Below, piece by piece: positions 1 to 64,000 of a DNA stretch of 64,000 bases (the first letter of the stretch is position 1; every line of letters starts with the position of its first letter). The stretch spans positions 124,001-188,000 of the forward strand of contig JAPLLG010000008.1 in assembly GCA_026387665.1 (NCBI GenBank), read 5' to 3'. The notes under the pieces were generated by a model. That model worked only from the letters and a program-made list of their open reading frames with translations, was not told the DNA's origin and made no database searches. The translations under genes and the position numbers were made by a program. This DNA comes from Nitrospirota bacterium. GTDB taxonomy: Bacteria; Nitrospirota; Nitrospiria; Nitrospirales; Nitrospiraceae.

Positions 1-1
1 C

Positions 2-352
2 CTCATGAGCGCGGATGGGTCGAATGTGCGCCGGTTGACGTTCGAGGGGGACTATAATGCAGCGCCGGTCTGGTCGCCGCGCGGCAACTGGATCGCCTAT
101 GTGTGCCGGATTCATAAAGAGTATAAGCTGTGCGTGATCTCGCCGGATGGGCAGAAGCGGATGCAGTTGACGACGGGGCTGGGCGTCGATGACTCGCCGT
201 CCTGGTCCCCGGATGGCCGCCATCTGGTGTTCAGTTCGACGGTCGAGGGAAAGAGCCACATCTATATGATCGATGCGGACGGCAAGAATCTCGAGCGGCT
301 GACCTTTGAAGGCACGCGCAATAGCGCGCCCTCCTGGTCTCCGGCATCCTGA
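2..352 (+). CDS. tolB: TolB, C-terminal part (5' end outside window)
   Basis: This is the last ~116 residues of a TolB-type periplasmic beta-propeller protein; the gene begins before the window. Three blades of the WD40-like/PD40 type are visible, each ending in a W-S-P-D/R-G-like turn (WSPRGNW, WSPDGRH, WSPAS) and each preceded by a DG-N/K-x-x-R-L-T-F/T stretch. TolB works in the periplasm with Pal and the TolQRA motor to keep the outer membrane attached during constriction. The pal gene 80 bp downstream supports the identification. The protein stops right after a WSP turn, which is normal for the family. Confidence 0.9.
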   Translation, partial: LMSADGSNVRRLTFEGDYNAAPVWSPRGNWIAYVCRIHKEYKLCVISPDGQKRMQLTTGLGVDDSPSWSPDGRHLVFSSTVEGKSHIYMIDADGKNLERLTFEGTRNSAPSWSPAS

Positions 353-431
353 GGCTGACCGTGCGATGGTGTGAGTCGAATGCACGAGGGTAACGGTTGA
401 GATGAGTAACTTACAAAGAGGAGAGCGATCC

Positions 432-1097
432 ATGAAAAAGACACTGTATATGTACGGTTTGGCGATGATGAGCCTGGCATTGATTGGTCTGGCTGGCTGC
501 GCGTCGAAGTCCGTTCAATCGGGCGGCGATTCGTCTGCTCAAGCTCCGGCGAAGACTGGAAGCGCAGAGAGCGGCGTCACGTCCGGCAGCTTCCCGAGCA
601 CCGGGGTTCAGCCGAGTGGCAGCGGGCTTCGGGGTCTCGACAAGAGCCCGTCGGAGGAGCGAGTGGGGAATGGCACGATGCTGGCGAAAGTCGATCCCTC
701 CGCCAGCGCCGCGCGGCAAATGGATGATCTCCGTGCCGAGCAGGCCGCCTCAGCCGCAGCCGGGTTGCGCGATGTGTTTTTCGCCTACGATAGTTGGGCG
801 ATTTCCGAGGAGGGACGCCAGGCCTTGACTCGCGATGCCGAGTGGATCAAGTCCAGCTCTAGCGCGCAGATCAAGATCGAGGGGCATTGTGACGAGCGCG
901 GAACCTCCGCCTATAACCTTGTCCTGGGAGAGAAGCGGGCGAAGGCTGTGCGGAACTATTTGGTCGAACTGGGTATTGGCGCCAATCGTCTGTCCGTGGT
1001 GTCCTATGGAAAAGAACAGCCGTCCTGCAGTGAACATGCGGAGCCCTGCTACCAGCAGAATCGGCGTGGCCATCTGGTGGTGAAGTCGGGAAAGTAG
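432..1097 (+). CDS. pal: Pal, peptidoglycan-associated lipoprotein
   Basis: A 221-residue lipoprotein. The chosen start at 432 follows an AGAGGAGAG ribosome site and gives a compact signal peptide (MKKTLYMYGLAMM...) with lipobox LAGC near residue 22; a longer reading from 402 would bury the signal. After a low-complexity Ser/Gly/Ala linker, the C-terminal half is an OmpA-like peptidoglycan-binding domain. It has the YDS...AL start, the GHCDERG motif and the NLxLGEKRAxAVxxYL helix typical of Pal. It should sit in the outer membrane and tether it to murein, partnering TolB directly upstream. An extra Cys pair near the C terminus (SCSEHAEPCY) is a small local peculiarity. Confidence 0.95.
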   Translation: MKKTLYMYGLAMMSLALIGLAGCASKSVQSGGDSSAQAPAKTGSAESGVTSGSFPSTGVQPSGSGLRGLDKSPSEERVGNGTMLAKVDPSASAARQMDDLRAEQAASAAAGLRDVFFAYDSWAISEEGRQALTRDAEWIKSSSSAQIKIEGHCDERGTSAYNLVLGEKRAKAVRNYLVELGIGANRLSVVSYGKEQPSCSEHAEPCYQQNRRGHLVVKSGK

Positions 1098-1130
1098 TCG
1101 GGGGCGAGTTGCCTGTGAGGAGTAGCTAGC

Positions 1131-2513
1131 GTGATGTGGATTGATGGCAAGATGAGCGGAGTCTGGATCTCGCTCTGCGCGGTGCTTACCGCCGGCTGTG
1201 TGGCGCAAGAGGCTGATCTCAAACGGACGGAGCGGGATCTTCAGCAGCGCATCAAGCAGTCCAGCGATGAGTCGGCTCAGACTCGCGCGCGGCAGGGCCA
1301 TGAGATCTCTGCGCTCCGGGAGCAGGAGCTGCCGCAATTGCGTGGCGATGTCGATCGGGCGTTGCATCAGGCGCAGGAGCTCCAAGGGAAGCAGGACGAT
1401 CTTAAGCAGCAAGCGAAGAAGCTCGAGCAGCTGGCGGCGAAAATAGAGGCGGAGAGCGCCACGCGTTACGCCTGGGCCCAGAAAAATTTCGAGACACAGG
1501 AACTGAAAAGTAAAGAAGACCGCGAGCGGTTCATGGCGGACGTGAACAGCCGTCTGGACGATGTGAACCGGCAGACCGAAACGTTGCGGAAAGAGCTGAT
1601 CGAGGTGGTGCAGAAGACCGGCGGCGCGTTGATGAAGAATGTGGATGCCCGCCTGGAGGAACAGCAAAAGGCGGCGGGAACCAGCCAGATCCGTTCCGAG
1701 CAGCTGGCCGAGCAGTTCGCGCAGTTCAGTCGGTCCTTGGCGGAGTTCCGGGATTCATTGACGGGGTTGAACGAACGGCTGAGCCAGGAAGAGCAGGCGG
1801 GCAAAGCATCGATGGCCCATCTCAACGAGATGAATAAGTCGGTGACCGGGTATTTGAGCGAAGTGAATAAGAGCCTGACCTCCGTGGCGCAGAAGTTTGC
1901 GGCCCGTTTCGACGAGCAGGACCAGCGTTTGGATGCGTTGTCCCGGGCGATCGATCAGGATGCGCATCTGCGTGGAAAGAAGCCGGGGGCGCACCAGCCG
2001 GCCACGAAGCCGTCCCATCAATCATCGGTGGAGCCCTTTTCTGAATCCCCGCGGGTCGAGCGGGAGGTTGCACCGACTGAAGCGGCTCCGGCATCCGGCG
2101 CGCCGGCCTCATCTCACGTCAGTCAGGGGGTGGCACACCAAGAGAAGCTAGAATATGAGCGATTGCTGACCCTGTTTCGCAGCGGGGATCTGGATGGAGC
2201 CAAGGAGGGGTTCGCCGCGTTTTTGCGAAACCATCCGAATTCCGATCTGTCTCCCAACGCGCGTTATTGGCTGGGCGAATCGTATTACGGAAAGAAAGAC
2301 TATCGGCAGGCGATCGATTCATATGACCGTGTTGAATTGGATTTCCCGAAGAGCGAGAAAGTGCCGGCGGCGCTGTTGAAGAAGGGCTATGCCTATTTGG
2401 CGATGAAGGATAAGAAGCGCGCCGCTTCCGCCTTTAAGCAGGTAGTGACCTCGTATCCACGAAGTTCCGAGGCCGGGAAAGCAGCCGATAAATTATCCCA
2501 GTTGAAGGAGTGA
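1131..2513 (+). CDS. Long coiled-coil lipoprotein with CpoB/YbgF-type TPR end
   Basis: A 460-residue protein starting at GTG 1131 or ATG 1134 after GAGGAG. It has a signal peptide with lipobox LTAGC, about 250 residues of predicted coiled coil (heptad-like runs of Q, E, K, L), a Pro/Ser/Ala linker, and about 120 C-terminal residues of YbgF-type tetratricopeptide repeats (ARYWLGESYYGKKDYRQAI, AALLKKGYAYLAMKDKKRA). CpoB/YbgF couples the Tol-Pal machine to cell-wall synthesis. This copy is much longer than the usual ~260 residues because of the expanded coiled coil. It lies between pal and a second, normal-length CpoB-like gene. Family membership rests on the TPR end and the neighbourhood; the coiled coil could serve a different partner. 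Confidence 0.82.
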   Translation: MMWIDGKMSGVWISLCAVLTAGCVAQEADLKRTERDLQQRIKQSSDESAQTRARQGHEISALREQELPQLRGDVDRALHQAQELQGKQDDLKQQAKKLEQLAAKIEAESATRYAWAQKNFETQELKSKEDRERFMADVNSRLDDVNRQTETLRKELIEVVQKTGGALMKNVDARLEEQQKAAGTSQIRSEQLAEQFAQFSRSLAEFRDSLTGLNERLSQEEQAGKASMAHLNEMNKSVTGYLSEVNKSLTSVAQKFAARFDEQDQRLDALSRAIDQDAHLRGKKPGAHQPATKPSHQSSVEPFSESPRVEREVAPTEAAPASGAPASSHVSQGVAHQEKLEYERLLTLFRSGDLDGAKEGFAAFLRNHPNSDLSPNARYWLGESYYGKKDYRQAIDSYDRVELDFPKSEKVPAALLKKGYAYLAMKDKKRAASAFKQVVTSYPRSSEAGKAADKLSQLKE

Positions 2514-2524
2514 CGAGAACGGTG

Positions 2525-3313
2525 ATGCACAAAACAACAGGCGCCACAGGGTTGGTCGTGCTTACGGCCGGGACCGTGCTGCTGCTCGCCGGATGCGCCA
2601 CGCATGCGGATTTCGTGGAGCTGCGTGACCAAACAGCGGCGGTGTCGAAGTTTCAAGAGCAAGATCAGAAGCGGCTGGATGCGCTGCAACGGCGCTTGGA
2701 GTCGCTGGAGCGGACGAAAGACAGCGACTCCGCGAAGCCGAAGCTCGATCCGAGATTTGATGAATTGTCTGCGCGGATTCAAAAAATAGAGGGCCGGTTG
2801 GCCAAACTCGATGAGGCGCCGGCCGTTCCCGCTGCGCCCAAGGGGGAGCCAGCCCCGGGAGAGCCAGCTCGTCCAGCCAAGCCTCAGAAGCCGGCGTCAT
2901 CCTCGGATACGTCGCCGATGATGCCTGGTGTGCCGTCGCTCACGCCGACGTCGGCGTTCAATCTGGCCTATAACGATTATCTCAACGGGAAATACGATCT
3001 CGCCGTGGCGGGATTTCAGCGGTTTGTGAAGGATTTTTCCGGCACGTCGCTCACGCCCAATGCCCATTACTGGCTGGGCGAGTCCTATTATCAGCAGAAA
3101 GACTATGCGCGCGCGATGCAGTCGTTCGAATATCTGTCGACGGAGTATCCGGGGAATGAAAAGGTACCGGCGGCGCTGTTTAAATTGAGCCTCGCGGCGG
3201 GAGAAACCGGAGACCTGGCCAAATCGAAGAAGTATCTCAAACGGGTCATCGACGAGTTCCCCCTGTCGGATGAGGCGAAGCTGGCCAAAAATAAGCTGGG
3301 CGAAATTCGATAG
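2525..3313 (+). CDS. cpoB: CpoB/YbgF-like Tol-Pal lipoprotein
   Basis: A 262-residue protein, the normal length for CpoB. ATG 2525 is chosen because the GAAGGAG at the end of the previous gene lies at workable spacing and the signal peptide then starts cleanly; GTG 2522 or 2510 are alternatives. The lipobox is LLAGC. A short coiled coil (about residues 30-90) and a Pro/Ala-rich linker lead into three TPR units (YNDYLNGKYDLAVAGFQRF, HYWLGESYYQQKDYARAMQ, ALFKLSLAAGETGDLAKSK). It is translationally close to the upstream paralogue and presumably acts in the same Tol-Pal complex. Family recognition is strong; the gene symbol is by context. Confidence 0.85.
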   Translation: MHKTTGATGLVVLTAGTVLLLAGCATHADFVELRDQTAAVSKFQEQDQKRLDALQRRLESLERTKDSDSAKPKLDPRFDELSARIQKIEGRLAKLDEAPAVPAAPKGEPAPGEPARPAKPQKPASSSDTSPMMPGVPSLTPTSAFNLAYNDYLNGKYDLAVAGFQRFVKDFSGTSLTPNAHYWLGESYYQQKDYARAMQSFEYLSTEYPGNEKVPAALFKLSLAAGETGDLAKSKKYLKRVIDEFPLSDEAKLAKNKLGEIR

Positions 3314-3379
3314 TCAGACGTCCCGCGAGATCGCTCGAGGCGGCGTTCTCCTTATAGTTATCCTCTGGAGTGTCGCGTC

Positions 3380-5212
3380 ATGCCCGCCGCCAGTTGCTCC
3401 GCTAAGATCCATGTCCTTCCTGACGATGTGGTCAGCCGTATCGCGGCCGGCGAGGTCGTCGAGCGTCCCGCTGCCGTCGTTAAAGAACTGCTGGAAAACA
3501 GTCTCGATGCCGGCGGCCTCCATATTACGGTCGATGTGAAAGATGGCGGCCTGACCCTCATTCGCGTGACGGATGATGGAGAGGGGATCAGCCGCACCGA
3601 TCTCCCCACGGCCTTTCAACGGCATGCCACCAGCAAGCTTCGATCCGACCGGGACCTGACCTCGGTGACGACGATGGGGTTTCGCGGCGAGGCCCTGCCG
3701 AGCATCGCCTCCGTGTCCCATGTGCTGGTGACGACCGCGACCAGGCAGGATCAGGTGGGCGCGCAGCTCACGCTGGTAGGGGGAGCCGGTGGCGCCATTG
3801 CGGACGCAGCTGCCGTGCCTGGCACCAAGATCGAAGTCTCCAATCTGTTTTTCAATCAGCCTGCCAGGAAGAAATTTCTCAAGACGACCACAACCGAGTT
3901 TTCCCACATCAGTCATGTGGTGCAGCTTGCAGGTCTCGCCTGGCCGTCGGTGCATTTCCGTCTAACCCATAACGGACAGGAGATTCTCAACTATCCGGCC
4001 GTGTCGTCTGACCGTGACCGCATTCTCCAAGTGTACCGTCCGGCTTTTCTCGATCGGACCGTAGAGGTGCAGGGCCGAGTCGCGGGCCTGTCGATCCGCG
4101 GGGTGATGGTCGATCCGGTCCATGCGCGCTCCTCGAAGACACCACAAGAACTGTTTGTGAACCGGCGTCCCGTTCGCAATGCGACGGTGTTTCACGCGGT
4201 CATGGAGGGGTATGGATCGTTTCTTCCCAAGGGGTCTCATCCGACCTTCGTGCTGTTTCTGGAAAGCGATCCGGACCGGCTCGATGTCAACGTCCATCCC
4301 ACGAAGAAAGAAGTCCGCTTTGCGGAGACGGAAGCGCTGCATCAGTTAGTGCGCCAATCCGTCCGTCATTCCCTCGGTGGGTCCGAGCGAACGTCCGTGC
4401 TGGGTCTCGCCTCGGCGGGACAGTCGCAGCCGGCGCCGGAGTTCGCTTCCACGACGGCGCCGCAGGCTGCGCCGTCGCGGGACTCTCATCCTGTAGGATC
4501 GATCTCAGGTTTCCGGCAGGACTCCCGGAGCAATGTGCCAGACGCGGCGTCTCTGTCCGGCATCGGAGAGGGGAGCCAGTTGGCCTTCGCCCAGGAGGCT
4601 GGCGCGGCTTATCAGTTGGCCGGGAAACCGGACATTGTGCCGCTCGGGCAAATCCTCCGGACCTATCTCGTGGTGCAGGTGGGCGAAGAGCTGCAAGTGA
4701 TCGATCAACATACGGCGCACGAGCGGGTTCTCTTCCAGCGGCTTTGGCGAGGGTGGCAAAGCCGGGCGATCCCGTCGCAGCCGCTTTTGATTCCTGAGCC
4801 GATCGAGCTATCAGTCGCGCAGAGTGCATTGTTGCTCAAACGCCTCGATGATCTGGAAAAGCTCGGTCTCCTGATCGAACCGTTTGGCGCGACGGCTGTT
4901 GCCGTTCGCGGTGTGCCGGTCGGGCTCGGCAAGGTAGATGTGGCAGGCTTGGTGCAGGATCTGCTCGACGATTTGACGGAGTGGGACAGCGTGTCATCGT
5001 TGGAAATGAAGGTTCAGCCTGTTCTGGCGTCGCTGGCCTGCCATGGAGCGGTGCGCGCCGGGCGGGCCTTGGCGCTGCCGGAGATTCAGCAGCTGACGCA
5101 GGATTGGGTCGAAGAAGGGTTGATCATGACCTGCCCGCATGGGCGCCGCACCGCGTTTCGTCTTTCCACGGATGAACTCGCCAAGTTATTCGGCCGGGTC
5201 GGATGGACATGA
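3380..5212 (+). CDS. mutL: DNA mismatch repair protein MutL
   Basis: A 610-residue MutL. The N-terminal GHKL ATPase is complete: AAGEVVERPAAVVKELLENS with the catalytic Glu and Asn, the DDGEGI and GFRGEAL motifs, and an intact transducer domain (VNVHPTKKEVRF). A Pro/Ala/Ser linker leads to the dimerisation domain with IDQHTAHERVLFQ, CHGAVRAG and CPHGRR. These C-terminal motifs resemble the endonuclease form, but the last acidic residue expected in the DQHAxxExxxxE signature is Gln here. The gene overlaps miaA by 10 bp, so the two are translationally coupled. Confidence 0.95.
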   Translation: MPAASCSAKIHVLPDDVVSRIAAGEVVERPAAVVKELLENSLDAGGLHITVDVKDGGLTLIRVTDDGEGISRTDLPTAFQRHATSKLRSDRDLTSVTTMGFRGEALPSIASVSHVLVTTATRQDQVGAQLTLVGGAGGAIADAAAVPGTKIEVSNLFFNQPARKKFLKTTTTEFSHISHVVQLAGLAWPSVHFRLTHNGQEILNYPAVSSDRDRILQVYRPAFLDRTVEVQGRVAGLSIRGVMVDPVHARSSKTPQELFVNRRPVRNATVFHAVMEGYGSFLPKGSHPTFVLFLESDPDRLDVNVHPTKKEVRFAETEALHQLVRQSVRHSLGGSERTSVLGLASAGQSQPAPEFASTTAPQAAPSRDSHPVGSISGFRQDSRSNVPDAASLSGIGEGSQLAFAQEAGAAYQLAGKPDIVPLGQILRTYLVVQVGEELQVIDQHTAHERVLFQRLWRGWQSRAIPSQPLLIPEPIELSVAQSALLLKRLDDLEKLGLLIEPFGATAVAVRGVPVGLGKVDVAGLVQDLLDDLTEWDSVSSLEMKVQPVLASLACHGAVRAGRALALPEIQQLTQDWVEEGLIMTCPHGRRTAFRLSTDELAKLFGRVGWT

Positions 5213-6213
5213 TGGCCAATCCAGCGAAGGCGGCCCGCCGTCTCTCCCAGGCACAGGTTCGCTGCAAGCCTGTCGTGGTCGTGGTCGGACCGACCGCTGT
5301 GGGCAAGAGCCGTGTCGCGGTCGAGGTGGCGAAAGCGTTCGAGACAGAGGTGCTCACGGCAGATTCCCGGCAGGTCTATCGTGGAATGGATATCGGGACA
5401 GATAAGCCGTCCATGGAAGAGCGCCAGGGGATCCCCCATCGGCTGATCGATCTTGCCAATCCTGATGAACTGTTTAATGCGGGCCTGTATCGCCGTCAGG
5501 CGGTCGAGGAGATCGAGCGTCTCTATCGAGATAGCCGCCTCCCTTTGGTCGTGGGCGGCACAGGGCTCTATGTGCGAACGCTTCTCAATGGGCTGTGTGA
5601 CGCGCCGGCTGCCGATCCGGCGATGCGGGAAGCCTTGCGGCAGGAGATGAAGGAGCTGGGGCATGATGCGCTCTATGCGCGGCTCGTGACGGTTGATCCT
5701 GTGGCTGCGGCACGGTTGCACCCGCGAGACGAATCGAAAGTGATCCGCGCGCTGGAGGTGCATCAGCTCTCCGGCCGCCGCATGTCAGAGTTTCAGGCCG
5801 AGCATGGGTTTGCCGAGCGGCCCTTTGCCGCGTTGATCATCGGCTTGAACCGGGACCGCGACGTGCTCTATCGGCGCATCGAGGAGCGGATCGATTGGCA
5901 GCTGGCTCACGGGTTGATCGACGAGACGAAGCAGCTCCTGGCTCAGGGCTATCAGCGCGACGGCGCGGCTATGAAGGGGTTGGGGTATCGGCAGGTGGCC
6001 GAGCATGTGGCTGGCGAGTACGATGCGGCTGAAATGGTCCGGCGGTTCAAACGGGATACGAGACATTTTTCTAAGAGACAAATGACCTGGTTTCGAAAGG
6101 AACCGGGGATTCAATGGTTGATGATTGACGAATCGGATTCGGTTCAGCGAACGGCGGAGCTGGTGATCGGGCAGGTGGATCAATTTCTCACGATACTTGG
6201 GGAGCAGGGATGA
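5203..6213 (+). CDS. miaA: tRNA dimethylallyltransferase MiaA
   Basis: A 336-residue enzyme that transfers a dimethylallyl group to N6 of A37 in tRNAs reading UNN codons. The P-loop GPTAVGKSRVA is near residue 32 and the LTADSRQVYRGMDIGTDKPS motif with the catalytic Asp follows. VVGGTGLYVRTLLNG and the zinc-finger-like tRNA-binding region (RYxKRQMTWFR type: RHFSKRQMTWFRKE) are also present. The start ATG 5203 lies inside the end of mutL. An alternative ATG at 5209 or 5212 would trim two or three residues. mutL-miaA linkage is common in bacteria. Confidence 0.95.
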   Translation: MDMMANPAKAARRLSQAQVRCKPVVVVVGPTAVGKSRVAVEVAKAFETEVLTADSRQVYRGMDIGTDKPSMEERQGIPHRLIDLANPDELFNAGLYRRQAVEEIERLYRDSRLPLVVGGTGLYVRTLLNGLCDAPAADPAMREALRQEMKELGHDALYARLVTVDPVAAARLHPRDESKVIRALEVHQLSGRRMSEFQAEHGFAERPFAALIIGLNRDRDVLYRRIEERIDWQLAHGLIDETKQLLAQGYQRDGAAMKGLGYRQVAEHVAGEYDAAEMVRRFKRDTRHFSKRQMTWFRKEPGIQWLMIDESDSVQRTAELVIGQVDQFLTILGEQG

Positions 6214-7109
6214 CACGACAGGGGAAGGCCGTGAAGGCAGACATCGGAATTATTGGCGGCAGCGGGCTCTACGATATCGAGGGGCTCAGGACGGTCAAGG
6301 AGATTGCGGTCAAGACTCCATTCGGCGCTCCTTCCGATAAGGTGGTGCTTGGCGAACTGGACGGGATTCGCATTGCCTTTCTCTCGCGGCATGGACGAGG
6401 CCATCGGCTCAACCCATCGGAAATCAATTATCGCGCGAATATCTATGCGCTCAAATCGCTGGGGGTGAGGCGGGTGATTTCTGTGAGCGCGGTCGGGAGT
6501 ATGAAGGAGTCGATCAAGCCGGGGGATGTGGTGCTGCCGGATCAGTTTATCGATCTGACCAAGAAGCGGGTCTCTACTTTTTTTGAGGGAGGGATCGTCG
6601 CGCATGTGGCGTTTGGCGATCCGGTCTGCGCGTCGCTCGGGACGGCCTTGTCGGCTGCGGCCAGGGCGGTCGGCGCCGCGGTGCATGAGGGCGGGGTCTA
6701 TCTCTGCATCGAGGGACCGCAGTTTTCGACCAAAGGGGAGTCGCGCTTGTATCGTCAGTGGGGCGCGAGCGTGATCGGGATGACGAATCTCCCGGAAGCC
6801 AAGCTTGCGCGCGAGGCGGAACTCTGTTACTCCACGGTGGCCTTGGTGACGGATTACGATTGCTGGCATGAGACGGAAGAGGCTGTGACCGTCGAGGGCA
6901 TTTTGACCACGCTTCGTCAGAATGTCACGCTGGCCAAACGATTATTGCGGACGGCGCTGCGCGCGGTGGCCGACGTGACATCATGCAGCTGCCAGCGCGC
7001 CTTGCAGGATGCCATTATTACGGCGCCTGATCGGATGCCGGCTCCGCTCAGACGGAAGCTGGCCCTCTTGATGGATCGGGTTGTGCCGGTGAAGAAAGGG
7101 AAACGGTAA
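6210..7109 (+). CDS. mtnP: S-methyl-5'-thioadenosine phosphorylase
   Basis: A 299-residue purine nucleoside phosphorylase of the MTAP type, cleaving methylthioadenosine to adenine and methylthioribose 1-phosphate for methionine and purine salvage. Visible motifs are IGIIGGSGLYDIEGL at the N terminus, LSRHGRGHRLNPSEINYRANI for phosphate/purine binding, SAVGSMKESIKPGDVVLPDQ, and EGPQFSTKGES followed by GMTNLPEAKLAREAELCY. It starts on an ATGA overlap with miaA. The Thr-Asp-Tyr-Asp stretch (LVTDYDCWH) matches the base-recognition Asp of the MTAP family. Confidence 0.93.
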   Translation: MTRQGKAVKADIGIIGGSGLYDIEGLRTVKEIAVKTPFGAPSDKVVLGELDGIRIAFLSRHGRGHRLNPSEINYRANIYALKSLGVRRVISVSAVGSMKESIKPGDVVLPDQFIDLTKKRVSTFFEGGIVAHVAFGDPVCASLGTALSAAARAVGAAVHEGGVYLCIEGPQFSTKGESRLYRQWGASVIGMTNLPEAKLAREAELCYSTVALVTDYDCWHETEEAVTVEGILTTLRQNVTLAKRLLRTALRAVADVTSCSCQRALQDAIITAPDRMPAPLRRKLALLMDRVVPVKKGKR

Positions 7110-7112
7110 GCC

Positions 7113-8027
7113 ATGGGAAAGTTACTCGTCGTCGGATCGGTCGCGCTGGATACGGTGAAGACGCCCTTCGGAGAAGTCAGCGAAGTGCTGGGAGGTTCTG
7201 CGACCTACTTTTCGACTGCAGCCAGCTACTTCACCACCGTCGATCTGATCGCAGTGGTGGGGGAGGATTTTCCTCCGCAACACCTGGCCTTTCTCAAGAG
7301 CCGCGGGATCGACGTGACGGGGCTGGAGCGAAAGCCCGGGGCGACCTTTCGTTGGAAAGGGGAGTACACGCACCAGCTGAACGAAGCGCATACCCTCGAT
7401 ACGAAACTCAACGTGTTCGAAACCTTTCGGCCCAAGATCCCCGAGGCCTACCGGTCCCCGGATCTCTTGTTCCTGGGCAATATCGACCCGGAACTCCAGT
7501 TGGATGTTTTGCAGAAGCTTCCGCGTCCTCCCCTGGTCGCGTGCGATACAATGAACTTTTGGATCAATGGCAAGCGGGACGCCTTGTGGCGAGTGTTGGA
7601 GAAGGTCGATATCCTGATCGTGAACGACGGGGAGGCCCGTGCGCTCGGCGAAGATACAAATCTCGTGAAGGTCGCACAGAAAATACTCGCGCGCGGACCC
7701 AAGCACCTCATCATCAAGCGCGGGGAGTATGGGGTGCTGATGTTCAATGAGAAGCAGATGTTCGGAGCTCCGGCCTTTCCGCTTGAAGATGTGCGCGATC
7801 CCACCGGTGCGGGGGACACCTTCGCCGGCGGCTTTCTTGGCTACTTGACGGCCACGGGGAACCGTTCCCCTGAGGCGTTCAAACAGGCCATTATTTTCGG
7901 GAGCGTGATGGCCTCGTTTACCGTGGAAGCCTTTAGCCTTGACCGTTTGCGAATCCTAGATTACAAAGAAGTGCAAGAGCGGTTTCGAGCCTTTAAACAG
8001 TTGACCCATTTCGAGGATATTTCGTGA
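7113..8027 (+). CDS. PfkB-family sugar/nucleoside kinase
   Basis: A 304-residue ribokinase-fold kinase. The N terminus carries the Gly-rich PfkB signature 1 region (EVLGGSATYFSTAASYF) and the C terminus has signature 2 with the catalytic Asp, DPTGAGDTFAGGFLGYL. NDGEARALGED and IIKRGEYGVLMF are typical adenosine-kinase/ribokinase strands. The gene begins 3 bp after mtnP, so the substrate may be a nucleoside or pentose from methylthioadenosine or adenosine salvage; that is inference, and the sequence alone does not fix the sugar. It ends in a TGATG overlap with the next gene. Confidence 0.87.
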   Translation: MGKLLVVGSVALDTVKTPFGEVSEVLGGSATYFSTAASYFTTVDLIAVVGEDFPPQHLAFLKSRGIDVTGLERKPGATFRWKGEYTHQLNEAHTLDTKLNVFETFRPKIPEAYRSPDLLFLGNIDPELQLDVLQKLPRPPLVACDTMNFWINGKRDALWRVLEKVDILIVNDGEARALGEDTNLVKVAQKILARGPKHLIIKRGEYGVLMFNEKQMFGAPAFPLEDVRDPTGAGDTFAGGFLGYLTATGNRSPEAFKQAIIFGSVMASFTVEAFSLDRLRILDYKEVQERFRAFKQLTHFEDIS

Positions 8028-8710
8028 TGCAAGCTGCCTCAGCCGATCCGGTTATTCGACTGCGGTGGTATTCGTTGTTGGCGGTGGCTCTGGTGGTCGG
8101 AGGTCTGTCCGGTTGTGCCTCGGAGGAGTCGATCCAGAAAGCAAAAGGCTATTATCAGGAGGGCGTCGCGAGCCTGGATTACGATCAGCAGAAGTCCTTC
8201 GTGTCGTTTCAGAAGGCCGCGAAACTCGATCCTGACAATAAGGAAGCCCGCTATGGGCTCGGTCATATTCTGACGCTCCAGGGTAAATTGCCCCAAGCGG
8301 AGGAAGAGTTCCGGGCTGCGATTGCGATCGATGGAACGTACTCGGAAGCGCACACGTATTTAGGCCAGGTTTTGGAGAAGCAGGGGCGGTGGCGGGAGGC
8401 GATCGCGTCGTTCCGTCAGGCGCTGGCCAATCCCTTGTATGTGACGCCGGACCTGGCCCGTTTCCATCTCGGCCGGTCGCTGGCGCATGAGGGGGACGAT
8501 AAGGGAGCGATGGAGGCGTTCGAGGACGCCCTGGTGGTCAATCCGCCAAACGTTCCTCCGGCTTTGTTACACTTGGAGTTGGGGCGGACGTATCACAAGC
8601 TGGGGTTCGAGCAACGTGCGAGAGAAACGCTGACCAAGGTGATGACGCTTGATAAGGGCGGCGAGTATGCCGCTGCTGCAAAAGAACTGCTGACACGGCT
8701 GAAGCCGTAG
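8027..8710 (+). CDS. TPR-repeat lipoprotein
   Basis: A 227-residue lipoprotein starting on a TGATG overlap (ATG 8027; GTG 8024 is possible) after GAGGA. The signal peptide ends in lipobox LSGC. The rest is about five tetratricopeptide repeats (SFVSFQKAAKLDPDNKEARYG, EEFRAAIAIDGTYSEAHTYLG, FEDALVVNPPNVPPALLHLELG). It resembles PilF/PilW-type outer-membrane TPR lipoproteins. It lies directly before a RodZ-like gene, as pilF often does (pilF-rodZ), but no ispG follows, so I do not assign the pilot-protein role. Confidence 0.8.
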   Translation: MQAASADPVIRLRWYSLLAVALVVGGLSGCASEESIQKAKGYYQEGVASLDYDQQKSFVSFQKAAKLDPDNKEARYGLGHILTLQGKLPQAEEEFRAAIAIDGTYSEAHTYLGQVLEKQGRWREAIASFRQALANPLYVTPDLARFHLGRSLAHEGDDKGAMEAFEDALVVNPPNVPPALLHLELGRTYHKLGFEQRARETLTKVMTLDKGGEYAAAAKELLTRLKP

Positions 8711-8720
8711 AGAGACATCT

Positions 8721-9656
8721 ATGGAATCGATCGGTGAGTTTTTCAGGCAGGTGCGAGAGACGAAGGGGCTGACCATCGACGAGGTCGCGGCCAAGACGCG
8801 CATTCGGACCGATTTCGTGAAGGCCTTGGAAGACGGGAACTTTGCTAAGTTGCCGGATCAGGTGTTTGCGCGGGGTTTTGTCCGGTCCTATGCCAGGTCT
8901 CTTGGCCTTGATGAGGACGATGCCATTCAGCGGTTCGTGCAGTCGGCCGGCGCCTATTACGACAAGCAAATTGAACGGGACCGTCTCAAGCTCAGGCAGG
9001 CGGAGGAAGAGCGGAAGCGGTTAGCTAATCGCAAGGCCGTCGCGGTGGCGATCGGCATCGCTATCCTTACGCTCATTTTCCTGTTAAGCCGGGAACAGTC
9101 CTCGCTGTTGGTTCGCCGTTCAAGTTCTGACCTTTCGGCCCCTGCTGCCAAGCGGACCACGCCGTTGGATCAACAGCCTCAGTCCGCGCCGCCAACTCCG
9201 CAGCCTGAGGTGGCCCCACCGGTTCCCAAGGCTCAGCCGAGCGAGCCTCCTGTTGCATCACCCAAGGTGAGCGTGGAGAGCAATGTGAAGCCAGCGCCAG
9301 GACCAACTCTCACGGTTTCGCCGGTGCCGCCGCCGATCGCTCCGGCCCCTTCGTCGTTGGGAAGCGATGGGCCGCTGGGAGGCATGTTGCTTGAAGGGAC
9401 TGGAACCACAACGGACGGGCAGTTGGTTTTGGATCTTGAGGCAACAGAGCTGAGCTGGGTTGTCGTCCAAATCGATGGAGGAAGTCCTCAAGAGGCCCTG
9501 CTCAGGCCTGGAGAAAAGGGCCGATGGAAAGGCCAGGATCAGTTTGTCTTGACGCTCGGCAATGCCGGGGGCGTCAAAGGCGAGCTCAATGGCAAGCCGC
9601 AAAAGCCCTTCGGCCCGAGTGGGAAAGTCGCTCGCGATATCGTCATTAAGCGTTAA
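8721..9656 (+). CDS. RodZ-like transmembrane helix-turn-helix protein
   Basis: A 311-residue protein. The N terminus is a Cro/RodZ-type helix-turn-helix (FFRQVRETKGLTIDEVAAKT, then FVKALEDGNFAKLPDQVFARGFVRSYA, the classic HTH_25 signature). A basic, coiled juxtamembrane segment (RLKLRQAEEERKRLANRK) and one transmembrane helix at about residues 113-130 follow. A Pro/Ala-rich periplasmic linker then leads to a small C-terminal beta domain of the DUF4115 type (SWVVVQIDGGSPQEALLRPG). RodZ links MreB to the wall-elongation complex. Architecture and position are convincing; the symbol is withheld because divergent members have other roles. Confidence 0.85.
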   Translation: MESIGEFFRQVRETKGLTIDEVAAKTRIRTDFVKALEDGNFAKLPDQVFARGFVRSYARSLGLDEDDAIQRFVQSAGAYYDKQIERDRLKLRQAEEERKRLANRKAVAVAIGIAILTLIFLLSREQSSLLVRRSSSDLSAPAAKRTTPLDQQPQSAPPTPQPEVAPPVPKAQPSEPPVASPKVSVESNVKPAPGPTLTVSPVPPPIAPAPSSLGSDGPLGGMLLEGTGTTTDGQLVLDLEATELSWVVVQIDGGSPQEALLRPGEKGRWKGQDQFVLTLGNAGGVKGELNGKPQKPFGPSGKVARDIVIKR

Positions 9657-9985
9657 CGGTTCTCTATCCACGTTTCGCCTGGGTACCAGCCTTCCTGGAA
9701 TCCTCACCGAGCCAGGCTCTGGGGTCGACCGGCGGCTCCCGCGCCGCTGGTTTGTGGCGCAAGAGGAATGGCTGTGGCGCAATGGCGCCACTCCTTTGAG
9801 CCTGTCGCGATCTTTGGGAGAGTGCCTGTTCCTAACTAACTGAAATAACGTGTCCTGCTGTGCCGGGGTTCTGGCACGAGCTTTGAGTATTCTGCTATGT
9901 AACAGGACTGAAACAGGCGGAGTGGCAGCGCGTACGGGGTAGGGCATGACAGTCCTGGCGCACTGTAGGTAGTCCCCCGGATTGC
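9657..9985. other. Intergenic stretch without a recognisable gene
   Basis: The stretch between the RodZ-like gene and the promoter of the small cytochrome holds no convincing gene, tRNA or strong terminator. Short open frames here have no ribosome site and no recognisable protein pattern. A few imperfect GC-rich inverted repeats (around 9730-9790, repeats of a GTGGCGCAA word) are visible but no clear structure emerges. Confidence 0.6.
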
Positions 9986-10015
9986 TTGACATAAGTGGAG
10001 GGCCGTTGCTATATT
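9986..10015 (+). promoter_or_regulatory. Sigma-70-type promoter for the small cytochrome c gene
   Basis: A perfect TTGACA -35 box at 9986-9991 is followed after 18 bp by TATATT at 10010-10015. It lies about 93 bp upstream of the cytochrome start codon, leaving a leader of roughly 85 nt with a strong AAAGGAGG ribosome site. Read from sequence only. Confidence 0.65.
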
Positions 10016-10107
10016 CGCCGGCGTTTTGTCGTCTTGTCACGGATCATGCGAGCCAGCGGCCAAGGCCGAGTTCATGTGCGGTGGTTAAACACAAAGGAGG
10101 CAGTCTG

Positions 10108-10554
10108 ATGGGTTATGTTGCGAAGTTTTTGGGAATCAGCGCAGCGCTGTTGATGTTGTCGGTTTCGGTGGTGGGAGCTGAAGAGCGTGAGCCGCTGAAG
10201 CCCCGCGTTCCGGCTGATCAGATGAGCGACGCGAAGGCCATGAAGAATCCGGTCGCCGTGACCCCGGAGAGCATTGCGAAGGGCAAGGCGCTGTTCGAGG
10301 GCAAGGGCACCTGCTTCAATTGTCATGGCAAGGAAGGGAATGGCCAGGGCCCGGCCGGTGCGATTTTGAATCCGAGCCCCCGCGATTTCACGAATTGCAA
10401 GTTCCACAAGAAGCGGAAAGATGGCGAGCTCTTCTGGGTGATCAAGAACGGCAGCGCGGGAACGGGGATGGTCTCCTTGATCCCGGCCGCGATCAACGAA
10501 GAAGAAGCCTGGACGATCATCAACTACGAGCGGAGCTTCTGCAAAGGCGAGTAG
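10108..10554 (+). CDS. Small periplasmic monohaem cytochrome c
   Basis: A 148-residue secreted class I cytochrome c. Start ATG 10108 follows AAAGGAGG; longer readings upstream cross the promoter and are rejected. The signal peptide ends around VVGAEE. One haem site, CFNCH, is at residues 69-73, followed by GKEGNGQGPAG. The likely axial Met is in the GMVSLIP segment (TGMVSLIPAAINEEEAW), typical of cytochrome_CBB3/class I folds. It has its own promoter and terminator, so it is a single-gene unit, probably an abundant electron shuttle between periplasmic oxidoreductases and the terminal oxidase. The partner is inferred. Confidence 0.9.
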   Translation: MGYVAKFLGISAALLMLSVSVVGAEEREPLKPRVPADQMSDAKAMKNPVAVTPESIAKGKALFEGKGTCFNCHGKEGNGQGPAGAILNPSPRDFTNCKFHKKRKDGELFWVIKNGSAGTGMVSLIPAAINEEEAWTIINYERSFCKGE

Positions 10555-10576
10555 TTTCGTCGTAAGGTCAGTGTAA

Positions 10577-10614
10577 GAGAGGGTGGAGGATTCATTTCTC
10601 CACCCTCTCTTTTT
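10577..10614 (+). terminator. Rho-independent terminator after the cytochrome c gene
   Basis: A perfect 12-bp stem (10577-10588 with 10598-10609) with a 9-nt loop is followed by a run of T at 10610-10614. It lies 22 bp after the cytochrome stop codon. Confidence 0.9.
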
Positions 10615-10761
10615 ATCTGCGGATCGTGGGCTGTGTTATCGAAGCGTCGTGATGTGAGGGACCGGCTTCATGGCTCGTATCGCCTGCTCGAGTACCATGC
10701 CGAGGGGAACGGTCTGGTGTGGCCTTCCGGGGGCGAGGAGTGCGACTGGCTGAGGCGGCGC

Positions 10762-12654
10762 TTAGTGCGCTTCGGCGCCTCGGATGGCGGCCGGTTTGGT
10801 CAATATCAAAGCAGCCGAAGGGTCGGTTGAGCGAAGGGCTGGAGCAATCAAGAGTCGTTGTTCCTGATTCATGTGAGCCTTGGAGGCCCAGAGCACTTTC
10901 TGGCTGAGATAGCCCACTGTTTCGCCGATGGTCACGTCACCGTCCCGGTTGGTGTCGGCTTCACCTCGCAGCGCCCGCAGCAGATAGTAGGTGAAGAGCC
11001 CATGCCGATGCTGGTCGTCTTCCAGGCCCCGCCCGATGCCGTTGATTCCGATGACATGGAGGGTTGAGCTTCCCGCGGGATTCCATTGGGGGAGGGCTGC
11101 CTTGGTTTTGCCATCCGGCCCCATACGAGACACAATTCCATCGAAGAGAAACAGCGTCTGTTTCGCTTTTAGGCGGGACAGCGCTGCCTCCAAATCCTTG
11201 AGCGGATATGCGCGTGAGGTGCTCGCGACTGTTCCATCGTAGGGGATCAGGAACGTTTCTCCTGTCGAAGATACTGAGGCCAGCCCGGCGAAATAGACAA
11301 TGACGACCGCGTCCTTGTTCATGTGGGAGGGCAGCCAGTCCATCAGGGCTTCGTCAATATCCGGTCGTAACGCTTTCCAGTCTTGCAGCAGCCGGACATT
11401 GGAGGCTGGCAACCCGCCGATGGACTGAAAATAGCTCGAGACGATTTCTGCGTCTGAGGACGCGAACTTGCGGGAGGAGACTCGTTTATCCCGATAGGCG
11501 CTGATCCCGATGGAGATCAGGTAGGTGTGGGGCTGCCGAAATCCTGTTGCCATTGCGGGGATCTGATCCACGTCGTCAGACTTGATGCCGGTCGGTTGAA
11601 CCGACAGGGCCAGGGTTTGAGGCTGTGGCTGCGCACCGGTTCCCGAAGTGGAGACGGCGACCTGGAGTTCGGCCTTCTGCTGTTGGACGGCCTGCGGCAA
11701 CGTGGCCGTAAATTCGATCGAGCGGGACTGGCCTGGTTGGAGTCGTCCGGCCGTCAATGTAGCGGTCGGAAATTGGGCCAGCAACGATGCGGTTCCCGTC
11801 AGGCTCGCGGTGACGCCCTGCAGTTCCTGTTCCCCTCCGTTCACGAGGTCGATGCGCACCCTGATGCGTTCGCCTCCCTCGAAGACCAAATTGCCGTTCT
11901 CGTCCAGCACGGTGGCTTTGAACGAAAGAGCCGATGGCGCGCCTTTGGCCTGCTGGGTCGTTGTCGGTGAAGAGGGTTTCAGGGGCGAGGCTGCCACGGT
12001 TGCCGGCTTTGGGCTCCCTGGCGCAGCTAGCTGGGTCCGGACGGCCCGAATGAAATGCGTCGAGAGAGTGATCCCTGCGTCATGCACAAACTCTCCGATA
12101 TTGCCGTAATCGCAGCGTCTTCCGGTCGGTTCAAGAATCAGTCGTTGGTTGTGCGTGAAGGCGATAGTCTGCTGGCCTAGCTCTTTTCCCGCAGCATCCT
12201 TAAACGTGACGAGTGTGTCGAGGGTGATGTCCGCCGGCACCCGGTCATAGACATTATCTGTCCAGAGTTTGAGGCTCGAGCGTTGAAGCGTGATCACGAT
12301 CTCTGTGTCCGGCTGGACCGGCGCGGCAATGCCACCGGTGACGGTTACAGCGGTAAAGTTTTGAGCGGCCGCATCAATCATGATCGATTCGGCTTCTTCT
12401 CCCACATTGAGCTCGTGCGGGCTATTGCATCCATCGACGTACGGCATGGTGAGCTTGCTAAAGGCAGGGTCAAAGGTCAGTTTGACCGAGTTGGCCAGAC
12501 GCGGACCCATATCCGGCAACGGAGTCCTGTGGAGTGCGGAGGCTACTTTCTCGCAGCCCCATAATCCGTTTGCAGCGATGAGCAGGCAGAAGGGAGCGGC
12601 CCATCGCAGGGTGCGTTGTTGAGGGGAGTGTGCCGGGAGTCGTGTGATGGCCAT
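10762..12654 (-). CDS. Caspase-fold lipoprotein lacking the catalytic dyad
   Basis: A ~630-residue protein read leftwards. The start at 12654 gives a signal peptide with lipobox LWGC; an upstream ATG at 12750 would add 32 residues ahead of it. The middle holds a beta-sandwich region resembling a CARDB/DUF11-type domain (ENGNLVFEGGERIRVRIDLVNGG). The C-terminal ~230 residues look like a peptidase C14 (caspase/metacaspase) domain: YLISIGISAYRD, an AEIVSSYF helix, IVYFAGLA, then LFLFDGIVSRMG. Active members have a His in the first motif (YFSGHG type) and a Cys in the second (DACHSG type); here both positions are replaced. An EF-hand-like acidic turn (DTNRDGDVTIGE) follows. It is probably a pseudo-enzyme or binding protein. 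Confidence 0.7.
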   Translation of the reverse strand: MAITRLPAHSPQQRTLRWAAPFCLLIAANGLWGCEKVASALHRTPLPDMGPRLANSVKLTFDPAFSKLTMPYVDGCNSPHELNVGEEAESIMIDAAAQNFTAVTVTGGIAAPVQPDTEIVITLQRSSLKLWTDNVYDRVPADITLDTLVTFKDAAGKELGQQTIAFTHNQRLILEPTGRRCDYGNIGEFVHDAGITLSTHFIRAVRTQLAAPGSPKPATVAASPLKPSSPTTTQQAKGAPSALSFKATVLDENGNLVFEGGERIRVRIDLVNGGEQELQGVTASLTGTASLLAQFPTATLTAGRLQPGQSRSIEFTATLPQAVQQQKAELQVAVSTSGTGAQPQPQTLALSVQPTGIKSDDVDQIPAMATGFRQPHTYLISIGISAYRDKRVSSRKFASSDAEIVSSYFQSIGGLPASNVRLLQDWKALRPDIDEALMDWLPSHMNKDAVVIVYFAGLASVSSTGETFLIPYDGTVASTSRAYPLKDLEAALSRLKAKQTLFLFDGIVSRMGPDGKTKAALPQWNPAGSSTLHVIGINGIGRGLEDDQHRHGLFTYYLLRALRGEADTNRDGDVTIGETVGYLSQKVLWASKAHMNQEQRLLIAPALRSTDPSAALILTKPAAIRGAEAH

Positions 12655-12826
12655 AGGCTGGAAAGTCTGTGTGTCGTGATGGGTTGGGTCGCTGACACTC
12701 AAGGCGCACCGTACCGAAATGTCAGGATGAATGCAACAGGGCGCAGTCATGCCTTGCGAGCTTGCGAGCCCTCAGTTATCCTGCGCTCCTGGCAGAGGCT
12801 ATGCTGAGAGAAGGGGCTCGAGACCG

Positions 12827-14554
12827 ATGTTGATACTGGGTCTGTCGAACATGCGGGATGCCGCGGCGGCGCTGGTCGAGAACGGCCGAGTCATTGCTGC
12901 GGCGGAAGAAGAACGGTTCGTTCGGGTGAAGCATGTCACGGCCCTGCCGGTGCAGGCGATTCGCTATTGTCTCCGCGAGGCAGGCCTGCGCCTCTGCGAC
13001 GTCGATGCGGTCGCGGTACCCTGGAAGTACTGGCAGGTCGGCCGGCGGGGAGCCCTGGCTCTGGGGGCGATGCTACGGTCGCCGCAGCTCTGTTGGGTGA
13101 AGGGCAAGAGGAGCGCCGAGCGAATGGCTCAGGAATGGAAGGAGCTCGTCTTTCTCCAAAGCAATCTCACCAGGCAGATCGACGGAACCGCCTGCCCGAA
13201 ACCAGTCTTTCTGGACCATCATCTCTGTCATGCAGCCAGCACGGTGCTGGTGTCGCCGTTCGACCAGGCGGCCGTGCTCATCGTGGACGGAGCGTCGGAA
13301 GCCCATACGACGATGTTAGCCAGGGCCGACGGTCAAGACATTCAGGTGCTGAAACGGATTTCCCTTCCCCATTCAGCCGGACAGTTTTACGCGGCTATCA
13401 CCGCCTATCTGGGATTCAAGCCGGATCACGATGAATATATTGTGATGGGGTTGGCGGCTTATGGGGAGCCACGATTTGCAGCGGCTCTCCGTGAACAGGT
13501 CCTCCGGCTCCTCCCCGATGGTGGGTTCGAATTGAATACGCAGATCTTCGATTTTCACTTGGCCCGGCATCGGATTTTCTCTCCCGCCATCCTCAGACTG
13601 TTAGGCCAAAATCGGCAGCCGGATGAAGACGTGACGCAGCGGCATAAGGATGTGGCGGCCAGCGCACAGCTGGTTCTGGAGGAGACCCTGCTCCATCTCG
13701 CGCGTCATCTGCAGCAGTTGACCGGTCTCGATCGGCTCTGTCTTGCCGGAGGCGTGGCCTATAATTGTGTGGCCAACAGTCGTCTGTGGCGGGAGACTGG
13801 ATTCCGCGAGGTCTATATCCCTTCGGCAGCGGGAGATTCAGGCGCGGCTCTGGGCGCGGCCCTCTGGCTGACCCACCGGCGCGGAGCCTTGACCGAACGG
13901 ACGGTCCTGCGATCCGCTTCCTGGGGGCCTGAGTTTACCGAACAGGAATGTCTGTCAGCGCTTGAGAGGGCCGGCTTGTCCGCTTCGCGTCTTCCGGATG
14001 ATGAACTTTGCGAGACGGTGGCTCGTGAACTGGCCAATGGCCGCCTGGTCTGTTGGTTCCAGGGCCGGATGGAATGGGGACCGCGAGGCCTGGGCAATCG
14101 CAGCCTATTGGCCGATCCGCGCCGCGAGGACATGAGGGAGCTGATCAATGCCAAGGTGAAGCTTCGGGAGCCCTTTCGTCCCTTTGCCCCTTCGGTCCTT
14201 GAAGAAAGGGCATCGGAGTATTTTGATCTTCCGTCACCCTCGCCCTTTATGTTGTTGACGGTTCCGGTTTTGCCTTCGGCGAAGGGGCTGATTCCGGCCG
14301 TGGTCCATGTGGATGGTTCGGCGCGGGTGCAAACAGTGGATAAGACCTCCAATCCTCGCTATCGTCTGTTGCTCGAAACCTTCGGTCGTCAGACCGGCGT
14401 GCCGGTGCTCCTGAATACCTCGTTCAATGTGAACGAGCCCATCGTCTGCACTCCGGACGAGGCGATCAACTGTTTCCTCCGCACGGAAGTCGAGTGGCTG
14501 GTGCTGGGAAATCTGCTGGTGCAGCAACCAGCCTCCGCGGGGCGTCGCGCATGA
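12827..14554 (+). CDS. NodU/CmcH-family carbamoyltransferase
   Basis: A 575-residue carbamoyltransferase. Start ATG 12827 follows AAGGGG and gives the family N terminus MLILGLSNMRDAAAALVENG. Metal and phosphate-binding motifs of the Kae1-like domain are present: FLDHHLCHAAST, IVDGASEAHTTM and LAGGVAYNCVANSRL. The C-terminal O-carbamoyl transfer domain has GRMEWGPRGLGNRSLLADPR, KLREPFRPFAPSVL and NTSFNVNEPIVCTP. Such enzymes move the carbamoyl group of carbamoyl phosphate onto a hydroxyl of a sugar or natural product. Overlap with a membrane protein and proximity to a GT2 gene suggest a glycan substrate; this is inference. Confidence 0.9.
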   Translation: MLILGLSNMRDAAAALVENGRVIAAAEEERFVRVKHVTALPVQAIRYCLREAGLRLCDVDAVAVPWKYWQVGRRGALALGAMLRSPQLCWVKGKRSAERMAQEWKELVFLQSNLTRQIDGTACPKPVFLDHHLCHAASTVLVSPFDQAAVLIVDGASEAHTTMLARADGQDIQVLKRISLPHSAGQFYAAITAYLGFKPDHDEYIVMGLAAYGEPRFAAALREQVLRLLPDGGFELNTQIFDFHLARHRIFSPAILRLLGQNRQPDEDVTQRHKDVAASAQLVLEETLLHLARHLQQLTGLDRLCLAGGVAYNCVANSRLWRETGFREVYIPSAAGDSGAALGAALWLTHRRGALTERTVLRSASWGPEFTEQECLSALERAGLSASRLPDDELCETVARELANGRLVCWFQGRMEWGPRGLGNRSLLADPRREDMRELINAKVKLREPFRPFAPSVLEERASEYFDLPSPSPFMLLTVPVLPSAKGLIPAVVHVDGSARVQTVDKTSNPRYRLLLETFGRQTGVPVLLNTSFNVNEPIVCTPDEAINCFLRTEVEWLVLGNLLVQQPASAGRRA

Positions 14555-16068
14555 GGCACGAGGCGAAGGGGGAAAAATCATTTCCCGCCCTCGATGCCTT
14601 GCTCCTGCTGCTTATCCTGAATTTCACGCTCCAGCCCCTGACAGAACCGGACTTCGGCTGGCACCTGCGGACCGGGCTCGATCTTCTTCGACAGGGCGGG
14701 GTTTTGCCGGCCCTGGATCCCTATTCCCACACCATGCCCGATTGGCCCTGGGTTGAACATGCCTGGTTGACCGACCTGATTATTGGAACGTTCTATTCAT
14801 TGTCCGGCGCCTTAGGGGTCATCCTCTTTTTTGCTGCGGTGACGGCAGGAGCCTGGCTGGTCGCGAGTCTTTCGGTTCACTGCAACAGGACCTACCGCCT
14901 CCTCGCCTGTGCTTTGTCCCTGTGGGTGGCTCTGCCGTTTCTGGGGGCGAGAACCCAGATGGTCACATTGCTAGGCCTTGCGGCTCTGCTGGTGATGCTC
15001 GAACGAAATAAGAATGAGCAAAGCCGTGTGCTCTGGCTGATTCCTCCGTTGTTTCTGCTCTGGGCCAACTTGCACGGAGGGTTTACTGCCGGGCTGTTTC
15101 TGCTGGGGCTCGTGGCCGCCAGTTCCGCGACGGTCAAAGTGGTTGTCGCTCGGGTGCCTGGGCTTGCCGCCCGTCTCGATGAAGCGATTCCCTCCTGGCC
15201 TACGATCTGGCAGCTGGTAGTGGCAGCGGGAATCGCATCGTTGGTCACGTTGGTGAATCCCTATGGCTGGCGATTGTATGGGGAGATCATTGATTCCCTG
15301 TCAAATCGATTCATGCTCGATAGTTTGCAGGAGTGGCAGCCTCTGTCGTTGAACTCGCTGGCTGGCCGGAGCTATGCGATCTACTTGGCAGGACTGGGGC
15401 TGGCGATGGCGGCTTGGTACCGGCGCATTGAACCGGTACGCTGGATGTTGTGGAGCGTGTTTCTGATTCTGTCGCTTCGTCACATGCGAAACATTCCGTT
15501 CTTTCTTTTGGTCACGCTTCCCCTCTGTGCCGAGTTGCTGGCGAGAGGATTGGGTCAACTGACAAGCTGGCTCAGGCTGGATGCTGTTCCTGCCAGGCAA
15601 TGGTTGCTGGCAGGGACGCTCGCAGGAGGACTGTTCCTAGTCTGGCTGGGGCCGGACCATCTCCAGCGGGTCGTGCAATCAGGCTTGCAGCCTGCCGAGT
15701 ACTTCAAGGGCACGGCCTATCCGATTGAGGCAGTCCAGTGGGTTCGATCGCATCGGGAGCTGGTAGGGACCCGCCTCTATAATGACTATACATACGGAGG
15801 ATTTCTGCTCTGGTGGTTGCCGGAGGAGAAAATTTTTATCGATGGACGGATGCCGGCTTGGCGAAGCGGGTCTCGCAGGATTTTCCAGGACTATGTTGCC
15901 TTGAGTCTGACCGATCCGCCGAGCCTTTCGATCTTGAGCGCCTATTCGGTCGATTGGGCGATCGTGAAGAAAAAGAGCCTGCTGGATGAGGCGTTAGCTC
16001 GTGAAACGGCTTGGAGGCTGGAATACGAAGACGGAAAAGCTGCGATCTACGTGCGGCAGCTGGAGTGA
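14551..16068 (+). CDS. Polytopic membrane protein, GT-C-like
   Basis: A 505-residue protein starting on an ATGA overlap with the carbamoyltransferase gene. It has about ten hydrophobic segments. The early loop EPDFGWHLRTGLDLLRQG, with DPYSHTMPDWPWVEHAWLTDL, resembles the acidic first periplasmic loop of GT-C glycosyltransferases that use lipid-linked sugars. A soluble C-terminal portion (YNDYTYGGFLLWWLPEEKIFIDGRMPAWRS) is shared by many uncharacterised proteins of this type. The tight coupling suggests joint action with the carbamoyltransferase on a surface glycan or lipid. The GT-C assignment is by resemblance only. Confidence 0.6.
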   Translation: MRHEAKGEKSFPALDALLLLLILNFTLQPLTEPDFGWHLRTGLDLLRQGGVLPALDPYSHTMPDWPWVEHAWLTDLIIGTFYSLSGALGVILFFAAVTAGAWLVASLSVHCNRTYRLLACALSLWVALPFLGARTQMVTLLGLAALLVMLERNKNEQSRVLWLIPPLFLLWANLHGGFTAGLFLLGLVAASSATVKVVVARVPGLAARLDEAIPSWPTIWQLVVAAGIASLVTLVNPYGWRLYGEIIDSLSNRFMLDSLQEWQPLSLNSLAGRSYAIYLAGLGLAMAAWYRRIEPVRWMLWSVFLILSLRHMRNIPFFLLVTLPLCAELLARGLGQLTSWLRLDAVPARQWLLAGTLAGGLFLVWLGPDHLQRVVQSGLQPAEYFKGTAYPIEAVQWVRSHRELVGTRLYNDYTYGGFLLWWLPEEKIFIDGRMPAWRSGSRRIFQDYVALSLTDPPSLSILSAYSVDWAIVKKKSLLDEALARETAWRLEYEDGKAAIYVRQLE

Positions 16069-16088
16069 GGTCGGGAAGCCGTGTCTTA

Positions 16089-16847
16089 TTACAGAGCGGT
16101 ATAGCAGCCCTTGGCGCTCTTTCGTTTGATCAGCCCCAATTCCCGTAACATGGCGAGCCCATCTCTGAGGGCATGGACCTTCGAGCCTGGTTGATCGGAC
16201 CAGTTCACCGGGATTTCCGCGATGTGATAGCCCCGTTGCCGCGCGATGTAGAGCAGTTCGAGATCGAAGCCGTAGCCGTCGATGGAGGAGACTCCAAAGA
16301 GATCTTGCGCGACAGCCCGGCGGAACAGCTTGAAGCCGCATTGTGTGTCGGCGATTCCTCTGAGGCCGCTCCGTTGCACGATGGCATTGAACAGGTTGCC
16401 CAACATTGTTCGGTGTAAGCGGGCCTTGATGGCATAGTCCGGCAACCGGGAGGCGAGTGCGCGAGAGCCGATGGCCAGGTCTGCGCCTTCCGCTAGGGCC
16501 TGTTCGAGCCGGGCGAGTTCCTGGATCGGCGTGGCGCCATCTGCGTCGGCGAAGAGTTGCAGCCGTCCGACGGCTTCCTTCATTCCCCGCCGCACAGCAG
16601 CCCCTTTCCCTTGCCGTCGTGGGGTCCGGAGTAGTCGAATTTCCGGAGCTGAAGCGATTAGAGTTTTGACTGCGGAAACAGTGGCATCGGTGCTGCCATC
16701 GTCGACCACGAGGACTTCGTAGTGTTGGCCCCGGTCGCGCATGTAGGACGTGATAGTTCGAAGATAGGGCAGGATGCGAGCGGCCTCATTATGGGCCGGA
16801 ATGACGATCGACCATTCGATGGGGCCTGAGGTTTGTTGGAGTGACAG
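16089..16847 (-). CDS. GT2 glycosyltransferase (dolichyl-phosphate-glucose synthase type), probable CTG start
   Basis: A family 2 glycosyltransferase of ~252 residues. Seen motifs: EWSIVIPAHNEAARILPYL at the N terminus, EVLVVDDGSTDAT, FADADGATP (the DxD-like site), and GFKLFRR with GYGFDLELLYIARQRGY. The first ATG (16742) lies after the conserved VIPAHNE strand, yet no ATG, GTG or TTG occurs in frame between that strand and the stop at 16917-16919. CTG at 16847 has CAAGG nine bases upstream, so it is my chosen start; an ATT/ATC start or a sequence error are alternatives. It probably transfers a sugar to a polyprenyl phosphate to feed a GT-C enzyme such as the neighbouring convergent gene. Confidence 0.78.
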   Translation of the reverse strand: MSLQQTSGPIEWSIVIPAHNEAARILPYLRTITSYMRDRGQHYEVLVVDDGSTDATVSAVKTLIASAPEIRLLRTPRRQGKGAAVRRGMKEAVGRLQLFADADGATPIQELARLEQALAEGADLAIGSRALASRLPDYAIKARLHRTMLGNLFNAIVQRSGLRGIADTQCGFKLFRRAVAQDLFGVSSIDGYGFDLELLYIARQRGYHIAEIPVNWSDQPGSKVHALRDGLAMLRELGLIKRKSAKGCYTAL

Positions 16848-17032
16848 GGGAACCAGCCTTGTTGCGGTGAACCGCGGCGGCGCCAGAGCAATACCGGATG
16901 ACGCACGGTAGCCGAGCTATGGGACGATTGCAAGGGGAGCGTGCGCTGGACTTGACAGATCTGCAGGCGGGGAGCGAACGTATCGGAGTGGGGGATATGC
17001 CTGACCAGTCTGTCGTAGCCGGGAGGTGGAGG

Positions 17033-17812
17033 ATGCGTCATTGGCTCAAACACATCAGTCTCGTGCTTAGTGTTCTGTTCGTCGTGTCCTGCGCCTCTGC
17101 CATTCCTCCTGCCAGGATCGGTGATTATGTTTCCTCTGAGCGCAGGGCTGGAGATGAGGCGTTGGCCGGGATCGATCAGCGGCCGCTCAAGGCAGGGCTG
17201 ATCGTCTTGTCGGATATGGCAGCGCCAGGCGCTGCTCCGAATTTGCCAGAAGAGGCTCTTGTCCGCCTCGTTGAGAGCCTTCAACGGGATATTGGCCGGG
17301 CGATTCCCGTGACGATACAAGAGCTGATCCCAGCTGACCAGATCAGACCGAAGTCGCAGGGGGATTGGGCGCAGTTTGCAGAGCTGGGCCGGCAGCAGGG
17401 GCTGGATTATCTGGTCCTCCTGGTGGTCTCTAGCACAGAGCAGGAGTATCCTGTGACGCTCTTTTTGGGCTGGACCACCCATGCGGAGCCTGGATTCCGC
17501 CGGGACAACTGGTCGCTGCTGGAGTTTGCCCTGTTGGACGTGAAGCACAATCAAACTGTGATGCAGGCAGAGGGGCGGGGTTGGGCCACTTTGGATTACC
17601 CGAGCGCGCCAGGGATCGAGCAATGGTATCCGGTGGTGTATCTCCGCCCCCAGGATGAGCGGCGTATCTGGCCCCCGACCTATGCCGGCGCGCCGAATAC
17701 CTTGCGGGTCGTGTCGTTTGACCAAGCGGCGAAGCGGTTGCTGCTGAAGCTTCAGAACTCCTGGCTCGGGGTGTTGGAATCAGAGGCGAAGGCCAGGAAA
17801 GCCGGTCCCTAG
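17033..17812 (+). CDS. Uncharacterised lipoprotein
   Basis: A 259-residue lipoprotein. Start ATG 17033 follows GGGAGGT at 5 bp and puts the signal peptide first ([16 protein letters not shown], lipobox VVSC). An upstream reading to 16898 adds 45 unlikely residues. The body has [28 protein letters not shown] and [17 protein letters not shown] strands, like an outer-membrane lipoprotein with a nucleotide-binding-like alpha/beta fold (similar in style to CsgG or TolB_N type domains). I do not recognise the family. It stands alone between the GT2 gene and htrA. Confidence 0.7.
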
Positions 17813-17975
17813 AGAGATTCGATCCTGTAGCGGTCATATTCCAGTCCCCTTCGGGCTCTGTCTGGTGAGGGTCCGGCGGGGACTATTAGTCTTTGAAGCC
17901 CTTGGAAGGGATAGTGTACAATGTGCCGTTCAGCGCATGGTCTCGCGTTGGTTAACCTTGTGGAGGAACGCTGTT

Positions 17976-19487
17976 ATGGTTACGCGGAGTAAGGGGGGGA
18001 ATGCCCTCGGTCTTGTCGCAGCTATCGGTCTAGTCATGGGCACCGTCGCGTTTACTGTCCTGCCGGGTGAGCCTGCAGCGTTCGCTGGGACTCCAGCCGG
18101 CCTGACACAAGGATTTTCAGAGATCGTCAAGAAGGTGACGCCGGCAGTTGTGAACATTGCGGTGACCGGGGGTGGAGAGGGTGGGGGCAAGGGCCGGAGA
18201 GCGCCGTTGCCGCCAGGGCCTTTCGGTGGACCTCCGGGTGAAGAGGCGCCAGGGGGCGAACTCCCGACTCCTCCGCCGATGCCTCCCGGAGGCCATGGCC
18301 GCCCCGATCAAAGCGCCGGATCCGGCGTTATCGTCGATTCGAACGGATTTATCGTGACGAACAACCATGTCGTCGAGGGGGCCACGCAGATTACCGTCAC
18401 GCTGAGCGACCGACGCGAATTCAGCGCGAAAGTGGTGGGCACCGATCCAAAGACGGATTTGGCCGTGGTCAAAATCGAGGCGAAAGACCTCCCGGCTTTA
18501 AAGTGGGCTGATTATGAGAAGTTGCAAGTGGGCGATCTGGTATTGGCGGTCGGCAGTCCCTTCGGACTGAGCTCCACCGTGACCCTGGGCATCATCAGCG
18601 CCTTGGGCCGCGGCAACGTCGGCATCGCCGATTACGAAGATTTCATTCAGACCGACGCCGCAATCAATCCGGGCAACTCCGGCGGGGCCTTAGTCAACAT
18701 GAGCGGTGAGCTCATGGGGATCAATACGGCCATCTTCTCGCGGACCGGCGGATCCGAAGGGATTGGATTTGCCATTCCCAGCAGCATTGCGGTGGATATC
18801 GTCGATAGTTTGCAGAAGACCGGCAAGGTTGTGCGAGGCTGGATGGGCGTCGCGATTCAAGAGATCACGCCGGCCTTGGCCAAGTCGTTTAAGCTGCCGG
18901 AGCAGCGTAAGGGTGTCTTGATCAGCGATGTGAACGAAAATGGCCCCTCCCACACCGCCGGAATCCGCCGCGGCGATGTGGTGATCGCGTTCAACGGGAA
19001 AGAAGTCCAGAACGTGAGCCAGTTGCGCAACCTGGTTGCCCGCACGATGGTCGGCAAGGATGCGCAGGTGAAGATTCTGCGCGACGGCAAGGAGCAGACC
19101 CTCGCCGTGAAGGTGGCGGAGCGGCCGACGGATGAAATGTTGGCGAAGAAGGAACCGTCGGCTCCCAAGGAACAGCCCGAAACGGCGAAGCTGCCGGATA
19201 ATGTCTTGGCTTCTATCAGAGTGCAGGGGCTAGATGCAGCGACGATGAGCCAATTCAATATCCTGGCGAAGATGACCGGGGTGGTCGTGACGTCGGTCGA
19301 GAACGGCGGCGCGGCGGAAGCGGCGGGGCTGCAGCGTGGCGACGTGATTCAGGAAGTGAACCACGAAGTCGTGAAGACGCTCGATGACTACCAGAAGGCG
19401 TCTCGCAAACTGAAAAAAGACGAGTTGGCCGTTCTGCTGTTGAGTCGGCAGGGGAATAACCTGTTTGTAGCGGTCAATCCCAAGTAA
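17976..19487 (+). CDS. HtrA/DegP-type periplasmic serine protease
   Basis: A 503-residue trypsin-like protease with two PDZ domains. Start ATG 17976 follows GGAGG at 9 bp and precedes a clear signal segment ([20 protein letters not shown]); an ATG at 17937 is possible. The catalytic triad is intact: His131 in NNHVVEG, Asp161 in DPKTDLAVV and Ser235 in GNSGGALV. A Gly/Pro-rich insert (residues ~70-112) lies before the His strand. PDZ1 begins near [13 protein letters not shown] and PDZ2 near [19 protein letters not shown]. It should degrade or refold misfolded periplasmic proteins. The next gene is tatC, which fits a role in quality control of exported enzymes. Confidence 0.92.
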
Positions 19488-19500
19488 CCAGCATGACGAG

Positions 19501-19534
19501 AGCCGTGCCTGCCCTGAAACGGGCAGGCACGGCT
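19501..19534 (+). terminator. Strong hairpin between htrA-type gene and tatC
   Basis: A perfect 14-bp inverted repeat (19501-19514 with 19521-19534) with a 6-nt loop starts 13 bp after the protease stop codon. There is no T run after it, so it may be a 3'-end stabiliser or a weak or attenuating terminator rather than a classic one. Confidence 0.6.
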
Positions 19535-19556
19535 CATCATCGGATGAACGGTTTGT

Positions 19557-20495
19557 ATGTCCGACGGTTTGAACTCACTCAATCAGTGGCTGCAAGACAC
19601 GATCTTTAAGCCGCTGGAAGACAAGAAGATGCCGGTGATGGAGCACCTCGTGGAGCTCCAGGTCCGGCTGACGCGCGCAGTCATCATCACCGCCCTGGTG
19701 TTCGTCGGCACGTTTTTCTATGCCGATACGCTGGTGCAGTGGCTCCGTATCCCTCTCCAGAACATGTTTGTGCCAGGCTCCCTCTCGTGGATGCCGACGG
19801 ATCTGCCGACCGTGCCCTTCGTCTTTCTCGCGCCGGCTGAAGCCCTGTGGCAAAACGTTAAGGTGGCCGGGCTCTTTGCCCTTGTCGCTGCGACCCCCTA
19901 CATTTTGTTGGAAGTCTGGCAGTTCGTCGTGCCGGGCCTCCATGCCCAGGAACGCCGCTTCGTGGCGCCCTTCGTCTTGCTGAGCGCGCTGGCTTTTTAC
20001 GCGGGGGTGGGCTTTTCCTTTTTCTTCGTGCTGCCGTTCGCGCTGAATTTTCTGGTCTCCTATGGCGTCAACGCCGGCTTCATCCCCCAGATTTCCATTG
20101 CCCAGTATGTCGGATTTTCCCTCTGGTTCCTGATGGTCTTCGGGCTGATTTTCGAAGTGCCGCTCGCGATCACCCTCATGGCGAAGCTGGGGTGGGTCGA
20201 TGCGCCCTTTCTCAAACGGTATCGGAAGTGGGCTCTGTTGGGCTCGTTCATCATTGCTGCCATCCTGACCCCCACGCCAGACCCCTTCAATCAATGTCTC
20301 ATGGCCCTGCCGATGTATGTGTTCTATGAAGTCGGCATCGTGAGCGCGGGATTTTTCAACAAGAAGAAGCCCGCGACGGAAGAGTCGTCCCTGCCGGTTG
20401 TGGCCACTGCCGCGGCGGGAAACGGCAAGGCGGCGGGACTCCCCAACGTGGGAGAGGGCGATTATGTCGGTGTGCCGACAGGCCGTCGGCGATAA
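19557..20495 (+). CDS. tatC: Sec-independent translocase subunit TatC
   Basis: A 312-residue TatC with six transmembrane helices. The cytoplasmic N-terminal helix MPVMEHLVELQVRLTRAVI is the conserved HLxELRxR-like signal-recognition segment, and GVGFSFFFVLPFALNFL and FGLIFEVPLAITL match helices 3 and 4. The RYRKWALLGSFIIAAILTPTPDPFNQ loop is diagnostic. It has a longer C-terminal tail (Lys/Ala-rich) than the usual ~250 residues. TatC recognises twin-arginine signals and exports folded cofactor-containing proteins. Its place before Mo-cofactor genes fits export of a periplasmic molybdoenzyme. Confidence 0.95.
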   Translation: MSDGLNSLNQWLQDTIFKPLEDKKMPVMEHLVELQVRLTRAVIITALVFVGTFFYADTLVQWLRIPLQNMFVPGSLSWMPTDLPTVPFVFLAPAEALWQNVKVAGLFALVAATPYILLEVWQFVVPGLHAQERRFVAPFVLLSALAFYAGVGFSFFFVLPFALNFLVSYGVNAGFIPQISIAQYVGFSLWFLMVFGLIFEVPLAITLMAKLGWVDAPFLKRYRKWALLGSFIIAAILTPTPDPFNQCLMALPMYVFYEVGIVSAGFFNKKKPATEESSLPVVATAAAGNGKAAGLPNVGEGDYVGVPTGRRR

Positions 20496-20540
20496 CGGAA
20501 ATATGCAGATCGGGCGCAACGTTTTACAGAAGGACGATAC

Positions 20541-21494
20541 ATGGCTCGCGAATTGAACGTCATTCAACCCCCTAGCTCCGGCGGCAGCGATGCCTGCATC
20601 TATATGTGGGCCTGCGCGATTTGCGACGAGAATGAAACCTGCCAGAAGGACAAGGAAGGGCACAGTCGCTGGCTCGTGGCCAAGCGAATGGAACGGATCG
20701 AATACAAAGTGCTCGTCATGAGCAACAAGGGCGGAGTCGGAAAGAGCACCTGCACGACCAACCTCGCCGTGAGTCTCGCGCTCAAGGGCTGGCATGTCGG
20801 CATCTGCGACATGGACATCCATGGGCCGAACATTCCGAAGATGGTGGGGGCTGAAGGGCAGAAGCTCAAGATCAGCAGCTCGGGCGGGATCATCCCCTTT
20901 CAGGCCTATAACCTCAAAATCGCCTCCATGTCTTTCCTGTTGCAGAACTCGGACGATCCGATTATCTGGCGCGATGCGTACAAGTATGAGTTCATCAACC
21001 AGCTCTTGGGCGGAGTCGAGTGGCAGGATTTGAATTTTTTGTTTGTGGACTTGCCGCCCGGAACGGGCAACGAGTCGGTCACGACCATCGACCTGCTCGG
21101 CAATGTCAGCGGCGCCGTGATCATTACGACGCCGCAGGAAGTGGCCTTGCTGGACTCCCGCAAGTCCGTGACCTTCTGCAAGGACAGCGAAGTGCCGATC
21201 ATCGGGATCGTCGAGAATATGAGCGGGCTGGAATGTCCCCATTGTCATAACCACATCGACGTGTTCCGCAAGGGCGGCGGCGAAGCCGCGGCGCACGATA
21301 TGGGCGTGCCGTTTCTCGGTCGCATCCCGCTCGATCCCGATGTCGTGATCCAGTCCGATGCAGGGGAGCCGTTTGCGATGTTCAATTCTGACTCGGCGAC
21401 AGCCGCCTGTTATCACGACATTGCCAATAAGGTCGAAGCGTTCTGCAAGAAGAGCGGGTCGCTCGTGAAAATTGCGCCCCGGCAGGCGCACTGA
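20541..21494 (+). CDS. Mrp/NBP35-type Fe-S cluster carrier ATPase
   Basis: A 317-residue P-loop ATPase. A Cys-rich N-terminal piece (CIYMWACAICDENETC) precedes the deviant Walker A motif MSNKGGVGKSTCTTNLAV near residue 60. ICDMDIHGPNIPKMVG (switch) and LPPGTGNESVTTID follow, and the CPHC pair (GLECPHCHNHIDVF) that binds a bridging Fe-S cluster sits near residue 230. The N-terminal cysteines are more typical of NBP35 than of plain ApbC/Mrp. It probably loads Fe-S clusters on electron-transfer proteins such as a molybdoenzyme complex. Confidence 0.9.
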   Translation: MARELNVIQPPSSGGSDACIYMWACAICDENETCQKDKEGHSRWLVAKRMERIEYKVLVMSNKGGVGKSTCTTNLAVSLALKGWHVGICDMDIHGPNIPKMVGAEGQKLKISSSGGIIPFQAYNLKIASMSFLLQNSDDPIIWRDAYKYEFINQLLGGVEWQDLNFLFVDLPPGTGNESVTTIDLLGNVSGAVIITTPQEVALLDSRKSVTFCKDSEVPIIGIVENMSGLECPHCHNHIDVFRKGGGEAAAHDMGVPFLGRIPLDPDVVIQSDAGEPFAMFNSDSATAACYHDIANKVEAFCKKSGSLVKIAPRQAH

Positions 21495-21507
21495 TGGAGG
21501 AGAGACC

Positions 21508-22806
21508 GTGAAGGCCACAGACGCGACAGAGGGGCTCACACAGCTACAGGAAGCGCAGCGGATCGTCTTGGAGTCCACGCCGACTCTGGGCCTGGAGAAG
21601 ATTTCGATTCTCGATGCGCTCGGTCGTGTCCTGGGCGAGGACATCGTGGCGGAGCGGGATAATCCACCCTGGAACAACAGCGCGATGGACGGGTTTGCGG
21701 TGCGCTGGGAGGATATCAAACAGGAACAGACGATTCAGAAACCGGTGACGCTCACGGTGATCGAGGACGTGCCAGCCGGCAAGATGCCATCCAAAACCGT
21801 CGGCAAGGGGCAGGCGATTCGCATCATGACCGGGGCTCCGATCCCGAAGGGAGCGGACACGGTCTTGAAGGTCGAGGATACGGAGCATACGCCCGATTCC
21901 GTTCGCGTCTTCAAGGCGGAACAGCAAGGCGCCAACATTCGTCCGCAAGGAGAAGACGTCAAAAATGGCGACTGCATCATTGCCAAGGGGACCCAGATCC
22001 GGCCAGGCGAAGCAGGGATGCTGGCGATCCTGGCCAAGTCGTTCATCTTCGCCTATCAACGGCCCCGGGTGGCGATCTTGTCAACCGGCGACGAATTGGC
22101 GGATTTGGACGAGCGGTTCAGCGAGGAAAAAATCATCAACTCCAACAGCTATGGGATTGCGGCCGCGGTGCAGGAGGCGGGCGGCATTCCATTTTTATTG
22201 GGGATTGCGAGGGACACGCCTGCCGCGCTGAAGGAGAAGATTTCACATGGACTGACGGCGGACATTCTGGTCCTGTCCGGCGGCGTCTCGATGGGCGATT
22301 ACGATTTCACGAAGACGGTGTTCCATGAGCTCGGCGCAGAAATGAACTTCTGGAAGCTGGCGATCAGGCCGGGGCAGCCGCTCGCGTTCGGCAAGATTCA
22401 GGGTAAGCTGGCCTTCGGCTTGCCGGGGAATCCTGTCTCCTCCATGGTGACGTTCGAGCAGCTGGTGCGGCCGGCGATGCTGAAAATGAGCGGCCATCGG
22501 CACTATGGCCGTCCGGTCGTGCAGGCGATCTTCGAGGAAAAGTTTTCCAAGAGGACGGATCGGCGCCACTTCCTGCGCGGGGTGCTCACGCAGGAAGCGG
22601 GAGTCTTTAAGGTGCGAACCACCGGCGCGCAGGGGTCCGGAATTTTGACCTCCATGGTGAAGGCCAATTGCTTGATCGATATTCCGGTCGAAGTCGAACG
22701 GGTCAATCCTGGCGACCTGGTCTCGGTTCAATTGTTGTGCGGCGAAGTGTGGGCGAACCACGCAGGCCCGGTCCAGGCTGGCGGGCATCATCTCTCCTGT
22801 TGCTGA
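21508..22806 (+). CDS. moeA: Molybdopterin molybdenumtransferase MoeA
   Basis: A 432-residue MoeA. GTG 21508 is chosen because GGAGGAG sits just upstream (21497-21503); the longer frame from 21472 overlaps the Mrp-type gene. Motifs: DNPPWNNSAMDGFAVRW, GKGQAIRIMTGAPIPKGADTV, LSTGDELADL, NSNSYGIAAAVQEAGG, VLSGGVSMGDYDFTK and KIQGKLAFGLPGNPVSSMV. It inserts molybdate into adenylated molybdopterin to give Moco. The neighbour mobB and distant mobA (61.8 kb) complete the guanine-dinucleotide branch. Confidence 0.95.
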   Translation: MKATDATEGLTQLQEAQRIVLESTPTLGLEKISILDALGRVLGEDIVAERDNPPWNNSAMDGFAVRWEDIKQEQTIQKPVTLTVIEDVPAGKMPSKTVGKGQAIRIMTGAPIPKGADTVLKVEDTEHTPDSVRVFKAEQQGANIRPQGEDVKNGDCIIAKGTQIRPGEAGMLAILAKSFIFAYQRPRVAILSTGDELADLDERFSEEKIINSNSYGIAAAVQEAGGIPFLLGIARDTPAALKEKISHGLTADILVLSGGVSMGDYDFTKTVFHELGAEMNFWKLAIRPGQPLAFGKIQGKLAFGLPGNPVSSMVTFEQLVRPAMLKMSGHRHYGRPVVQAIFEEKFSKRTDRRHFLRGVLTQEAGVFKVRTTGAQGSGILTSMVKANCLIDIPVEVERVNPGDLVSVQLLCGEVWANHAGPVQAGGHHLSCC

Positions 22807-22865
22807 AGCTTCGTCCAGTTCCGTGACGATGTTGCGGTGCGACGTGTAATGAAGGGCCCTGTTGT

Positions 22866-23390
22866 ATGGCCGTACCTATTGTGTCGTTTGTCGGCCGGTC
22901 GAACAGCGGAAAGACTACGCTGATCGAGCGGGTGATTCCTGAACTGGTTCGCGCCGGCTATAAAGTGGCGACGGTGAAGCATACCGGGCATGGGTTCGAT
23001 CTCGATACCGAAGGGAAGGACAGCTGGCGCCACAAGCGGGCCGGGGCCAGCAGCGTGATGGTGCTCTCCAAGGGCAGCATGGCGATGTTTGCCGATGTGT
23101 CCGACCAGATGAGCGTCGAAGCCATACGGGACCGGTTTCTCGACCAGAGCTATGACTTGATCATTGCCGAAGGGTGGAAGCACGAAAGCTATCCGAAGAT
23201 CGTCATCATCCGTGAGGCGGTCGGCGAAATTCCCGTGTCTCATGAAGGATTGCTGGCGGTGGTATCGGATAAGCAGGTTGATTTGTCCGTGCCCTTGTTC
23301 GGGTTGGACGATGTCGCAGGCGTGGCGGCTTTGATCATGAAGCAATTCCCCAAATCCCGTTCTCATTCGGAGCATGAACTGGAAGCCTAA
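22866..23390 (+). CDS. mobB: Molybdopterin-guanine dinucleotide biosynthesis adaptor MobB
   Basis: A 174-residue GTP-binding protein. It has the P-loop FVGRSNSGKTTLIERVIPEL, TVKHTGHGFDLDTEGKDSWRHKRAGASS (MobB signature) and LIIAEGWKHESYPKIVIIR. MobB assists MobA in forming the bis-MGD cofactor of DMSO-reductase-family enzymes such as nitrite oxidoreductase. Its end overlaps the next cytochrome gene by 17 bp, so the two are co-translated. Confidence 0.93.
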   Translation: MAVPIVSFVGRSNSGKTTLIERVIPELVRAGYKVATVKHTGHGFDLDTEGKDSWRHKRAGASSVMVLSKGSMAMFADVSDQMSVEAIRDRFLDQSYDLIIAEGWKHESYPKIVIIREAVGEIPVSHEGLLAVVSDKQVDLSVPLFGLDDVAGVAALIMKQFPKSRSHSEHELEA

Positions 23391-24084
23391 AGCGACCATC
23401 CTGTTGGCCCTTACCCTCGGCGCCATCGCGCTTGGCGCGATAGCCATTCCTATTACGAACCATCCGACCTTCTGTGCCAGTTGCCATACCATTGCGCCCT
23501 CCCATGAGAGTTGGACGAAATCCTCGCATCGAGACGTGACCTGTGTGGCCTGCCATGTGAGGCCAGGCCTTGAAGGCTGGCTCCACGATAAGGCCTGGGC
23601 CGGGACGAAGGATGTGGCCATCTACCTGTTCGGCAGCCCGACCGATCCGCACAATCTCCAGGCGAAGGTCGATTCCGTCGTCTGCCTGGGCTGTCATCGA
23701 GACATTCTGCGGGTCTCCGAAGTGGCCCCGCGCGATCTGCCTCCGCCGGTCAAAGAGGTCGGGTTGATCATGAGCCATCGCAAACATATCGAGGCCTTTG
23801 CGAAGCGAAGCCAGGGGGAGGGCTGCACAACCTGCCATTCGTCGGTCGTGCATGAACAGCCGATCAAGGGCTATCCAATCGTGATCCCGCGCGGGCATGT
23901 ATCGGCCGACGAGAAACCCTGGTACCCGGACCATCCGGAAGGTTCGTACTTGCGGACCAGAGCCCTCAAGGACTGTTTCCGCTGCCACGACGGGAAGACG
24001 GAATATGAGGGGAAGATCGTGAGCCGGAAATGTGAAACCTGCCATCTCCCAGAAAAGATCGGCAACGCGTTACTGTTCAACTAA
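23374..24084 (+). CDS. Membrane-anchored hexahaem cytochrome c (NapC/NirT-like)
   Basis: A 236-residue protein with one N-terminal membrane anchor ([21 protein letters not shown]) and six CxxCH motifs: CASCH (from residue 34), CVACH, CLGCH, CTTCH, CFRCH and CETCH. The first two resemble the NapC/NirT quinol dehydrogenase start ([15 protein letters not shown]...[10 protein letters not shown]). NapC usually has four haems in ~190 residues, so this is an enlarged relative. It probably moves electrons between the quinone pool and periplasmic acceptors. It overlaps mobB and is followed by an ABC transporter. Confidence 0.85.
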
Positions 24085-24098
24085 GTCGCCGATTCGTT

Positions 24099-24827
24099 AT
24101 GACCACACCTGTGCTGCACGTCCAACATCTCGTGAAACAGTTCGGCGATTTCGTCGCCGTCAACGACATTTCCTTCGACCTCAGGCCGGGAGAGATCCTC
24201 GGGTTGCTGGGTCCGAACGGGGCGGGGAAAACCACGACCATTCAGATGTTGCTCGGGGTGGTAAAGCTGACCTCCGGCTCCATTCAGATGTTCGGACGAG
24301 ATTTGGAGACGGATCGTGAGGCCATTCTCCAGCAAGTAAACTTTTCTTCGACCTATGTCTCCATGCCGCAAGCGCTGACGGTGGAGGAGAACCTCTGGGT
24401 GATGGCGAGGCTCTATGGGCTGCCTCAGATCCAGTCGCGAATCGATTCCATCGTGAAGCGGCTGGAGATGGAGGAGTTTCGCCATAAAGTCACGCGCAAA
24501 CTGTCCTCCGGTCAAAGTACCAGGCTCGGGCTGGCCAAGGCCTTTCTGACCGAACCGAAGATTCTGTTCCTCGATGAGCCGACCGCGAGTCTCGATCCCG
24601 ATATCGCGCAAAAGATCCGGAGTTTTCTCAAGGAAGAGCGGCGTTCGTCCGGCCTGAGCGTGCTCTACTCGTCGCACAATATGCATGAGATGGAAGAAAT
24701 GACGGACCGGATCATCTTTCTCCAGCGGGGCAAGATCGTGGCGGAGGGGACGGCGCAGGAGATTGTGGCGCGGTTCGGGCAGGCGGATCTGGAAGAAGTG
24801 TTTGTGAAGTTGGCGCGGGAGAAGTAG
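24099..24827 (+). CDS. ABC transporter ATP-binding protein
   Basis: A 242-residue ATPase of the ABC-2 export type. Walker [11 protein letters not shown] (near residue 39), a Q-loop region, signature [15 protein letters not shown] (variant LSSGQ), Walker [15 protein letters not shown] and the H-loop [11 protein letters not shown] are all visible. The permease is 135 bp downstream, after a hairpin repeat. The start ATG 24099 has no strong ribosome site and lies 14 bp after the cytochrome gene, suggesting coupling. The cargo cannot be read from sequence; a role in cytochrome or cofactor handling is context inference. Confidence 0.9.
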
Positions 24828-24828
24828 G

Positions 24829-24918
24829 AGGCGCTGGGGAGGGTCTCTGTGCTCGCGCAACGCGCGGCCTCAGAAGGCCCTCGTTGGACGCGCGCAGGGG
24901 CGACCCTCCCCAGTGCCT
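24829..24918. repeat. Hairpin repeat with conserved 51-bp core (copy A)
   Basis: Outer arms 24829-24845 and 24902-24918 are inverted repeats with one mismatch. Inside is a ~51-bp core that begins with CTGTGCTCGCGCAACGCGCG and ends with CTCGTTGGACGCGCGCAG. The same core with different arms recurs inside the repeat at 43130-43297. It lies between the ATPase and permease genes of one transporter, so it may shape the mRNA or act as a partial terminator. Confidence 0.75.
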
Positions 24919-24962
24919 CCTTGATTGCCTGTCCGACCGAGTAGAGGGAAGAGAAGAGGAAG

Positions 24963-25754
24963 ATGAAACTCCATCGAGTCTATGCGCTGGTGGCGCGGCA
25001 TTTGTACCTGTACCGGCGCAGTTTGCCGCGCATGATGGAGATTTTCTATTGGCCCTTTCTGGACCTGGTCATCTGGGGGTTCATTACGGTTTATCTCATG
25101 AAGTTCCAGGGGCAGATCCCAGGGGCGGTTACGTTCTTTCTGGGGGCCTTAATTTTATGGGATGTGCTGTTCCGCGCGCAGCAGGGAGTGACGATTTCGT
25201 TTCTGGAGGAGCTCTGGGCGCGCAATCTGATGAATTTGTTTGCCAGTCCGCTCAAGCCGAGCGAGTTCCTGGCCGCGACGATGGTGATGAGCGTTTTAAA
25301 AGTGATGGCGGTTTCTGTGGTGATGGTCGTCTGCGCGGGGCTCTTCTATTCGTACAATATCTTCGTGATCGGGCTCTGGCTGATTCCGTTCGTTGTGAAT
25401 CTCGTGATGACGGGCTGGATCATCGGGGTGTTGACCACGGCCCTCATTATGCGGTTTGGCCAGGAAGCGGAAGTGCTGGCCTGGAGCATGGTGTTTTTAT
25501 TTCAGCCCATCTCCTGTGTGTTCTATCCGATCGAGGTGCTCCCAGGCTGGCTGCAGGCCATTGCCTGGATGAATCCTGCCGCCCATGTCTTTGAAGGGAT
25601 GCGCGCTGTGCTCAACGCGACGGTCTCGCCGGTCGCGCATCTTGCCTGGGCCACCGGCTTGAACGTGGTCTGTCTCAGCCTGGTCGTCGCCCTGTTCCAT
25701 TGGATGTTCGAGTTCTGCCGGGAACGGGGCTTGCTGGTCCGCATCGGGGAGTGA
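24963..25754 (+). CDS. ABC-2 type transporter permease
   Basis: A 263-residue permease with six predicted membrane helices. Start ATG 24963 follows GAAGAGGAAG. The N-terminal amphipathic segment (YALVARHLYLYRRSLPRMMEI) and the PISCVFYPIEVLPGWLQAIAWMNPAAHVFEGMR stretch are the ABC-2 permease signature seen in NodJ and other export permeases. It pairs with the ATPase at 24099. NodI/NodJ-like pairs export oligosaccharides or lipids, but the substrate here is unknown. Confidence 0.88.
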   Translation: MKLHRVYALVARHLYLYRRSLPRMMEIFYWPFLDLVIWGFITVYLMKFQGQIPGAVTFFLGALILWDVLFRAQQGVTISFLEELWARNLMNLFASPLKPSEFLAATMVMSVLKVMAVSVVMVVCAGLFYSYNIFVIGLWLIPFVVNLVMTGWIIGVLTTALIMRFGQEAEVLAWSMVFLFQPISCVFYPIEVLPGWLQAIAWMNPAAHVFEGMRAVLNATVSPVAHLAWATGLNVVCLSLVVALFHWMFEFCRERGLLVRIGE

Positions 25755-25769
25755 TTCTGCCAGGTTTAA

Positions 25770-25967
25770 CAGGATGCTCAAAAAGTTCGTCCAGCAAGGC
25801 CGCAGCGAGTGAAGGGCCGAGGAGGTACAAACCGCACTTTGTGCGATCCGTTCGCTATTTTATGGGTCTTGGCGAACGGAAAATCTCCTTCAGTGTTTCC
25901 GATCTCCGACGGCGTTGAGGGTCTGAACGATGCGAGAACGAAGCTGGCGGACTTTTTCAGCATCCTG
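25770..25967. repeat. Palindromic intergenic repeat, copy R1 (198 bp)
   Basis: Terminal inverted repeats of 16 bp (25770-25785 and 25952-25967) match at 15 positions: CAGGATGCTCAAAAAG and, inverted, CAGGATGCTGAAAAAG. Next to the left end is GTCCAGCAAGGCCGCAGCGA, shared with the other copies at 30291, 33800 and 43130. No plausible gene lies within. An insertion sequence has landed at its right edge. Confidence 0.85.
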
Positions 25968-25979
25968 CTCGTGGCGGAT
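25961..25979 (+). repeat. Left direct repeat of the insertion sequence (19 bp)
   Basis: CATCCTGCTCGTGGCGGAT here is identical to 27386-27404 and brackets the transposase region, so it is read as a target-site duplication. Its first 7 bases are the outer end of the palindromic repeat R1. Confidence 0.8.
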
Positions 25980-27385
25980 GTAATCCCAACATGAGAATGT
26001 CCGCTTTCACCAAAGTAGAAATGTCCTCTTGTGTAGACTGGCGGCCCTCAGAGGGAGGGCAGCATGGTTGGAGAGGACACGGTGCAGATGCGCGTGACAG
26101 AGTTGAAGCGGGTGCATGTCATTCGGCAAGTGATGGCCAAGGCATTACGGCAGCGGGAGGCGGGCGAGATCTTGGGGCTGACGACGCGGCAGGTCCGGCG
26201 GCTGGTCCAGCGGGTCCGAGCGGAGGGGGACATGGGCCTCGTGCATCGAAGCCGAGGCACGCCCTCACACCGACAATACCGGCCCGCCCTGAAAGTCCGG
26301 GCCCTTCGGCTGTACGCGACGCACTACGGCGATTTTGGCCCCACCCTCGCGGCGGAGAAGCTGGCCGAGCGACACGGCCTCCCCCTCAGCGCCGAAACGT
26401 TACGCGGCTGGCTCCGGGCCGCCGGGGTCACACACTTCCAGCGGCGGAAGCAACCGCATCGGGCGTGGCGGGCCCGGAAAACGCACCGGGGCGAACTGGT
26501 ACAGGTGGACGGCTCGCATCATGACTGGTTCGAGGGACGGGGACCCCGGTGTGTGCTGATGGCCTACATCGACGATGCGAGCAGTCAGGTCTTTGCCCGG
26601 TTCTACGCCTATGAAGGCACGATCCCCGCACTGGATAGCTTCCGTCGCTACGTCACGCACTATGGCCTGCCGCTCGCGCTCTACACGGACCAGCATACGA
26701 CCTACAAGTCGCCGGCCGCGCCGACCGTCGAGGAGCAATTAGCTGATCGCCCGCCGCACAGTCAGTTTGAGCGAGCGCTCGCCGAGTTGGGGGTGACAGT
26801 GATGCATGCCCACTCCCCGCAGGCCAAGGGCCGCGTCGAGCGGCTGTTCAAGACCCTGCAGGATCGCCTGGTCAAAGACCTACGCCTGGCGGGCCTGGCC
26901 ACGCTTGAGGCGGCCAATCAGTTTCTGGAGACCTGGCTCCCGCGCTACAACCAGCAGTTTGCGGTCTCGCCCGCGCAGCCCGCCGATCTCCATCGGCCCC
27001 GTCCGACGTGCCGCGCCCTGGACCGGAGCCTGTGCCTCAAGACTCTGCGTGTCCTGCGCCGCGATTGGACCGTGGCCCATCACGGGCAGCTCTATCAGAT
27101 CCGCGACCATATTCGGGCGACCCAGGTGCAGGTGGAAGAACGGCTCGATGGGACGATGCGGATGACCCACCATGGCCGGCCGCTCACGTATCAAGCCATT
27201 GCCGCGCGGCCCTGCAAGACGGCGGAGCCGGAGACACGCAAGCTGCCGCGGCCGCCCGTCAAGCCTCGAGCCACTCATCCATGGAATGGCTACGGGACAA
27301 TCGCCAGCAAGCGACCGGCCGCCGCGCAACCTTAAACCGGACATTTCTACTTGGGGAGAAAGCGGACATTTCTAAATTGGGTTGA
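25980..27385 (+). mobile_element. Insertion sequence, IS1202-like (ISNCY group)
   Basis: A ~1.4-kb element with one transposase gene. Its ends are imperfect inverted repeats: both contain AGAAATGTCC and AATGTCCGCTTTC words (left 26000-26035, right 27339-27380 on the other strand). If the ends are TGT...ACA, as the flanks allow, the element is 25979-27387 and the target duplication is slightly shorter. Long duplications are known for IS1202-type elements. Inverted repeats and duplication are both intact, so the insertion looks recent and possibly active. Confidence 0.75.
26064..27335 (+). CDS. DDE transposase (ISNCY/IS1202-like)
   Basis: A 423-residue transposase. The start ATG 26064 follows GAGGGAGG. 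The N terminus has helix-turn-helix segments (VMAKALRQREAGEILGLTTR and QVRRLVQRVRAEG). The rve-type catalytic core has its acidic triad visible as VQVDGSHHDWF, ALYTDQHTTY and SPQAKGRVERLFKTLQ. A C-terminal beta domain (RDWTVAHHGQLYQIRD) is typical of the ISNCY transposases. No frameshift or internal stop is seen. Confidence 0.88.
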   Translation: MVGEDTVQMRVTELKRVHVIRQVMAKALRQREAGEILGLTTRQVRRLVQRVRAEGDMGLVHRSRGTPSHRQYRPALKVRALRLYATHYGDFGPTLAAEKLAERHGLPLSAETLRGWLRAAGVTHFQRRKQPHRAWRARKTHRGELVQVDGSHHDWFEGRGPRCVLMAYIDDASSQVFARFYAYEGTIPALDSFRRYVTHYGLPLALYTDQHTTYKSPAAPTVEEQLADRPPHSQFERALAELGVTVMHAHSPQAKGRVERLFKTLQDRLVKDLRLAGLATLEAANQFLETWLPRYNQQFAVSPAQPADLHRPRPTCRALDRSLCLKTLRVLRRDWTVAHHGQLYQIRDHIRATQVQVEERLDGTMRMTHHGRPLTYQAIAARPCKTAEPETRKLPRPPVKPRATHPWNGYGTIASKRPAAAQP

Positions 27386-27404
27386 CATCCTGCTCGTGGC
27401 GGAT
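27386..27404 (+). repeat. Right direct repeat of the insertion sequence (19 bp)
   Basis: This is the second copy of the 19-bp target duplication, identical to 25961-25979. It lies 51 bp after the transposase stop codon. Confidence 0.8.
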
Positions 27405-27627
27405 TGCCATTTTCAAGAAGGCTATGCTAGCCTATGCTTACCTTCTCGCAGGGGCCTGGCGGTAAGGTGGCGCGAAATAAACAGGCCTGCAGCATCGATG
27501 TTGCCTTGCCCGAGAATCTCGTCGGAAGTCAGACCTAAGTCGCCACGTCCTTTGCGTCTTTGGCCCGCTCCTTCCCCCGTCCCTCGAGCCCAAGACAATG
27601 TCATCATACTCAAAGGAGGAACCCCAG

Positions 27628-27957
27628 ATGGGTTCAAAGATCTATGTTGGTGGGTTGCCCTATTCGGCGACCGAGCAGGAGTTGAGTGATCTGTTCGGGC
27701 GACATGGTGCCGTCGCTTCAGCGCGGATCATTACGGATAAGTTCACGGGACAGTCACGCGGCTTCGGCTTCGTTGAGATGTCTTCGGATGCAGAAGCACA
27801 GGCGGCGGTTGCCGCTCTCAACGGCGCAGAGATGGGTGGCCGGACCTTGACTGTCAATGAAGCGCGGCCCCAGGAGCCTCGTACTGGCGGCGGCGGTGGA
27901 TTTGGTGGCGGCGGTGGCCGTGGCGGCGCGGGTGGCGGCAAGCGCGATCGTTACTAG
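27628..27957 (+). CDS. Small RRM-domain RNA-binding protein
   Basis: A 109-residue glycine-rich RNA-binding protein. Start ATG 27628 follows AAAGGAGG; a start at 27598 is rejected because it includes that ribosome site. One RNA recognition motif occupies residues 1-85 with RNP2 KIYVGGLPY and RNP1 SRGFGFVEM. A Gly-rich tail with Arg (GGGGRGGAGGGKRDRY) follows. Such proteins are often cold-inducible RNA chaperones in bacteria. A strong terminator follows, so it is a single-gene unit. Confidence 0.92.
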   Translation: MGSKIYVGGLPYSATEQELSDLFGRHGAVASARIITDKFTGQSRGFGFVEMSSDAEAQAAVAALNGAEMGGRTLTVNEARPQEPRTGGGGGFGGGGGRGGAGGGKRDRY

Positions 27958-27975
27958 TTGTTACGCGAGAAAGTG

Positions 27976-28013
27976 AAGGGGGCTGTTATCGTCATGATAG
28001 CAGCCCCCTTTTT
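27976..28013 (+). terminator. Rho-independent terminator after the RRM gene
   Basis: A 15-bp stem with one G-T pair (27976-27990 with 27996-28010), 5-nt loop, followed by further T residues at 28011-28013. It begins 19 bp after the RRM stop codon. Confidence 0.88.
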
Positions 28014-28103
28014 GCGGCCAGTTTGGTCGATCAATTGAGTGGCGGGATGTGATGAGGTGGCGAGTGCGAAACCTATCCGACCCCATTTGTCAGGAGGCGT
28101 TTG

Positions 28104-28778
28104 GTGAGCACTCGAATGGAATCGATGTCCGGCCCGGTCCCGTTGGCCGATCTTTCGTCATTTTCTTTTCATGAGCATTCCGTGCTGGTCGTCGAAAATT
28201 TCTGGTCGCAGGAAGAGCGGCAGTTCTTCCGCGAGGGGATGCAGCAGGCGGCTTGGAAGAGTCTGGCCGATCTGCCGAAGGTTCGGGAGGATTTCCCGAA
28301 TGCCGGAAACTGGGCCAAGGCTGAAATCGATCGGGCTCAAGGGCAGCGATTGATGTCGCGGTTGCAGTTGCCCTGTATTCAATCCTACATGGAGTCTTTC
28401 CCTCATATCGTCGGCCGCCATGTCGGGTTCAGCTACTACTCCTACGCGTCGGGCGATTGTCTCTTGACCCATAACGATACGGACCAGGGTTATGCGATGG
28501 AGGGCACAACGGCGCCGCGCCGCCGTCTCGCGATGGTGAGCTACTTTCATGACGAATGGCGGTCAGATTGGGGCGGAGAGTTGATCATCTATCGCAAGCG
28601 GAAGGCTCATGCCACCGATCAGCCCGACCTTGAGGTGACCCATTGTATCGAGCCCAGGCCTGGCTCGCTCGTGATGTTCACGGTGCCCCGTTTCCATCGG
28701 GTCTGTCGGGTGGATCAAGTCGCAGGTGAGCATCGGCGACTCTCAGTCGCCGGCTGGTTCATGACCCAACATCAGTAG
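28104..28778 (+). CDS. Fe(II)/2-oxoglutarate-dependent oxygenase, prolyl-hydroxylase type
   Basis: A 224-residue double-stranded beta-helix oxygenase. GTG 28104 is chosen because AGGAGG lies 6 bp upstream. The iron ligands appear as His123-x-Asp125 (LLTHNDTD) and distal His198 (VPRFHRVCRV). The strand RRLAMVSYFHDEWRSDWGGELIIY is the prolyl 4-hydroxylase-like core. The usual 2OG-binding Arg/Lys would be the basic residues around HRRLSVAGWF. It is standalone, between the RRM gene and an oppositely oriented RqcH-like gene. The target protein or metabolite is unknown. Confidence 0.85.
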   Translation: MSTRMESMSGPVPLADLSSFSFHEHSVLVVENFWSQEERQFFREGMQQAAWKSLADLPKVREDFPNAGNWAKAEIDRAQGQRLMSRLQLPCIQSYMESFPHIVGRHVGFSYYSYASGDCLLTHNDTDQGYAMEGTTAPRRRLAMVSYFHDEWRSDWGGELIIYRKRKAHATDQPDLEVTHCIEPRPGSLVMFTVPRFHRVCRVDQVAGEHRRLSVAGWFMTQHQ

Positions 28779-28815
28779 GCTGCTCCAGCAAAAGATGAAG
28801 GGGGTGGTGACTGGC

Positions 28816-30264
28816 TTACTGCGCGTCTGATCGCTCTTTCAAGCCTGCAAGCCGTATCTTGTCGAGCGAGACAAACAGGGACTTCTCTTGAGTGACCGTC
28901 ACGGCGCCAGGCGCCTGCCCCTTCGCTTTCTTGACCCACTTGCGGCGGGTATAGATGACGTCGCCCTTTCCGCTTTTCTTGAGGTCGCTGTAGAGCAGGG
29001 CTAACGTCGCCGCATCGCGGAGGGTTTCCGGGGGTATCTCCGCTCCTTTTTCGAGACGCACCACCACATGGGAGCCTGGCGTGCCACGGGCATGGAGCCA
29101 GAGGTCGTCGCTCTTGGCCAAGCCAAACGTCAGCTCGTCGTTCTCTCGTGCATTTTTTCCGACATAAATCGTCAGCCCGTCTGACGAGGTGAAGCGGCGG
29201 AATGGACCCTGCCGCTGTTCCTGCTTGCCCTTTCCCTTTTCTGTCCGCGCGAGGATTCTGGCTCGCAGGACCGGATGCGTGCGATCCGGAGGCTGCCAGG
29301 TTTCCTGCTCAATAGAGGTCAACTCTTGCTGCAGCGTAGCCAACTCATTTTCTCCCTCTGCGATGCGAGGCCGTAGCTCCCGCTCTGCCGCCAGGTGCTT
29401 CCGGTGTTTCTTGAAGTAGTCGTCCATATTGCCCTGGGGAGTTTTGGTCTGGTCGAGGGGGATCGTCAGGCTGGGCAGCTCCTCATTGAAATAATCCACC
29501 AGGGTGACATCGGTTTGACCCCTGCGGATGGCTCCGAGGTTTGCCTTGATGAGCTCGCCGTAGCGGGCATAGGTTTTGTATTTTTCTGCCTTCGCGAGGT
29601 CTTCGTGCCAGGCCTCGATGCGGCGGCGGAGCTTCTTGATGGATTTTCTGAGTATCCCGGCCCTGGCGTTCTGTGCGGTCTGAACGACCGACGTGGCTTC
29701 GGCCTTGTGGTAATGGGCCTCGATGGCAGCGGAGAGGGGGAATAGCGATTCCTGGCTATCCTGGCTGAATCGAGACAGGGCTGCGGCAGGCTTGTCCCGG
29801 TGAGGGAGGGCTGGCGCAACATAGAGCTGTCCCACCAGGTCTTTGGTCCCATTTAGGTCTCGCCGGATCAGGCCTGTCTCATCGAGCACAAGGAAATTCG
29901 AGGTTTTTCCTGTCAGCTCTGCGACCAACGTACAGGGACCTTCCTTCGTGCTCAGGGCAAGGTGGACGATCCGGTCCCCGTGAACCTGTTCGATCTTGTC
30001 GATTCTCGCTCCTTGCAGATGGGCGCGGAGAAATTGGCAGAAGGGCGGCGGCGTCGGTGGATTCTGAAGGGCTTCCGTGGTGAAGTGGAGGCGGGCGCTG
30101 TCCGGGTGGCAGGAGAGGAGGAGCCGGTGCGTCCGTCCTGGCGTGCGGACTTCCAGCAGAATGGTGCAATCCGTCGGCTGCTGGATCTTTTGAATCCAGC
30201 CTTCGGCCAAGGCCGGGGCCAGTTCAGCCACCACCTCTCCAATTTCTGCTGCGGTTAGTGCCAC
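28816..30264 (-). CDS. RqcH/NFACT-family protein (Rqc2/FbpA homologue)
   Basis: A 482-residue NFACT protein read leftwards. The N-terminal NFACT-N domain is recognised from MALTAAEIGEVVAEL, HRLLLSCHPDSARLH, NPPTPPPFCQFLRAHLQGARI and VAELTGKTSNFLVLDE. A central coiled coil spans roughly residues 195-325. The NFACT-R domain has GLTIYVGKNARENDELTF, DLWLHARGTPGSHVVVRL and VIYTRRKWVKKAKGQ. These proteins bind stalled 50S subunits and recruit tRNA-Ala for C-terminal tailing in ribosome rescue. Family members are often ~570 residues, so this one is compact. Confidence 0.88.
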   Translation of the reverse strand: MALTAAEIGEVVAELAPALAEGWIQKIQQPTDCTILLEVRTPGRTHRLLLSCHPDSARLHFTTEALQNPPTPPPFCQFLRAHLQGARIDKIEQVHGDRIVHLALSTKEGPCTLVAELTGKTSNFLVLDETGLIRRDLNGTKDLVGQLYVAPALPHRDKPAAALSRFSQDSQESLFPLSAAIEAHYHKAEATSVVQTAQNARAGILRKSIKKLRRRIEAWHEDLAKAEKYKTYARYGELIKANLGAIRRGQTDVTLVDYFNEELPSLTIPLDQTKTPQGNMDDYFKKHRKHLAAERELRPRIAEGENELATLQQELTSIEQETWQPPDRTHPVLRARILARTEKGKGKQEQRQGPFRRFTSSDGLTIYVGKNARENDELTFGLAKSDDLWLHARGTPGSHVVVRLEKGAEIPPETLRDAATLALLYSDLKKSGKGDVIYTRRKWVKKAKGQAPGAVTVTQEKSLFVSLDKIRLAGLKERSDAQ

Positions 30265-30290
30265 GATGCGTCTCCGGTCGGCTGCTCTAT

Positions 30291-30413
30291 CAGGATGCTG
30301 AAAAAGGCCGCCAGCGGCGTTCTCGCTTCACGAAGAAGCTCAACGTACCACAAGGGTACGCCTCGCCTCTTCGCTCGCTGCGGCCTTGCTGGACGGTCTT
30401 TTTGAGCATCCTG
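30291..30413. repeat. Palindromic intergenic repeat, copy R2 (123 bp)
   Basis: Ends CAGGATGCTGAAAAAG (30291-30306) and its inverse (30398-30413, one mismatch). The right side carries TCGCTGCGGCCTTGCTGGAC, the inverse of the subterminal block of the other copies. The centre has a small GTACC...GGTAC hairpin. It is the same length as copy R3 and lies just upstream of the RqcH-like gene. Confidence 0.85.
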
Positions 30414-30625
30414 AGGGCGATTGAGGCCTCCATGTCATAGAGAGCATGTCACCCGTATTTTTCGTGTTCGCCGAATTTTTCCGCAGCCTGCTATTGAGGC
30501 GAATCCCTGCACTGTACGATTCACCGATAAAACACGCAAGCCATCGCGCCATACCTGGCTCTGATCTATTCTTGCAGCGGGCTCTCTCCTCCGGTACAGT
30601 CTGACTCCTTCACCCTGGAGCCTGT

Positions 30626-32197
30626 GTGTCCATGCCGTTACTCGATGTGTCCCTGCTCGTTCGCCTGCAAGGAGAATTTCGCCTGTCGATGAAGCGGCTC
30701 CTGGGCGATCTCTGTCTGGATCTGGAAAACCAATATGCCGACGTTGCGACGTCCTTGGCCTTGCCGGTGGCCTACTTCCGGTATCTCGGGCGGTCGCTCG
30801 AACGGGATGCCTATGCCCACTGGAAAGTGGTCGGCTGGATCGAAGCGTTGAACGACCTGGTTTATTTCATCGATTTATTACAGCAGATTCGAGAGGAGCA
30901 GGATACGCGCGAGTTCGCGGCTCAGTTATTTGCCGAATGTCAGGAGAAATTTTTCGAGAACAGTTATCTGGAGGATCTGTTTCCGCGAGGGGTTGCCCAG
31001 TCCTCGGGACTCGAACGGAGGCTGAGTCAACTGTGCAAGAGGCTGACGCAGGAGCTGACGCAGGAGTCGCTCTGTCTCGTGCCGGGCCTTCCGATGCTCT
31101 GGTGCGAGGCTCACAAGATTGCCTCCTGGAACGTCGCAGTCCAGTTCGGAGGCAATGTCGAGAGGGCAGAGCTGTTGGGCGCAATGGCCATAGGGCTGGA
31201 TGGCGGAAGTTACGAGGCGCCCCCCGCGGTAAAACGAGCCCTCAAACAATCCTCCAGCCTGGCGACTCTTCTCATTCGTCCGCATGAGTTGTCCGTGAAG
31301 ATCGGACGAACCGTGACGCCTCTCTGCACCATGAGAGGCCACCGGTTGGATTGGAGCTGGACGCACCGGCCGCCGGTCGTGGCCATCGAGACGCAGGCAG
31401 GAGCCATCACAGTCGGGCCAACGCTCGTCTATGGGAAGGACCGCCAGCCCAAGACCGTGGCCGCCACGTCAGCTGGGCAAGTGAAGCGAATCAATCGAGC
31501 TTGGACCATCATTCAAGAGGCCTGGCCGGAAGGGCATGAGGTGCTCGCGCTTTTGACCTCGCGGATCGTGCCGCTCAAGGCCAAGGGCGTGGTGAGCTTC
31601 AGCTATCGCCACAGGCCTGGCTTGTCGTTTATCAACTGTTTCGACCGGGACAACCTCGACCTGGTTGACGACTTGATCCATGAGAACAGCCATCACCACC
31701 TGAATCTGTTGTTGCGCAAGTACGTCATGTATCAGGGGGATCGCAACCAGCAAGTCTTTTATTCCCCCTGGCGCCGCAGCCTCCGTCCGTTCAGAGGCAT
31801 TCTCCACGCGGCCTTCACCTTTACGATGGGGGCGATGCTCTTCGAGCGGCTCTCAATCTGGGCCTCGGGGGTGGGTGGATCGACCAGGTGGAAGAGGGCA
31901 GGCCTCACTGAGAAAGATCTGCAGCGAGCCAGGTTTCGTTGTCTCGAAGAAGTGGAATCGGTTCGCTACTCGATCCATGATTTGGAATATGCCAGCTGGC
32001 ATCTCAAGTGGCTCACAGGCTCAGGTAAGCAGCTGGTCGAACAGTTGGCCCAAACCATCGAGCAGGTCGAACAGAACATCGAGCCCCACAGAAAAGCCGT
32101 CCTCGCCTCCAAGTTCGGCCCAGCCCTCCGCAAACATGTGAAGGAGCTCCAGCAAGCCAGGGAAATCTACGGGCCAATGCGACTGAGCAAGGCATAG
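30626..32197 (+). CDS. HExxH-motif protein (putative metal-dependent peptide-modifying enzyme)
   Basis: A 523-residue protein starting at GTG 30626 (GGAG 5 bp upstream) or ATG 30632. The diagnostic stretch is LVDDLIHENSHHHLNLLLR with H352-E353-N-S-H356, extended by two more His. The order of features (FINCFDRDNLDLVDDLIHENSHH, then KYVMYQGDRNQQVFYSPWRRSLRPFRGILHAAFTF) matches the HEXXH family that includes 2-oxoglutarate peptide beta-hydroxylases found in peptide natural-product clusters. Here no precursor peptide or cyclase is visible nearby. A metallopeptidase role is an alternative. The family link is from motif order, not from a search. Confidence 0.65.
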   Translation: MSMPLLDVSLLVRLQGEFRLSMKRLLGDLCLDLENQYADVATSLALPVAYFRYLGRSLERDAYAHWKVVGWIEALNDLVYFIDLLQQIREEQDTREFAAQLFAECQEKFFENSYLEDLFPRGVAQSSGLERRLSQLCKRLTQELTQESLCLVPGLPMLWCEAHKIASWNVAVQFGGNVERAELLGAMAIGLDGGSYEAPPAVKRALKQSSSLATLLIRPHELSVKIGRTVTPLCTMRGHRLDWSWTHRPPVVAIETQAGAITVGPTLVYGKDRQPKTVAATSAGQVKRINRAWTIIQEAWPEGHEVLALLTSRIVPLKAKGVVSFSYRHRPGLSFINCFDRDNLDLVDDLIHENSHHHLNLLLRKYVMYQGDRNQQVFYSPWRRSLRPFRGILHAAFTFTMGAMLFERLSIWASGVGGSTRWKRAGLTEKDLQRARFRCLEEVESVRYSIHDLEYASWHLKWLTGSGKQLVEQLAQTIEQVEQNIEPHRKAVLASKFGPALRKHVKELQQAREIYGPMRLSKA

Positions 32198-32211
32198 CCT
32201 CTGAAAACGAT

Positions 32212-33720
32212 TTAGGTCTCCGAGGCTAGGCGGCGGGTTGAAGGCGTAATGAACATCCCGGTGAATCGATAGGGCGATGCACCCATTGCACTATAGAGTT
32301 TTGCAAAACCTCGATTTTCGAGCCAACTCATAGCTGGGTTAAGGCGCCGAGGCTCCCATCCGAGTTTCTCGCCAATTTCCCGAGGCGAAAGTGATTCTTT
32401 CCCCAACCCGACGGCAACCACTGCTACCGTTTTCGCATCCTGGCGAGGATCCCATCCTCTCAGATCCGGATCAGTTTCAAAGAAAAGAAAAGGAGTTGGC
32501 TGGATATAGCGAAAACCGATCTTGCTTCCGTCGACATCGGTCGTGAGCCAGCCACGTGCATGTAGTTCGTCTGCCGCAATCGTTAGTTCTTCCTCTGTGA
32601 GCTGTCCGTTAGCCAAGATTATCTCAGGCCCAAGTATGGGATCTGCTTCTTCGGCTGCCTGGGACCGTTGGTTCAGAAACAGAGCGAGCGTTTGTCCTGC
32701 AGGGGATAGCCCGCTTTTCGGGAGAGGAAGTACTTGTTCCGAGACAGCTTGAGCAAGAACAACCTTATTGCGATCAGCCTTGGCAGTTTGCTTTGCGGCA
32801 CTCGATTTCGTGAGCACTTCTTCATAATTCGATCCATGAAGTGGCCACAAGCCCACACCGATCGACACGGTAATTCGAACGTCATCCCCAGCTACTACAA
32901 ATTTGTGTTGTTCAAATGCTCGGCGAAGCTTCTCGGAAAACGCTACAGCATCTGTCGCATCATGGTTCGGAAGGATAACGACGTACTCGTCTCCTCCATG
33001 TTTCGCCGCTTCTCCTCGGACCCGGACGAAGCTTTCTACAAGGTTCATCGCGTCGGGTAGGAAGTCTTGGTCAATTCTTGGCTCAGTGTATTTCGTGTTC
33101 AGTGCTTTGAATTTATCGAGGTCGATAAAAAGAACAGCGATGTGTCCGTTGACTGGGCCTAGCTTCTCTGTCCACTCATTGAAGTCTTTCTTGACCTGGT
33201 CAGGGCTCAAAAGGATCTTGAATTTTTGGTCCAATTCCTTAGCGTTCACTGGAGCCTGAGTGGTTGACTGTGGGCGCAACTCATCGAGAAGGAGGTCAAT
33301 TTCAATGGAGGCTTTTCTCAGGGCGCTGTTTCTGGCTTGCAGGGTTTCTTCTCGAAAGCTAGTTTTGTAGTCTTTTATCAAGCCCAAGTCGGGGTCGGAC
33401 TGCACAGATTGCTCGCACCACTCAGGCGTTACCCATTCCTCTGACTGTGCCTTAAGCTCAGAAGCCAAGGTCTCGCTGAATGGAAGGCGCACGGCGGAGA
33501 TGAGACGTTTTTGGCATTCGAGGACAGCTTTCACGCGCTTATCTATCTGTTGAACTCGTCTTCGTTGATAAAGGCCTAGAGTATTACTTGAATGAATCAA
33601 TCCCCTGCTGGCGGCTTCCGCACTGTCTCTGGAAAACGCCTCCTGTGTTTCCTGAGCGATTTCTTCCATCTTTACGCCCATCATTTGACTAAGACGATCA
33701 GTGAAGGCAGTAGGGAGCAT
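32212..33720 (-). CDS. GGDEY-domain protein with C-terminal winged-helix-like region
   Basis: A 502-residue protein with an N-terminal helical region (residues 1-190), a GGDEF-type nucleotidyl cyclase domain and a C-terminal ~130-residue region with two winged-helix-like parts (LTEEELTIAADELHARGW, LSPREIGEKLGWEPRRL). The cyclase motifs are VLFIDLDKFKALNTKYTEP, then GGDEYVVILPN. The standard NDxxGHxxGD segment is replaced by NTKYTEPRIDQDFLP, and the RxxD inhibitory site is missing. The DNA is AT-richer and uses different codons than its neighbours, suggesting transfer. It may make a signal nucleotide other than c-di-GMP; this is inference. Confidence 0.78.
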   Translation of the reverse strand: MLPTAFTDRLSQMMGVKMEEIAQETQEAFSRDSAEAASRGLIHSSNTLGLYQRRRVQQIDKRVKAVLECQKRLISAVRLPFSETLASELKAQSEEWVTPEWCEQSVQSDPDLGLIKDYKTSFREETLQARNSALRKASIEIDLLLDELRPQSTTQAPVNAKELDQKFKILLSPDQVKKDFNEWTEKLGPVNGHIAVLFIDLDKFKALNTKYTEPRIDQDFLPDAMNLVESFVRVRGEAAKHGGDEYVVILPNHDATDAVAFSEKLRRAFEQHKFVVAGDDVRITVSIGVGLWPLHGSNYEEVLTKSSAAKQTAKADRNKVVLAQAVSEQVLPLPKSGLSPAGQTLALFLNQRSQAAEEADPILGPEIILANGQLTEEELTIAADELHARGWLTTDVDGSKIGFRYIQPTPFLFFETDPDLRGWDPRQDAKTVAVVAVGLGKESLSPREIGEKLGWEPRRLNPAMSWLENRGFAKLYSAMGASPYRFTGMFITPSTRRLASET

Positions 33721-33799
33721 GGTTTCAGCCTTTTGAAAAATAGATGTGAGCCATCAGGTTAATTGTCGAGAGCAGTGTCCCGCGTCTTGTGGTCAAAAA

Positions 33800-33922
33800 C
33801 AGGCTGCTTAAAAAGGCCATCCAGCAAGGCCGCAAGGAGTGGGGCGACTGAGGCGTACCCGGAGGGTACGTCGCAGGGAGACACAGGACTGAGAACGATG
33901 CTGGGGGTCTTTTTCAGCAGCC
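33800..33922. repeat. Palindromic intergenic repeat, copy R3 (123 bp)
   Basis: Ends CAGGCTGCTTAAAAAG (33800-33815) and the inverse of GGCTGCTGAAAAAG (33909-33922). It shares CCAGCAAGGCCGCA with R1 and has the GTACCC...GGGTAC hairpin in the centre, as R2 does. Slightly diverged from R1, R2 and R4, which have AGGATGCT at the ends. It ends 2 bp from the 3' end of the PKD-type protein gene. Confidence 0.8.
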
Positions 33923-33923
33923 G

Positions 33924-34988
33924 TCACGGCTCGACGGTCACATCCACGAACGCAGGCACACTATCCGCCCCCTTCTTGTCCGTCACCCTCAGCTTAAACC
34001 GATAGGTCCGCTTCTCCGACACGGTCGGAGCGAGGAAGGAGGCTTCGGCGTTATTTACGTCCAGCAGGGCGATCTTGCTGCCTCGGACCTGGCTCCAGGA
34101 ATAGTAGAGGGCTTCGCCTTCCGCATCCCGGCTCTTCAACCCGCTCAGCTTCACCTTCGTGCCAGATTTGACTGATTGGTTGGGGCCTGCGTCCGCGACC
34201 GGAGGCTCGTTCGGCTCCTCGTTCACGTCGACTGCGACATCGAGAGTTGCCTGCTTGCCACGGTTGGTGACGGTGACGGTTGTCTTTCCGTTGCCGACAA
34301 TCTGGAGTAGGCCGCCAGCGAGCACCTTGATGATTTTGGGGTTTGACGATTGAAAGCTCGTGCCGCTGCCCAATGTACTGATCCGGCGGGTGACCCCATC
34401 GGTGAATTCACCCACTACCGGCAACTCGAATATTTTCCCCATGGAATCGACGTGGCCGAAGGCGGAGGATTGCCCGGCCCTGCCGAGGTGCAAGGGCTTG
34501 TCCGTTTCGAAGTCGATGATGGCAAGGGAGGCGGCTGGTTCGACGTTCACGAGGATTTCATCGAAGATGGATCTCGTGCCCAGTCGTCCGCGTGAAATTT
34601 CTGCGACTGCCAGCAAGCGCATGGGGCCGATGCTGTCCTTGGGGACGAGGAGCTTCCCTCCGAACGGGGGATCCTGGTCGGCCAGTCCGATGAGGGCTAC
34701 CGGCGCGATGATCGATCCCGTGGCCGTCGCATCTTCCTGTCCCACCAGGGTCTCGTCCTGCTCGCCGTACCAATAGTAGCGGACCTTGACGATGCCGGAG
34801 TCTTTGCCGAGGTCCACGCGGGCCGTGACGGTCTTCCCCGATGTGAGCTTGGTCCCCTCAGCCGGTTCGAGGATCTTCAAGGCATGGGCCGGCTGCGCCA
34901 GTGCAAGGCAAAACGCAAAAGGCAAAATGTAAAAGTGAAGTCCCAACTTCCCCCTTTTAATTTTCAATTTTGCATTCTCCACGCTCAC
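33924..34988 (-). CDS. Secreted PKD/cadherin-like domain protein
   Basis: A 354-residue exported protein read leftwards. GTG 34988 overlaps the stop of the upstream permease gene by 4 bp (GTGA); a second GTG follows at 34982. The signal peptide is GLHFYILPFAFCLALAQPAHA. A bacterial Ig-like/BIG2-type domain (GVTRRISTLGSGTSFQSSNP) sits near residue 215 and a PKD-like domain (PPVADAGPNQSVKSGTKVKL...YYSWSQV) at residues 265-345. It probably binds a surface ligand or cell-envelope partner. The signal peptide is encoded by an AT-rich, low-complexity stretch unlike the rest of the gene. Confidence 0.75.
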   Translation of the reverse strand: MSVENAKLKIKRGKLGLHFYILPFAFCLALAQPAHALKILEPAEGTKLTSGKTVTARVDLGKDSGIVKVRYYWYGEQDETLVGQEDATATGSIIAPVALIGLADQDPPFGGKLLVPKDSIGPMRLLAVAEISRGRLGTRSIFDEILVNVEPAASLAIIDFETDKPLHLGRAGQSSAFGHVDSMGKIFELPVVGEFTDGVTRRISTLGSGTSFQSSNPKIIKVLAGGLLQIVGNGKTTVTVTNRGKQATLDVAVDVNEEPNEPPVADAGPNQSVKSGTKVKLSGLKSRDAEGEALYYSWSQVRGSKIALLDVNNAEASFLAPTVSEKRTYRFKLRVTDKKGADSVPAFVDVTVEP

Positions 34989-36808
34989 CTCGTCAGGTGG
35001 AAGGGCACGTCGGTCAGGATGACGCGATCTTTGAACAGGAGCGAAGCTTTGAGCAAGAGGGCCCGTTGATTGTGCAGGATGTTCTGCCACCAGCGAGCCG
35101 GGAGGATTTCGGGAATCACGACGGTGACCCAGGTGTCCGGTTCTTTTTCCAGGATCGCCTCGACGTAGTCGAGGAGGGAATTCAGGATGGAGCGATAGGG
35201 CGAGGGCAGCACGACGAGGTTGACGCCGCAGCCCCATTGGGCCCACTGCATTTTGAGCCGGGCCGTGGCTTCCGGGTCGACGTCGACGAACACAGCCCGG
35301 ACTTCTCCCGGCCTGCTGCGGGCATAGTCGACTGCGCGAATGACGGCGCGGTTCACCCCGCTGATCGGAAGGATGACGATATTGCGCCGCGGCATCGGAG
35401 GGCGGCTGCCCCGCCGGTCGAGCGTGATCTGGTCGGAGACCGCTTGGTAGTGGGCGTGAATGCCGCGGAACATCATGATCAGGATCGGGATCAGCACGAT
35501 GACGATCCAGGCACCGTGCATGAACTTGGTGCTGGCGATGATCGCGGTCGCAATGGCCGTGGCGACCGCGCCGATGCCGTTAATGACGATTTTTTTCCGC
35601 CAATGGGGTCCGCGCTTGCTCAGCCAGCGGCGGACCATGCCGGCTTGCGAGAGGGTGAACGAGAGGAAGACGCCGACGGCATAGAGTGGAATCAGCGCGT
35701 GGGTGTCGCCGCCGAACATGATGATGAGGAAGCAGGAAAAGACGCCCAGGATGAGAATGCCGTTGGAGAACACCAAGCGGTCTCCCATGAGCTCCATCTG
35801 GTGGGGCATATAGCCGTCGCGGGCCAACAATGACGCGAGTCGCGGAAATCCGGCGAAGGCGCTGTTTGCCGCGAGGACTAAGATCGACATCGTGGAAATC
35901 TGGATCAAGTAGTAGAGGAATCCTTCGCCGAAGATGGCTCGCGCCACCTGCGAGATGACGGTTTCATCCTCTTTCGGCAGGACGCCCAAGTGATAGGCCA
36001 TCGTACTGATGCCGAGGAAGAGCGTCCCCAGGACGAGCGCCATGGTGATCATCGTGATGACGGCGTTCTTCGGCTCCGGGGGGCGAAAGGCCGGTACGCC
36101 GTTCGAGATCACTTCTACGCCGGTCAGCGCCGTACAGCCGGATGAAAAGGCGCGGAGCAGGAGAAACAACGACACCGACTCGACTGCGGTTTGCGTCGCC
36201 ATGCTTTGCACGGCGATTGGCGTGAGCTGGCCGAAGAGGAGCTGATAGGTGCCTGCGGCCAGCATGAGGAGCATGCCCCCGATGAACATGTAGGTCGGAA
36301 CGGCGAAGACCTTTCCCGATTCCCGGACGCCGCGCAGGTTGACTAGGAGCACGAGGATGATGGCCACCACGCCGAGTATCGTGCGGTAGGGAAAGAGCGC
36401 GGGGACGGCGGAGGTGATGGCGGCGATGCCGGCTGCCACGCTGACCGCGACGGTCAGGACATAGTCGATCATCAGCGAGGCCGCCGCCGTCAGGCCCGGC
36501 CATTCGCCCAGGTTCGATTTTGAGACGATGTAGGCGCCGCCGCCTCCAGGGTATTCGACGATGATCTGGGAGTAGGAGAGGGTCAAAATCGCCAACAGGA
36601 GGATGATCATGACGCTGATCGGAATCGAGAAATGCGCGAAGGCCAGACTGGCCGGCACGAGGACCAGGAGAATTTCTTCTGTGGCGTAGGCGACCGACGA
36701 GAGGGCGTCGGAGGAGAACACGGCCAGGGCCAGGCGTTTTGAGAGCCGCTGGTGGGCGGCTTGCGCAGTCTTGAGTGGATTGCCGACGAGCCAACGTTTC
36801 AGAATCAT
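34985..36808 (-). CDS. APC-family amino acid/cation permease
   Basis: A 607-residue membrane transporter read leftwards. Start 36808 (MILKRWLVGNPLKT) is preferred over upstream ATG 36931, which would add 41 unlikely residues. The core has about 12 hydrophobic helices, with SSDALSSVAYATEEIL, EYPGGGGAYIVSKSNLGEWPGL and AFSSGCTALTGVEVISNGVPAFRPPEPKNA typical of the APC group related to KUP/YdgF-type proteins. A ~130-residue soluble C-terminal domain follows (ILPISGVNRAVIRAVDYARS, a USP-like fold). Substrate not deducible; potassium or amino acid are both possible. Confidence 0.85.
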   Translation of the reverse strand: MILKRWLVGNPLKTAQAAHQRLSKRLALAVFSSDALSSVAYATEEILLVLVPASLAFAHFSIPISVMIILLLAILTLSYSQIIVEYPGGGGAYIVSKSNLGEWPGLTAAASLMIDYVLTVAVSVAAGIAAITSAVPALFPYRTILGVVAIILVLLVNLRGVRESGKVFAVPTYMFIGGMLLMLAAGTYQLLFGQLTPIAVQSMATQTAVESVSLFLLLRAFSSGCTALTGVEVISNGVPAFRPPEPKNAVITMITMALVLGTLFLGISTMAYHLGVLPKEDETVISQVARAIFGEGFLYYLIQISTMSILVLAANSAFAGFPRLASLLARDGYMPHQMELMGDRLVFSNGILILGVFSCFLIIMFGGDTHALIPLYAVGVFLSFTLSQAGMVRRWLSKRGPHWRKKIVINGIGAVATAIATAIIASTKFMHGAWIVIVLIPILIMMFRGIHAHYQAVSDQITLDRRGSRPPMPRRNIVILPISGVNRAVIRAVDYARSRPGEVRAVFVDVDPEATARLKMQWAQWGCGVNLVVLPSPYRSILNSLLDYVEAILEKEPDTWVTVVIPEILPARWWQNILHNQRALLLKASLLFKDRVILTDVPFHLTR

Positions 36809-36978
36809 GGAAGCAATTATTGCATAGAAATGGAGGCGCGTACATCGAAGAAGCAGTGGGCAGACGTCGGAGGGCGAAAATTTCACTTGTCGATATGAAA
36901 TGATGCTCTGGCGGCCCGCAGAACACCGCATGGGACGTAGTCTGCGCTACTTTGCCGGGAGCAGAGTGTCCAAAGGGG
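36809..36978. other. Intergenic, between divergent permease and multicopper genes
   Basis: Together with 37009-37206 this is the ~400-bp divergent region. I see no gene, tRNA or obvious operator in this part. AT content rises towards the permease start. Confidence 0.5.
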
Positions 36979-37008
36979 TTGACAGTCCCTGTGGAAGTTC
37001 AGTATCTT
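36979..37008 (+). promoter_or_regulatory. Sigma-70-type promoter upstream of the multicopper gene
   Basis: TTGACA at 36979-36984 followed after 18 bp by TATCTT at 37003-37008. It would give a ~190-nt leader, within which an AAGGAGGCCGGT ribosome-site-like word occurs twice (37124-37135 and 37194-37205 region). Confidence 0.5.
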
Positions 37009-37206
37009 CGCCCCTCATTATTTGAAGCTGACCGTCCTCTCGCGAGGCGGGCAGGCTGAGTCTGTATGCATGAACGCATGAGTCGCTGAGCTGATAATTT
37101 ACTCGTTCTTTTACTCCTCATCCAAGGAGGCCGGTTCATTATTCGGGCGATACATCGTTTCTTCAGTTCGTAGTCGTTTTCTCACCAAAAACAAGGAGGC
37201 CGGTCC

Positions 37207-40200
37207 ATGTTTTTTCACACGCTACGGGTTTGTGTCTCAACCCGCATGCTTAGCGCGATGGCGGCGGTGGCCCTTCTCGGGGCCCCGCTCGCATCCGCTG
37301 AGAATCCCTCACACATAGGGCCGCCAGCATCGCAACACGTTGCGATGAACCACCAGCTGCCTGGCTGGGCGGAAAAGCTCAAAGGCCAGACGATCGTCGA
37401 AGATTCGATGGGCGGCAAGGCCGAGCGTTCCGCGATGGTTGAACAGCAGCATCAGCGGATCATGGACCACATGGCCCAGGATCCTCAGGTGCAGGGCATC
37501 AACACCGGCATGTACAACACCTCTGCTATGATGCACCAGTATGGCGCGGGTGGACAGGACATGCTCCTCGTGTCCGATCCCCGGGTCGAGCCGGTGGCCT
37601 TGACCGGCGGCGGGAAGTGCCCGGCTACGGCCCCGGTGAAGCAGTACAATGTGTCCGCGATCAACGTCGAGATCACGCTGAACCAGTGGCTCGATTTTTA
37701 TCCCGGCTACATGTATGTGCTGGACGAGAACCTGGATAAGGTGCGCACGGAAGAAGCGACGAACAAGGCCGCGCGCGACAAGGAAGGCTTCGATCCCGGA
37801 GCCATCATCCCAGGCGTGCAGGCTCAGTGGATTCAGCCCTTGACGATCCGCGCTAATCAGGGCGATTGCGTCAAGATCAAACTCTCCAATAAGTTGGAAG
37901 AGGGCAGCGGCTCGGTCAGCTTGCATATCCATGGGTCGAGCATGGTCGTGAGCGCCACCGGCGCAGCGGCCACGACGACCAATACCGATTCCATCGTCGA
38001 AGAAAAGAAGAGCGGCGAGTTCGAGTGGTACATCCACCCGAACACCCAGGAAGGCGTCCGCCAGTTCCATACTTACAGCCAGGATCGTGAGCTGACGGTG
38101 ATGGGCATGTTCGGATCCTTCATCGTCGAACCCCGCGGTTCGTCCTATTGGGAAGCCCTCGGCAGCGGCGCAGTGACTCCGGCCTCCAGCGGCTGGCAGG
38201 TCATGATCAAGAACGGCACCGGTCCTGACTTCCGTGAATTCGTGCTCTACTACCACGAAGTCGGCGACGAAGCGTTCCGTCCGTTGAACAAAAAGGGCGA
38301 CTTCCTTCCGCAGCGCGATCCCCTGACCGATGCCTACCGTCCCGGTGGCCGCGCGATCAACTATCGCAGCGAGCCGTTCGGCATCAACAACATGCATGTG
38401 CAGCACGAGTACTTCGGCTTCGAAGACGAGTCGATGGGCTACAGCTCCTATACGTTCGGCGATCCGTCGCCGACGATTCCCCGGTCCTACATCGGTGACC
38501 CGGCCAAGTTCCGCCTGGTCCACGGTGGATCGGAAGTCTTCCACTCGCACCATCCCCATGGTGGCACCATCCGGTGGCCGCGCAGCCCGCGGGCGATCGA
38601 CGACATGAACCTCTGGGCGACAGCCGTGAACGGTCCGGTCAAGTATCCCGTGATTCGCGCCAAGACGGACCGGGTTGACGTCGAAGTGATCGGGCCTTCA
38701 GAAGCCCTCGATCTGGAGACGGAGTGCGGTTCCGGTCTCTGTCAGCAATTGGCCGGCGATTTCCTCTTCCATTGCCACGTCGCGCACCATTATGTGGCGG
38801 GCATGTGGGGCTACTGGCGCGTGTACAACACGATCCAGCAGGGCGACCTCCGGAACGACGTGATGCCGGACCTTCAGGAATTGCCGGACCGCAAGGGCCG
38901 GATCAAGACCCCGGTGTCGTCGGACAAGCTGGTTGGCCAGACGGTCGATTGGTTCGGAAAGCAGTTCACGATCACTGACAAGGGCAAGAGCAACTGGACC
39001 ACCAACCCTGCGACCATCACGGTCAAGGATTGGGTCGCGATGCAGATGCCCACCATGGGCAAGCCTGGCCACAAGGATGACGAGAAGGGCCAGACCATTT
39101 CGTATGACGCGACCGTGTTGGATTGGGCCTGGGACGGCAATCGTGCGTTGAGCGAGCGCGAGAGCACGATCGACAATCCCAAGTACAAGTCCACGCATCC
39201 GGGCAAGCGCCATCCGATCATGTTCGAGGCGATGACGGGCAAAGTGGCCTGGCCGCACCTGACGCCGCATTTCGGCCGCCGGGTGATGTTCTCCCCGAAC
39301 CACGTCGGCGCGCCTTGGTTGGAGATGATCCGCCGGGACGCGAACGGCGAGGAGAGCACCGATCAGGCGAAGCCCGGTGAGAACGGCGTCTGGAGCCTCT
39401 GTCCCGAGAATGCGGGACGGAAGAGCTACAACGTCCACTTCATCAAGCTGCCGATCAAGATCGCCAAGGCTCAGGGCAAGGAGCCGGCGGTGGTCGATCC
39501 GAACGGATTGATCTACGTGCTCCATGAAGAAGAAGCGGCGATCCGGGCCAATGACGATTTGAAGTATCCGTTGGTCGTCCGCGGCAACATCTACGATTGC
39601 CTGGATTGGACCCTGACGAGCGAGTGGGACGACGACGACTACACGAACTTCCAGTCGTCGAAGATCAATACCCACTGGCATTTCCTCCAGTTCGACAACC
39701 AAGCGTCTGACGGCGTGATCACCGGTTTCTCCTATGAGCAGTCGGTGCGTCCGTTCACGATGTTGGAGAAGAAGAACACGAAGGGGCTGCCGGTCCCGAT
39801 GAACACGGTCATGACCGCATCGGTGAAAAAGGGCGCCACCTCGATTTCGGTGAAGAATGCCCGTCAGTACCACGTCGGGACGCTGATCCTCGTCGGCGCC
39901 GACAATGTGAAGGGCAACGAAGTCTCACGGATCAAGGCGATCAGCGGTAACACGATCACCTTATCCGGTGGTTTGAAACACGATCACCCGGCGAACGATA
40001 TCGTCACGGTGGAGTTCGTGCGTCAGCGGTTCTGGGTCGATGCGGACGTGGGCACCGTGTTCTGGCACGACCATGCGTTCGGTGCGACCACCTGGCCGCA
40101 CGGCGGGTTCGGCACCTTCATCGCCGAGCCGGTTGGCTCGACCTACCATGATCCGAAGACCGGGAAGATGATCCGGAGCGGTCCGATCGCGGACATCCGT

Positions 40201-42072
40201 ACCGTCGAGCCGGTGGGCCATGGCGTGAACAACAGCTTCCGTGAATTGATGGTGCAGTTGCACGACACCGTGCCGCACACCGTCAACATCGTGACCGCGG
40301 GCAATCCTCCTGGGCAGCCGATTGAAGTGGCGCTCGAAGCGGGGAAGACCGTGTCCTTCATGATGCCGGATAAGCTCTATATGACGCCGATGCCCTTCCT
40401 GAACGGTGGGACCCATACCACGGGAAGCGGTTTGAATTTCCGGGCGGCACCGATCGCGCAGCGGTTGGCGACCAACCCGGATGTGTCGCAGGCCTTCAAC
40501 AGCCAGATCCATGGTGATCCCTACACGCCGCTCTTGAGGGCGTATGTCGGCGACACGATGGTGTTCCGGCTGTTGCATACCTTGATGAACGAGACGATGA
40601 CCTGGACCCTGTCCGGCCATACGTTCTTGAGCGAGCGTTATGCAGGCGATGCGAACCGGAAGAGTTCGATGCACGTCGGCATTGCCGAGCGCTATGACCT
40701 CGTGGTGCCGCAAGCCGGCGGACCCCGGTTGCAAGCGGGTGACTACATCCACTTCAACGGCCGTTCCTCGAAGTTCTCCGAGGGTGGCTGGGGCATCATC
40801 CGCGTGTACGACAAGGATCAGGCCGACTTGAAGAAGTTGCCGGCCGGGTTCTCCATCAAGGGCGAAATCCCCAAGGCCTTGCCGGTCTGTCCGGCTGACG
40901 CCCCGGTGAAGAGTTTCAACGTGGTGGCCATGGATTATCCGTCGATGAAGTTCAACGCGAAGGCGCCGGACTCCATCGAAGTGGACTTCGAGCGGAAGAT
41001 TCAGATCAGCAACCCCGAGGCCAAGATCTACGCCTTGGAAGACGATGCCGCGAAGGTGGCGAGCGGTGCGCAACCGATGCCGCTCACGCTCCGCGTGAAC
41101 GTCGGCGATTGCGTCAAAGTGCATCTGAAGAACAAGATGAAGGAGAGCAAGGCGTCCTTCTCGGCCATCGGATTGGCTTTCGATCCGAAGGATTCGATGG
41201 GCATGAACGTCGGCAACAACCCGGGCGATCAGACGATCGTCCCTGGCGCCGAGCGGACCTACACCTATTACGCGGATCCGTTCAACGGGGAAACGACGTC
41301 GTTGGTGTGGGACTGGGGCAACGTGATGGTCAACCCGCGCAACGGGTTGTTCGGAGCGGTGGTCGTCGGTCCGAAGGGATCCAAGTACCGGGATGCCAGG
41401 ACTGGCGCCGATATCAGCAACAAGAACGCCTGGGCCGCCGATGTGATCATCGATCGCTCGGTGCCGGGGAACGAGATGCGTCCGAACTATCGCGACGTGG
41501 CCTTGTTCTTCCAGGACGAAGACAACATCATCGGCACGAGTTTCATGCCGTATGTGCAGAATGTCGCGGGCTTGACCGGCGTCAACTACCGGTCGGAACC
41601 GTATAAGTATCGTGAGGAGCAGGGTTGCTCGCTGGGCAAGATGTTCCAGCCTTGCAAAGCGGACAAGCCTGAAGACCCGTCCACTCCGCTCATCGAAGCG
41701 CATGCCGGCGATCCGGTGCGCATCCATGTGATCGGAGCGAGCAATGAGCAGAACGGCATGTTCAGCGTCGAGAAACATGAGTGGCCGATCGAGCCCTTCA
41801 TGCGCGGCGCGGACATGATCAGCGTAGTCGAGTTCTCCGGTTCGGAGACCCTCGATGCCTTCCTGCCTTCGGCCGGCGGTCCTTACCGTTTGCCGGGCGA
41901 CTATGTGTACAGCAACCAGCGGTTGCCGTACTCCCAGTCCGGGCAGTGGGGCTATGTGCGGGTGCTGCCATCCGGCGATACTCGCCTGCTGCCGTTGCAT
42001 GGAGCGGGCGCCGGGATGAAGAGCGCATCGGTTCAGCAACCGATGCAGATCATCCCAGTCTCAGCGAAGTAA
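37207..42072 (+). CDS. Giant periplasmic multicopper protein (1621 residues)
   Basis: A secreted protein with signal peptide to about residue 31 and a Met/His-rich stretch (residues ~47-115). Several cupredoxin domains follow. The first unit has HIHG (240-243), FHTY (His288), HSHHPHGG (446-453) and the full type 1/type 3 motif H522-C-H-x3-H-x4-M533, the laccase-type signature. A second unit has HWHF (823-826) and FWHDHAFG (953-959) but no HCH motif is evident. A third cupredoxin-like region ends near residue 1600. Laccases are usually ~500 residues. ATG 37207 follows AAGGAGG, and a terminator closes the gene. Substrate unknown; copper or nitrogen-oxide chemistry are candidates by inference. 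Confidence 0.85.
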   Translation: MFFHTLRVCVSTRMLSAMAAVALLGAPLASAENPSHIGPPASQHVAMNHQLPGWAEKLKGQTIVEDSMGGKAERSAMVEQQHQRIMDHMAQDPQVQGINTGMYNTSAMMHQYGAGGQDMLLVSDPRVEPVALTGGGKCPATAPVKQYNVSAINVEITLNQWLDFYPGYMYVLDENLDKVRTEEATNKAARDKEGFDPGAIIPGVQAQWIQPLTIRANQGDCVKIKLSNKLEEGSGSVSLHIHGSSMVVSATGAAATTTNTDSIVEEKKSGEFEWYIHPNTQEGVRQFHTYSQDRELTVMGMFGSFIVEPRGSSYWEALGSGAVTPASSGWQVMIKNGTGPDFREFVLYYHEVGDEAFRPLNKKGDFLPQRDPLTDAYRPGGRAINYRSEPFGINNMHVQHEYFGFEDESMGYSSYTFGDPSPTIPRSYIGDPAKFRLVHGGSEVFHSHHPHGGTIRWPRSPRAIDDMNLWATAVNGPVKYPVIRAKTDRVDVEVIGPSEALDLETECGSGLCQQLAGDFLFHCHVAHHYVAGMWGYWRVYNTIQQGDLRNDVMPDLQELPDRKGRIKTPVSSDKLVGQTVDWFGKQFTITDKGKSNWTTNPATITVKDWVAMQMPTMGKPGHKDDEKGQTISYDATVLDWAWDGNRALSERESTIDNPKYKSTHPGKRHPIMFEAMTGKVAWPHLTPHFGRRVMFSPNHVGAPWLEMIRRDANGEESTDQAKPGENGVWSLCPENAGRKSYNVHFIKLPIKIAKAQGKEPAVVDPNGLIYVLHEEEAAIRANDDLKYPLVVRGNIYDCLDWTLTSEWDDDDYTNFQSSKINTHWHFLQFDNQASDGVITGFSYEQSVRPFTMLEKKNTKGLPVPMNTVMTASVKKGATSISVKNARQYHVGTLILVGADNVKGNEVSRIKAISGNTITLSGGLKHDHPANDIVTVEFVRQRFWVDADVGTVFWHDHAFGATTWPHGGFGTFIAEPVGSTYHDPKTGKMIRSGPIADIRTVEPVGHGVNNSFRELMVQLHDTVPHTVNIVTAGNPPGQPIEVALEAGKTVSFMMPDKLYMTPMPFLNGGTHTTGSGLNFRAAPIAQRLATNPDVSQAFNSQIHGDPYTPLLRAYVGDTMVFRLLHTLMNETMTWTLSGHTFLSERYAGDANRKSSMHVGIAERYDLVVPQAGGPRLQAGDYIHFNGRSSKFSEGGWGIIRVYDKDQADLKKLPAGFSIKGEIPKALPVCPADAPVKSFNVVAMDYPSMKFNAKAPDSIEVDFERKIQISNPEAKIYALEDDAAKVASGAQPMPLTLRVNVGDCVKVHLKNKMKESKASFSAIGLAFDPKDSMGMNVGNNPGDQTIVPGAERTYTYYADPFNGETTSLVWDWGNVMVNPRNGLFGAVVVGPKGSKYRDARTGADISNKNAWAADVIIDRSVPGNEMRPNYRDVALFFQDEDNIIGTSFMPYVQNVAGLTGVNYRSEPYKYREEQGCSLGKMFQPCKADKPEDPSTPLIEAHAGDPVRIHVIGASNEQNGMFSVEKHEWPIEPFMRGADMISVVEFSGSETLDAFLPSAGGPYRLPGDYVYSNQRLPYSQSGQWGYVRVLPSGDTRLLPLHGAGAGMKSASVQQPMQIIPVSAK

Positions 42073-42114
42073 GATCGACCGTCCTGCCGATCGCAGGAGG
42101 TGACGAATCAGGGG

Positions 42115-42143
42115 AAGGGGGAGGCTACGGCCTCCCCCTTTTT
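42115..42143 (+). terminator. Rho-independent terminator after the multicopper gene
   Basis: An 11-bp stem (42115-42125 with 42130-42140) with a 4-nt loop followed by T residues and a second T run. It starts 43 bp after the stop codon. Confidence 0.9.
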
Positions 42144-42199
42144 CTTTTGTGGCGCCCTTTGGTACGATGCCGGCATTCTTCACGCTGGAGGAGGGTCTC

Positions 42200-43129
42200 G
42201 TGAGCCAGTCTATGATTCGAGCAGCTTGTCATGGCGCGGCGATTCTTTTTTGCCTCCTGTCCCTGGAGACCGTCGCCTGGTCCTACGATGTGATCGACGT
42301 GCCGCATGGAGGGACGATTGAAGGCACGATCCGTCTTGATGGCGCAGTCCCGGAGCCGAAGGGGTTCAACCTCATTACCTTTCCCGACCCGGCCTATTGT
42401 GGGCGAATCTCGAACGGTCGAGGCTGGCGGCTGCTCCATGATTTTGTGGTTGGACCCCAACATGAACTGAAGGACGCGATTGTTTTTCTGGAAGGGGTCG
42501 AAGCCGGCAAGCCCTTCGAGCTGTCCGTTCCCCTGATCGAAGCCAGAGATTGCCAGTTCGCGCCCTTCATGACCATCGTGCGGAACGGCCATGCGGTGGA
42601 AGTGATCAACATGGATCCGGTGATGCACGATATCCAAGGCTATGAGACCTCGCTGGAAGCAGGGGCGCGGACGTTGTTCAATACGCCCCTTGTGATGAAT
42701 CAGCAGCACCATCGCGGCGATCTTCATGCGCTGCACAGCCATGCGCCTGGCAAGTCGTTGGTCGGGCCGATGTATTTGAATCGAGGGCGGCGGACCTTCT
42801 ATATGCAATGCGGTTTCCATGCCTATATGGAAAGTTGGGCGATGGCGGTGAATAGTCCCTACTATGCGCTGACCGATTCGAACGGCAAGTTTGCGATCGA
42901 GCAGATCCCGCCCGGCACCTATCAGCTGGTGGTCTGGCATCCTCAGACCGGACCTGGCGTCACCAAGATGGTCACGATCCAGCCGGATGGCAAACTGGTC
43001 GAGCAACTTTCCCTCCTCGCTCCGAAGGGGAACCGTTCTGCCTTCAAAGTGATGGACAATCCCCGTTTCGGCCCTGACACACTGGGCTACTCAGTCGATA
43101 TCCAGCCACTCGTCGAGCATCAGCATTGA
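42200..43129 (+). CDS. Secreted cupredoxin-like protein with carboxypeptidase-regulatory fold
   Basis: A 309-residue secreted protein. GTG 42200 is chosen because GGAGGAGGG precedes it; an ATG at 42149 would place the signal peptide too far in. After the signal (CHGAAILFCLLSLETVAWS), residues 25-130 hold a beta-rich segment with GGTIEGTIRLDG. A copper site is suggested by His143 (VMHDIQGYE) and C204-x2-H207-x2-M210 (CGFHAYM), the cupredoxin ligand pattern. A carboxypeptidase-regulatory repeat (SNGKFAIEQIPPGTYQLVVWHP) follows. It sits between the giant multicopper gene and the repeat R4, suggesting a copper electron carrier. Confidence 0.75.
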   Translation: MSQSMIRAACHGAAILFCLLSLETVAWSYDVIDVPHGGTIEGTIRLDGAVPEPKGFNLITFPDPAYCGRISNGRGWRLLHDFVVGPQHELKDAIVFLEGVEAGKPFELSVPLIEARDCQFAPFMTIVRNGHAVEVINMDPVMHDIQGYETSLEAGARTLFNTPLVMNQQHHRGDLHALHSHAPGKSLVGPMYLNRGRRTFYMQCGFHAYMESWAMAVNSPYYALTDSNGKFAIEQIPPGTYQLVVWHPQTGPGVTKMVTIQPDGKLVEQLSLLAPKGNRSAFKVMDNPRFGPDTLGYSVDIQPLVEHQH

Positions 43130-43297
43130 CAGGATGCTGAAAAAGGGAGCGGGGGTGGGTGGGATGATCCCTGTGCTCGCGCAACGCGCGGTCGCAGACG
43201 CCCCTCGTTGGACGCGCGCAGTTGGGATCATCCCACTCACCCCTAAGTGAGCGGTCGACCGCTGCGGCCTTGCTGGACGGACATTTTGAGCATCCTG
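43130..43297. repeat. Palindromic repeat R4 with embedded hairpin core (copy B)
   Basis: Ends CAGGATGCTGAAAAAG (43130-43145) and inverse at 43282-43297 (TTTTGAGCATCCTG). The right side has the CTGCGGCCTTGCTGGACGG block of the family. The left subterminal block is replaced by a long hairpin whose core (43172-43222 region) matches the core of copy A at 24829-24918. The arms are different bases from copy A but again pair with each other (around 43157-43171 and 43223-43240). Confidence 0.8.
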
Positions 43298-43374
43298 TGA
43301 GATTTTTATCTTGTGCTACATATGCGGCGTAGAGAAGCTCTCGCATGGCCACAGAGTTTTCCACAGTGTGCTAA

Positions 43375-44022
43375 ATGTTCATGTTTATTAGACTAGAGGG
43401 TAAGGCTTGGAGGTGGGGGTTCTGTCTCTGGCTTGTCCTGTGGGGCTGCCAAGCGATCCTGCCTTGGTCTGCGGCGGCTGACGATGTCGTTATCCCTTCG
43501 GTTGAGTTCTCCGGTTTGCTGATCAAGACCGTCAAGGGGAAGCACTATCAGGCGCAAGTCTTTGCGAAGGGGGATCGGTTACGGCTGGAATATAAGTATG
43601 CCATTCGGACCGAACGGGGTTATGCGGCCATCGAAATCATCCGGCTGGATAAATTGGAGACCTGGTATCTGCTGGCGCAGCAAAAAGAACTATTGGTGAC
43701 GGGGCTGGACTCTGATGATTTGCTGCCGGTTAGCCCGACATTGCCGGGAGAGCGGGAGCGGATTCTGGTCGGTGATGCAAGGGCGGCCGGTCGTGCGGCC
43801 CAGTTGTTCGAGGTTCAGACAGACTACCAGGGCAGGGTCGAGCGGTTTTATGAATGGGTGGATCTGGAGACAGGCGTGGTCTTGAAGCTCGTCAGCCGGG
43901 ATCGGGAGTGGTCGTTTGCGTATGAACGGTTTAGACTGTCGCCTCAGCCTGCCTACTATTTTGACGAGCCACCAGGATATAAGAAACGTATAACGGCGAC
44001 TGCGCCGAGAGGACGGGGGTAG
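43375..44022 (+). CDS. Uncharacterised secreted protein, possible LolA-like fold
   Basis: A 215-residue protein with an N-terminal hydrophobic segment (WGFCLWLVLWGCQAILPWSAAA) that could be a signal or a lipobox-like site at LWGC. The remainder is beta-rich (IKTVKGKHYQAQVFAKGDRLRLEYKY, IIRLDKLETWYLLAQQKELL, GRVERFYEWVDLETGVVLKLVSR), with the amphipathic strand order of LolA/outer-membrane lipoprotein-sorting families. No strong ribosome site at ATG 43375, so the start is uncertain. It is 7 bp upstream of the HEAT-repeat gene. No family assigned. Confidence 0.65.
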   Translation: MFMFIRLEGKAWRWGFCLWLVLWGCQAILPWSAAADDVVIPSVEFSGLLIKTVKGKHYQAQVFAKGDRLRLEYKYAIRTERGYAAIEIIRLDKLETWYLLAQQKELLVTGLDSDDLLPVSPTLPGERERILVGDARAAGRAAQLFEVQTDYQGRVERFYEWVDLETGVVLKLVSRDREWSFAYERFRLSPQPAYYFDEPPGYKKRITATAPRGRG

Positions 44023-44029
44023 AGAGACG

Positions 44030-45403
44030 ATGGGTGATGTGATGAGGTGCAGGCGTTCGTGCCGGGTGAATCTGCTTGCCGCAGTGGCGGTGGCCTGCGT
44101 TTCTCTTTGGAGTGGAACGGGCTATGCCGGAACGGCATCTGTGCCCAAGGCGGCGCAAGAGGCCTTCGAGAAGAAAGACTATGCCCAGGCGCTGGAGCAG
44201 TTGGCCAAGTTGGAGAAGGACCAGGCCGCCGCTCCGGACGTGCGCCGTCTCAAGATCCGCTCGTTCCTCAAGCTCGGGAATCCCAAAGATGCGCTCGGTG
44301 AGTACGACAAGCTGGAACTCGCGCTGAAACAAGACGACTTGCCTCTTCTGCGAGAGGTGGCGATGGGATTCATCGTCGTCATGGTGAAGGACATGCGCGA
44401 TCAAATGCGCGGAGCGGCCTATACCGCGCTGAAAGAGGTGGATTCGGACGAGACGATTCCCTATTTCGAGGATGGCTTGAGCGACGGGTCCGGGCCGGTC
44501 CGGGTGCTCGCGGTCGAGGGGCTCGGTCGATCCGAGGCCGGTCGGAAATCGATGAAACTGCGCGGGGCCATCGAGGATCAAGCAGGGTTAGTCAAAGCGC
44601 GGGTCGTGAAGGCGCTTGGCAAAACGGGAGACCTTAGCGTGCTGCCGATCGTTGAGGCGGCAACGAAAGACGAGTTGAGCACGGTTCGTATTGCGGCCTA
44701 TAGCGCCTTGATCCGGCTTGGCAAGAAAGAGGCCTGGACGCAATTGCAGCAGGCAGCAGAGTCGCTGAATCCGGAGGATCGAGCCGATGCCATTCGCACG
44801 ATCGTCGACCTGAACGACCAGCGAGGCGTCCCCATCATGATCGAGTCGTTAACCTACAAGCAGCCCTCCGTTCGCGGCGCTGCCGCTCGCGGGCTTGGGC
44901 ATCTCGGACGAAAAGAGGTGCGGGGACAAATCGAGCAGCTCCTGAAAGATCCGATTCCCGGCGTGCGCGAATCGGCGATCGGGAGCTTGGCGGATATGGG
45001 GGGGACGGAATCGGTACCGGCCATCACCAGGTCGCTCGGCGACGGCAGTTTTACGGTCCGCGCCTCGGCAATTGCCGCCTTGCTTCAGCTGGGCCAACCC
45101 TATCGGACTGTGGCGCCCACTGCACAAGCGCTGGCTCAGCAGAACGATACGGCGATGCGGGCGTCCGTCGCCTATGCCCTGGGGAAGGCGACCAAGCCCA
45201 ACGTGTCCGATGCCATCGCCCTGCTGACCAGTTTGACGGCTGATCCGCTTCCCGGTCCCAAGATTGTGGCTATTCGTTCCCTTGGTCATGTGGGGGACCG
45301 TGAGCTGGTTCCCCTCATGAAGGAAGCCCTGCACGACACGAACGATGCCGTGCGGGCCACCGCTGCAGGGGCCCTCTTGCACCTGCTGCAACTGAAGAAA
45401 TAG
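44030..45403 (+). CDS. Secreted HEAT-repeat protein
   Basis: A 457-residue protein. Start ATG 44030 (or 44042) leads to a signal peptide (CRVNLLAAVAVACVSLWSGTGYA). The N-terminal ~100 residues look like TPR units (AAQEAFEKKDYAQALEQLAKL, LKIRSFLKLGNPKDALGEYDKL). About nine HEAT/PBS-lyase repeats follow (IPYFEDGLSDGSGPVRVLAVEGLG, SVRGAAARGLGHLGRKEVRGQ, PGVRESAIGSLADMG). Such solenoids are protein-binding scaffolds. It ends 224 bp before a promoter for the next cupredoxin gene. A periplasmic scaffold for the copper proteins on either side is possible. Confidence 0.85.
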   Translation: MGDVMRCRRSCRVNLLAAVAVACVSLWSGTGYAGTASVPKAAQEAFEKKDYAQALEQLAKLEKDQAAAPDVRRLKIRSFLKLGNPKDALGEYDKLELALKQDDLPLLREVAMGFIVVMVKDMRDQMRGAAYTALKEVDSDETIPYFEDGLSDGSGPVRVLAVEGLGRSEAGRKSMKLRGAIEDQAGLVKARVVKALGKTGDLSVLPIVEAATKDELSTVRIAAYSALIRLGKKEAWTQLQQAAESLNPEDRADAIRTIVDLNDQRGVPIMIESLTYKQPSVRGAAARGLGHLGRKEVRGQIEQLLKDPIPGVRESAIGSLADMGGTESVPAITRSLGDGSFTVRASAIAALLQLGQPYRTVAPTAQALAQQNDTAMRASVAYALGKATKPNVSDAIALLTSLTADPLPGPKIVAIRSLGHVGDRELVPLMKEALHDTNDAVRATAAGALLHLLQLKK

Positions 45404-45439
45404 GCAATTGGCGTACGATTGGCGCCCCCTTGTTTCGGA

Positions 45440-45469
45440 TTGACAGGGTGGGGTAGAGTTTTGTATACA
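45440..45469 (+). promoter_or_regulatory. Sigma-70-type promoter for the second cupredoxin gene
   Basis: TTGACA at 45440-45445, 18 bp, TATACA at 45464-45469. An inverted repeat ACTCGT/ACGAGT (45471-45476 and 45483-45488) with a 6-bp gap lies at the expected start site and could be an operator or a 5' mRNA hairpin. The gene begins at 45628 after AAGGAGG, leaving a ~150-nt leader. Confidence 0.65.
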
Positions 45470-45627
45470 GACTCGTTCTGAGACGAGTCCTGCTTACGCG
45501 AACTGCAATTGAGATCGAGTCACCAGGGTGGAATACGTTCCCGGTTCCCCTCATGGTTGGTGGTAGACGATAAGGGGACGAGAGTATTAATTCAGCGGTT
45601 AGTTGTTCATCACAAGGAGGCAGTCAT

Positions 45628-46422
45628 ATGAAGAGTGCGTTGTCAGTCATATTGGGCGTGGCAGCCGTCGCGTTTGTCGCGGCGCCTTTCACTGCGTTTG
45701 CAGGCGGCAGCATTTCCGGCAAGGTGACCTTTGCTGGAAAGTCTGAGCAGAAGGAGTTTTCCTTCGCGAAGTTCCCGAACCCGAAGTTTTGCGTGAAGAA
45801 CCCCAACAAGGCCTTGATGGATGGCGACAAGCGCTTCTTCAAGACCATTGAAGTCAGCAAGGATGGCGGCCTCAAGGGCGCGGTCGTGGCCGTGGTCGAT
45901 CTGGAAGACAAGGCTTTTGTTGATGCCTATACGGGTACCGAAGTCGTGGCGGAGTTCTGCGAGTTCCTTCCGTTCACCGGTGTGGTCGTGAACAACAAGT
46001 CCTTCAAGGTTGAGAACCATGACGCCGATGCCGATGACCCAAAGTCGGTCCAGGGCGTGCTGCACAATCCGCATAGCTTCGTGGTGAAGGGCTCCAGCTC
46101 GGCCACCGGTTTCAACATCGGTTTGGCCAAGAAGGGCGACAAGCTCGACAAGCCAGTGGTGTTCCGTGGCGGCGCAGAGAAGGATGGCTTCTATCGTTTA
46201 CAGTGTGACCAGCATGAGTTCATGCAGGGCTTCTACCTGCCGGTATCGAATGCCTACTTCGCCGTGGCGAAGGAAGATGGCTCGTTCGAGATCAAGGGCG
46301 TGCCAGCCGGCAAGCACAAAGTTGTGGCCTGGCATCCGTTTGCAGCCAAGGGCAAGAAGGTTGAATTTGACGTGGATGTGACCGAAGGCGGGCCGGCCAC
46401 GCTCAAGGCTGAAATTAAGTAA
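45628..46422 (+). CDS. Secreted cupredoxin-like protein (second copy)
   Basis: A 264-residue exported protein with signal peptide MKSALSVILGVAAVAFVAAPFTAFAG. It resembles the protein at 42200 in layout: a GGSISGKVTFAG start, then a beta domain, then copper ligands His146/His149 (LHNPHSF) and C193-x2-H196-x2-M199 (CDQHEFM). A carboxypeptidase-regulatory repeat (EDGSFEIKGVPAGKHKVVAWHPFAAKG) ends it. Codon use and a strong promoter and ribosome site suggest high expression. It may be the mobile copper carrier of the cluster; the reaction is not known. Confidence 0.78.
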   Translation: MKSALSVILGVAAVAFVAAPFTAFAGGSISGKVTFAGKSEQKEFSFAKFPNPKFCVKNPNKALMDGDKRFFKTIEVSKDGGLKGAVVAVVDLEDKAFVDAYTGTEVVAEFCEFLPFTGVVVNNKSFKVENHDADADDPKSVQGVLHNPHSFVVKGSSSATGFNIGLAKKGDKLDKPVVFRGGAEKDGFYRLQCDQHEFMQGFYLPVSNAYFAVAKEDGSFEIKGVPAGKHKVVAWHPFAAKGKKVEFDVDVTEGGPATLKAEIK

Positions 46423-46456
46423 GCCAACGTTTTGTATCGGCGGGGCAACCCGCAAT

Positions 46457-46493
46457 CGAGGGGCAGCGGAGTAATCCGCTGCCCCTCGTGTTT
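46457..46493 (+). terminator. Rho-independent terminator after the second cupredoxin gene
   Basis: A perfect 14-bp stem (46457-46470 with 46475-46488), GTAA loop, then a T-rich tail. It starts 35 bp after the stop codon. Confidence 0.9.
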
Positions 46494-46549
46494 TTAGCGG
46501 TGCAGGGCCTTGTTCCTTACCTTGCCTTTCACTTTCTGAACTGGGTAAG

Positions 46550-47578
46550 ATGCCGGGTTTTCTGCTCAAAATGCTTGAAAGGGGTCCTGTGTCACGGGAA
46601 CTGTCGCTCGCGGAAATCTTTCAGCTGGGGTACTACTGGGAGACCAAGATTCTATTGACTGCCGTCCGGCTGGATGTGTTTTCCGCTTTGGATGGGAAGC
46701 GGAAGACTCTCCCGGAAGTAGCTGGTCGCCTGGGCGCGCATGAGCAGACCTTGGGATTATTGTTGAATGCTCTGGTCGCGATGCGACTATTGGATAAGAA
46801 CGGGGATTCTTACGGAAATTCGACCGCCGCTGCCACGCATCTGGTCCGCAACTCGTCCCAATATATCGGCCATCTCCTGTTGCTGCACGATGCGGAATGG
46901 GACAACTGGGGCAAGCTGGAGCAGACGATTCGCACGGGCCAGCGATCGGTCGACCGGCATGTCTTCGAGACAGACCCTGAGTTGGGCACCAATGTGCTAG
47001 CGGTCCTCCATCGGATCGGGCAGCAGAGTGGGCCTGATTTTGCCAAACGGCTGCAGCTGAGCGGGCCGGTTCGGCTCTTGGATTTGGGGGGCGGAGCCGG
47101 GACCAACGCGATTGCCTTTTGCCAGGCCTATCCGGAGCTGACCGCGACGGTGTTCGATTTGCCTGCGACGCTCCGACTGACGGAACGAACGGTGAAAGAG
47201 ACCGGTTTGGAATCCAGGATTAGCCTGCTCCCAGGCGATTTCAATAAAGATGGACTCGGTGGACCCTACGATGTGGCCTTGATGTCCGACATTCTGCACT
47301 ATCAAGACTTTGCCACGAATGCCGCATTGGTGAAGAGGGTGCTGGCCCATTTGGCGCCGGGCGGCCGGTTGGTCATCAAGGATCGATTCTTAAACGAAGC
47401 AGGAACCGGTCCTGCCTGGACCACCGCCTTTGCGGTCCATATTCTGGTGAACACGGAACGGGGCGGCTGCTACAAGACGACAGATGCGATGCAGTGGATG
47501 AAGGACGCAGGTTTTTCAACCGTGACAGAGTTGGAGCCCTCAGCGGCGGTGCAGGGCGTGAAAGCTCGTGAAGCGTGA
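46550..47578 (+). CDS. SAM-dependent O-methyltransferase (acetylserotonin-type fold)
   Basis: A 342-residue methyltransferase. Residues ~20-100 form the dimerisation/winged-helix part (LGYYWETKILLTAVRLDVFSAL, LGAHEQTLGLLLNALVAMRLL). The SAM domain has VRLLDLGGGAGTNAIAFCQAYP, TVFDLPATLRLTE and VALMSDILHYQDF, the motif set of family-2 O-methyltransferases. A GTG at 46589 has GAAAGGGG upstream and could be the true start. The methyl acceptor is unknown. It opens the run of genes that continues to the oxidase cluster, but its role there is not clear. Confidence 0.85.
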   Translation: MPGFLLKMLERGPVSRELSLAEIFQLGYYWETKILLTAVRLDVFSALDGKRKTLPEVAGRLGAHEQTLGLLLNALVAMRLLDKNGDSYGNSTAAATHLVRNSSQYIGHLLLLHDAEWDNWGKLEQTIRTGQRSVDRHVFETDPELGTNVLAVLHRIGQQSGPDFAKRLQLSGPVRLLDLGGGAGTNAIAFCQAYPELTATVFDLPATLRLTERTVKETGLESRISLLPGDFNKDGLGGPYDVALMSDILHYQDFATNAALVKRVLAHLAPGGRLVIKDRFLNEAGTGPAWTTAFAVHILVNTERGGCYKTTDAMQWMKDAGFSTVTELEPSAAVQGVKAREA

Positions 47579-47649
47579 AGCGTCTCTCGTGAAGCGCAGG
47601 GTGCGAGCGACGAAATACGAGTGACGGGATACGAACAGCAAGGAATTTC

Positions 47650-48366
47650 ATGATCGAATGGCTCAAACAGCCTGGTTTTTTTGGCACCCATGCCACGGTC
47701 GGGGCGGACATGAGTCAGCTCATGGCGACGTTCTTTACGGGGCTCTTCGTGATTGGCTGGATCCAGGCGCGGAGACGCCGGGCTGATGCCCACCATTGGA
47801 TGATGCTGGGCGGGATGATCGCCATGGTGGCCTTCTTCATGAGCTACTATTTATTCCGCCAATTGGGCGTGCTGGCCTTTGAGGGGAAGGAAGGATTTGG
47901 CGGGTCGCAGGCCCTCTACGATTATGTCTTCATCCCTGTCCTCACGTTGCACATTGTGCTGGTCATTCTCGGATTGATCATGGCGATTTACATGATCGTG
48001 CTGGGTTTCCGCTCTCAACAAGTCGTCGATGGGGCCAGATCGCTCAGGGAAGCGCTGTTACTGACGACCTGGAGGAAGGTCGGGCTGGTCTTCGGCAGCC
48101 TGACCGCGCTGGTGATGCTCTTGTTCTTCTCTCGCGTCGCGACCGCCGGTTTCTCCATGCGGAAATTCGAAGTCTATCTGAGCTTGCTGCTGCTGATCGC
48201 CATTGTCTTCTCGGTCGAGATGACGATCCAGCGGATTTGGCCGAACGGCGCGCGCCGCCATCGGGCGCTTGGCCTGTTCACGATGATCGTCTATTGTGTT
48301 CTCTTTGTGACCGGCACCACCACCTATACGATGCTCTATCTTTTGTATCCGGGAAAGATCGGATGA
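47650..48366 (+). CDS. DUF420-type membrane protein
   Basis: A 238-residue integral membrane protein. ATG 47650 follows AAGGA. Six or seven hydrophobic helices are visible. HHWMMLGGMIAMVAFFMSYY, IPVLTLHIVLVILGLIMAIYMIVLG and the HRALGLFTMIVYCVLFVTGTTTYTMLYLLYP end are the DUF420 pattern, a family found beside haem-copper oxidase assembly genes. Conserved His residues lie at helix ends. It precedes the bd-like oxidase cluster, consistent with an assembly role. No repeat or frameshift is seen. Confidence 0.8.
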   Translation: MIEWLKQPGFFGTHATVGADMSQLMATFFTGLFVIGWIQARRRRADAHHWMMLGGMIAMVAFFMSYYLFRQLGVLAFEGKEGFGGSQALYDYVFIPVLTLHIVLVILGLIMAIYMIVLGFRSQQVVDGARSLREALLLTTWRKVGLVFGSLTALVMLLFFSRVATAGFSMRKFEVYLSLLLLIAIVFSVEMTIQRIWPNGARRHRALGLFTMIVYCVLFVTGTTTYTMLYLLYPGKIG

Positions 48367-48397
48367 CGCAAGAAGTGCTGAGATCTGAGGCCCCGTC

Positions 48398-48892
48398 ATG
48401 CTGACCTGCGGCTGTGGTCGCTGGATGCATACAGAGGGGATTGAAGAACGGTCCTATGATGATGGGACGCCCCAGTGGTTCATTCGAACGGAATGTCGCG
48501 GCTGCGGCTTGAAGGTCGGCATCGATGTCCCTGCCGGTCAGACCGGCGAGCTCGTCGATCGGATGATGTGGACCGATGACGCGCTGCACCGGCTGGATCG
48601 TATACCTCCGTACCTTGCGCCGTTATTCCGTGCGGAGGTGGAGCAGGATGTGCGCACCAGAGGTGAGCGTGTGATTGCCTATGACACGTTGCTTCGACCA
48701 AGGACTGGCGAACGTATCGAGTGGGAGCCTGAAGCAGAGCGTCGCTTGGAGCGGGTGCCGGCGCCGGTCCGTGCCATGGCCCGCATTGAGCTGGAGCGGA
48801 CCGTGGCAGATCGCGGCGAGACACGCATCACCGTCGCCTTGATGGAAGAAGTGAAGGCGCGTTATTTCGGAATGGCCGCACAAAAGACGTAA
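48398..48892 (+). CDS. Zinc-ribbon plus PCP_red-type domain protein
   Basis: A 164-residue protein. The N terminus has a four-Cys zinc-ribbon-like pattern (CGCGRW and, 25 residues on, CRGCG). Two copies of a helical unit follow: WTDDALHRLDRIPPYLAPLFRAEVEQ and WEPEAERRLERVPAPVRAMARIELER, the second with ADRGETRITVALMEEVKARY. This is the PCP_red pattern found at the C terminus of the light-independent protochlorophyllide reductase subunit ChlB. No photosynthesis gene is visible here. In nearby genomes it may act in electron transfer or cofactor handling; this is unproven. Confidence 0.7.
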   Translation: MLTCGCGRWMHTEGIEERSYDDGTPQWFIRTECRGCGLKVGIDVPAGQTGELVDRMMWTDDALHRLDRIPPYLAPLFRAEVEQDVRTRGERVIAYDTLLRPRTGERIEWEPEAERRLERVPAPVRAMARIELERTVADRGETRITVALMEEVKARYFGMAAQKT

Positions 48893-48898
48893 AAGGTA

Positions 48899-48957
48899 AG
48901 ACGTGAAACGTAACACGAGAAGATTTTCCGTCATTTCACGTTTCACGGTTCACGTCT
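48899..48957. repeat. Short inverted repeat before the membrane protein gene
   Basis: AGACGTGAAACGT at the left (48899-48911) is inverted, with a 7-base insertion, in ACGTTTCACGGTTCACGTCT at the right (48938-48957). The words GTGAAACGT and ACGTTTCAC resemble low-complexity direct repeats also seen at 47570-47605 (GTGAAGCGT). Confidence 0.65.
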
Positions 48958-48969
48958 AACGAGCAAATT

Positions 48970-50019
48970 ATGCTACATCGAATGGCATTGCGAGTCTTGC
49001 CCAGCCTCAGTCTGGCCGTTACGGAAGACTCTGTGCGCAAGCAAAAGCGGATCGTCATGTTTGTGCCGGGGCTGGTGGCTTTCGTGGTCTATCGGCTGGC
49101 CAAGCTGTTCTTGCCTCTGTCGGAACCGATCGTCTTGTTGCTGGTCAGCGGCCTGGTTGCGGTGGTCACATCGTTGCTTGCCTATCGCGTCGGTCGCGCC
49201 GCTGTCTGGGGTACGATCCTTCGAGAGGACAGGAGCCGTTTGCTGTTCTGGCTCGGAGGCTGGATCGGGTTTGTCTATGGGGTTCAGTTGTCTCTGCTGG
49301 TCCTGGCGTTGCTCTGGCTCGTCGGCTATGGCTATCTCCAGCATCCGGATGGGCCTGCCATGATGGCCATCATCATTTCCTGTACGGCAGTGGCGCGCGA
49401 TGCTTTTGAGATCGGGCATGTGAGGAAAGTGGCCCTCCTGGGCCGCCTCTTTCCGACGTTTCCCGATGGGCTGGCCCTCCGCACGATGGTCGGCAGCCAT
49501 GCAATGGAACTGGCGCCTTGGGTTGCAGTTGGTCTCATCATTGGAGCATTGGGCGCCTCGCTGGGACACCTCGTCGAGGCGAGCCAGGGAGCGGCCCTGG
49601 TGCAGTTGGCCTCTGTATCGGTGTTGGGGGGGCTGGTTTCTCTCTGTGCCTACTTTGGCGGGCTTCGTCCCAACTCGTCATGGACCCAAGGACTGTTCCA
49701 GACGAAGGCGGGCGAATTGCTGAAATATTGGTGGTGGCCGGGACTCGCCTTTGTTGCGACCTACTATCTGGTGGCGGTTGGGTTTGTGCTGTTCCTCTTG
49801 AGGCAGCCTGGCATTCCCACTACGTATGCGATGGCTAGTGGCGGATTCGTGACCGGCATGATGGCTCTGTATTGTTACTATCTCGGGTTTCGCCGGCAGG
49901 TTGAAGAACAGCAGGGGCAGACGATGTCGAGCGCCTTGCTCCGCTGTCCCTTCGTCATGGGAATCCTTGGCAAGTCATCTGGTGCGGGCGTCTCTATGAC
50001 GGCCGGTTCGAAGGTGTAG
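48970..50019 (+). CDS. Membrane protein preceding the bd-like oxidase subunit
   Basis: A 349-residue integral membrane protein with about eight hydrophobic segments. ATG 48970 or 48982 is possible and ribosome sites are weak. VVYRLAKLFLPLSEPIVLLLV, YRVGRAAVWGTILREDRSRLLFWLGG and DAFEIGHVRKVALLGRLFPTFPDG are visible. The size is near that of CydB (~340-380 residues) and it ends 3 bp before the oxidase-like gene, but I cannot match the CydB motifs. Function is unknown; candidate second subunit or assembly factor. Confidence 0.65.
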   Translation: MLHRMALRVLPSLSLAVTEDSVRKQKRIVMFVPGLVAFVVYRLAKLFLPLSEPIVLLLVSGLVAVVTSLLAYRVGRAAVWGTILREDRSRLLFWLGGWIGFVYGVQLSLLVLALLWLVGYGYLQHPDGPAMMAIIISCTAVARDAFEIGHVRKVALLGRLFPTFPDGLALRTMVGSHAMELAPWVAVGLIIGALGASLGHLVEASQGAALVQLASVSVLGGLVSLCAYFGGLRPNSSWTQGLFQTKAGELLKYWWWPGLAFVATYYLVAVGFVLFLLRQPGIPTTYAMASGGFVTGMMALYCYYLGFRRQVEEQQGQTMSSALLRCPFVMGILGKSSGAGVSMTAGSKV

Positions 50020-50022
50020 TCT

Positions 50023-51894
50023 ATGGGTATGAAGAAGAGAACATACGGAGTTGTGTGGGTTTCTCTCCTCCTGTTGGTGGTGTTGGCCGCCGCGTGGATT
50101 GGCTGGGGCCTTCAGGGCCCGGCTTTTGCTGAGGAGAGCACCGACCTCTATTTCAAGACGCCTGGAACTCCCCAGGGGCCTCCCGCCCCTTCTCCGCAAG
50201 AGACCGTCTATTCGCGCATCGGGTCGTTCGACAGCCGATTGCTCGTCTGGTTCGTCACGCAGCAACATACCTACTTCGGTGGGTTCGTCCTTGCGCTGCC
50301 AATTTTCTGTGTCCTGCTGGAGTTCCTGGGGTTGAGCAGCAGAAAGCCGTCGCTGGCCCTTCGCTATGATGGCCTCGCGCGGGATTTAGCCAAAGTGGCG
50401 CTGCTTGCCCTGTCTGTGACCGCGGTGGTCGGGAGCCTCATGCTGGGGATGTTTATCTGGTTCTATCCCAGCTTCATGAAGTATATGGGCGGGACGTTCA
50501 AGTCCTTTATGCCGCTGTATGCGATCGTGTTTGTCGGGGAATCGCTGCTGCTCATCCTCTATTACTACAGCTGGAACCGGTTGGCTGAGCCATCGTTGAA
50601 GTGGGTGCATGCCTCGATCGGCGTGTTGAGCAATCTGTTCGGGGCGGCCCTGCTGTTCCTGGCGAATTCCTGGTCTGCCTTCATGATGGCGCCGGCCGGC
50701 GTCGATGCGCAGGGGCGGTTTCTGGGGAACGGATGGCATTTGCTCCATTCGGCCCTCTGGAATCCGTTGAATGTCCATCGATTCCTGGCCGATATCATGT
50801 CCGGCGGCGCGGTGGTCCTGGCCTATGCCTGCTATCGTTTCTTTACGAGTAAGACGGACGAAGAGCGCGCCTATTTCGATTGGGTAGGGTACGTCTTTTT
50901 GTTTGTCACGGTCTGTGCGCTTTTGCCGATGCCCTTTGCCGGCTATTGGTTGATGCGGTCGGTCTATGCCTTCAGCCAGAGCATGGGTGTGACGATGATG
51001 GGCGGATTGCTTACCTGGCTCTTCGTGGTGCAGGCCCTCTTGATCGGTGCCTTGTTTCTCGGGGTGAACTATTATCTCTGGCAGAGCATGGCGCGCCTTC
51101 GCGGAGGGGAACGGTATCAGCCTTACTATCAGTCGTTGCTGGCGGTGCTGATGTTGGCCCTGTTCATTTGGCTGACGCCGCATACCGTCATGATGTCGGG
51201 CAGTGAAGTGAAGGCGATGGGCGGTTCGTCGCATCCTGTGGTCGGCAACTACGGCGTGATGTCTGCCAAGAATGGCGCGGTCAATATCTTGATTCTCGTG
51301 ACCACCCTGAGTTTCATCTACTACCGACGCGCCAATCGCACGATGGTCGTATCCTGGGTCAGGAAAGGGAACTTCCTCATCGGGGCGCTGTTCCTGCTCG
51401 GTTCCATTAATATTATTTACCTCTCGGTCTATGGATTCTATTTGCCGGCGAAGCTCCGCGTCGGACTGTCGTCCCCGCAGGCTGTGACGACGTTGACGGT
51501 GCTGGTGGTCGGGCTGGTGATCAATCGTATGATGCTCAAGGGGGCGCTCGTCCATGGACCGGTCCAATGGGGGAAGATTTCGGTCAGGGGCATGGTGGGC
51601 CTCTTCGGATTGGCTGCGGCCTTCTCGTGGGTCATGGGTCTCATGGGCTATATTCGTTCCTCCGGACGGTTGGCATGGCATGTGAGTGAGGTGATGGCCG
51701 ATGTGTCGCCCTGGGCCTTTACGCCGGACTTTGCCTTTGCAGCGAAGATGGTGACGCTCAACATGGTGGTGTTCTGGGGGGCGGTCTTTGCGCTTTTCTG
51801 GATGTGCCAGCGCGATCAGTTGCCGGTGATGGGGGAAGAGTTGGCCGAGGGGGCTGCGCCGGTCCTAGCTCCGTCATCGTCGCAAGAGGCCTGA
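50023..51894 (+). CDS. Cytochrome bd-like oxidase subunit I (first copy)
   Basis: A 623-residue membrane protein with an N-terminal helix and ~14 more. CydA-like motifs: QQHTYFGGFVLALPIF, then ANSWSAFMMAPAGVDAQGR, then WHLLHSALWNPLNVHRFLA, and TPHTVMMSGSEVKAMGGSSHP. These correspond to the haem-binding His and the ANGWMQxPxG region of CydA, with extra His. It is ~100 residues longer than CydA and lacks the usual Q-loop. It starts 3 bp after the preceding membrane protein. Published Nitrospira genome work proposed a bd-like protein as terminal oxidase. This copy lacks a His found in the other copy (FMPLYA against FRPVMH). Confidence 0.85.
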   Translation: MGMKKRTYGVVWVSLLLLVVLAAAWIGWGLQGPAFAEESTDLYFKTPGTPQGPPAPSPQETVYSRIGSFDSRLLVWFVTQQHTYFGGFVLALPIFCVLLEFLGLSSRKPSLALRYDGLARDLAKVALLALSVTAVVGSLMLGMFIWFYPSFMKYMGGTFKSFMPLYAIVFVGESLLLILYYYSWNRLAEPSLKWVHASIGVLSNLFGAALLFLANSWSAFMMAPAGVDAQGRFLGNGWHLLHSALWNPLNVHRFLADIMSGGAVVLAYACYRFFTSKTDEERAYFDWVGYVFLFVTVCALLPMPFAGYWLMRSVYAFSQSMGVTMMGGLLTWLFVVQALLIGALFLGVNYYLWQSMARLRGGERYQPYYQSLLAVLMLALFIWLTPHTVMMSGSEVKAMGGSSHPVVGNYGVMSAKNGAVNILILVTTLSFIYYRRANRTMVVSWVRKGNFLIGALFLLGSINIIYLSVYGFYLPAKLRVGLSSPQAVTTLTVLVVGLVINRMMLKGALVHGPVQWGKISVRGMVGLFGLAAAFSWVMGLMGYIRSSGRLAWHVSEVMADVSPWAFTPDFAFAAKMVTLNMVVFWGAVFALFWMCQRDQLPVMGEELAEGAAPVLAPSSSQEA

Positions 51895-51913
51895 ACAGCG
51901 AAAGGGTTGGAGT

Positions 51914-52570
51914 ATGAATCGAGGGGTGATGATCCAGAGATATCTCGCAGTCTGGCTGGTGCTCTGTGGAAGTTTCATGATGCAGGGCGCGGTCTCGGCG
52001 CAAAACCAATCCTTGGTCTTGGAGGATTTCCAGGCGAAAGAAACGGACGGGTTCCCCTCGAATTGGGACCATGAGAATCAACGAAGCCATTCCAAGGGGC
52101 GTGATGCCTATAAGATTCAGACTGAAAACGGCGTGAGTTTTCTGGCGGCGAAGGATGCGGGGCAGCGGATCAAGAAAAAGAAGATCGATTGGGACCCGAA
52201 GGCCTTTCCTGTCCTCACCTGGCGCTGGCGGTTGAATAAGGCCGCGGCGGGAACGGAGCCGATCGCGGCGATCTATGCCTCGCTGGATACGGATTTGATG
52301 TTCATCCCCGTCTTCACGAAGTATATCTGGAGCGCCACCAAGCCTGAGGGGGTACTGAGCGAGGGGGGCATGTTTAGCGGCGCGGAGATCGTAGTCCAGA
52401 GCGGCACCAAGGATGTCGGGCAATGGATTGAAGAGCGGGTCAACGTCTATGAAGACTTCAAGCGGATTCACAAGCATGAGCCGGCTGCCAAGGCTTGGGG
52501 TATTTCGATTATTGCCGGGCCTGGCGTCGAAATCGATTTCGGTTCGCTGGTGGCTAGCGCAGGGCACTAG
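51914..52570 (+). CDS. DUF3047-type periplasmic protein
   Basis: A 218-residue exported protein. The signal peptide is [40 protein letters not shown] and the region [19 protein letters not shown], then [11 protein letters not shown], match the DUF3047 pattern (beta-sandwich with a conserved WxW). [34 protein letters not shown] is also family-like. Start ATG 51914 follows GAAAGGG. It lies between the bd-like subunit and a small membrane protein and belongs to the cluster by spacing. Its reaction is unknown. Confidence 0.78.
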
Positions 52571-52590
52571 AGCATTGGAGTGTAGTTAGC

Positions 52591-52989
52591 ATGGCCGAAT
52601 CCGGTACGGAGCAAGATTGGTCGATGAAAGTGCCCGATATCCTGTTCGGCGTGGCCGTGATGGGAACCGTCGGGACGCTGATCGGGGTCATCATGGGCGG
52701 CGGCATCCTGCCGGTTGCGAGCGGGGCAGGGCTCCTGCTTGGCGGGGTCATCGGCTTTATGGGTGGACGACGTTTTCTAGCGAGTATTTTGGTGGGCACA
52801 GTGCTGGGCGGACTGTTGGCCTGGTTCATTGCCGGGCCGGAGCGAATATCCGTGGGCGCCGGGGCCGGCGCTGCTATGGGCGGATTTCTCGGGGTGCAGA
52901 TTTCGATGTTGCTGGATATGCGCGCGGCCAAGAAGGCCGCATCTGAGTCGGCGGATTCCTCCGTGTCACGCACAATTGAAGGAGCCTGA
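52591..52989 (+). CDS. Small multi-helix membrane protein
   Basis: A 132-residue protein with three or four Gly-rich hydrophobic segments ([55 protein letters not shown] and [13 protein letters not shown]) and a charged tail ([18 protein letters not shown]). The Gly-zipper style resembles small membrane proteins with unknown function. ATG 52591 follows GGAG. It sits 21 bp after the DUF3047 gene and 6 bp before the SUMF1-type gene, so it is part of the same transcript. No known family recognised. Confidence 0.7.
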
Positions 52990-52995
52990 GACGCG

Positions 52996-53922
52996 ATGGA
53001 AAATAAGAAGGTCCTCATCGGCTCGATCATTTTTGTCTTTGCGTCGTTCTTCCTGCTGATCGGCTTGCTGGTCAATGAGTCGTACAAGGCGAAGAAGATG
53101 AAAGAATTGGTCCTCTCGATCAAGACCGAGGCTCGTTCTGCGCCGAGCAGCGTCCCGTCGCAGGATTACTCCATGTATAAAACGAAGATCGGCGACGAGG
53201 GCCGCGAGATGGTGCAGATCCCTGAAGGGCCCTTCATCATGGGCAGCAAGGATGGGGACCCGGACGAAGCGCCGGAGCGGCAAGTGTTTCTCAAGGCCTT
53301 CTACCTCGACAAGAAAGAGGTCTCGCAAGAGGAATATGCCCGGTTTGCCAAAATGACGAAGCGGCCGCTGCCCAAGATCGAAGTGTTTGAAGACGATCAA
53401 TCCAAGCTGCTAAAGCCGGAGTTTGCGGCGATGAGCGTCACCTGGGACGAGGCGGGGGCCTATTGCAAGTGGGCGGGCAAGCGCCTTCCCACGGAAGCAG
53501 AATGGGAAAAGGCCGGCCGCGGCGAGGGGAAGAGGAGGTATGCCTGGGGCGATACCTTTATCAGCGGCCGCGCCAATGCCAATGTGGACGGAAGTGAAGA
53601 TGGGTATCGGTATCTCGCGCCTCCCGGATCGTTCGAGTCCGGGCGAAGTCCCTATGGCATCTATGACATGACCGGGAATGTCGCGGAATGGGTTGCGGAT
53701 TCGTATGACGAGCACTACTACCAGAAAGCGCCCTACCGTGATCCGAAGGGGGCTGAGGCTGCAGAGGATTTGAAGGTCGTGCGGGGAGGGTCCTGGCGGG
53801 AGACCGAGCATAATGCGCGGCTCTCCAAGCGATTCGCCGCGAAACATTGGCGGGCGGACATTACGATCGGGTTCCGTTGTGCCAGCGATATGGAGGTTGG
53901 AGACAGCCCCGCGGCGCCATAA
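52996..53922 (+). CDS. SUMF1-fold (FGE-sulfatase-like) membrane-anchored protein 1
   Basis: A 308-residue protein. One N-terminal helix (VLIGSIIFVFASFFLLIGLLV) anchors a SUMF1/formylglycine-generating-enzyme-type domain. The fold is recognised from MVQIPEGPFIMGSKDGDPDEAPERQVFLKAFYLDKKEVSQEEYARF, the AYCKWAGKRLPTEAEWEKAGRG motif, and GIYDMTGNVAEWVADSY...VVRGGSWRETEHNARLSKR...IGFRCASD. The catalytic Cys pair of FGE is absent (GGSWRETEHNARL), so it is not a sulfatase-activating enzyme. PvdO/NirV-like non-catalytic relatives also use this fold. It lies in the oxidase cluster. Confidence 0.85.
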   Translation: MENKKVLIGSIIFVFASFFLLIGLLVNESYKAKKMKELVLSIKTEARSAPSSVPSQDYSMYKTKIGDEGREMVQIPEGPFIMGSKDGDPDEAPERQVFLKAFYLDKKEVSQEEYARFAKMTKRPLPKIEVFEDDQSKLLKPEFAAMSVTWDEAGAYCKWAGKRLPTEAEWEKAGRGEGKRRYAWGDTFISGRANANVDGSEDGYRYLAPPGSFESGRSPYGIYDMTGNVAEWVADSYDEHYYQKAPYRDPKGAEAAEDLKVVRGGSWRETEHNARLSKRFAAKHWRADITIGFRCASDMEVGDSPAAP

Positions 53923-53927
53923 CAGAC

Positions 53928-54806
53928 ATGCTCGAAACTAAATTCAAGGTCCTGTTTCTTCTTGCCGTCCTCGCCTTTGCTGCGCTCCCTATTATGGGGA
54001 TCATCCGCGGCACCACCTTGACGCCGTTTGAAGATTCTCCAAACGACTCTACAGATGTGGCTCCGTTGGAGCCGGCCGATCCTGCTCAGGTTGCTCGCGA
54101 AGAGCCGGTCCAGGAAGAACTGGTTTCGATCCCGGCTGGCCCCTTTATCCGTGGGACCGATCATGACGGATTTGATGAACGGCCGCAGCGCATGTTGCTG
54201 CTCGATGCCTTTGCGATCGATCGGTATGAAGTGACCAACTTTCAGTATCAGCAATTTGTGGAGGCGACCGGCCATCGTAAGTCCGGCCCCCCCTCCCGCT
54301 ACGCCAAGAACATGAGCAAGATGCGCAGCCTCAATCAGCCCGTGGTCTATGTGTCATGGGAAGATGCGGAGGCCTATTGCCAGTGGAAGGGACGGCGGCT
54401 TCCCACTGAGGCGGAATGGGAGAAGGCGATGCGAGGGACGGATGGCCGTCTCTGGCCCTGGGGTGACGTGGAGCAGCCCAATGGAGCGAATTGGGCCAGG
54501 GTGCAGGACGGCCATGAGGTTGCCGCCGCTGTCGGCGCCGTCCTGACCGATAAGAGCCCCTACGGCGTCATGGATGGAGCAGGCAATGTGATGGAGTGGG
54601 TGGCCGACTGGTACGCGGAAAGTTATTTCGCTGAGGCTTCCGAACAAAATCCTCAGGGGCCTGATTCCGGTACCTATCGGGTGCTCCGAGGAGGGGGCTA
54701 TGCGACAACGGGAGCCGATATTCGCATCACCAGTCGGAGTAAAATGGTTCCCGACTTCCGCGATGAAACGATCGGGTTTCGTTGCGCGGTTTCGGGGGCA
54801 AAATGA
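53928..54806 (+). CDS. SUMF1-fold membrane-anchored protein 2
   Basis: A 292-residue paralogue of the preceding gene. ATG 53928 begins with an anchor (MLETKFKVLFLLAVLAFAALPIMG); the longer frame from 53847 overlaps the previous gene and is rejected. SUMF1 motifs: LVSIPAGPFIRGTDHDGFDERPQRM, AIDRYEVTNFQYQQF, AYCQWKGRRLPTEAEWEKAMRG, MDGAGNVMEWVADWY and VLRGGGYATTGADIRITSRSK. Again the catalytic Cys residues are missing. The pair probably arose by duplication and presumably binds rather than modifies a partner in the oxidase cluster. Confidence 0.84.
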   Translation: MLETKFKVLFLLAVLAFAALPIMGIIRGTTLTPFEDSPNDSTDVAPLEPADPAQVAREEPVQEELVSIPAGPFIRGTDHDGFDERPQRMLLLDAFAIDRYEVTNFQYQQFVEATGHRKSGPPSRYAKNMSKMRSLNQPVVYVSWEDAEAYCQWKGRRLPTEAEWEKAMRGTDGRLWPWGDVEQPNGANWARVQDGHEVAAAVGAVLTDKSPYGVMDGAGNVMEWVADWYAESYFAEASEQNPQGPDSGTYRVLRGGGYATTGADIRITSRSKMVPDFRDETIGFRCAVSGAK

Positions 54807-54838
54807 GAGAGAATTTGAAGAGGGAAACCCCGATAAAT

Positions 54839-54943
54839 CTACAAGAAATCAAAGTAGTAGAGAATGAGAAACACGGCCAAAATTATATTGACAACCATTC
54901 CGGCCAAAACTATAATGTCGAACACTTTTGAGTTCTTAATCAT
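54839..54943 (-). CDS. Putative 34-residue membrane peptide, antisense
   Basis: Read leftwards, a small frame starts at ATG 54943 after AGGGGA at ~7 bp. It encodes a Lys-rich start and one long hydrophobic helix (IIVLAGMVVNIILAVFLILYY). It is too short for a sure call, and the stretch is AT-rich, so chance is possible. It is the only reversed element in the oxidase cluster, ahead of two small forward membrane genes. Could be an independent small subunit or a regulator. Confidence 0.4.
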   Translation of the reverse strand: MIKNSKVFDIIVLAGMVVNIILAVFLILYYFDFL

Positions 54944-55068
54944 CGATTTTCCCCTGATTTTTCGTGAACGGCAAAGAATTTTGAATAACATTACGGGCGT
55001 CTGTGTGTCAAGAAATTCGCTGATACGACCCAGGTAGTTATTTTCCCCCATCAGGAGAAGGAGATACG

Positions 55069-55191
55069 ATGGCAACGGCAACGGTGGATAGCGAGTTTAA
55101 GGTCAAAGTCGGTCGAATGATTTTCTACATCACTTGTGCGGTTGGGCTGTGGTTTTTCTATTGGTTCGCAGGAATTCAGTGCCCCTGCTAA
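55069..55191 (+). CDS. Small 40-residue membrane protein 1
   Basis: A 40-residue protein (MATATVDSEFKVKVGRMIFY... then one helix, IFYITCAVGLWFFYWFAGI) ending in QCPC. Start ATG 55069 follows GAAGGAG. It has one transmembrane helix with aromatic residues and a C-terminal Cys pair CPC. Its size and position resemble small accessory subunits of terminal oxidases such as CydX or CcoQ. It is 264 bp downstream of the second SUMF1-type gene and 63 bp ahead of another small gene. It is too short to be found by standard length cut-offs. Confidence 0.7.
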   Translation: MATATVDSEFKVKVGRMIFYITCAVGLWFFYWFAGIQCPC

Positions 55192-55253
55192 GTGCGGGCC
55201 GCTGTCTTGCTGTGATTTTTTGAACGTCTGCAAGTTGTGAGGGAGGGCGTCTG

Positions 55254-55376
55254 ATGGGCCAGACAATTGTGTATGTGATCGTGTCGCTGGTGATTTGCGT
55301 TGCCTATTTCACAGCGGTTGACCATTTCTTGATGGATTCGCAGGGACTGGACTTCTGGTATCTGTTCCGGAAGTAG
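55254..55376 (+). CDS. Small 40-residue membrane protein 2
   Basis: A 40-residue protein with one helix (TIVYVIVSLVICVAYFTAV) and a polar tail ending in LDFWYLFRK. ATG 55254 follows GAGGGAGG. The aromatic, positively charged C terminus suggests that end lies in the cytoplasm or at the interface. Located directly ahead of the second bd-like oxidase gene, with the same length as the neighbouring small protein. Probably a small structural subunit of the oxidase; not provable from sequence. Confidence 0.7.
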   Translation: MGQTIVYVIVSLVICVAYFTAVDHFLMDSQGLDFWYLFRK

Positions 55377-55457
55377 GCCTTGGGGGTCGTTCTGCGTTGA
55401 GTTGAGTTTGCAGGGATCGCGATGAGTCTTTTTCGGAATGCATTAAGGAGGTATCCC

Positions 55458-57371
55458 ATGGGTTTAGTAGCCGGGAAGAAGTTGTTCTCAATCATGGCGC
55501 TGTGCGCGATGATTGGCCTTCTCCTGCTCCCCATCGCCGTATCGCTTCCGTCACTGGCTATGGGCACCGATGCGCCCGATGCGGTGAAGAAGGATGGTGA
55601 GGCGAAGGTTGAGAAGGGGAGAGACGTCTATTATAAGACGGAAGGTATCGTGGCCGGTGCCCCTGCGCCGAAGACTGTCGATGGTCCTCGGGATTATCCT
55701 CGGTACAATTTCGAGAGCCGCGTGTTGCTCTGGTTTGCGAATCAGCAGCACCTCTATTACGGAAGTTTCGTGCTCGCGGTTCCGATTTTCTGCATGGTCA
55801 TTGAGTTCATGGGGGTGGTGACGAAGGATAAGGCGATGGCGAAGCGGTATGACCAGCTCGCCTATGACTTCATCAAGATCAGTTTGACGGCCTATTCGCT
55901 GACCGCCATCCTGGGCGGTATCCTGATCTTCACCTTCCTGACGCTCTATCCTGCATTCTTCGGCTATCTCTCTAGCATCTTCCGCCCGGTCATGCATATC
56001 TATGCATTGATGTTTGTGGCGGAGAGCGGCACCCTCTACATCTATTATTACGGCTGGGACAAGATGCGGGAAGGGTTCCTCAAGTGGATTCACTTGAGCC
56101 TGTCCGTGATCTTGAACGTGATCGGCACCCTGCTCATGTTCCTGGCGAACTCCTGGATCGGCTTCATGATGTCGCCTGCCGGCGTCGATGAACAGGGCCG
56201 GTACCTGGGGAACATCTGGCACGTCATCCATACCGCACTCTGGAACCCGCTCAATGTGCACCGCATTTTGGGTAACATGGCGTTCGGCGGCGGTGTCGTG
56301 GCGGCCTACGCGGCCTATAAGTTCCTGGCGTCCAAGACGGATGAAGACCGCGCCCACTACGATTGGATGGGGTATATCGCCATGGCGCTCGGCGTGGCTT
56401 TCTTGATCCCCTTGCCATTCGCCGGTTATTGGCTGATGCGCGAAGTGTATGCCTATCGTCAGCAGATGGGCATTACGCTCATGGGCGGTCTCTTGGCCTG
56501 GCTCTTCATCATTCAAGCCACCATGATCGGTATTCTCTTCTTGAGCACCAATTACTATCTCTGGCAGGCGCTCGGTCGGATGCGCGGTGCGGAGAAGTAT
56601 CAACGGTACATTAAGTATCTCGTGTTCGTGCTTTGTTGCGGCTACCTGGTGTTCATTACCCCCCACACGATCGTCATGACTCCCGCTGAGCTCAAGGCGA
56701 TGGGCGGGCAGCAGCACCCGGTGCTGGGTAACTATGGCGTCATGTCGGCCAAGAATGGTGGTATCAACGTCATTATCACCACCACCATTCTCAGCTTCGT
56801 CTGGTACATGCGAGGCAATAAGGTCTCGACGGTATCCTGGTCGAAGTTCGGCAATATTTTCATGGGCATCTTCTTCGGTTGCGCCTATTTCAATATTATC
56901 GGGCTCGCGGTCCTCGGCTATTACATTCCAGCCAACGTGCGGGTCGGTTTGTCGGTGCCTCAGGTGGCGACGACCTTGTCCTGCCTCTTCTTCATGTTTG
57001 CGCTCAACAGCTTCATGATGAAGGGCGCCAAGCAGATGGGGCCCATCGAGTGGGGCAAGATTTCCGCTCGATCACAGTATGCCTTGATCATGCTCGCGAC
57101 GGCCTTTACCTGGATGATGGGGTTGATGGGCTACATTCGCTCATCGGTTCGGTTGTTCTGGCACGTGAATGAGATCATGCGCGATAACTCTCCCTGGGCC
57201 TATACCCATACGGTGGGATTCGCGGCGAACATGATTTCCTTTAATGTGTTGTTCTTCTGGATCAGCATCCTCTTTGTCTTCTGGCTCGGCAGCCTCGGGA
57301 TAAAGAAGGCGCCAGTTGAAGCGAAGGCAGGGGTTCCAGGCGGCGCACCGCAGCCAGCTGGGGGCCACTAA
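55458..57371 (+). CDS. Cytochrome bd-like oxidase subunit I (second copy)
   Basis: A 637-residue membrane protein. ATG 55458 follows AAGGAGGTAT, a near-perfect ribosome site; the frame from 55422 is rejected. Paralogue of the protein at 50023 with the same motifs: QQHLYYGSFVLAVPIF, ANSWIGFMMSPAGVDEQGR, WHVIHTALWNPLNVHRILG, TPHTIVMTPAELKAMGGQQH and WFHVNEIMRD-like WHVNEIMRDNSPWAY. It has an additional His (FRPVMHIYALM). Strong translation signals suggest this is the major, highly expressed oxidase subunit. The haem and possible copper ligands among the conserved His need testing. Member of the bd-like family seen in Nitrospira. Confidence 0.88.
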   Translation: MGLVAGKKLFSIMALCAMIGLLLLPIAVSLPSLAMGTDAPDAVKKDGEAKVEKGRDVYYKTEGIVAGAPAPKTVDGPRDYPRYNFESRVLLWFANQQHLYYGSFVLAVPIFCMVIEFMGVVTKDKAMAKRYDQLAYDFIKISLTAYSLTAILGGILIFTFLTLYPAFFGYLSSIFRPVMHIYALMFVAESGTLYIYYYGWDKMREGFLKWIHLSLSVILNVIGTLLMFLANSWIGFMMSPAGVDEQGRYLGNIWHVIHTALWNPLNVHRILGNMAFGGGVVAAYAAYKFLASKTDEDRAHYDWMGYIAMALGVAFLIPLPFAGYWLMREVYAYRQQMGITLMGGLLAWLFIIQATMIGILFLSTNYYLWQALGRMRGAEKYQRYIKYLVFVLCCGYLVFITPHTIVMTPAELKAMGGQQHPVLGNYGVMSAKNGGINVIITTTILSFVWYMRGNKVSTVSWSKFGNIFMGIFFGCAYFNIIGLAVLGYYIPANVRVGLSVPQVATTLSCLFFMFALNSFMMKGAKQMGPIEWGKISARSQYALIMLATAFTWMMGLMGYIRSSVRLFWHVNEIMRDNSPWAYTHTVGFAANMISFNVLFFWISILFVFWLGSLGIKKAPVEAKAGVPGGAPQPAGGH

Positions 57372-57453
57372 TCATCGTTAGGATCTTGGTTGGGGGGAGA
57401 GGGGGCGCGGTGTGCGTGCCTTCCTCCTACCCGAACCTCAGGAGGATAAAACC

Positions 57454-58767
57454 GTGGGCGATCTGATAAATGAAGCGATCTCAATAGGGTGGCCGCTGCT
57501 CGCGCTTCTCGCGAGTCTCTTCGTGTATTCCCTGGTAACTATCAGCGATCCCGCTGCAAAGAAACGCGCGACGTTCAAGCTCTTTATTGGCATGATTGGC
57601 GCGTTCATGTTGTTGTTGGCAATCGCGCACTACAAGACGAGCTTTTACGACGCGAACCGGATGTTGCCGGTTTCGCTGGTGCTCATCACCGCCATGTGTT
57701 TCATGATGGGAATTTATTTCCCTAACCAGGCTGCGTTGCTGAAGATCGGTGGCTTCATGTTCTTTGTCGCCGCTGGCCTGTCAGGATATGGGAATTGGCT
57801 GCCGCAGGTTGAAGGCGGCTTTCCCCCCAAAGAAGAAAAGATTCAGTTTGAGTCGATGACGGCGCAGCAGCTGGCCGACGAAGGCGAAAAGATCATCTTC
57901 GGCGGCATCGGGCAAAACAAGGTGCAGGGCGCAATCGGAAAAGGGCAGTGTCCGCTCTGCCACGCGTTCCACAAGGGTATGTTGGGCGAGCGCGCCCCAA
58001 ACCTTGACGGCCTTCCTGAGCGTGCGGGCAAAGAGCGCTTAGAGGATCCGAAGTACAGCAAGGGCAAGCCGCTGGCCAGAGAATATGCGCAGAAGGAGTC
58101 CTTTCCTGGGGCTGGGACTGCAGAGAATGGCCAGGAGTATATCGCTGAATCCCATTCCTGCCCGAGCTGTTACGTCGTTGCAGGGTATGGCGTCAAGGGC
58201 ACGAACGATAAAGAGAGCCCGATGCCTGCCATCCACAAGCCTCCGATCTCGTTGAGTCTCCCGGAGTTGGCCGCCGTGGACACCTGGTTGTATATCCGCG
58301 AAGGACGCGATGCTCCGACATACGAAGAGATCATCAAGTCGTATGAAAAGTTTGTTCCAGAGGCGGATCGGCCAAAGCAGCAGGACGATAAGGCAGCTGG
58401 GGCACCCAGCGCTTTGATGGCGGACGGCACGGAGCCGGTCGATCAGATTTTTGCAAAGGCCCAGTGCGTAGCCTGCCACACGATCCCCGGCATCCCGGGC
58501 GCGGTCGGCACCATCGGTCCGAAGCTCGAAGAGGGGACGAATGCCCCGCTTCGCATCAAGAGTGCGGACTATAAGGGCGGCGCAAAGACCGTTCCGGACT
58601 ACATCATGGAGTCGATCGTGTCACCGAGCGCCTATGTGGTGAAGCCATTCCCGGATAATACGATGCCGAAGGTGTTCGGGCAGAAGCTCAGCGCCGGGGC
58701 GTTGAAAAAGATCGTCGATTATCTGTCTCAGGTGAAGGCGGGATCGCCGCCGCCGAAGATTTCATAA
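57454..58767 (+). CDS. Membrane-bound dihaem cytochrome c with a degenerate third haem motif
   Basis: A 437-residue protein. GTG 57454 is preferred (AGGAGG 8 bp upstream) over GTG 57412. Three or four N-terminal helices (WPLLALLASLFVYSLV, LFIGMIGAFMLLLAI, MLPVSLVLITAMCFMMGIYF, LLKIGGFMFFVAAGL) precede a periplasmic part with haem motifs CPLCH (166-170) and CVACH (338-342). Between them lies CPSCY (236-240), a haem motif in which His is Tyr (codon TAC, one base from CAC). It follows the bd-like gene closely and probably feeds electrons to it. Confidence 0.85.
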   Translation: MGDLINEAISIGWPLLALLASLFVYSLVTISDPAAKKRATFKLFIGMIGAFMLLLAIAHYKTSFYDANRMLPVSLVLITAMCFMMGIYFPNQAALLKIGGFMFFVAAGLSGYGNWLPQVEGGFPPKEEKIQFESMTAQQLADEGEKIIFGGIGQNKVQGAIGKGQCPLCHAFHKGMLGERAPNLDGLPERAGKERLEDPKYSKGKPLAREYAQKESFPGAGTAENGQEYIAESHSCPSCYVVAGYGVKGTNDKESPMPAIHKPPISLSLPELAAVDTWLYIREGRDAPTYEEIIKSYEKFVPEADRPKQQDDKAAGAPSALMADGTEPVDQIFAKAQCVACHTIPGIPGAVGTIGPKLEEGTNAPLRIKSADYKGGAKTVPDYIMESIVSPSAYVVKPFPDNTMPKVFGQKLSAGALKKIVDYLSQVKAGSPPPKIS

Positions 58768-58810
58768 TCTTGTCTGTCTACCTCTTTTGTTGAGCAAAGG
58801 GAGTTCGCCG

Positions 58811-59848
58811 ATGAAAGCATTAATGTCAGTCGGGGCACTCATAGGAGCAATTGGAATACTCCTGCTTGCCGGAATGATTCTGGATATCGTTCCGTCAAAT
58901 ACCGTGCGCCTGGTCGAAGGCTACATGCCCATGCAAGTGCTCTTTGAACTCACGCTGTTTGTGGCGGGGTTTACAGGGTTAAGCTACATGTTGGGCACCA
59001 TGGGAATGGCGTTCCCTCGCTTCTGGCAGGGGATTGCCTTTTGGTGTTTCATCCTCCTGTACCTGAAGTTCCGCGTCTACCCGCCGATTCCTTTCAGTGT
59101 TCGCGCCATGTACGGGACGGTCTCACTCGTCGCCGTCTTTATGTGGGTCTCTGCGAACGAGGAAGATTGGAAGAAGTTCAAACAGCCGATCATGAACATC
59201 TTGGATGCCCAGAGTGGGGTGAACAAGCTGTTGCGGTATGCCTATCTGGTCCTGTTGCCGATTCTGATCGGCGGCTTCTCCTACAACGCGATGGTCCCGA
59301 AATCAGAGGAGCCGATCGAGTTGAGGACGGTGCATCCTGCGCCGCCAGCCAGCACGAAGGTGCATGGAAAGACCTACACGCTGCAAACGTCGCAGAATCC
59401 TTATCGCGTGAACCTTGAAGGCAAGTTCGATCAAGAGTACAGCAACGCGAATATTGTGGAGCAGGGTATGGGCCGGTTGATGAAACCGAATGCCAACCCC
59501 TGGGATAAGGATGCGCAAGGGTACCTCAAGTATGTGCGTGAGGGCGGAGAGATCTTCTTTCAGAATTGCCATTTCTGCCACGGCGATAACCTGAACGGAC
59601 GTGGTCTCCATGCCTTCGCGTTCAACCCGATTCCGGCAAACTTTACGGATCCGGGAACGATTGCACAATTACAGGAAACGTTCATTTTCTGGCGCGTAGC
59701 CAAGGGTGGAATCGGGTTGCCGAACGAAGGGTTCCCCTGGGCCTCCGTGATGCCACCGTGGGAACAGCACCTGACGGTAGATGAAATCTGGAAAGTGATT
59801 TTGTTCGAATATTGGCACACGGGGTATTATCCCCGGACCTGGGACTAA
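58811..59848 (+). CDS. Membrane-bound monohaem cytochrome c
   Basis: A 345-residue protein. ATG 58811 follows AAAGGGAG. Four to five N-terminal helices (MSVGALIGAIGILLLAGMI, LFELTLFVAGFTGLSYML, FWQGIAFWCFILLYLKF, LRYAYLVLLPILIGGFSY) precede a periplasmic cytochrome domain with one CHFCH motif (253-257) followed by GDNLNGRGLHAF. The likely axial Met is in WASVMPPWEQHLT. Similar to the C-terminal cytochrome domain of bc-type complexes in layout. It lies directly after the dihaem protein, and the two probably work together as electron entry of the oxidase. Confidence 0.85.
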   Translation: MKALMSVGALIGAIGILLLAGMILDIVPSNTVRLVEGYMPMQVLFELTLFVAGFTGLSYMLGTMGMAFPRFWQGIAFWCFILLYLKFRVYPPIPFSVRAMYGTVSLVAVFMWVSANEEDWKKFKQPIMNILDAQSGVNKLLRYAYLVLLPILIGGFSYNAMVPKSEEPIELRTVHPAPPASTKVHGKTYTLQTSQNPYRVNLEGKFDQEYSNANIVEQGMGRLMKPNANPWDKDAQGYLKYVREGGEIFFQNCHFCHGDNLNGRGLHAFAFNPIPANFTDPGTIAQLQETFIFWRVAKGGIGLPNEGFPWASVMPPWEQHLTVDEIWKVILFEYWHTGYYPRTWD

Positions 59849-59898
59849 TCGTTCACGGGAATTGACAGCCAACCTGGATTTACGACATGAGGGAAACC

Positions 59899-61674
59899 AT
59901 GAAGAATTCGTTTAGTCTGAAGGCAGGAATGCTCCTCACAGCTGCCTTTGGAGTCATCCTGGTCGCCGGAAGCACCGGGAGCCTAGCGTTTGCCGACGAG
60001 GCCCTTCCTGAGGGCTTCAAGAAAGGCGAATTAGCGCCTGAGCCTGCTGCCGATATGATCGAAGCAGGAAAGCGGGTCTACTTCACCAAGTGCGTGTGGT
60101 GTCACGGAGTCGATGGCGCGGGCGATGGCCCAGGCGCCGATCGTCTCTGGCCTCGTCCCCGCAACTTCAACCAGGGGACGTTCAAGATTCGGCGCACGGC
60201 CAGCGGTGAGTTGCCGTTGTTCGATGCCAAGAAGCCTGTCCCTGGCCAGAATGACCTGTTTGAGACCGTGACTCACGGTCTCCCGGGTTCTGCCATGCCA
60301 TCCTGGGAAGGCATCCTGACGGAAGAGCAACGACTCCAAGTACTGTCTTTCGTCACCACCCAGCTGGTGAAGGACCGGAAGTTTACCGACAAGCAGTCCG
60401 AAGCTCAGACTGTGTTGCAGCTGGACGATCTGAAGCCGATTCCTGCGACAGAGGAGAGCGTGAAAAAGGGCGCGGAGCTCGTTAAAGAGAAGAAGTGCGT
60501 CGAGTGTCACGGCACGGATGGCCGTGGCGACGGCAACGCGTTCAATCTGAAGGACGACTGGGGCTTCTCGATCCAGCCTGCTGACTGGCACAAGTGCTGG
60601 AACTTCAGAGGCAGCCGGCAAGATCCCTATAACGTCAAGAACATTTTCCGGACGTTTTCGACCGGAATCAACGGGACCCCGATGCCCTCGTTTGCTGACA
60701 ACAGCACGGTTGAAGAACGGTGGCACATTGCCAACTTCGTGAACTCGCTGTGTGAGCGCGAAGCTGACGGTACGCCTCTCGCCATCGACCCGTTGGCGGA
60801 CAAGCCGAAGATCAATTTCGTGGTGTCCTCAGGGGTGGTCGAAGGAGAGATTCCTGCTGATCCAGAGCATGAACTGTGGAAGAACCGGGCTCGCCGGTAT
60901 GTCGCGATGGGCGGGCAGATCACCCATAAGCCAAGAAATTTCGTGAACCGGATCGACGATATCTGGGTGAAGTCGCTCTATAACGACAAGCATGTCGTGT
61001 TCATGTTCCAGTGGGACGACCGGACGAAGAGCGTCGCCACAGGGAAGTTGCCTTGGGCTCCGACCGAGGTCAACATCGATGTGAAGGAACAGGACCCGAA
61101 GACGGGCGAAGAGGGTTCAATCGCCGCGCATCAGAACAACTACACGGTCTACAACGATGCGATCGCCATGGAAACTGCTGTGAAGTGGAAAGAGCTTCCA
61201 GCCCCGATTAAGCCGCGGTATTTGTTCGGCAGCAACGAACAGTACCCAGTCGACATTGTGAAGTGGGAAGCCGACGGTTCCCTCCGTGCCTTTGAGGGCA
61301 CGGGCTGGGACAAGGACTTCGCAGAACGCGATACGTACGAAGAGAACATCAAAGTCCTTCACTCGGAGTGGAAGGATGGCCGATGGACGGTGATCATTCA
61401 ACGTCCGTTGGGCAACAAGAAGGATCAGGATTACGACGAAGATACCTTCTTCGAAATGGGACAGTACATTCCTACCGTGTTCTTCGCCTGGGATGGCCAC
61501 AACGGTGACGCAGGACGGAAGATGGCCGTGTCGGCCTTCTACTACACGTTCCTGGAGCCGCCGACGCCTCGCGAAGCCTACATCTACCCAGTTGTGATCG
61601 CCTTCGGGGTGGTCTTGCTGGAAGGTTGGGTTCTCACCAGACGCTCGAACAAGCGGAAGGGAAAGACCCTCTAA
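59899..61674 (+). CDS. Dihaem cytochrome c with NxrC-type haem-binding domain
   Basis: A 591-residue secreted protein. ATG 59899 follows GAGGGAAA; ATG 59887 is the alternative. After the signal (FGVILVAGSTGSLAFA), two class I cytochrome domains carry CVWCH (65-69) and CVECH (200-204). The rest resembles the ethylbenzene-dehydrogenase/NxrC haem-b domain (WKNRARRYVAMGGQITHKPRN, VVFMFQWDDRTKS, YTVYNDAIAMETAVKW, FAWDGHNGDAGRKMAVSAFYY). One C-terminal helix (AYIYPVVIAFGVVLLEGWVL) anchors it. It may join nitrite-oxidising enzyme to the oxidase. NxrAB are not in this window. Confidence 0.85.
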   Translation: MKNSFSLKAGMLLTAAFGVILVAGSTGSLAFADEALPEGFKKGELAPEPAADMIEAGKRVYFTKCVWCHGVDGAGDGPGADRLWPRPRNFNQGTFKIRRTASGELPLFDAKKPVPGQNDLFETVTHGLPGSAMPSWEGILTEEQRLQVLSFVTTQLVKDRKFTDKQSEAQTVLQLDDLKPIPATEESVKKGAELVKEKKCVECHGTDGRGDGNAFNLKDDWGFSIQPADWHKCWNFRGSRQDPYNVKNIFRTFSTGINGTPMPSFADNSTVEERWHIANFVNSLCEREADGTPLAIDPLADKPKINFVVSSGVVEGEIPADPEHELWKNRARRYVAMGGQITHKPRNFVNRIDDIWVKSLYNDKHVVFMFQWDDRTKSVATGKLPWAPTEVNIDVKEQDPKTGEEGSIAAHQNNYTVYNDAIAMETAVKWKELPAPIKPRYLFGSNEQYPVDIVKWEADGSLRAFEGTGWDKDFAERDTYEENIKVLHSEWKDGRWTVIIQRPLGNKKDQDYDEDTFFEMGQYIPTVFFAWDGHNGDAGRKMAVSAFYYTFLEPPTPREAYIYPVVIAFGVVLLEGWVLTRRSNKRKGKTL

Positions 61675-61707
61675 CGTTCATTTGAACGAGAGAGTCTGAA
61701 GAAGTAT

Positions 61708-61742
61708 GAGGGGGTGGGGTAACCCACCCCCTCTTTCTTTTT
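61708..61742 (+). terminator. Rho-independent terminator closing the oxidase cluster
   Basis: A perfect 11-bp stem (61708-61718 with 61723-61733), 4-nt loop GTAA, followed by TTTCTTTTT. It starts 34 bp after the NxrC-like gene. Confidence 0.92.
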
Positions 61743-61765
61743 GGCGCGGCTGCATTGAGGACACG

Positions 61766-62386
61766 ATGGAGATCGATGTAACCGGCATTCTGCTCGCCGG
61801 GGGCAAAAGCCGGAGAATGGGTGAGGATAAGCGGCATCTCCTTGTGGGGGAACAGACCCTCCTTGAGCGAGGGCTGGCAGTGCTCCGCTCAGTCTTTCAG
61901 GATGTCCTGGTGGTCATTGCGCAGGACAGCCCTCCGCTCGACGTCGAAGCGCACGTGGTGCGCGACCTGGTCCCTGATTGCGGCAGCCTCGGTGGGCTCT
62001 ACACGGGGCTAATGCAGGCCACCACGCCCTATATATTTGTCGTGGCCTGCGACATGCCGTTTCTCGATCCGGCAGTCATTGCCCAATTCACGAGCCGGCG
62101 AGCCAACGCTGACATCGTGATGGCGAAGCTTGCCTCCCGCATGCATCCGATGCATGCCTTGTATAGCAAGCGATGTTTGCCTGTCGTTGAACGGATGATT
62201 CAGGCGCGACAGCTCAAGATCCAGGAGATGGTATCGGACCGGTCTCTCCATGTGCGCTATGTGACTGAGGATGATCTCCGGGCTATCGACCCTTCCGGAC
62301 GTTCCTTCCAGAACGTGAATACTCCAGCAGACCTGGAGGTGGCACGGTCACTGCTGTCTCAGTTGCCTCCACCCAAGCCCGTATAG
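61766..62386 (+). CDS. mobA: Molybdenum cofactor guanylyltransferase MobA
   Basis: A 206-residue GTP:molybdopterin guanylyltransferase. ATG 61766 follows GAGG at 5 bp. The nucleotide-binding loop GILLAGGKSRRMGEDKRHL, the CGSLGGLYTGLMQATTPYIFVVACDMPFLDP stretch and RSFQNVNTPADLEVA match the family. Together with MobB and MoeA at 21-23 kb it makes the bis-MGD cofactor of nitrite oxidoreductase-type enzymes. Its position right after the respiratory cluster supports that use. The next gene starts 8 bp later. Confidence 0.93.
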   Translation: MEIDVTGILLAGGKSRRMGEDKRHLLVGEQTLLERGLAVLRSVFQDVLVVIAQDSPPLDVEAHVVRDLVPDCGSLGGLYTGLMQATTPYIFVVACDMPFLDPAVIAQFTSRRANADIVMAKLASRMHPMHALYSKRCLPVVERMIQARQLKIQEMVSDRSLHVRYVTEDDLRAIDPSGRSFQNVNTPADLEVARSLLSQLPPPKPV

Positions 62387-62393
62387 CGCCGCC

Positions 62394-63392
62394 GTGACAC
62401 GAACGATCGTCATCATCCATCCCGGCAGCCTTGGCGATGTGCTTTTGGCTGTTCCCTCCATGATTCGGTTGCGCAACCGCTTCCCCACCCATAGGCTGAT
62501 GCTCTGTGCGCAGGATCAGGTCGCGCAGCTGCTTCTCGCCTGTGGCATCATTGATGAGTGGACCTCTGTGCAGGGACGAGCCTGTTCGGACTTGTTCGCC
62601 GGGGTGGACTCGGACAGGAGGCAGTTACAGGCCTGGCTGGAGGTCTGCGATCTTGCCATTGGCTGGATGGAGGATCGCGATGGGACCTTGAGCGAGAGGC
62701 TCAGGAGGGTCGGCGCTCGAGAGGCGGTCGTGCGGTCTCCCTTCTCGCCCACGATTCAGGCAATCCATCAACGTGACCGGTTTCTTGAAGCGATTCAGGA
62801 GGCGCCGTCTGATGGCGGGGGGACTGCCCTGTTGACGGTGCCGGAGCCGCTTCTCCATCTTGGGCAAGTCTGTCTTAACGATGCAGGATTCCCGGTCGGA
62901 TCGCTGCTCGTCGTCATTCATCCCGGGAGTGGCAGCGCTCATAAATGTGTGGCGCCTGAGGTCTTGGCCTCTGTTGTGGCCGCCATCCAGACCTCCGGGG
63001 CGATCCCAGTGATTCTGGAAGGACCGGCAGACCGTGAGCCAGCCGAGCGGCTGATGCAGTCTTGCGTAAGCTCACCGATCGTCCTGAAGGGCCTGGATCT
63101 TCTCACTCTGGCCGGGGTGCTGGCCCAGGCGAGCCTTTTTGTCGGGCAGGACTCAGGCGTCACCCATCTGGCAGGTCTGATAGGGGTGCGGACGGTGGCT
63201 TTGTTTGGGCCGACCGACCCGGCTCGTTGGGCTCCCAGCGGAACCAAGGTCACAGTGCTGCAGGGCGCACCCTGTCTTTGCCAGTCGTGGAACGATGTCA
63301 GTCGGTGTGAGGGAAAGCCTTGTCTCAAGGTCTCGCAGACCCATCTTGAGGCAGTCTGTCTGGCTCACCTTAGAGAGGCCGCATCTCGATAG
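62394..63392 (+). CDS. Glycosyltransferase family 9 (heptosyltransferase type)
   Basis: A 332-residue GT-B enzyme starting at GTG 62394. It has IIHPGSLGDVLLAVPSMIRLRNRFP, VVIHPGSGSAHKCVAPEVL, VILEGPADREPAERLMQ and FVGQDSGVTHLAGLIGVRTVALFGPTDPARWAP, matching the ADP-heptose:LPS heptosyltransferase pattern. A Cys-rich end (APCLCQSWNDVSRCEGKPCL) is usual in this family. It should add a heptose to lipopolysaccharide core. It is not clearly linked in function to mobA upstream. Confidence 0.88.
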   Translation: MTRTIVIIHPGSLGDVLLAVPSMIRLRNRFPTHRLMLCAQDQVAQLLLACGIIDEWTSVQGRACSDLFAGVDSDRRQLQAWLEVCDLAIGWMEDRDGTLSERLRRVGAREAVVRSPFSPTIQAIHQRDRFLEAIQEAPSDGGGTALLTVPEPLLHLGQVCLNDAGFPVGSLLVVIHPGSGSAHKCVAPEVLASVVAAIQTSGAIPVILEGPADREPAERLMQSCVSSPIVLKGLDLLTLAGVLAQASLFVGQDSGVTHLAGLIGVRTVALFGPTDPARWAPSGTKVTVLQGAPCLCQSWNDVSRCEGKPCLKVSQTHLEAVCLAHLREAASR

Positions 63393-63486
63393 AGAAGCCC
63401 TGCTGGCTGCCTTGTCACTGCCTATTCCGTATGCTAGAGTGACCAGTTCGTTTTTCCTTTCATTGGTAAGGACTTAGGAGCTTTCT

Positions 63487-64000
63487 TTGTCTAGTGGAGT
63501 CGTGCAGGAAAAGGTCACCAGTGCGCTCCTCGGAGCGCTCAATGGAGCCAAAAAAAAAGGCCAACTGAAGACGGAAGCCTGGCCCGAGCTGAGTCTGGAT
63601 GCTCCCAAACGGCCTGAATGGGGAGACCTCGCCTCAACGGTCGCCATGTCTCTTGCTGCCTCAGAGCAACGAGCGCCCCACGACATTGCCCAAATCATCA
63701 TCGACAATCTTTCTCAGGACGAGCAACTTTTCGACCGGGTCGAAATTGCCAGGCCCGGGTTCCTCAACCTCACGCTCAAGCCTGCCATCTGGCAAGAAGT
63801 GCTCAGGGAAATCGAGCTGAAAGGGTCGGCCTACGGGCGAGCCGAAGTGGGGGAGCGACGTCGCGTGTTGGTGGAATATGTGAGTGCGAATCCGACCGGC
63901 CCGTTGCATGTGGGCCATGGGCGCGGCGCAGCGGTCGGGCAGGCGGTCGCGAATATGCTGAAGGCGATCGGGTATGACGTCGTGAGCGAATACTATATCA
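63487..64000 (+). CDS. argS: Arginyl-tRNA synthetase, N-terminal part (3' end outside window)
   Basis: The first 171 residues of a class I arginyl-tRNA synthetase; the gene runs past the window end. TTG 63487 is preferred because AGGAG lies 6 bp upstream; GTG 63502 is an alternative. The N-terminal additional domain for the tRNA D-loop (PKRPEWGDLASTVAMSLA, APHDIAQIIIDNL, VEIARPGFLNLTL) is followed by the HIGH motif in ANPTGPLHVGHGRGAAVG, then MLKAIGYDVVSEYYI. Frame is open throughout the part seen. Confidence 0.92.
   Translation, partial: MSSGVVQEKVTSALLGALNGAKKKGQLKTEAWPELSLDAPKRPEWGDLASTVAMSLAASEQRAPHDIAQIIIDNLSQDEQLFDRVEIARPGFLNLTLKPAIWQEVLREIELKGSAYGRAEVGERRRVLVEYVSANPTGPLHVGHGRGAAVGQAVANMLKAIGYDVVSEYYI

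Follow-up and report, generated by a model that had tools for sequence, protein, structure and literature searches.

A predicted MnxG-type multicopper oxidase and a neighboring secreted cupredoxin in the class Nitrospiria

RESULTS AND DISCUSSION

Within the window analyzed here, a stretch of 64,000 nucleotides from a Nitrospirota genome, lies a gene (37207–42072, + strand) for a periplasmic protein of 1621 residues, the giant, which by family and ligand set is a complete MnxG-type multicopper oxidase. Among the matches listed in a phylum-wide search, the giant occurs in 122 of 122 genomes of the class Nitrospiria, and at most loci a gene for a secreted cupredoxin, CUP1, follows it closely. We propose, with about even confidence, that the giant uses O2 to oxidize a metal in the periplasm, probably Mn(II), and that CUP1 and its paralog CUP2 are its redox partners. 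Both the protein family and the organism group are known ones; what looks new is the class-wide pairing of giant and CUP1, their distribution, and the independence from nitrite oxidation.

Layout of the gene cluster

The ORF list places five consecutive genes on the + strand: the giant; CUP1 (42209–43129); a conserved cluster member encoding a secreted 215-residue protein with at most a weak MucB/RseB-like match (43375–44022); a secreted HEAT-repeat protein (44030–45403); and CUP2 (45628–46422). The initial annotation had listed these genes from the sequence alone, and every ORF was found as it described, the gene that it put at 42200 being CUP1. Judged by eye, all five encoded proteins begin with a signal-peptide-like N terminus. 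HEAT repeats, which had been proposed for the intervening gene, were recovered by Pfam (HEAT_2, 3.5e-43). A PADLOC match of the same protein was dismissed as generic HEAT similarity.

Terminators had been suggested after the first and last genes, and folding is in agreement. The gap between the giant and CUP1 contains an intrinsic terminator at 42110–42145 (+ strand; –30.1 kcal/mol, z –4.8), and another lies after CUP2, at the end of the cluster (46457–46488, + strand; z = –8.2). A stem and T-run, in altered sequence, is also seen 3' of the giant in 34 of 48 orthologs, and this recurrence despite sequence change suggests that the terminator is probably used. The giant is probably a transcript of its own; given the conserved terminator, co-expression of the giant and CUP1 is not required. 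The strong promoters of the initial annotation found no support: the promoter scan returned one promoter-like match compared to 3.7 expected by chance. The high expression proposed there, and the scaffold role proposed for the HEAT protein, are conjectural.

Domains and copper ligands of the giant

The best NCBIfam match of the giant is MnxG (NF041487, 1.7e-41), although its score of 141 bits is far below the curated cut-off of 3100 for this Pseudomonas-type MnxG equivalog. The sole solved structure to match the giant at length is MnxG of Bacillus sp. PL-12 (PDB 9bxa, E = 1.7e-80), and domain-by-domain alignment shows the six cupredoxin-like domains of the two proteins to be collinear. The same structure was the top Foldseek match (19% identity) of an AF2 model of residues 41–1215, built from 26 sequences, which is poor overall (pLDDT 59) and too poor for ligand distances.

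The giant had been described as one laccase-type motif plus degenerate cupredoxin units. The motif itself, HCHVAHHYVAGM, is present at residues 522–533 (motif D; 38770–38805, + strand), where H522 and H524 would bind the trinuclear center and C523, H528 and M533 the type-1 (T1) copper. The rest of that description does not hold, as domain 2 contains the T1 site together with one half of the trinuclear center, and domain 3 contains the other half. Three further catalytic motifs account for this arrangement, all on the + strand. Motif C, HSHHPH (residues 446–451; 38542–38559), supplies H446 for T1 and H449 and H451 for the trinuclear center. The other two contribute trinuclear ligands from domain 3: motif A, HWH (residues 823–825; 39673–39681), aligns with FHIHFVKFD of 9bxa, and motif B, HDH (residues 954–956; 40066–40074), with FFHDHLF. 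All 12 copper ligand positions are identical across a 35-sequence alignment that spans the giant, a Priestia MnxG-like protein, a protein from a Streptomyces plasmid, a haloarchaeal protein and a ∼33%-identical relative (L069). H528 of the giant aligns with the alanine in HCHLYPA of 9bxa, a structure titled as an H340A mutant, and we take H528 to be the expected T1 histidine. Read from these alignments, the giant carries the full four-copper set, T1 plus trinuclear. The Met/His-rich N terminus of the initial annotation is real but mild, with 15 Met and His in residues 31–135 versus at most 13 in any later window of 105 residues.

The giant thus resembles MnxG of Bacillus sp. PL-12/SG-1 (the MnxEFG complex, 9bxa) in the order of its six cupredoxin-like domains, in the division of the copper sites between domains 2 and 3, and in all ligands, one of which is mutated (H340A) in 9bxa. 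It differs in length (1621 versus about 1220 residues), with additional stretches that follow domain 2 and interrupt domain 3. Its locus also differs from that of MnxEFG in having a plastocyanin-like partner, and Mn(II) oxidation by the giant is putative. By gene layout, the window has no MnxE/MnxF-like small genes ahead of the giant, the upstream position being taken by a long divergent gene; the Priestia MnxG-like protein has two small genes directly upstream and CopC nearby, a layout like that of mnxEFG. The missing MnxE/F-like neighbors and the low identity speak against classing the giant as an MnxEFG complex; by analogy, its copper core would work like that of MnxG.

The giant is kept at about 60% identity throughout class Nitrospiria. 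Its relationship to MnxG is distant, and hence its substrate may have changed. In an outgroup tree of giant relatives, from which MofA and McoA were left out, branches outside the Nitrospiria clade are long, making the exact position of the giant relative to MnxG unsure.

Two of the relatives deserve mention in their own right. The L069 protein (2981–8134 of that locus; genome G039, family f4) has 1718 residues and keeps 12 of 12 copper ligands but has lost most auxiliary histidines; it represents a subfamily of its own, and its lineage lacks NxrA. On the Streptomyces plasmid NZ_CP108007 (L153, 3308–8626), a 1772-residue ‘hypothetical protein’ adjoining CopC proves to be an MnxG-type oxidase that is not annotated as such; it is 31% identical to the giant over 90% of the query.

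CUP1 and CUP2

The AF2 model of CUP1 is of good confidence (pLDDT 90). In structure comparison with VIA, residues 107–214 match plastocyanin (Z 10.2 over 89 residues, 2.6 Å) and also amicyanin, and for residues 26–271, which surround this cupredoxin insert, the match is to rhamnogalacturonan lyase, in its transthyretin-like domain (Z 10). The model predicts a plastocyanin/amicyanin-like cupredoxin inserted in a transthyretin-like (carboxypeptidase-regulatory-like) domain. Pfam likewise reports CarboxypepD_reg/fn3_3, in line with the carboxypeptidase-regulatory end noted at the outset.

A histidine plus a CxxHxxM set had been proposed as common to both cupredoxins, and this was confirmed. All 57 relatives compared share the CUP1 type-1 ligands H140, C201, H204 and M207, and 98% retain the cysteine pair C64 and C115. 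CUP2 is 25% identical to CUP1 and carries the same set, and by homology it likely has the cupredoxin fold as well. The two proteins share this fold and the H-C-H-M type-1 ligands with plastocyanin and amicyanin, and the C-x2-H-x2-M loop with amicyanin. Identity to these proteins, however, is about 15%, and the placement of the cupredoxin within a transthyretin-like domain sets CUP1 and CUP2 apart.

Distribution and pairing in Nitrospiria

Outside class Nitrospiria, the phylum-wide search gave eight weak matches to the giant and no more, and it is with other classes that the rows lacking a match start. The giant was not found in the genomes of three relatives, which are incomplete or fragmented. 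The best 80 loci of the scan for relatives are nearly all Nitrospiria by title, with one titled Opitutales. Most genomes contain paralogs of the giant, at 67–74% and about 55% identity, and N. moscoviensis has up to four copies. The paralog in the genome studied here, on contig C12, is flanked by FGE-like proteins rather than CUP1.

To score the pairing, we examined 111 giants with their flanks, 91 of which had enough downstream sequence, and counted CUP1 when it lay on the same strand within 2.5 kb. CUP1 follows the giant in 78 of these 91 loci and is absent from the other 13; the 91 take in some near-duplicate genomes and hence are not independent events. By identity to the giant, CUP1 is present beside 39 of 41 orthologs (≥80%), 27 of 36 relatives at 62–80%, and 12 of 14 below 62%. 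The two records of the ≥80% subfamily without CUP1 (L040 and L076) are probably one Baikal genome, which shows that the pairing is not absolute.

The full cluster is mainly a feature of the giant's own subfamily, in which the HEAT protein is present at 32 of 32 orthologous loci and CUP2 at 26 of 32; more distant versions are found in family f3. The initial annotation had envisaged a secreted copper module, and had named scattering of the genes in related genomes as a finding that would speak against it. Instead, the genes stay together in relatives and the ligands are invariant, upholding the module.

Relation to nitrite oxidation

Downstream of the core module, and outside it, are a homolog of cytochrome bd-like oxidase subunit I (50023–51894, + strand; PF01654, 8e-17) and a second bd-like oxidase (55422–57371, + strand; PF01654, 8e-20). 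They belong to a run (50023–61674) that also encodes two c-type cytochrome membrane proteins and an NxrC-like cytochrome c/ethylbenzene-dehydrogenase-domain protein. In both N. defluvii and N. moscoviensis, the ortholog of the giant is likewise found close to the two bd-like oxidases, with gene order kept. FGE-sulfatase (SUMF1-like) proteins are encoded in pairs at 52996–54806 and also directly beside paralogous giants (L021, 12078–13956; L025, L030 and L032). A functional link between the FGE-like proteins and the oxidases is possible.

With NxrA of the same genome (L072) as query, we searched 146 class genomes. In 22 of them no real NxrA was found (17 with no match, 5 with matches of E 4e-6 or weaker), and all 22 carry the giant. 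Many of these giants are full-length copies at 52–63% identity, and the aligned ones among them show invariant ligands. A member of the NXR gene set would occur only with NxrA; the giant does not, and it is therefore not a nitrite-oxidation gene. In the genome studied here, NxrA is also on a different contig from the giant. These data argue strongly against a part in nitrite oxidation in which the giant and the cupredoxins would take electrons from NXR and pass them to the respiratory chain. We regard this as very improbable, despite the bd-like oxidases and NxrC-like cytochrome c near the giant, the distance of 5–6 kb that separates some paralogs from NxrA in genome G032 and N. moscoviensis, and the multicopper oxidase placed in the NXR region in the open-access main text of Luecker et al. 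(PMC3578206). Nitrite oxidation as the general role of the giant is largely refuted. Because copies sit close to NxrA in some genomes, it is still possible that one paralog is active in the nitrite oxidation of nitrite oxidizers.

Proposed function and alternatives

The initial annotation knew of no catalytic reaction for these proteins in combination. That statement overlooks MnxG, for which Mn(II) oxidation is proven, and a 2013 report of the protein itself. In their open-access main text, Luecker et al. (PMC3578206) describe a periplasmic multicopper protein in Nitrospina gracilis and N. defluvii, similar to the manganese oxidase MnxG of SG-1, in an NXR/bd-like oxidase region; they speculate on Mn(III)-based ROS defense, and their NXR cluster includes ‘two cupredoxin-like proteins’. 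The N. defluvii record (FP929003) holds an ortholog of the giant, 88% identical and in the same bd-like oxidase neighborhood. In the parts of that main text covered here, no account was seen of the CUP1/CUP2 pairing as we define it, of the spread through the class or of the independence from NxrA.

In the mechanism we favor, the substrate, most likely Mn(II), would donate single electrons to the T1 copper of domain 2 (H446, C523, H528 and M533). Electrons would then cross the HCH bridge to the trinuclear center, built from H449, H451, H522 and H524 of domain 2 and H823, H825, H954 and H956 of domain 3, where O2 would be reduced to water. The complete trinuclear set suggests O2 as the electron acceptor; transfer from T1 to the trinuclear center and O2 reduction are proposed by analogy with Bacillus MnxEFG, which oxidizes Mn(II) via T1 and trinuclear copper (PMC6247904). 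CUP1, and here also CUP2, would work with the oxidase as plastocyanin-like one-electron carriers, linking it to other redox proteins of the periplasm, for example the bd-like oxidases and c-type cytochromes whose genes lie 8–20 kb downstream. We infer which way the electrons would run. Confidence differs among the parts of this scheme: that CUP1 and CUP2 are electron partners rather than copper-loading proteins seems somewhat more probable than the scheme as a whole, and Mn(II) as substrate falls a little short of an even chance. Rather than nitrite oxidation itself, the likely purpose would be a general aerobic function of the class, e.g. oxidation of Mn(II) or redox protection based on Mn.

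Two alternatives concern substrate and purpose. In one, the giant would be a detoxifying periplasmic oxidase of Fe(II) or, like CueO/CopA, of Cu(I), with CUP1 and CUP2 binding or delivering copper. The Streptomyces and Priestia relatives do adjoin CopC copper-handling genes, but neither a copper exporter nor CopC was seen beside the giant within the window. Similarly, the giant shows a weak match to the copper-resistance multicopper oxidase family TIGR01480 (CopA/PcoA), yet its 27 bits are well below the curated cut-off of 479. The mild enrichment of Met and His at its N terminus fits this alternative. Copper chaperones of the Met/His-only kind are unlike the cysteine-containing type-1 set, an electron-transfer type, that CUP1 and CUP2 carry and that is invariant in 57 of 57 relatives. 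Presence in all class genomes, and in up to four copies in N. moscoviensis, is also unusual for a resistance gene. Overall, we consider copper or iron detoxification unlikely. We give similarly low weight to the published proposal that the oxidase forms Mn(III), which scavenges superoxide and so protects against ROS (PMC3578206, main text). The complete MnxG-type site and the class-wide core distribution are compatible with it, but it depends on the same putative Mn(II) substrate, and it departs from our preferred explanation, a metal oxidase with cupredoxin partners, in purpose rather than chemistry.

Fixed copper ligands and class-wide conservation imply that the giant must serve something important, and the sole role found for it in print is the speculated ROS defense (PMC3578206, main text). 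The separation of the giant from nitrite oxidation and its specific partner make its role testable at the bench, and with it two questions: what Nitrospira uses a manganese-oxidase-like enzyme for, and how electrons from Mn could reach a respiratory chain in Mn-oxidizing relatives. Nitrospirota MAGs recovered from nodule sediments are reported to carry mnxG (PMC10367259), and two ‘novel MCOs’ are common to all Ca. Manganitrophaceae, where Mn lithotrophy through these enzymes would require a periplasmic electron carrier (PMC9040806). The Manganitrophaceae are of the same phylum, and class genomes often have two or more copies of the giant, consistent with these MCOs being the same proteins, a putative identity. 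A CUP1-type partner would be a natural candidate for the carrier. More speculatively, and in our view doubtful to a greater degree than either alternative above, the giant and CUP1 may form a two-part periplasmic system ancestral to Nitrospiria, in which electrons from Mn(II) or another metal pass via the T1 copper and CUP1 to the respiratory chain, conserving energy. If so, the carrier needed by the Manganitrophaceae would be supplied, and nitrite-oxidizing Nitrospira would retain a latent metal-oxidizing electron pathway.

Interspersed repeats

The gap between CUP1 and the next gene contains a 74-bp palindromic repeat (43161–43234) with a second copy at 24837–24910. Its ends read GGGAT/GGGAG...ATCCC/CTCCC, and at least 40 matching places were found in the same genome; it looks to be of the REP/MITE type. 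Another interspersed repeat, of 43 bp, is present near genes at 43255–43297 and 30371–30413, and appears as ‘GCSK..SSKAAA’ in spurious ORFs.

Follow-up and report, generated by a model that had tools for sequence, protein, structure and literature searches.

An OR-N-type bd-like gene cluster with two CydA-like paralogues in Nitrospirales: likely oxygen-reductase ancestry and a possible specialised role in nitrite oxidisers

Introduction

Nitrite oxidisers of the periplasmic type must deliver electrons to O2 and, uphill, to quinone; how they do so is a standing question in the nitrogen cycle, for which bd-like proteins are the main candidates. We analysed a window of 64,000 nucleotides (the whole stretch examined) from a Nitrospirales genome (2.64 Mb, 99.8% complete), in which a first-pass annotation had singled out an apparent bd-like oxidase cluster at 48970-61674. 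The cluster encodes two CydA-like proteins, and the question it raises is whether they reduce O2 or serve some other electron transfer.

The cluster itself is already known: it is the bd-like_3/bd-like_4 and alt_NxrC_2 locus of Nitrospira, now termed OR-N type. Nitrospira moscoviensis encodes four bd-like proteins (here bd1 to bd4). Of these, bd-like_1 and bd-like_2 lie near the bc complex and alt_nxrC_1, bd-like_2 is the putative terminal oxidase, and bd-like_3 occurs with alt_NxrC_2 and two cytochromes c, with the duplicate bd-like_4 nearby in all Nitrospira genomes; by transcript level, genes of the bd3 cluster belong to the top 40 in N. moscoviensis (PMC6606698). A cytochrome c oxidase of CydAA' composition has been suggested for OR-N1 together with OR-N2 (PMC10839748, PMC12342949). 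The first-pass annotation had linked the present cluster to the oxidase proposed for Nitrospira, but that proposal concerns the NIDE0901-like bd-like_2, a paralogue that is encoded on a different contig, where it is accompanied by cytochromes of its own and by alt_NxrC_1. New here are the pattern of His residues that distinguishes bd2 from bd3, an NXR-negative family that has bd1 and the bd3 module only, and the observation that bd3 is the most conserved of the paralogues.

Results

Gene content and order of the cluster

The genes of the cluster, its conserved neighbours, and two residue positions of bd3 are as follows.

47650..48366, + strand: DUF420 membrane protein (PF04238, E 1e-16), conserved upstream neighbour; 53 of 54 loci
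48970..50019, + strand: 349-aa polytopic membrane protein, not CydB; 53 of 54 loci
50023..51894, + strand: bd4, second CydA-like protein, OR-N type, a member of the published bd-like_3/4 pair (PF01654, E 8e-17)
51914..52570, + strand: DUF3047 protein with one N-terminal hydrophobic segment (PF11249, E 8e-16); 53 of 54 loci
52591..52989, + strand: Gly-rich small membrane protein with two hydrophobic segments, no family match; 53 of 54 loci
52996..53922, + strand: FGE/SUMF1-fold protein 1 (FGE1), membrane-anchored, catalytic Cys pair missing (PF03781, E 2e-54)
53928..54806, + strand: FGE/SUMF1-fold protein 2 (FGE2), catalytic Cys pair missing (PF03781, E 7e-57)
55069..55191, + strand: 40-aa single-TM protein, CydX-sized; 54 of 54 loci, median identity 85%
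55254..55376, + strand: 40-aa single-TM protein, CydX-sized, directly 5' of bd3; 53 of 54 loci and the NXR-negative family
55458..57371 (open from 55422), + strand: bd3, first CydA-like protein, OR-N type (PF01654, E 8e-20)
56712..56714, + strand: bd3 Q431, equivalent of bd2 H396; Gln in every scored nitrifier bd3
57156..57158, + strand: bd3 F579, equivalent of bd2 H545; Phe in every scored nitrifier bd3
57412..58767, + strand: cyc451, 451-aa membrane-anchored diheme cytochrome c (PF00034; CPLCH, CPSCY, CVACH)
58787..59848, + strand: cyc353, 353-aa membrane-anchored monoheme cytochrome c (PF13442)
59887..61674, + strand: alt_NxrC_2, two c-haem motifs (CxxCH) and a type II DMSO-reductase gamma (haem b) domain (TIGR03477, PF09459)
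61706..62386, + strand: MobA-like protein (PF12804), conserved downstream neighbour; 54 of 54 loci and the NXR-negative family

The co-directional run extends beyond 48970-61674, with DUF420 and PCP_red genes upstream and the MobA-like gene downstream, and gaps within the bd3/bd4 cluster are mostly shorter than 100 bases. The DUF420 family is kin to oxidase-assembly proteins such as CtaM/YozB. A contig scan with bd3 found at least 80 Nitrospira-type loci, the close ones belonging to Nitrospira MAGs and N. moscoviensis. All genes of the interval are present in 53 or 54 of the 54 full-length Nitrospira loci, a level of conservation that excludes chance association, and their order is identical in those loci inspected. 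The cluster is found throughout the nitrite-oxidising Nitrospirales. Two start sites deserve comment. The start of FGE2 was revised from 53847 to 53928. For bd3, residue numbers used here begin at 55422; 55458, which corresponds to M13 of the long open reading frame, is the better start because M13 is conserved, being kept at 90% or more.

Comparison of bd3 and bd4 with CydA

Both CydA-like proteins seen in the first pass, at 50023 and 55458, score above the cut-off for PF01654, although the match is confined to profile positions 2-241 of 418, the N-terminal half. The motifs QQHxYxGxFVLA, ANSW, WHxxHxALWNPLNVH and TPHT occur in both, as had been noted, and the two proteins are 51% identical. 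Assignment to the OR-N type is by synteny and by the literature on Nitrospirales. When the OR-N set was aligned to the CydA profile, the alignment ran over the full length (prob 99.4, E 1e-20) and placed the haem ligands H19 and H186, together with E107, in both proteins, as H110, H280 and E201 in bd3 and as H82, H252 and E173 in bd4. Equivalents of these three residues are kept in all four paralogues, the haem-ligand His in essentially all rows. By its CydA-like transmembrane domain and these two ligands, each of the two proteins belongs to the cytochrome bd superfamily.

At 637 residues (bd3) and 623 (bd4), against 522 for Escherichia coli CydA, both are about 100 residues longer, and the first-pass statement that they have no Q-loop holds: extra helices stand in its place, and neither protein has a counterpart of K252/E257. 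A Nitrospina homologue has likewise been described with 14 helices, no Q-loop, and the quinol residues missing (PMC3578206). Of the GRQPW motif just the R448 and W451 positions are discernible in the bd3/bd4 alignment; R448 aligns with Arg577 of bd3 and E99 with Tyr194. The b595 ligand E445 aligns tentatively with Ser574, in a C-terminal region where the alignment is weaker, and for the same reason, together with a poor model, the apparent lack of a clear bd3 equivalent of the b558 ligand M393 is also tentative. The AF2 model of bd3, built from 46 sequences (pLDDT 60, pTM 0.48), is too poor for placing haems. A search of the PDB with this weak model returned CydA chains as the nine best matches, at a TM-score of about 0.3, a result to be read at the level of family only. 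In bd4, S313 stands where bd1, bd2, and bd3 have an invariant Glu.

The first-pass remark that one copy lacks a His probably concerns H312, replaced by Y284, a minor difference that is shared with bd1; both copies, however, lack two other His residues that are kept in bd2 (see below).

Accessory proteins

CydB (PF02322) was not found in this 99.8% complete genome, in keeping with the first-pass annotation, nor was any haem-copper oxidase above cut-off, the one weak match reaching 19 bits. The annotation had also drawn attention to a membrane protein of CydB-like size. This 349-aa protein has no Pfam or NCBIfam match, and its AF2 model (pLDDT 79, pTM 0.79) found no match in the PDB (best E 0.38, TM-score about 0.2); as a candidate for CydB it is ruled out both by sequence and by fold search.

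The SUMF1-fold proteins (two in number), the DUF3047 protein, and the three cytochromes, one of them NxrC-like, were all recovered as first described; the cytochromes have two, one, and two CxxCH motifs, the last being the NxrC-like one. FGE1 and FGE2 are 40% identical to each other. Where the Cys-bearing motif would be expected, FGE1 reads RGGSWRETEHNA and FGE2 reads RGGGYATTGADI, and the catalytic Cys pair that follows RGGS in formylglycine-generating enzymes is missing from both. Synonymous codon differences outnumber non-synonymous ones in both genes for 40-aa proteins (716 to 332 for the gene at 55069, 995 to 761 for that at 55254), which indicates purifying selection. The CPSCY motif of cyc451 was considered as the mark of a third haem domain and rejected, as comparison with cyc207, its counterpart in the bd2 module, places it within the first cytochrome domain. 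The match of alt_NxrC_2 to TIGR03477 (E 6e-17, 61.7 bits) is under the curated cut-off of 169.9, but the protein does carry the haem b gamma domain characteristic of the type II DMSO-reductase gamma subunit.

A paralogous module with two additional histidines

In the same genome bd1 and bd2 sit on a contig apart from that of bd3 and bd4. The genes there run cyc204, bd1, cyc268, Rieske protein, cytochrome b, 338-aa protein, bd2, cyc207, cyc239, alt_NxrC_1, diheme cytochrome. The run bd2-cyc207-cyc239-alt_NxrC_1 is paralogous, gene by gene, to bd3-cyc451-cyc353-alt_NxrC_2, with identities of 42% (bd2/bd3), 27% (cyc207/cyc451), 34% (cyc239/cyc353), and 23% (alt_NxrC_1/alt_NxrC_2). Relatives of bd2 occur in all 39 Nitrospirales genomes searched, with at least four copies in nearly all of those outside the NXR-negative family.

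Two positions distinguish the modules. H396 and H545 of bd2 are replaced by Q431 and F579 in bd3; in bd4 the corresponding residues are S403 and A551 in this genome, and Gln/Ser and Ser/Ala/Gly across the bd4 set. In each of the ten genomes in which all four genes were read, bd2 has His at both positions while bd3 has Gln and Phe, and the larger set agrees, as every scored nitrifier bd2 is His/His and every scored nitrifier bd3 is Gln/Phe. The His set of the haem-copper oxidase-like site proposed for NIDE0901, which on our mapping includes these positions, is not preserved in bd3 and bd4. The equivalents of H396 and H545 are not haem ligands in CydA. Gln and Phe replacements have been noted for clusters of Nitrospinae, Nitrospirae, and anammox bacteria (PMC8026999), and by our own mapping these would be the positions of H396 and H545.

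The lack of both His in bd3 has not gone along with decay. Median identity against the ten genomes is 91% for bd3, 87% for bd1, 83% for bd2, and 77% for bd4, so that bd3 ranks first in conservation and bd4 last; that bd3 exceeds bd2 in this measure speaks against its being a decaying gene. It is strongly constrained despite both His being missing.

An NXR-negative family with bd1 and bd3

In one family of the same order, represented by four genomes that are 73 to 96% complete, a direct protein search did not find NxrA. This is probably the family UBA2166, described as the sole NXR-less clade of the order (PMC12342949). Its PF01654 matches are to bd1 and bd3 only: two genomes have both, one has bd1 alone, and one has bd3 and a fragment, the assignment in these last two coming from the span of the profile match rather than from sequence. 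Neither canonical bd, bd2, nor bd4 was found in the family, and a search of its four genomes for haem-copper oxidases gave no match. The bd3 locus, as read in two of the genomes, consists of one FGE gene, one 40-aa protein gene, bd3, cyc451, cyc353, alt_NxrC, and MobA, with bd4, DUF3047, and the 349-aa protein missing; in these two genomes the locus of the bc complex has bd1 and lacks bd2. Since no other oxidase was found there, bd3, with bd1, probably reduces O2 in this family, as far as gene content can tell.

The bd3 of the family has Gln at the first position and retains His at the second, and bd3-like proteins of deeper families have His at both. Families f4 and f9 have the bd, cyc, cyc run with His/His; the NxrC-like gene that follows is confirmed in f4, while in f9 the contig ends. 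No close NxrA was found in the f4 and f9 genome tested. A connection of Phe579 with NXR beyond the Nitrospirales was also considered; a single genome outside the order has Phe at this position together with an NxrA-like protein (39% identity).

In a phylogenetic tree bd3 and bd4 are sister groups, and the NXR-negative bd3 falls on the bd3 side (94/91). This placement favours an earlier bd3/bd4 duplication, with bd4 later lost from the NXR-negative family. The alternative, in which bd4 would be a duplication restricted to nitrifiers, gave p-AU 0.1 and so is not rejected, though the tree leans the other way.

Discussion

We propose that the product of the cluster is a bd-like membrane complex of the OR-N type. 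In it bd3 and bd4 would stand in for CydA and CydB, and cytochromes c of its own, anchored in the membrane, and the NxrC-like haem b/c protein would face the periplasm. Electrons would then enter from the periplasm and not from quinol, along a putative route from the NxrC-like protein through the monoheme and then the diheme cytochrome to the haem ligated by H280. The first-pass suggestion of a complex linked to cytochrome c rather than a quinol oxidase is thus one we would adopt, on the strength of the missing Q-loop, the missing CydB, and the dedicated c-type cytochromes. The ancestor of the module was likely an oxygen reductase, the four-gene core of bd, cyc, cyc, and NxrC-like genes having probably begun as one fed by cytochrome c. 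In nitrite oxidisers O2 reduction appears to fall to the bd2 module beside the bc complex, and we give about an even chance to the view that bd3 and bd4 no longer reduce O2 there and have specialised in electron transfer tied to NXR; roles that would suit, both proposed earlier in the literature, are uphill transfer to quinone and the docking of NXR. We favour such specialisation because both His are missing, because the variant is reported from anammox bacteria, and because the bd2 module remains intact by the bc complex. The preference is lightly held, because two Nitrospinae that have no haem-copper oxidase, and likewise the NXR-negative family, point the other way. Also against it, the missing His are not CydA haem ligands, the ligands H19 and H186 are kept, and no quinone site was identified. 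A more specific version is tentative and rather doubtful. Under it, bd3 and bd4 would exchange electrons between the quinone pool and cytochrome c on the periplasmic side, an uphill transfer serving CO2 fixation, and would not reduce O2; they would have descended from an O2 reductase whose two His were replaced around the acquisition of NXR.

Specialisation has to be weighed against the possibility that the cluster is a second terminal oxidase of the CydAA' type, with the three cytochromes supplying the electrons that bd3 and bd4 would pass to O2, as in the first-pass annotation. In its favour, equivalents of H19, H186, and E107 are retained in both proteins, and the NXR-negative family keeps bd3 and bd1 with no other oxidase found. 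The Gln/Phe form is also noted in two Nitrospinae without any haem-copper oxidase (PMC8026999). OR-N enzymes are predicted to be cytochrome c oxidases (PMC10839748), and PMC9040806 treats TO_1, a related complex of the Manganitrophaceae, which are without genes for nitrification, as a terminal oxidase. Set against this are the lack, in bd3 and bd4, of the two His that bd2 has in every scored nitrifier and the fact that the published candidate is the paralogous module adjoining the bc complex (PMC6606698). To our knowledge, anammox bacteria do not respire O2; that the Gln/Phe form is reported from these anaerobes (PMC8026999) also counts against a second oxidase. We regard a second oxidase as a real possibility, though we lean against it.

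The complex might instead serve mainly to hold periplasmic NXR at the membrane, its bd-like subunits doing little redox chemistry. Anchoring has been proposed before (PMC6606698) and is in line with the NXR gamma-type domain of alt_NxrC_2 and with the synteny that PMC3578206 describes as common to nitrite oxidisers and anammox bacteria. Yet in the NXR-negative family bd3 occurs in three genomes in which NxrA was not found, and the two whose loci were read have all four genes of the core; f4 and f9 have the core or most of it with no close NxrA in the genome tested. The core occurs without NXR, and the module is therefore independent of it; this speaks for oxidase ancestry and makes a pure anchor role less likely. 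The haem-ligand His, moreover, are invariant, and we consider an anchor with little chemistry very unlikely. A separate matter is the partner of bd3. It might pair with bd1 instead of bd4, in a unit encoded at two loci to which bd4 is accessory: bd1 and bd3 are the sole paralogues found in the NXR-negative family, and bd4, which is without the Glu invariant in the others, shows the lowest conservation. In nitrifiers, however, the bd4 gene lies about 5 kb from bd3, and the tree does not fix the relative timing of the origin of bd4 and the NXR-negative split (p-AU 0.1); this pairing seems to us unlikely.

Returning to specialised NXR-linked transfer as the preferred reading, we note that in every scored nitrifier genome the two His positions tell the bd3 module apart from bd2, the putative oxidase. 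Together with the NXR-negative sister family, where bd1 and the bd3 module are the only detected oxidase candidates, this pattern indicates which paralogue suits which test.

Comparison with known systems

The N. moscoviensis locus is orthologous and matches the present one gene by gene with no structural difference; bd3 is 92% and alt_NxrC 84% identical. Canonical CydA of E. coli bd-I has in common with bd3 and bd4 the N-terminal helices and the H19, H186, E107, and R448 positions, but it has the Q-loop, K252/E257, and a CydB partner, all of which bd3 and bd4 are without, and it is about 100 residues shorter. The Nitrospina/anammox bd-like cluster, compared by description only, is likewise reported with 14 helices, no Q-loop, Gln/Phe, two cytochromes c, and an alternative NxrC; a second bd-like copy, DUF3047, and paired FGE proteins are unmentioned in the excerpts of those descriptions used here (PMC3578206, PMC8026999). 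The closest parallel within the same genome is the NIDE0901-like bd2 module (bd-like_2), which has the same bd, cyc, cyc, NxrC-like order as the bd3 module but differs from it in keeping H396 and H545, and in adjoining the Rieske protein, cytochrome b, and bd1; it was not found in the NXR-negative family.

Divergence among the CydA-like paralogues

The CydA-like paralogue bd1 is encoded outside the window, on contig C7 of the same assembly:

L085:14524-16194 (contig C7), bd1

Its sequence identity is about 91% to most of the sampled Nitrospiraceae. Four g2 genomes stand apart: there the identity of bd1 falls to 70 to 72%, while that of bd3, its paralogue in the window, remains above 91%. This contrast may reflect a replacement of bd1.

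Related genes occur in other settings. Genome G054 encodes the module core (bd, two cytochromes c, NxrC-like) on contig 5 (L160), with NosL downstream; Tyr/Phe occupy the two His positions (bd2 H396 and H545) in its bd protein, and the genome has an NxrA-like protein (39% identity). In G006, of family f8, COX2, COX1 and a UbiA-family (CtaB-like) gene are followed immediately by an OR-N gene (L152, contig 140). Two neighbouring CydA-like ORFs of 440 and 408 residues in G018 (L164, contig 45) are short and very divergent.

Accessory proteins of the cluster

52996-54806, two FGE/SUMF1-fold proteins, both without the catalytic Cys pair
57412-58767 (+), cyc451, membrane-anchored diheme cytochrome c, with CPSCY at 58159

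The first cytochrome c domain of cyc451 contains a CPSC[Y/F] or CPNCY motif. Almost every Nitrospirales copy read, those of the NXR-negative family among them, retains the Cys pair of this motif, which may form a disulphide or bind a metal. That family has a single FGE/SUMF1-fold protein, where the window has two.
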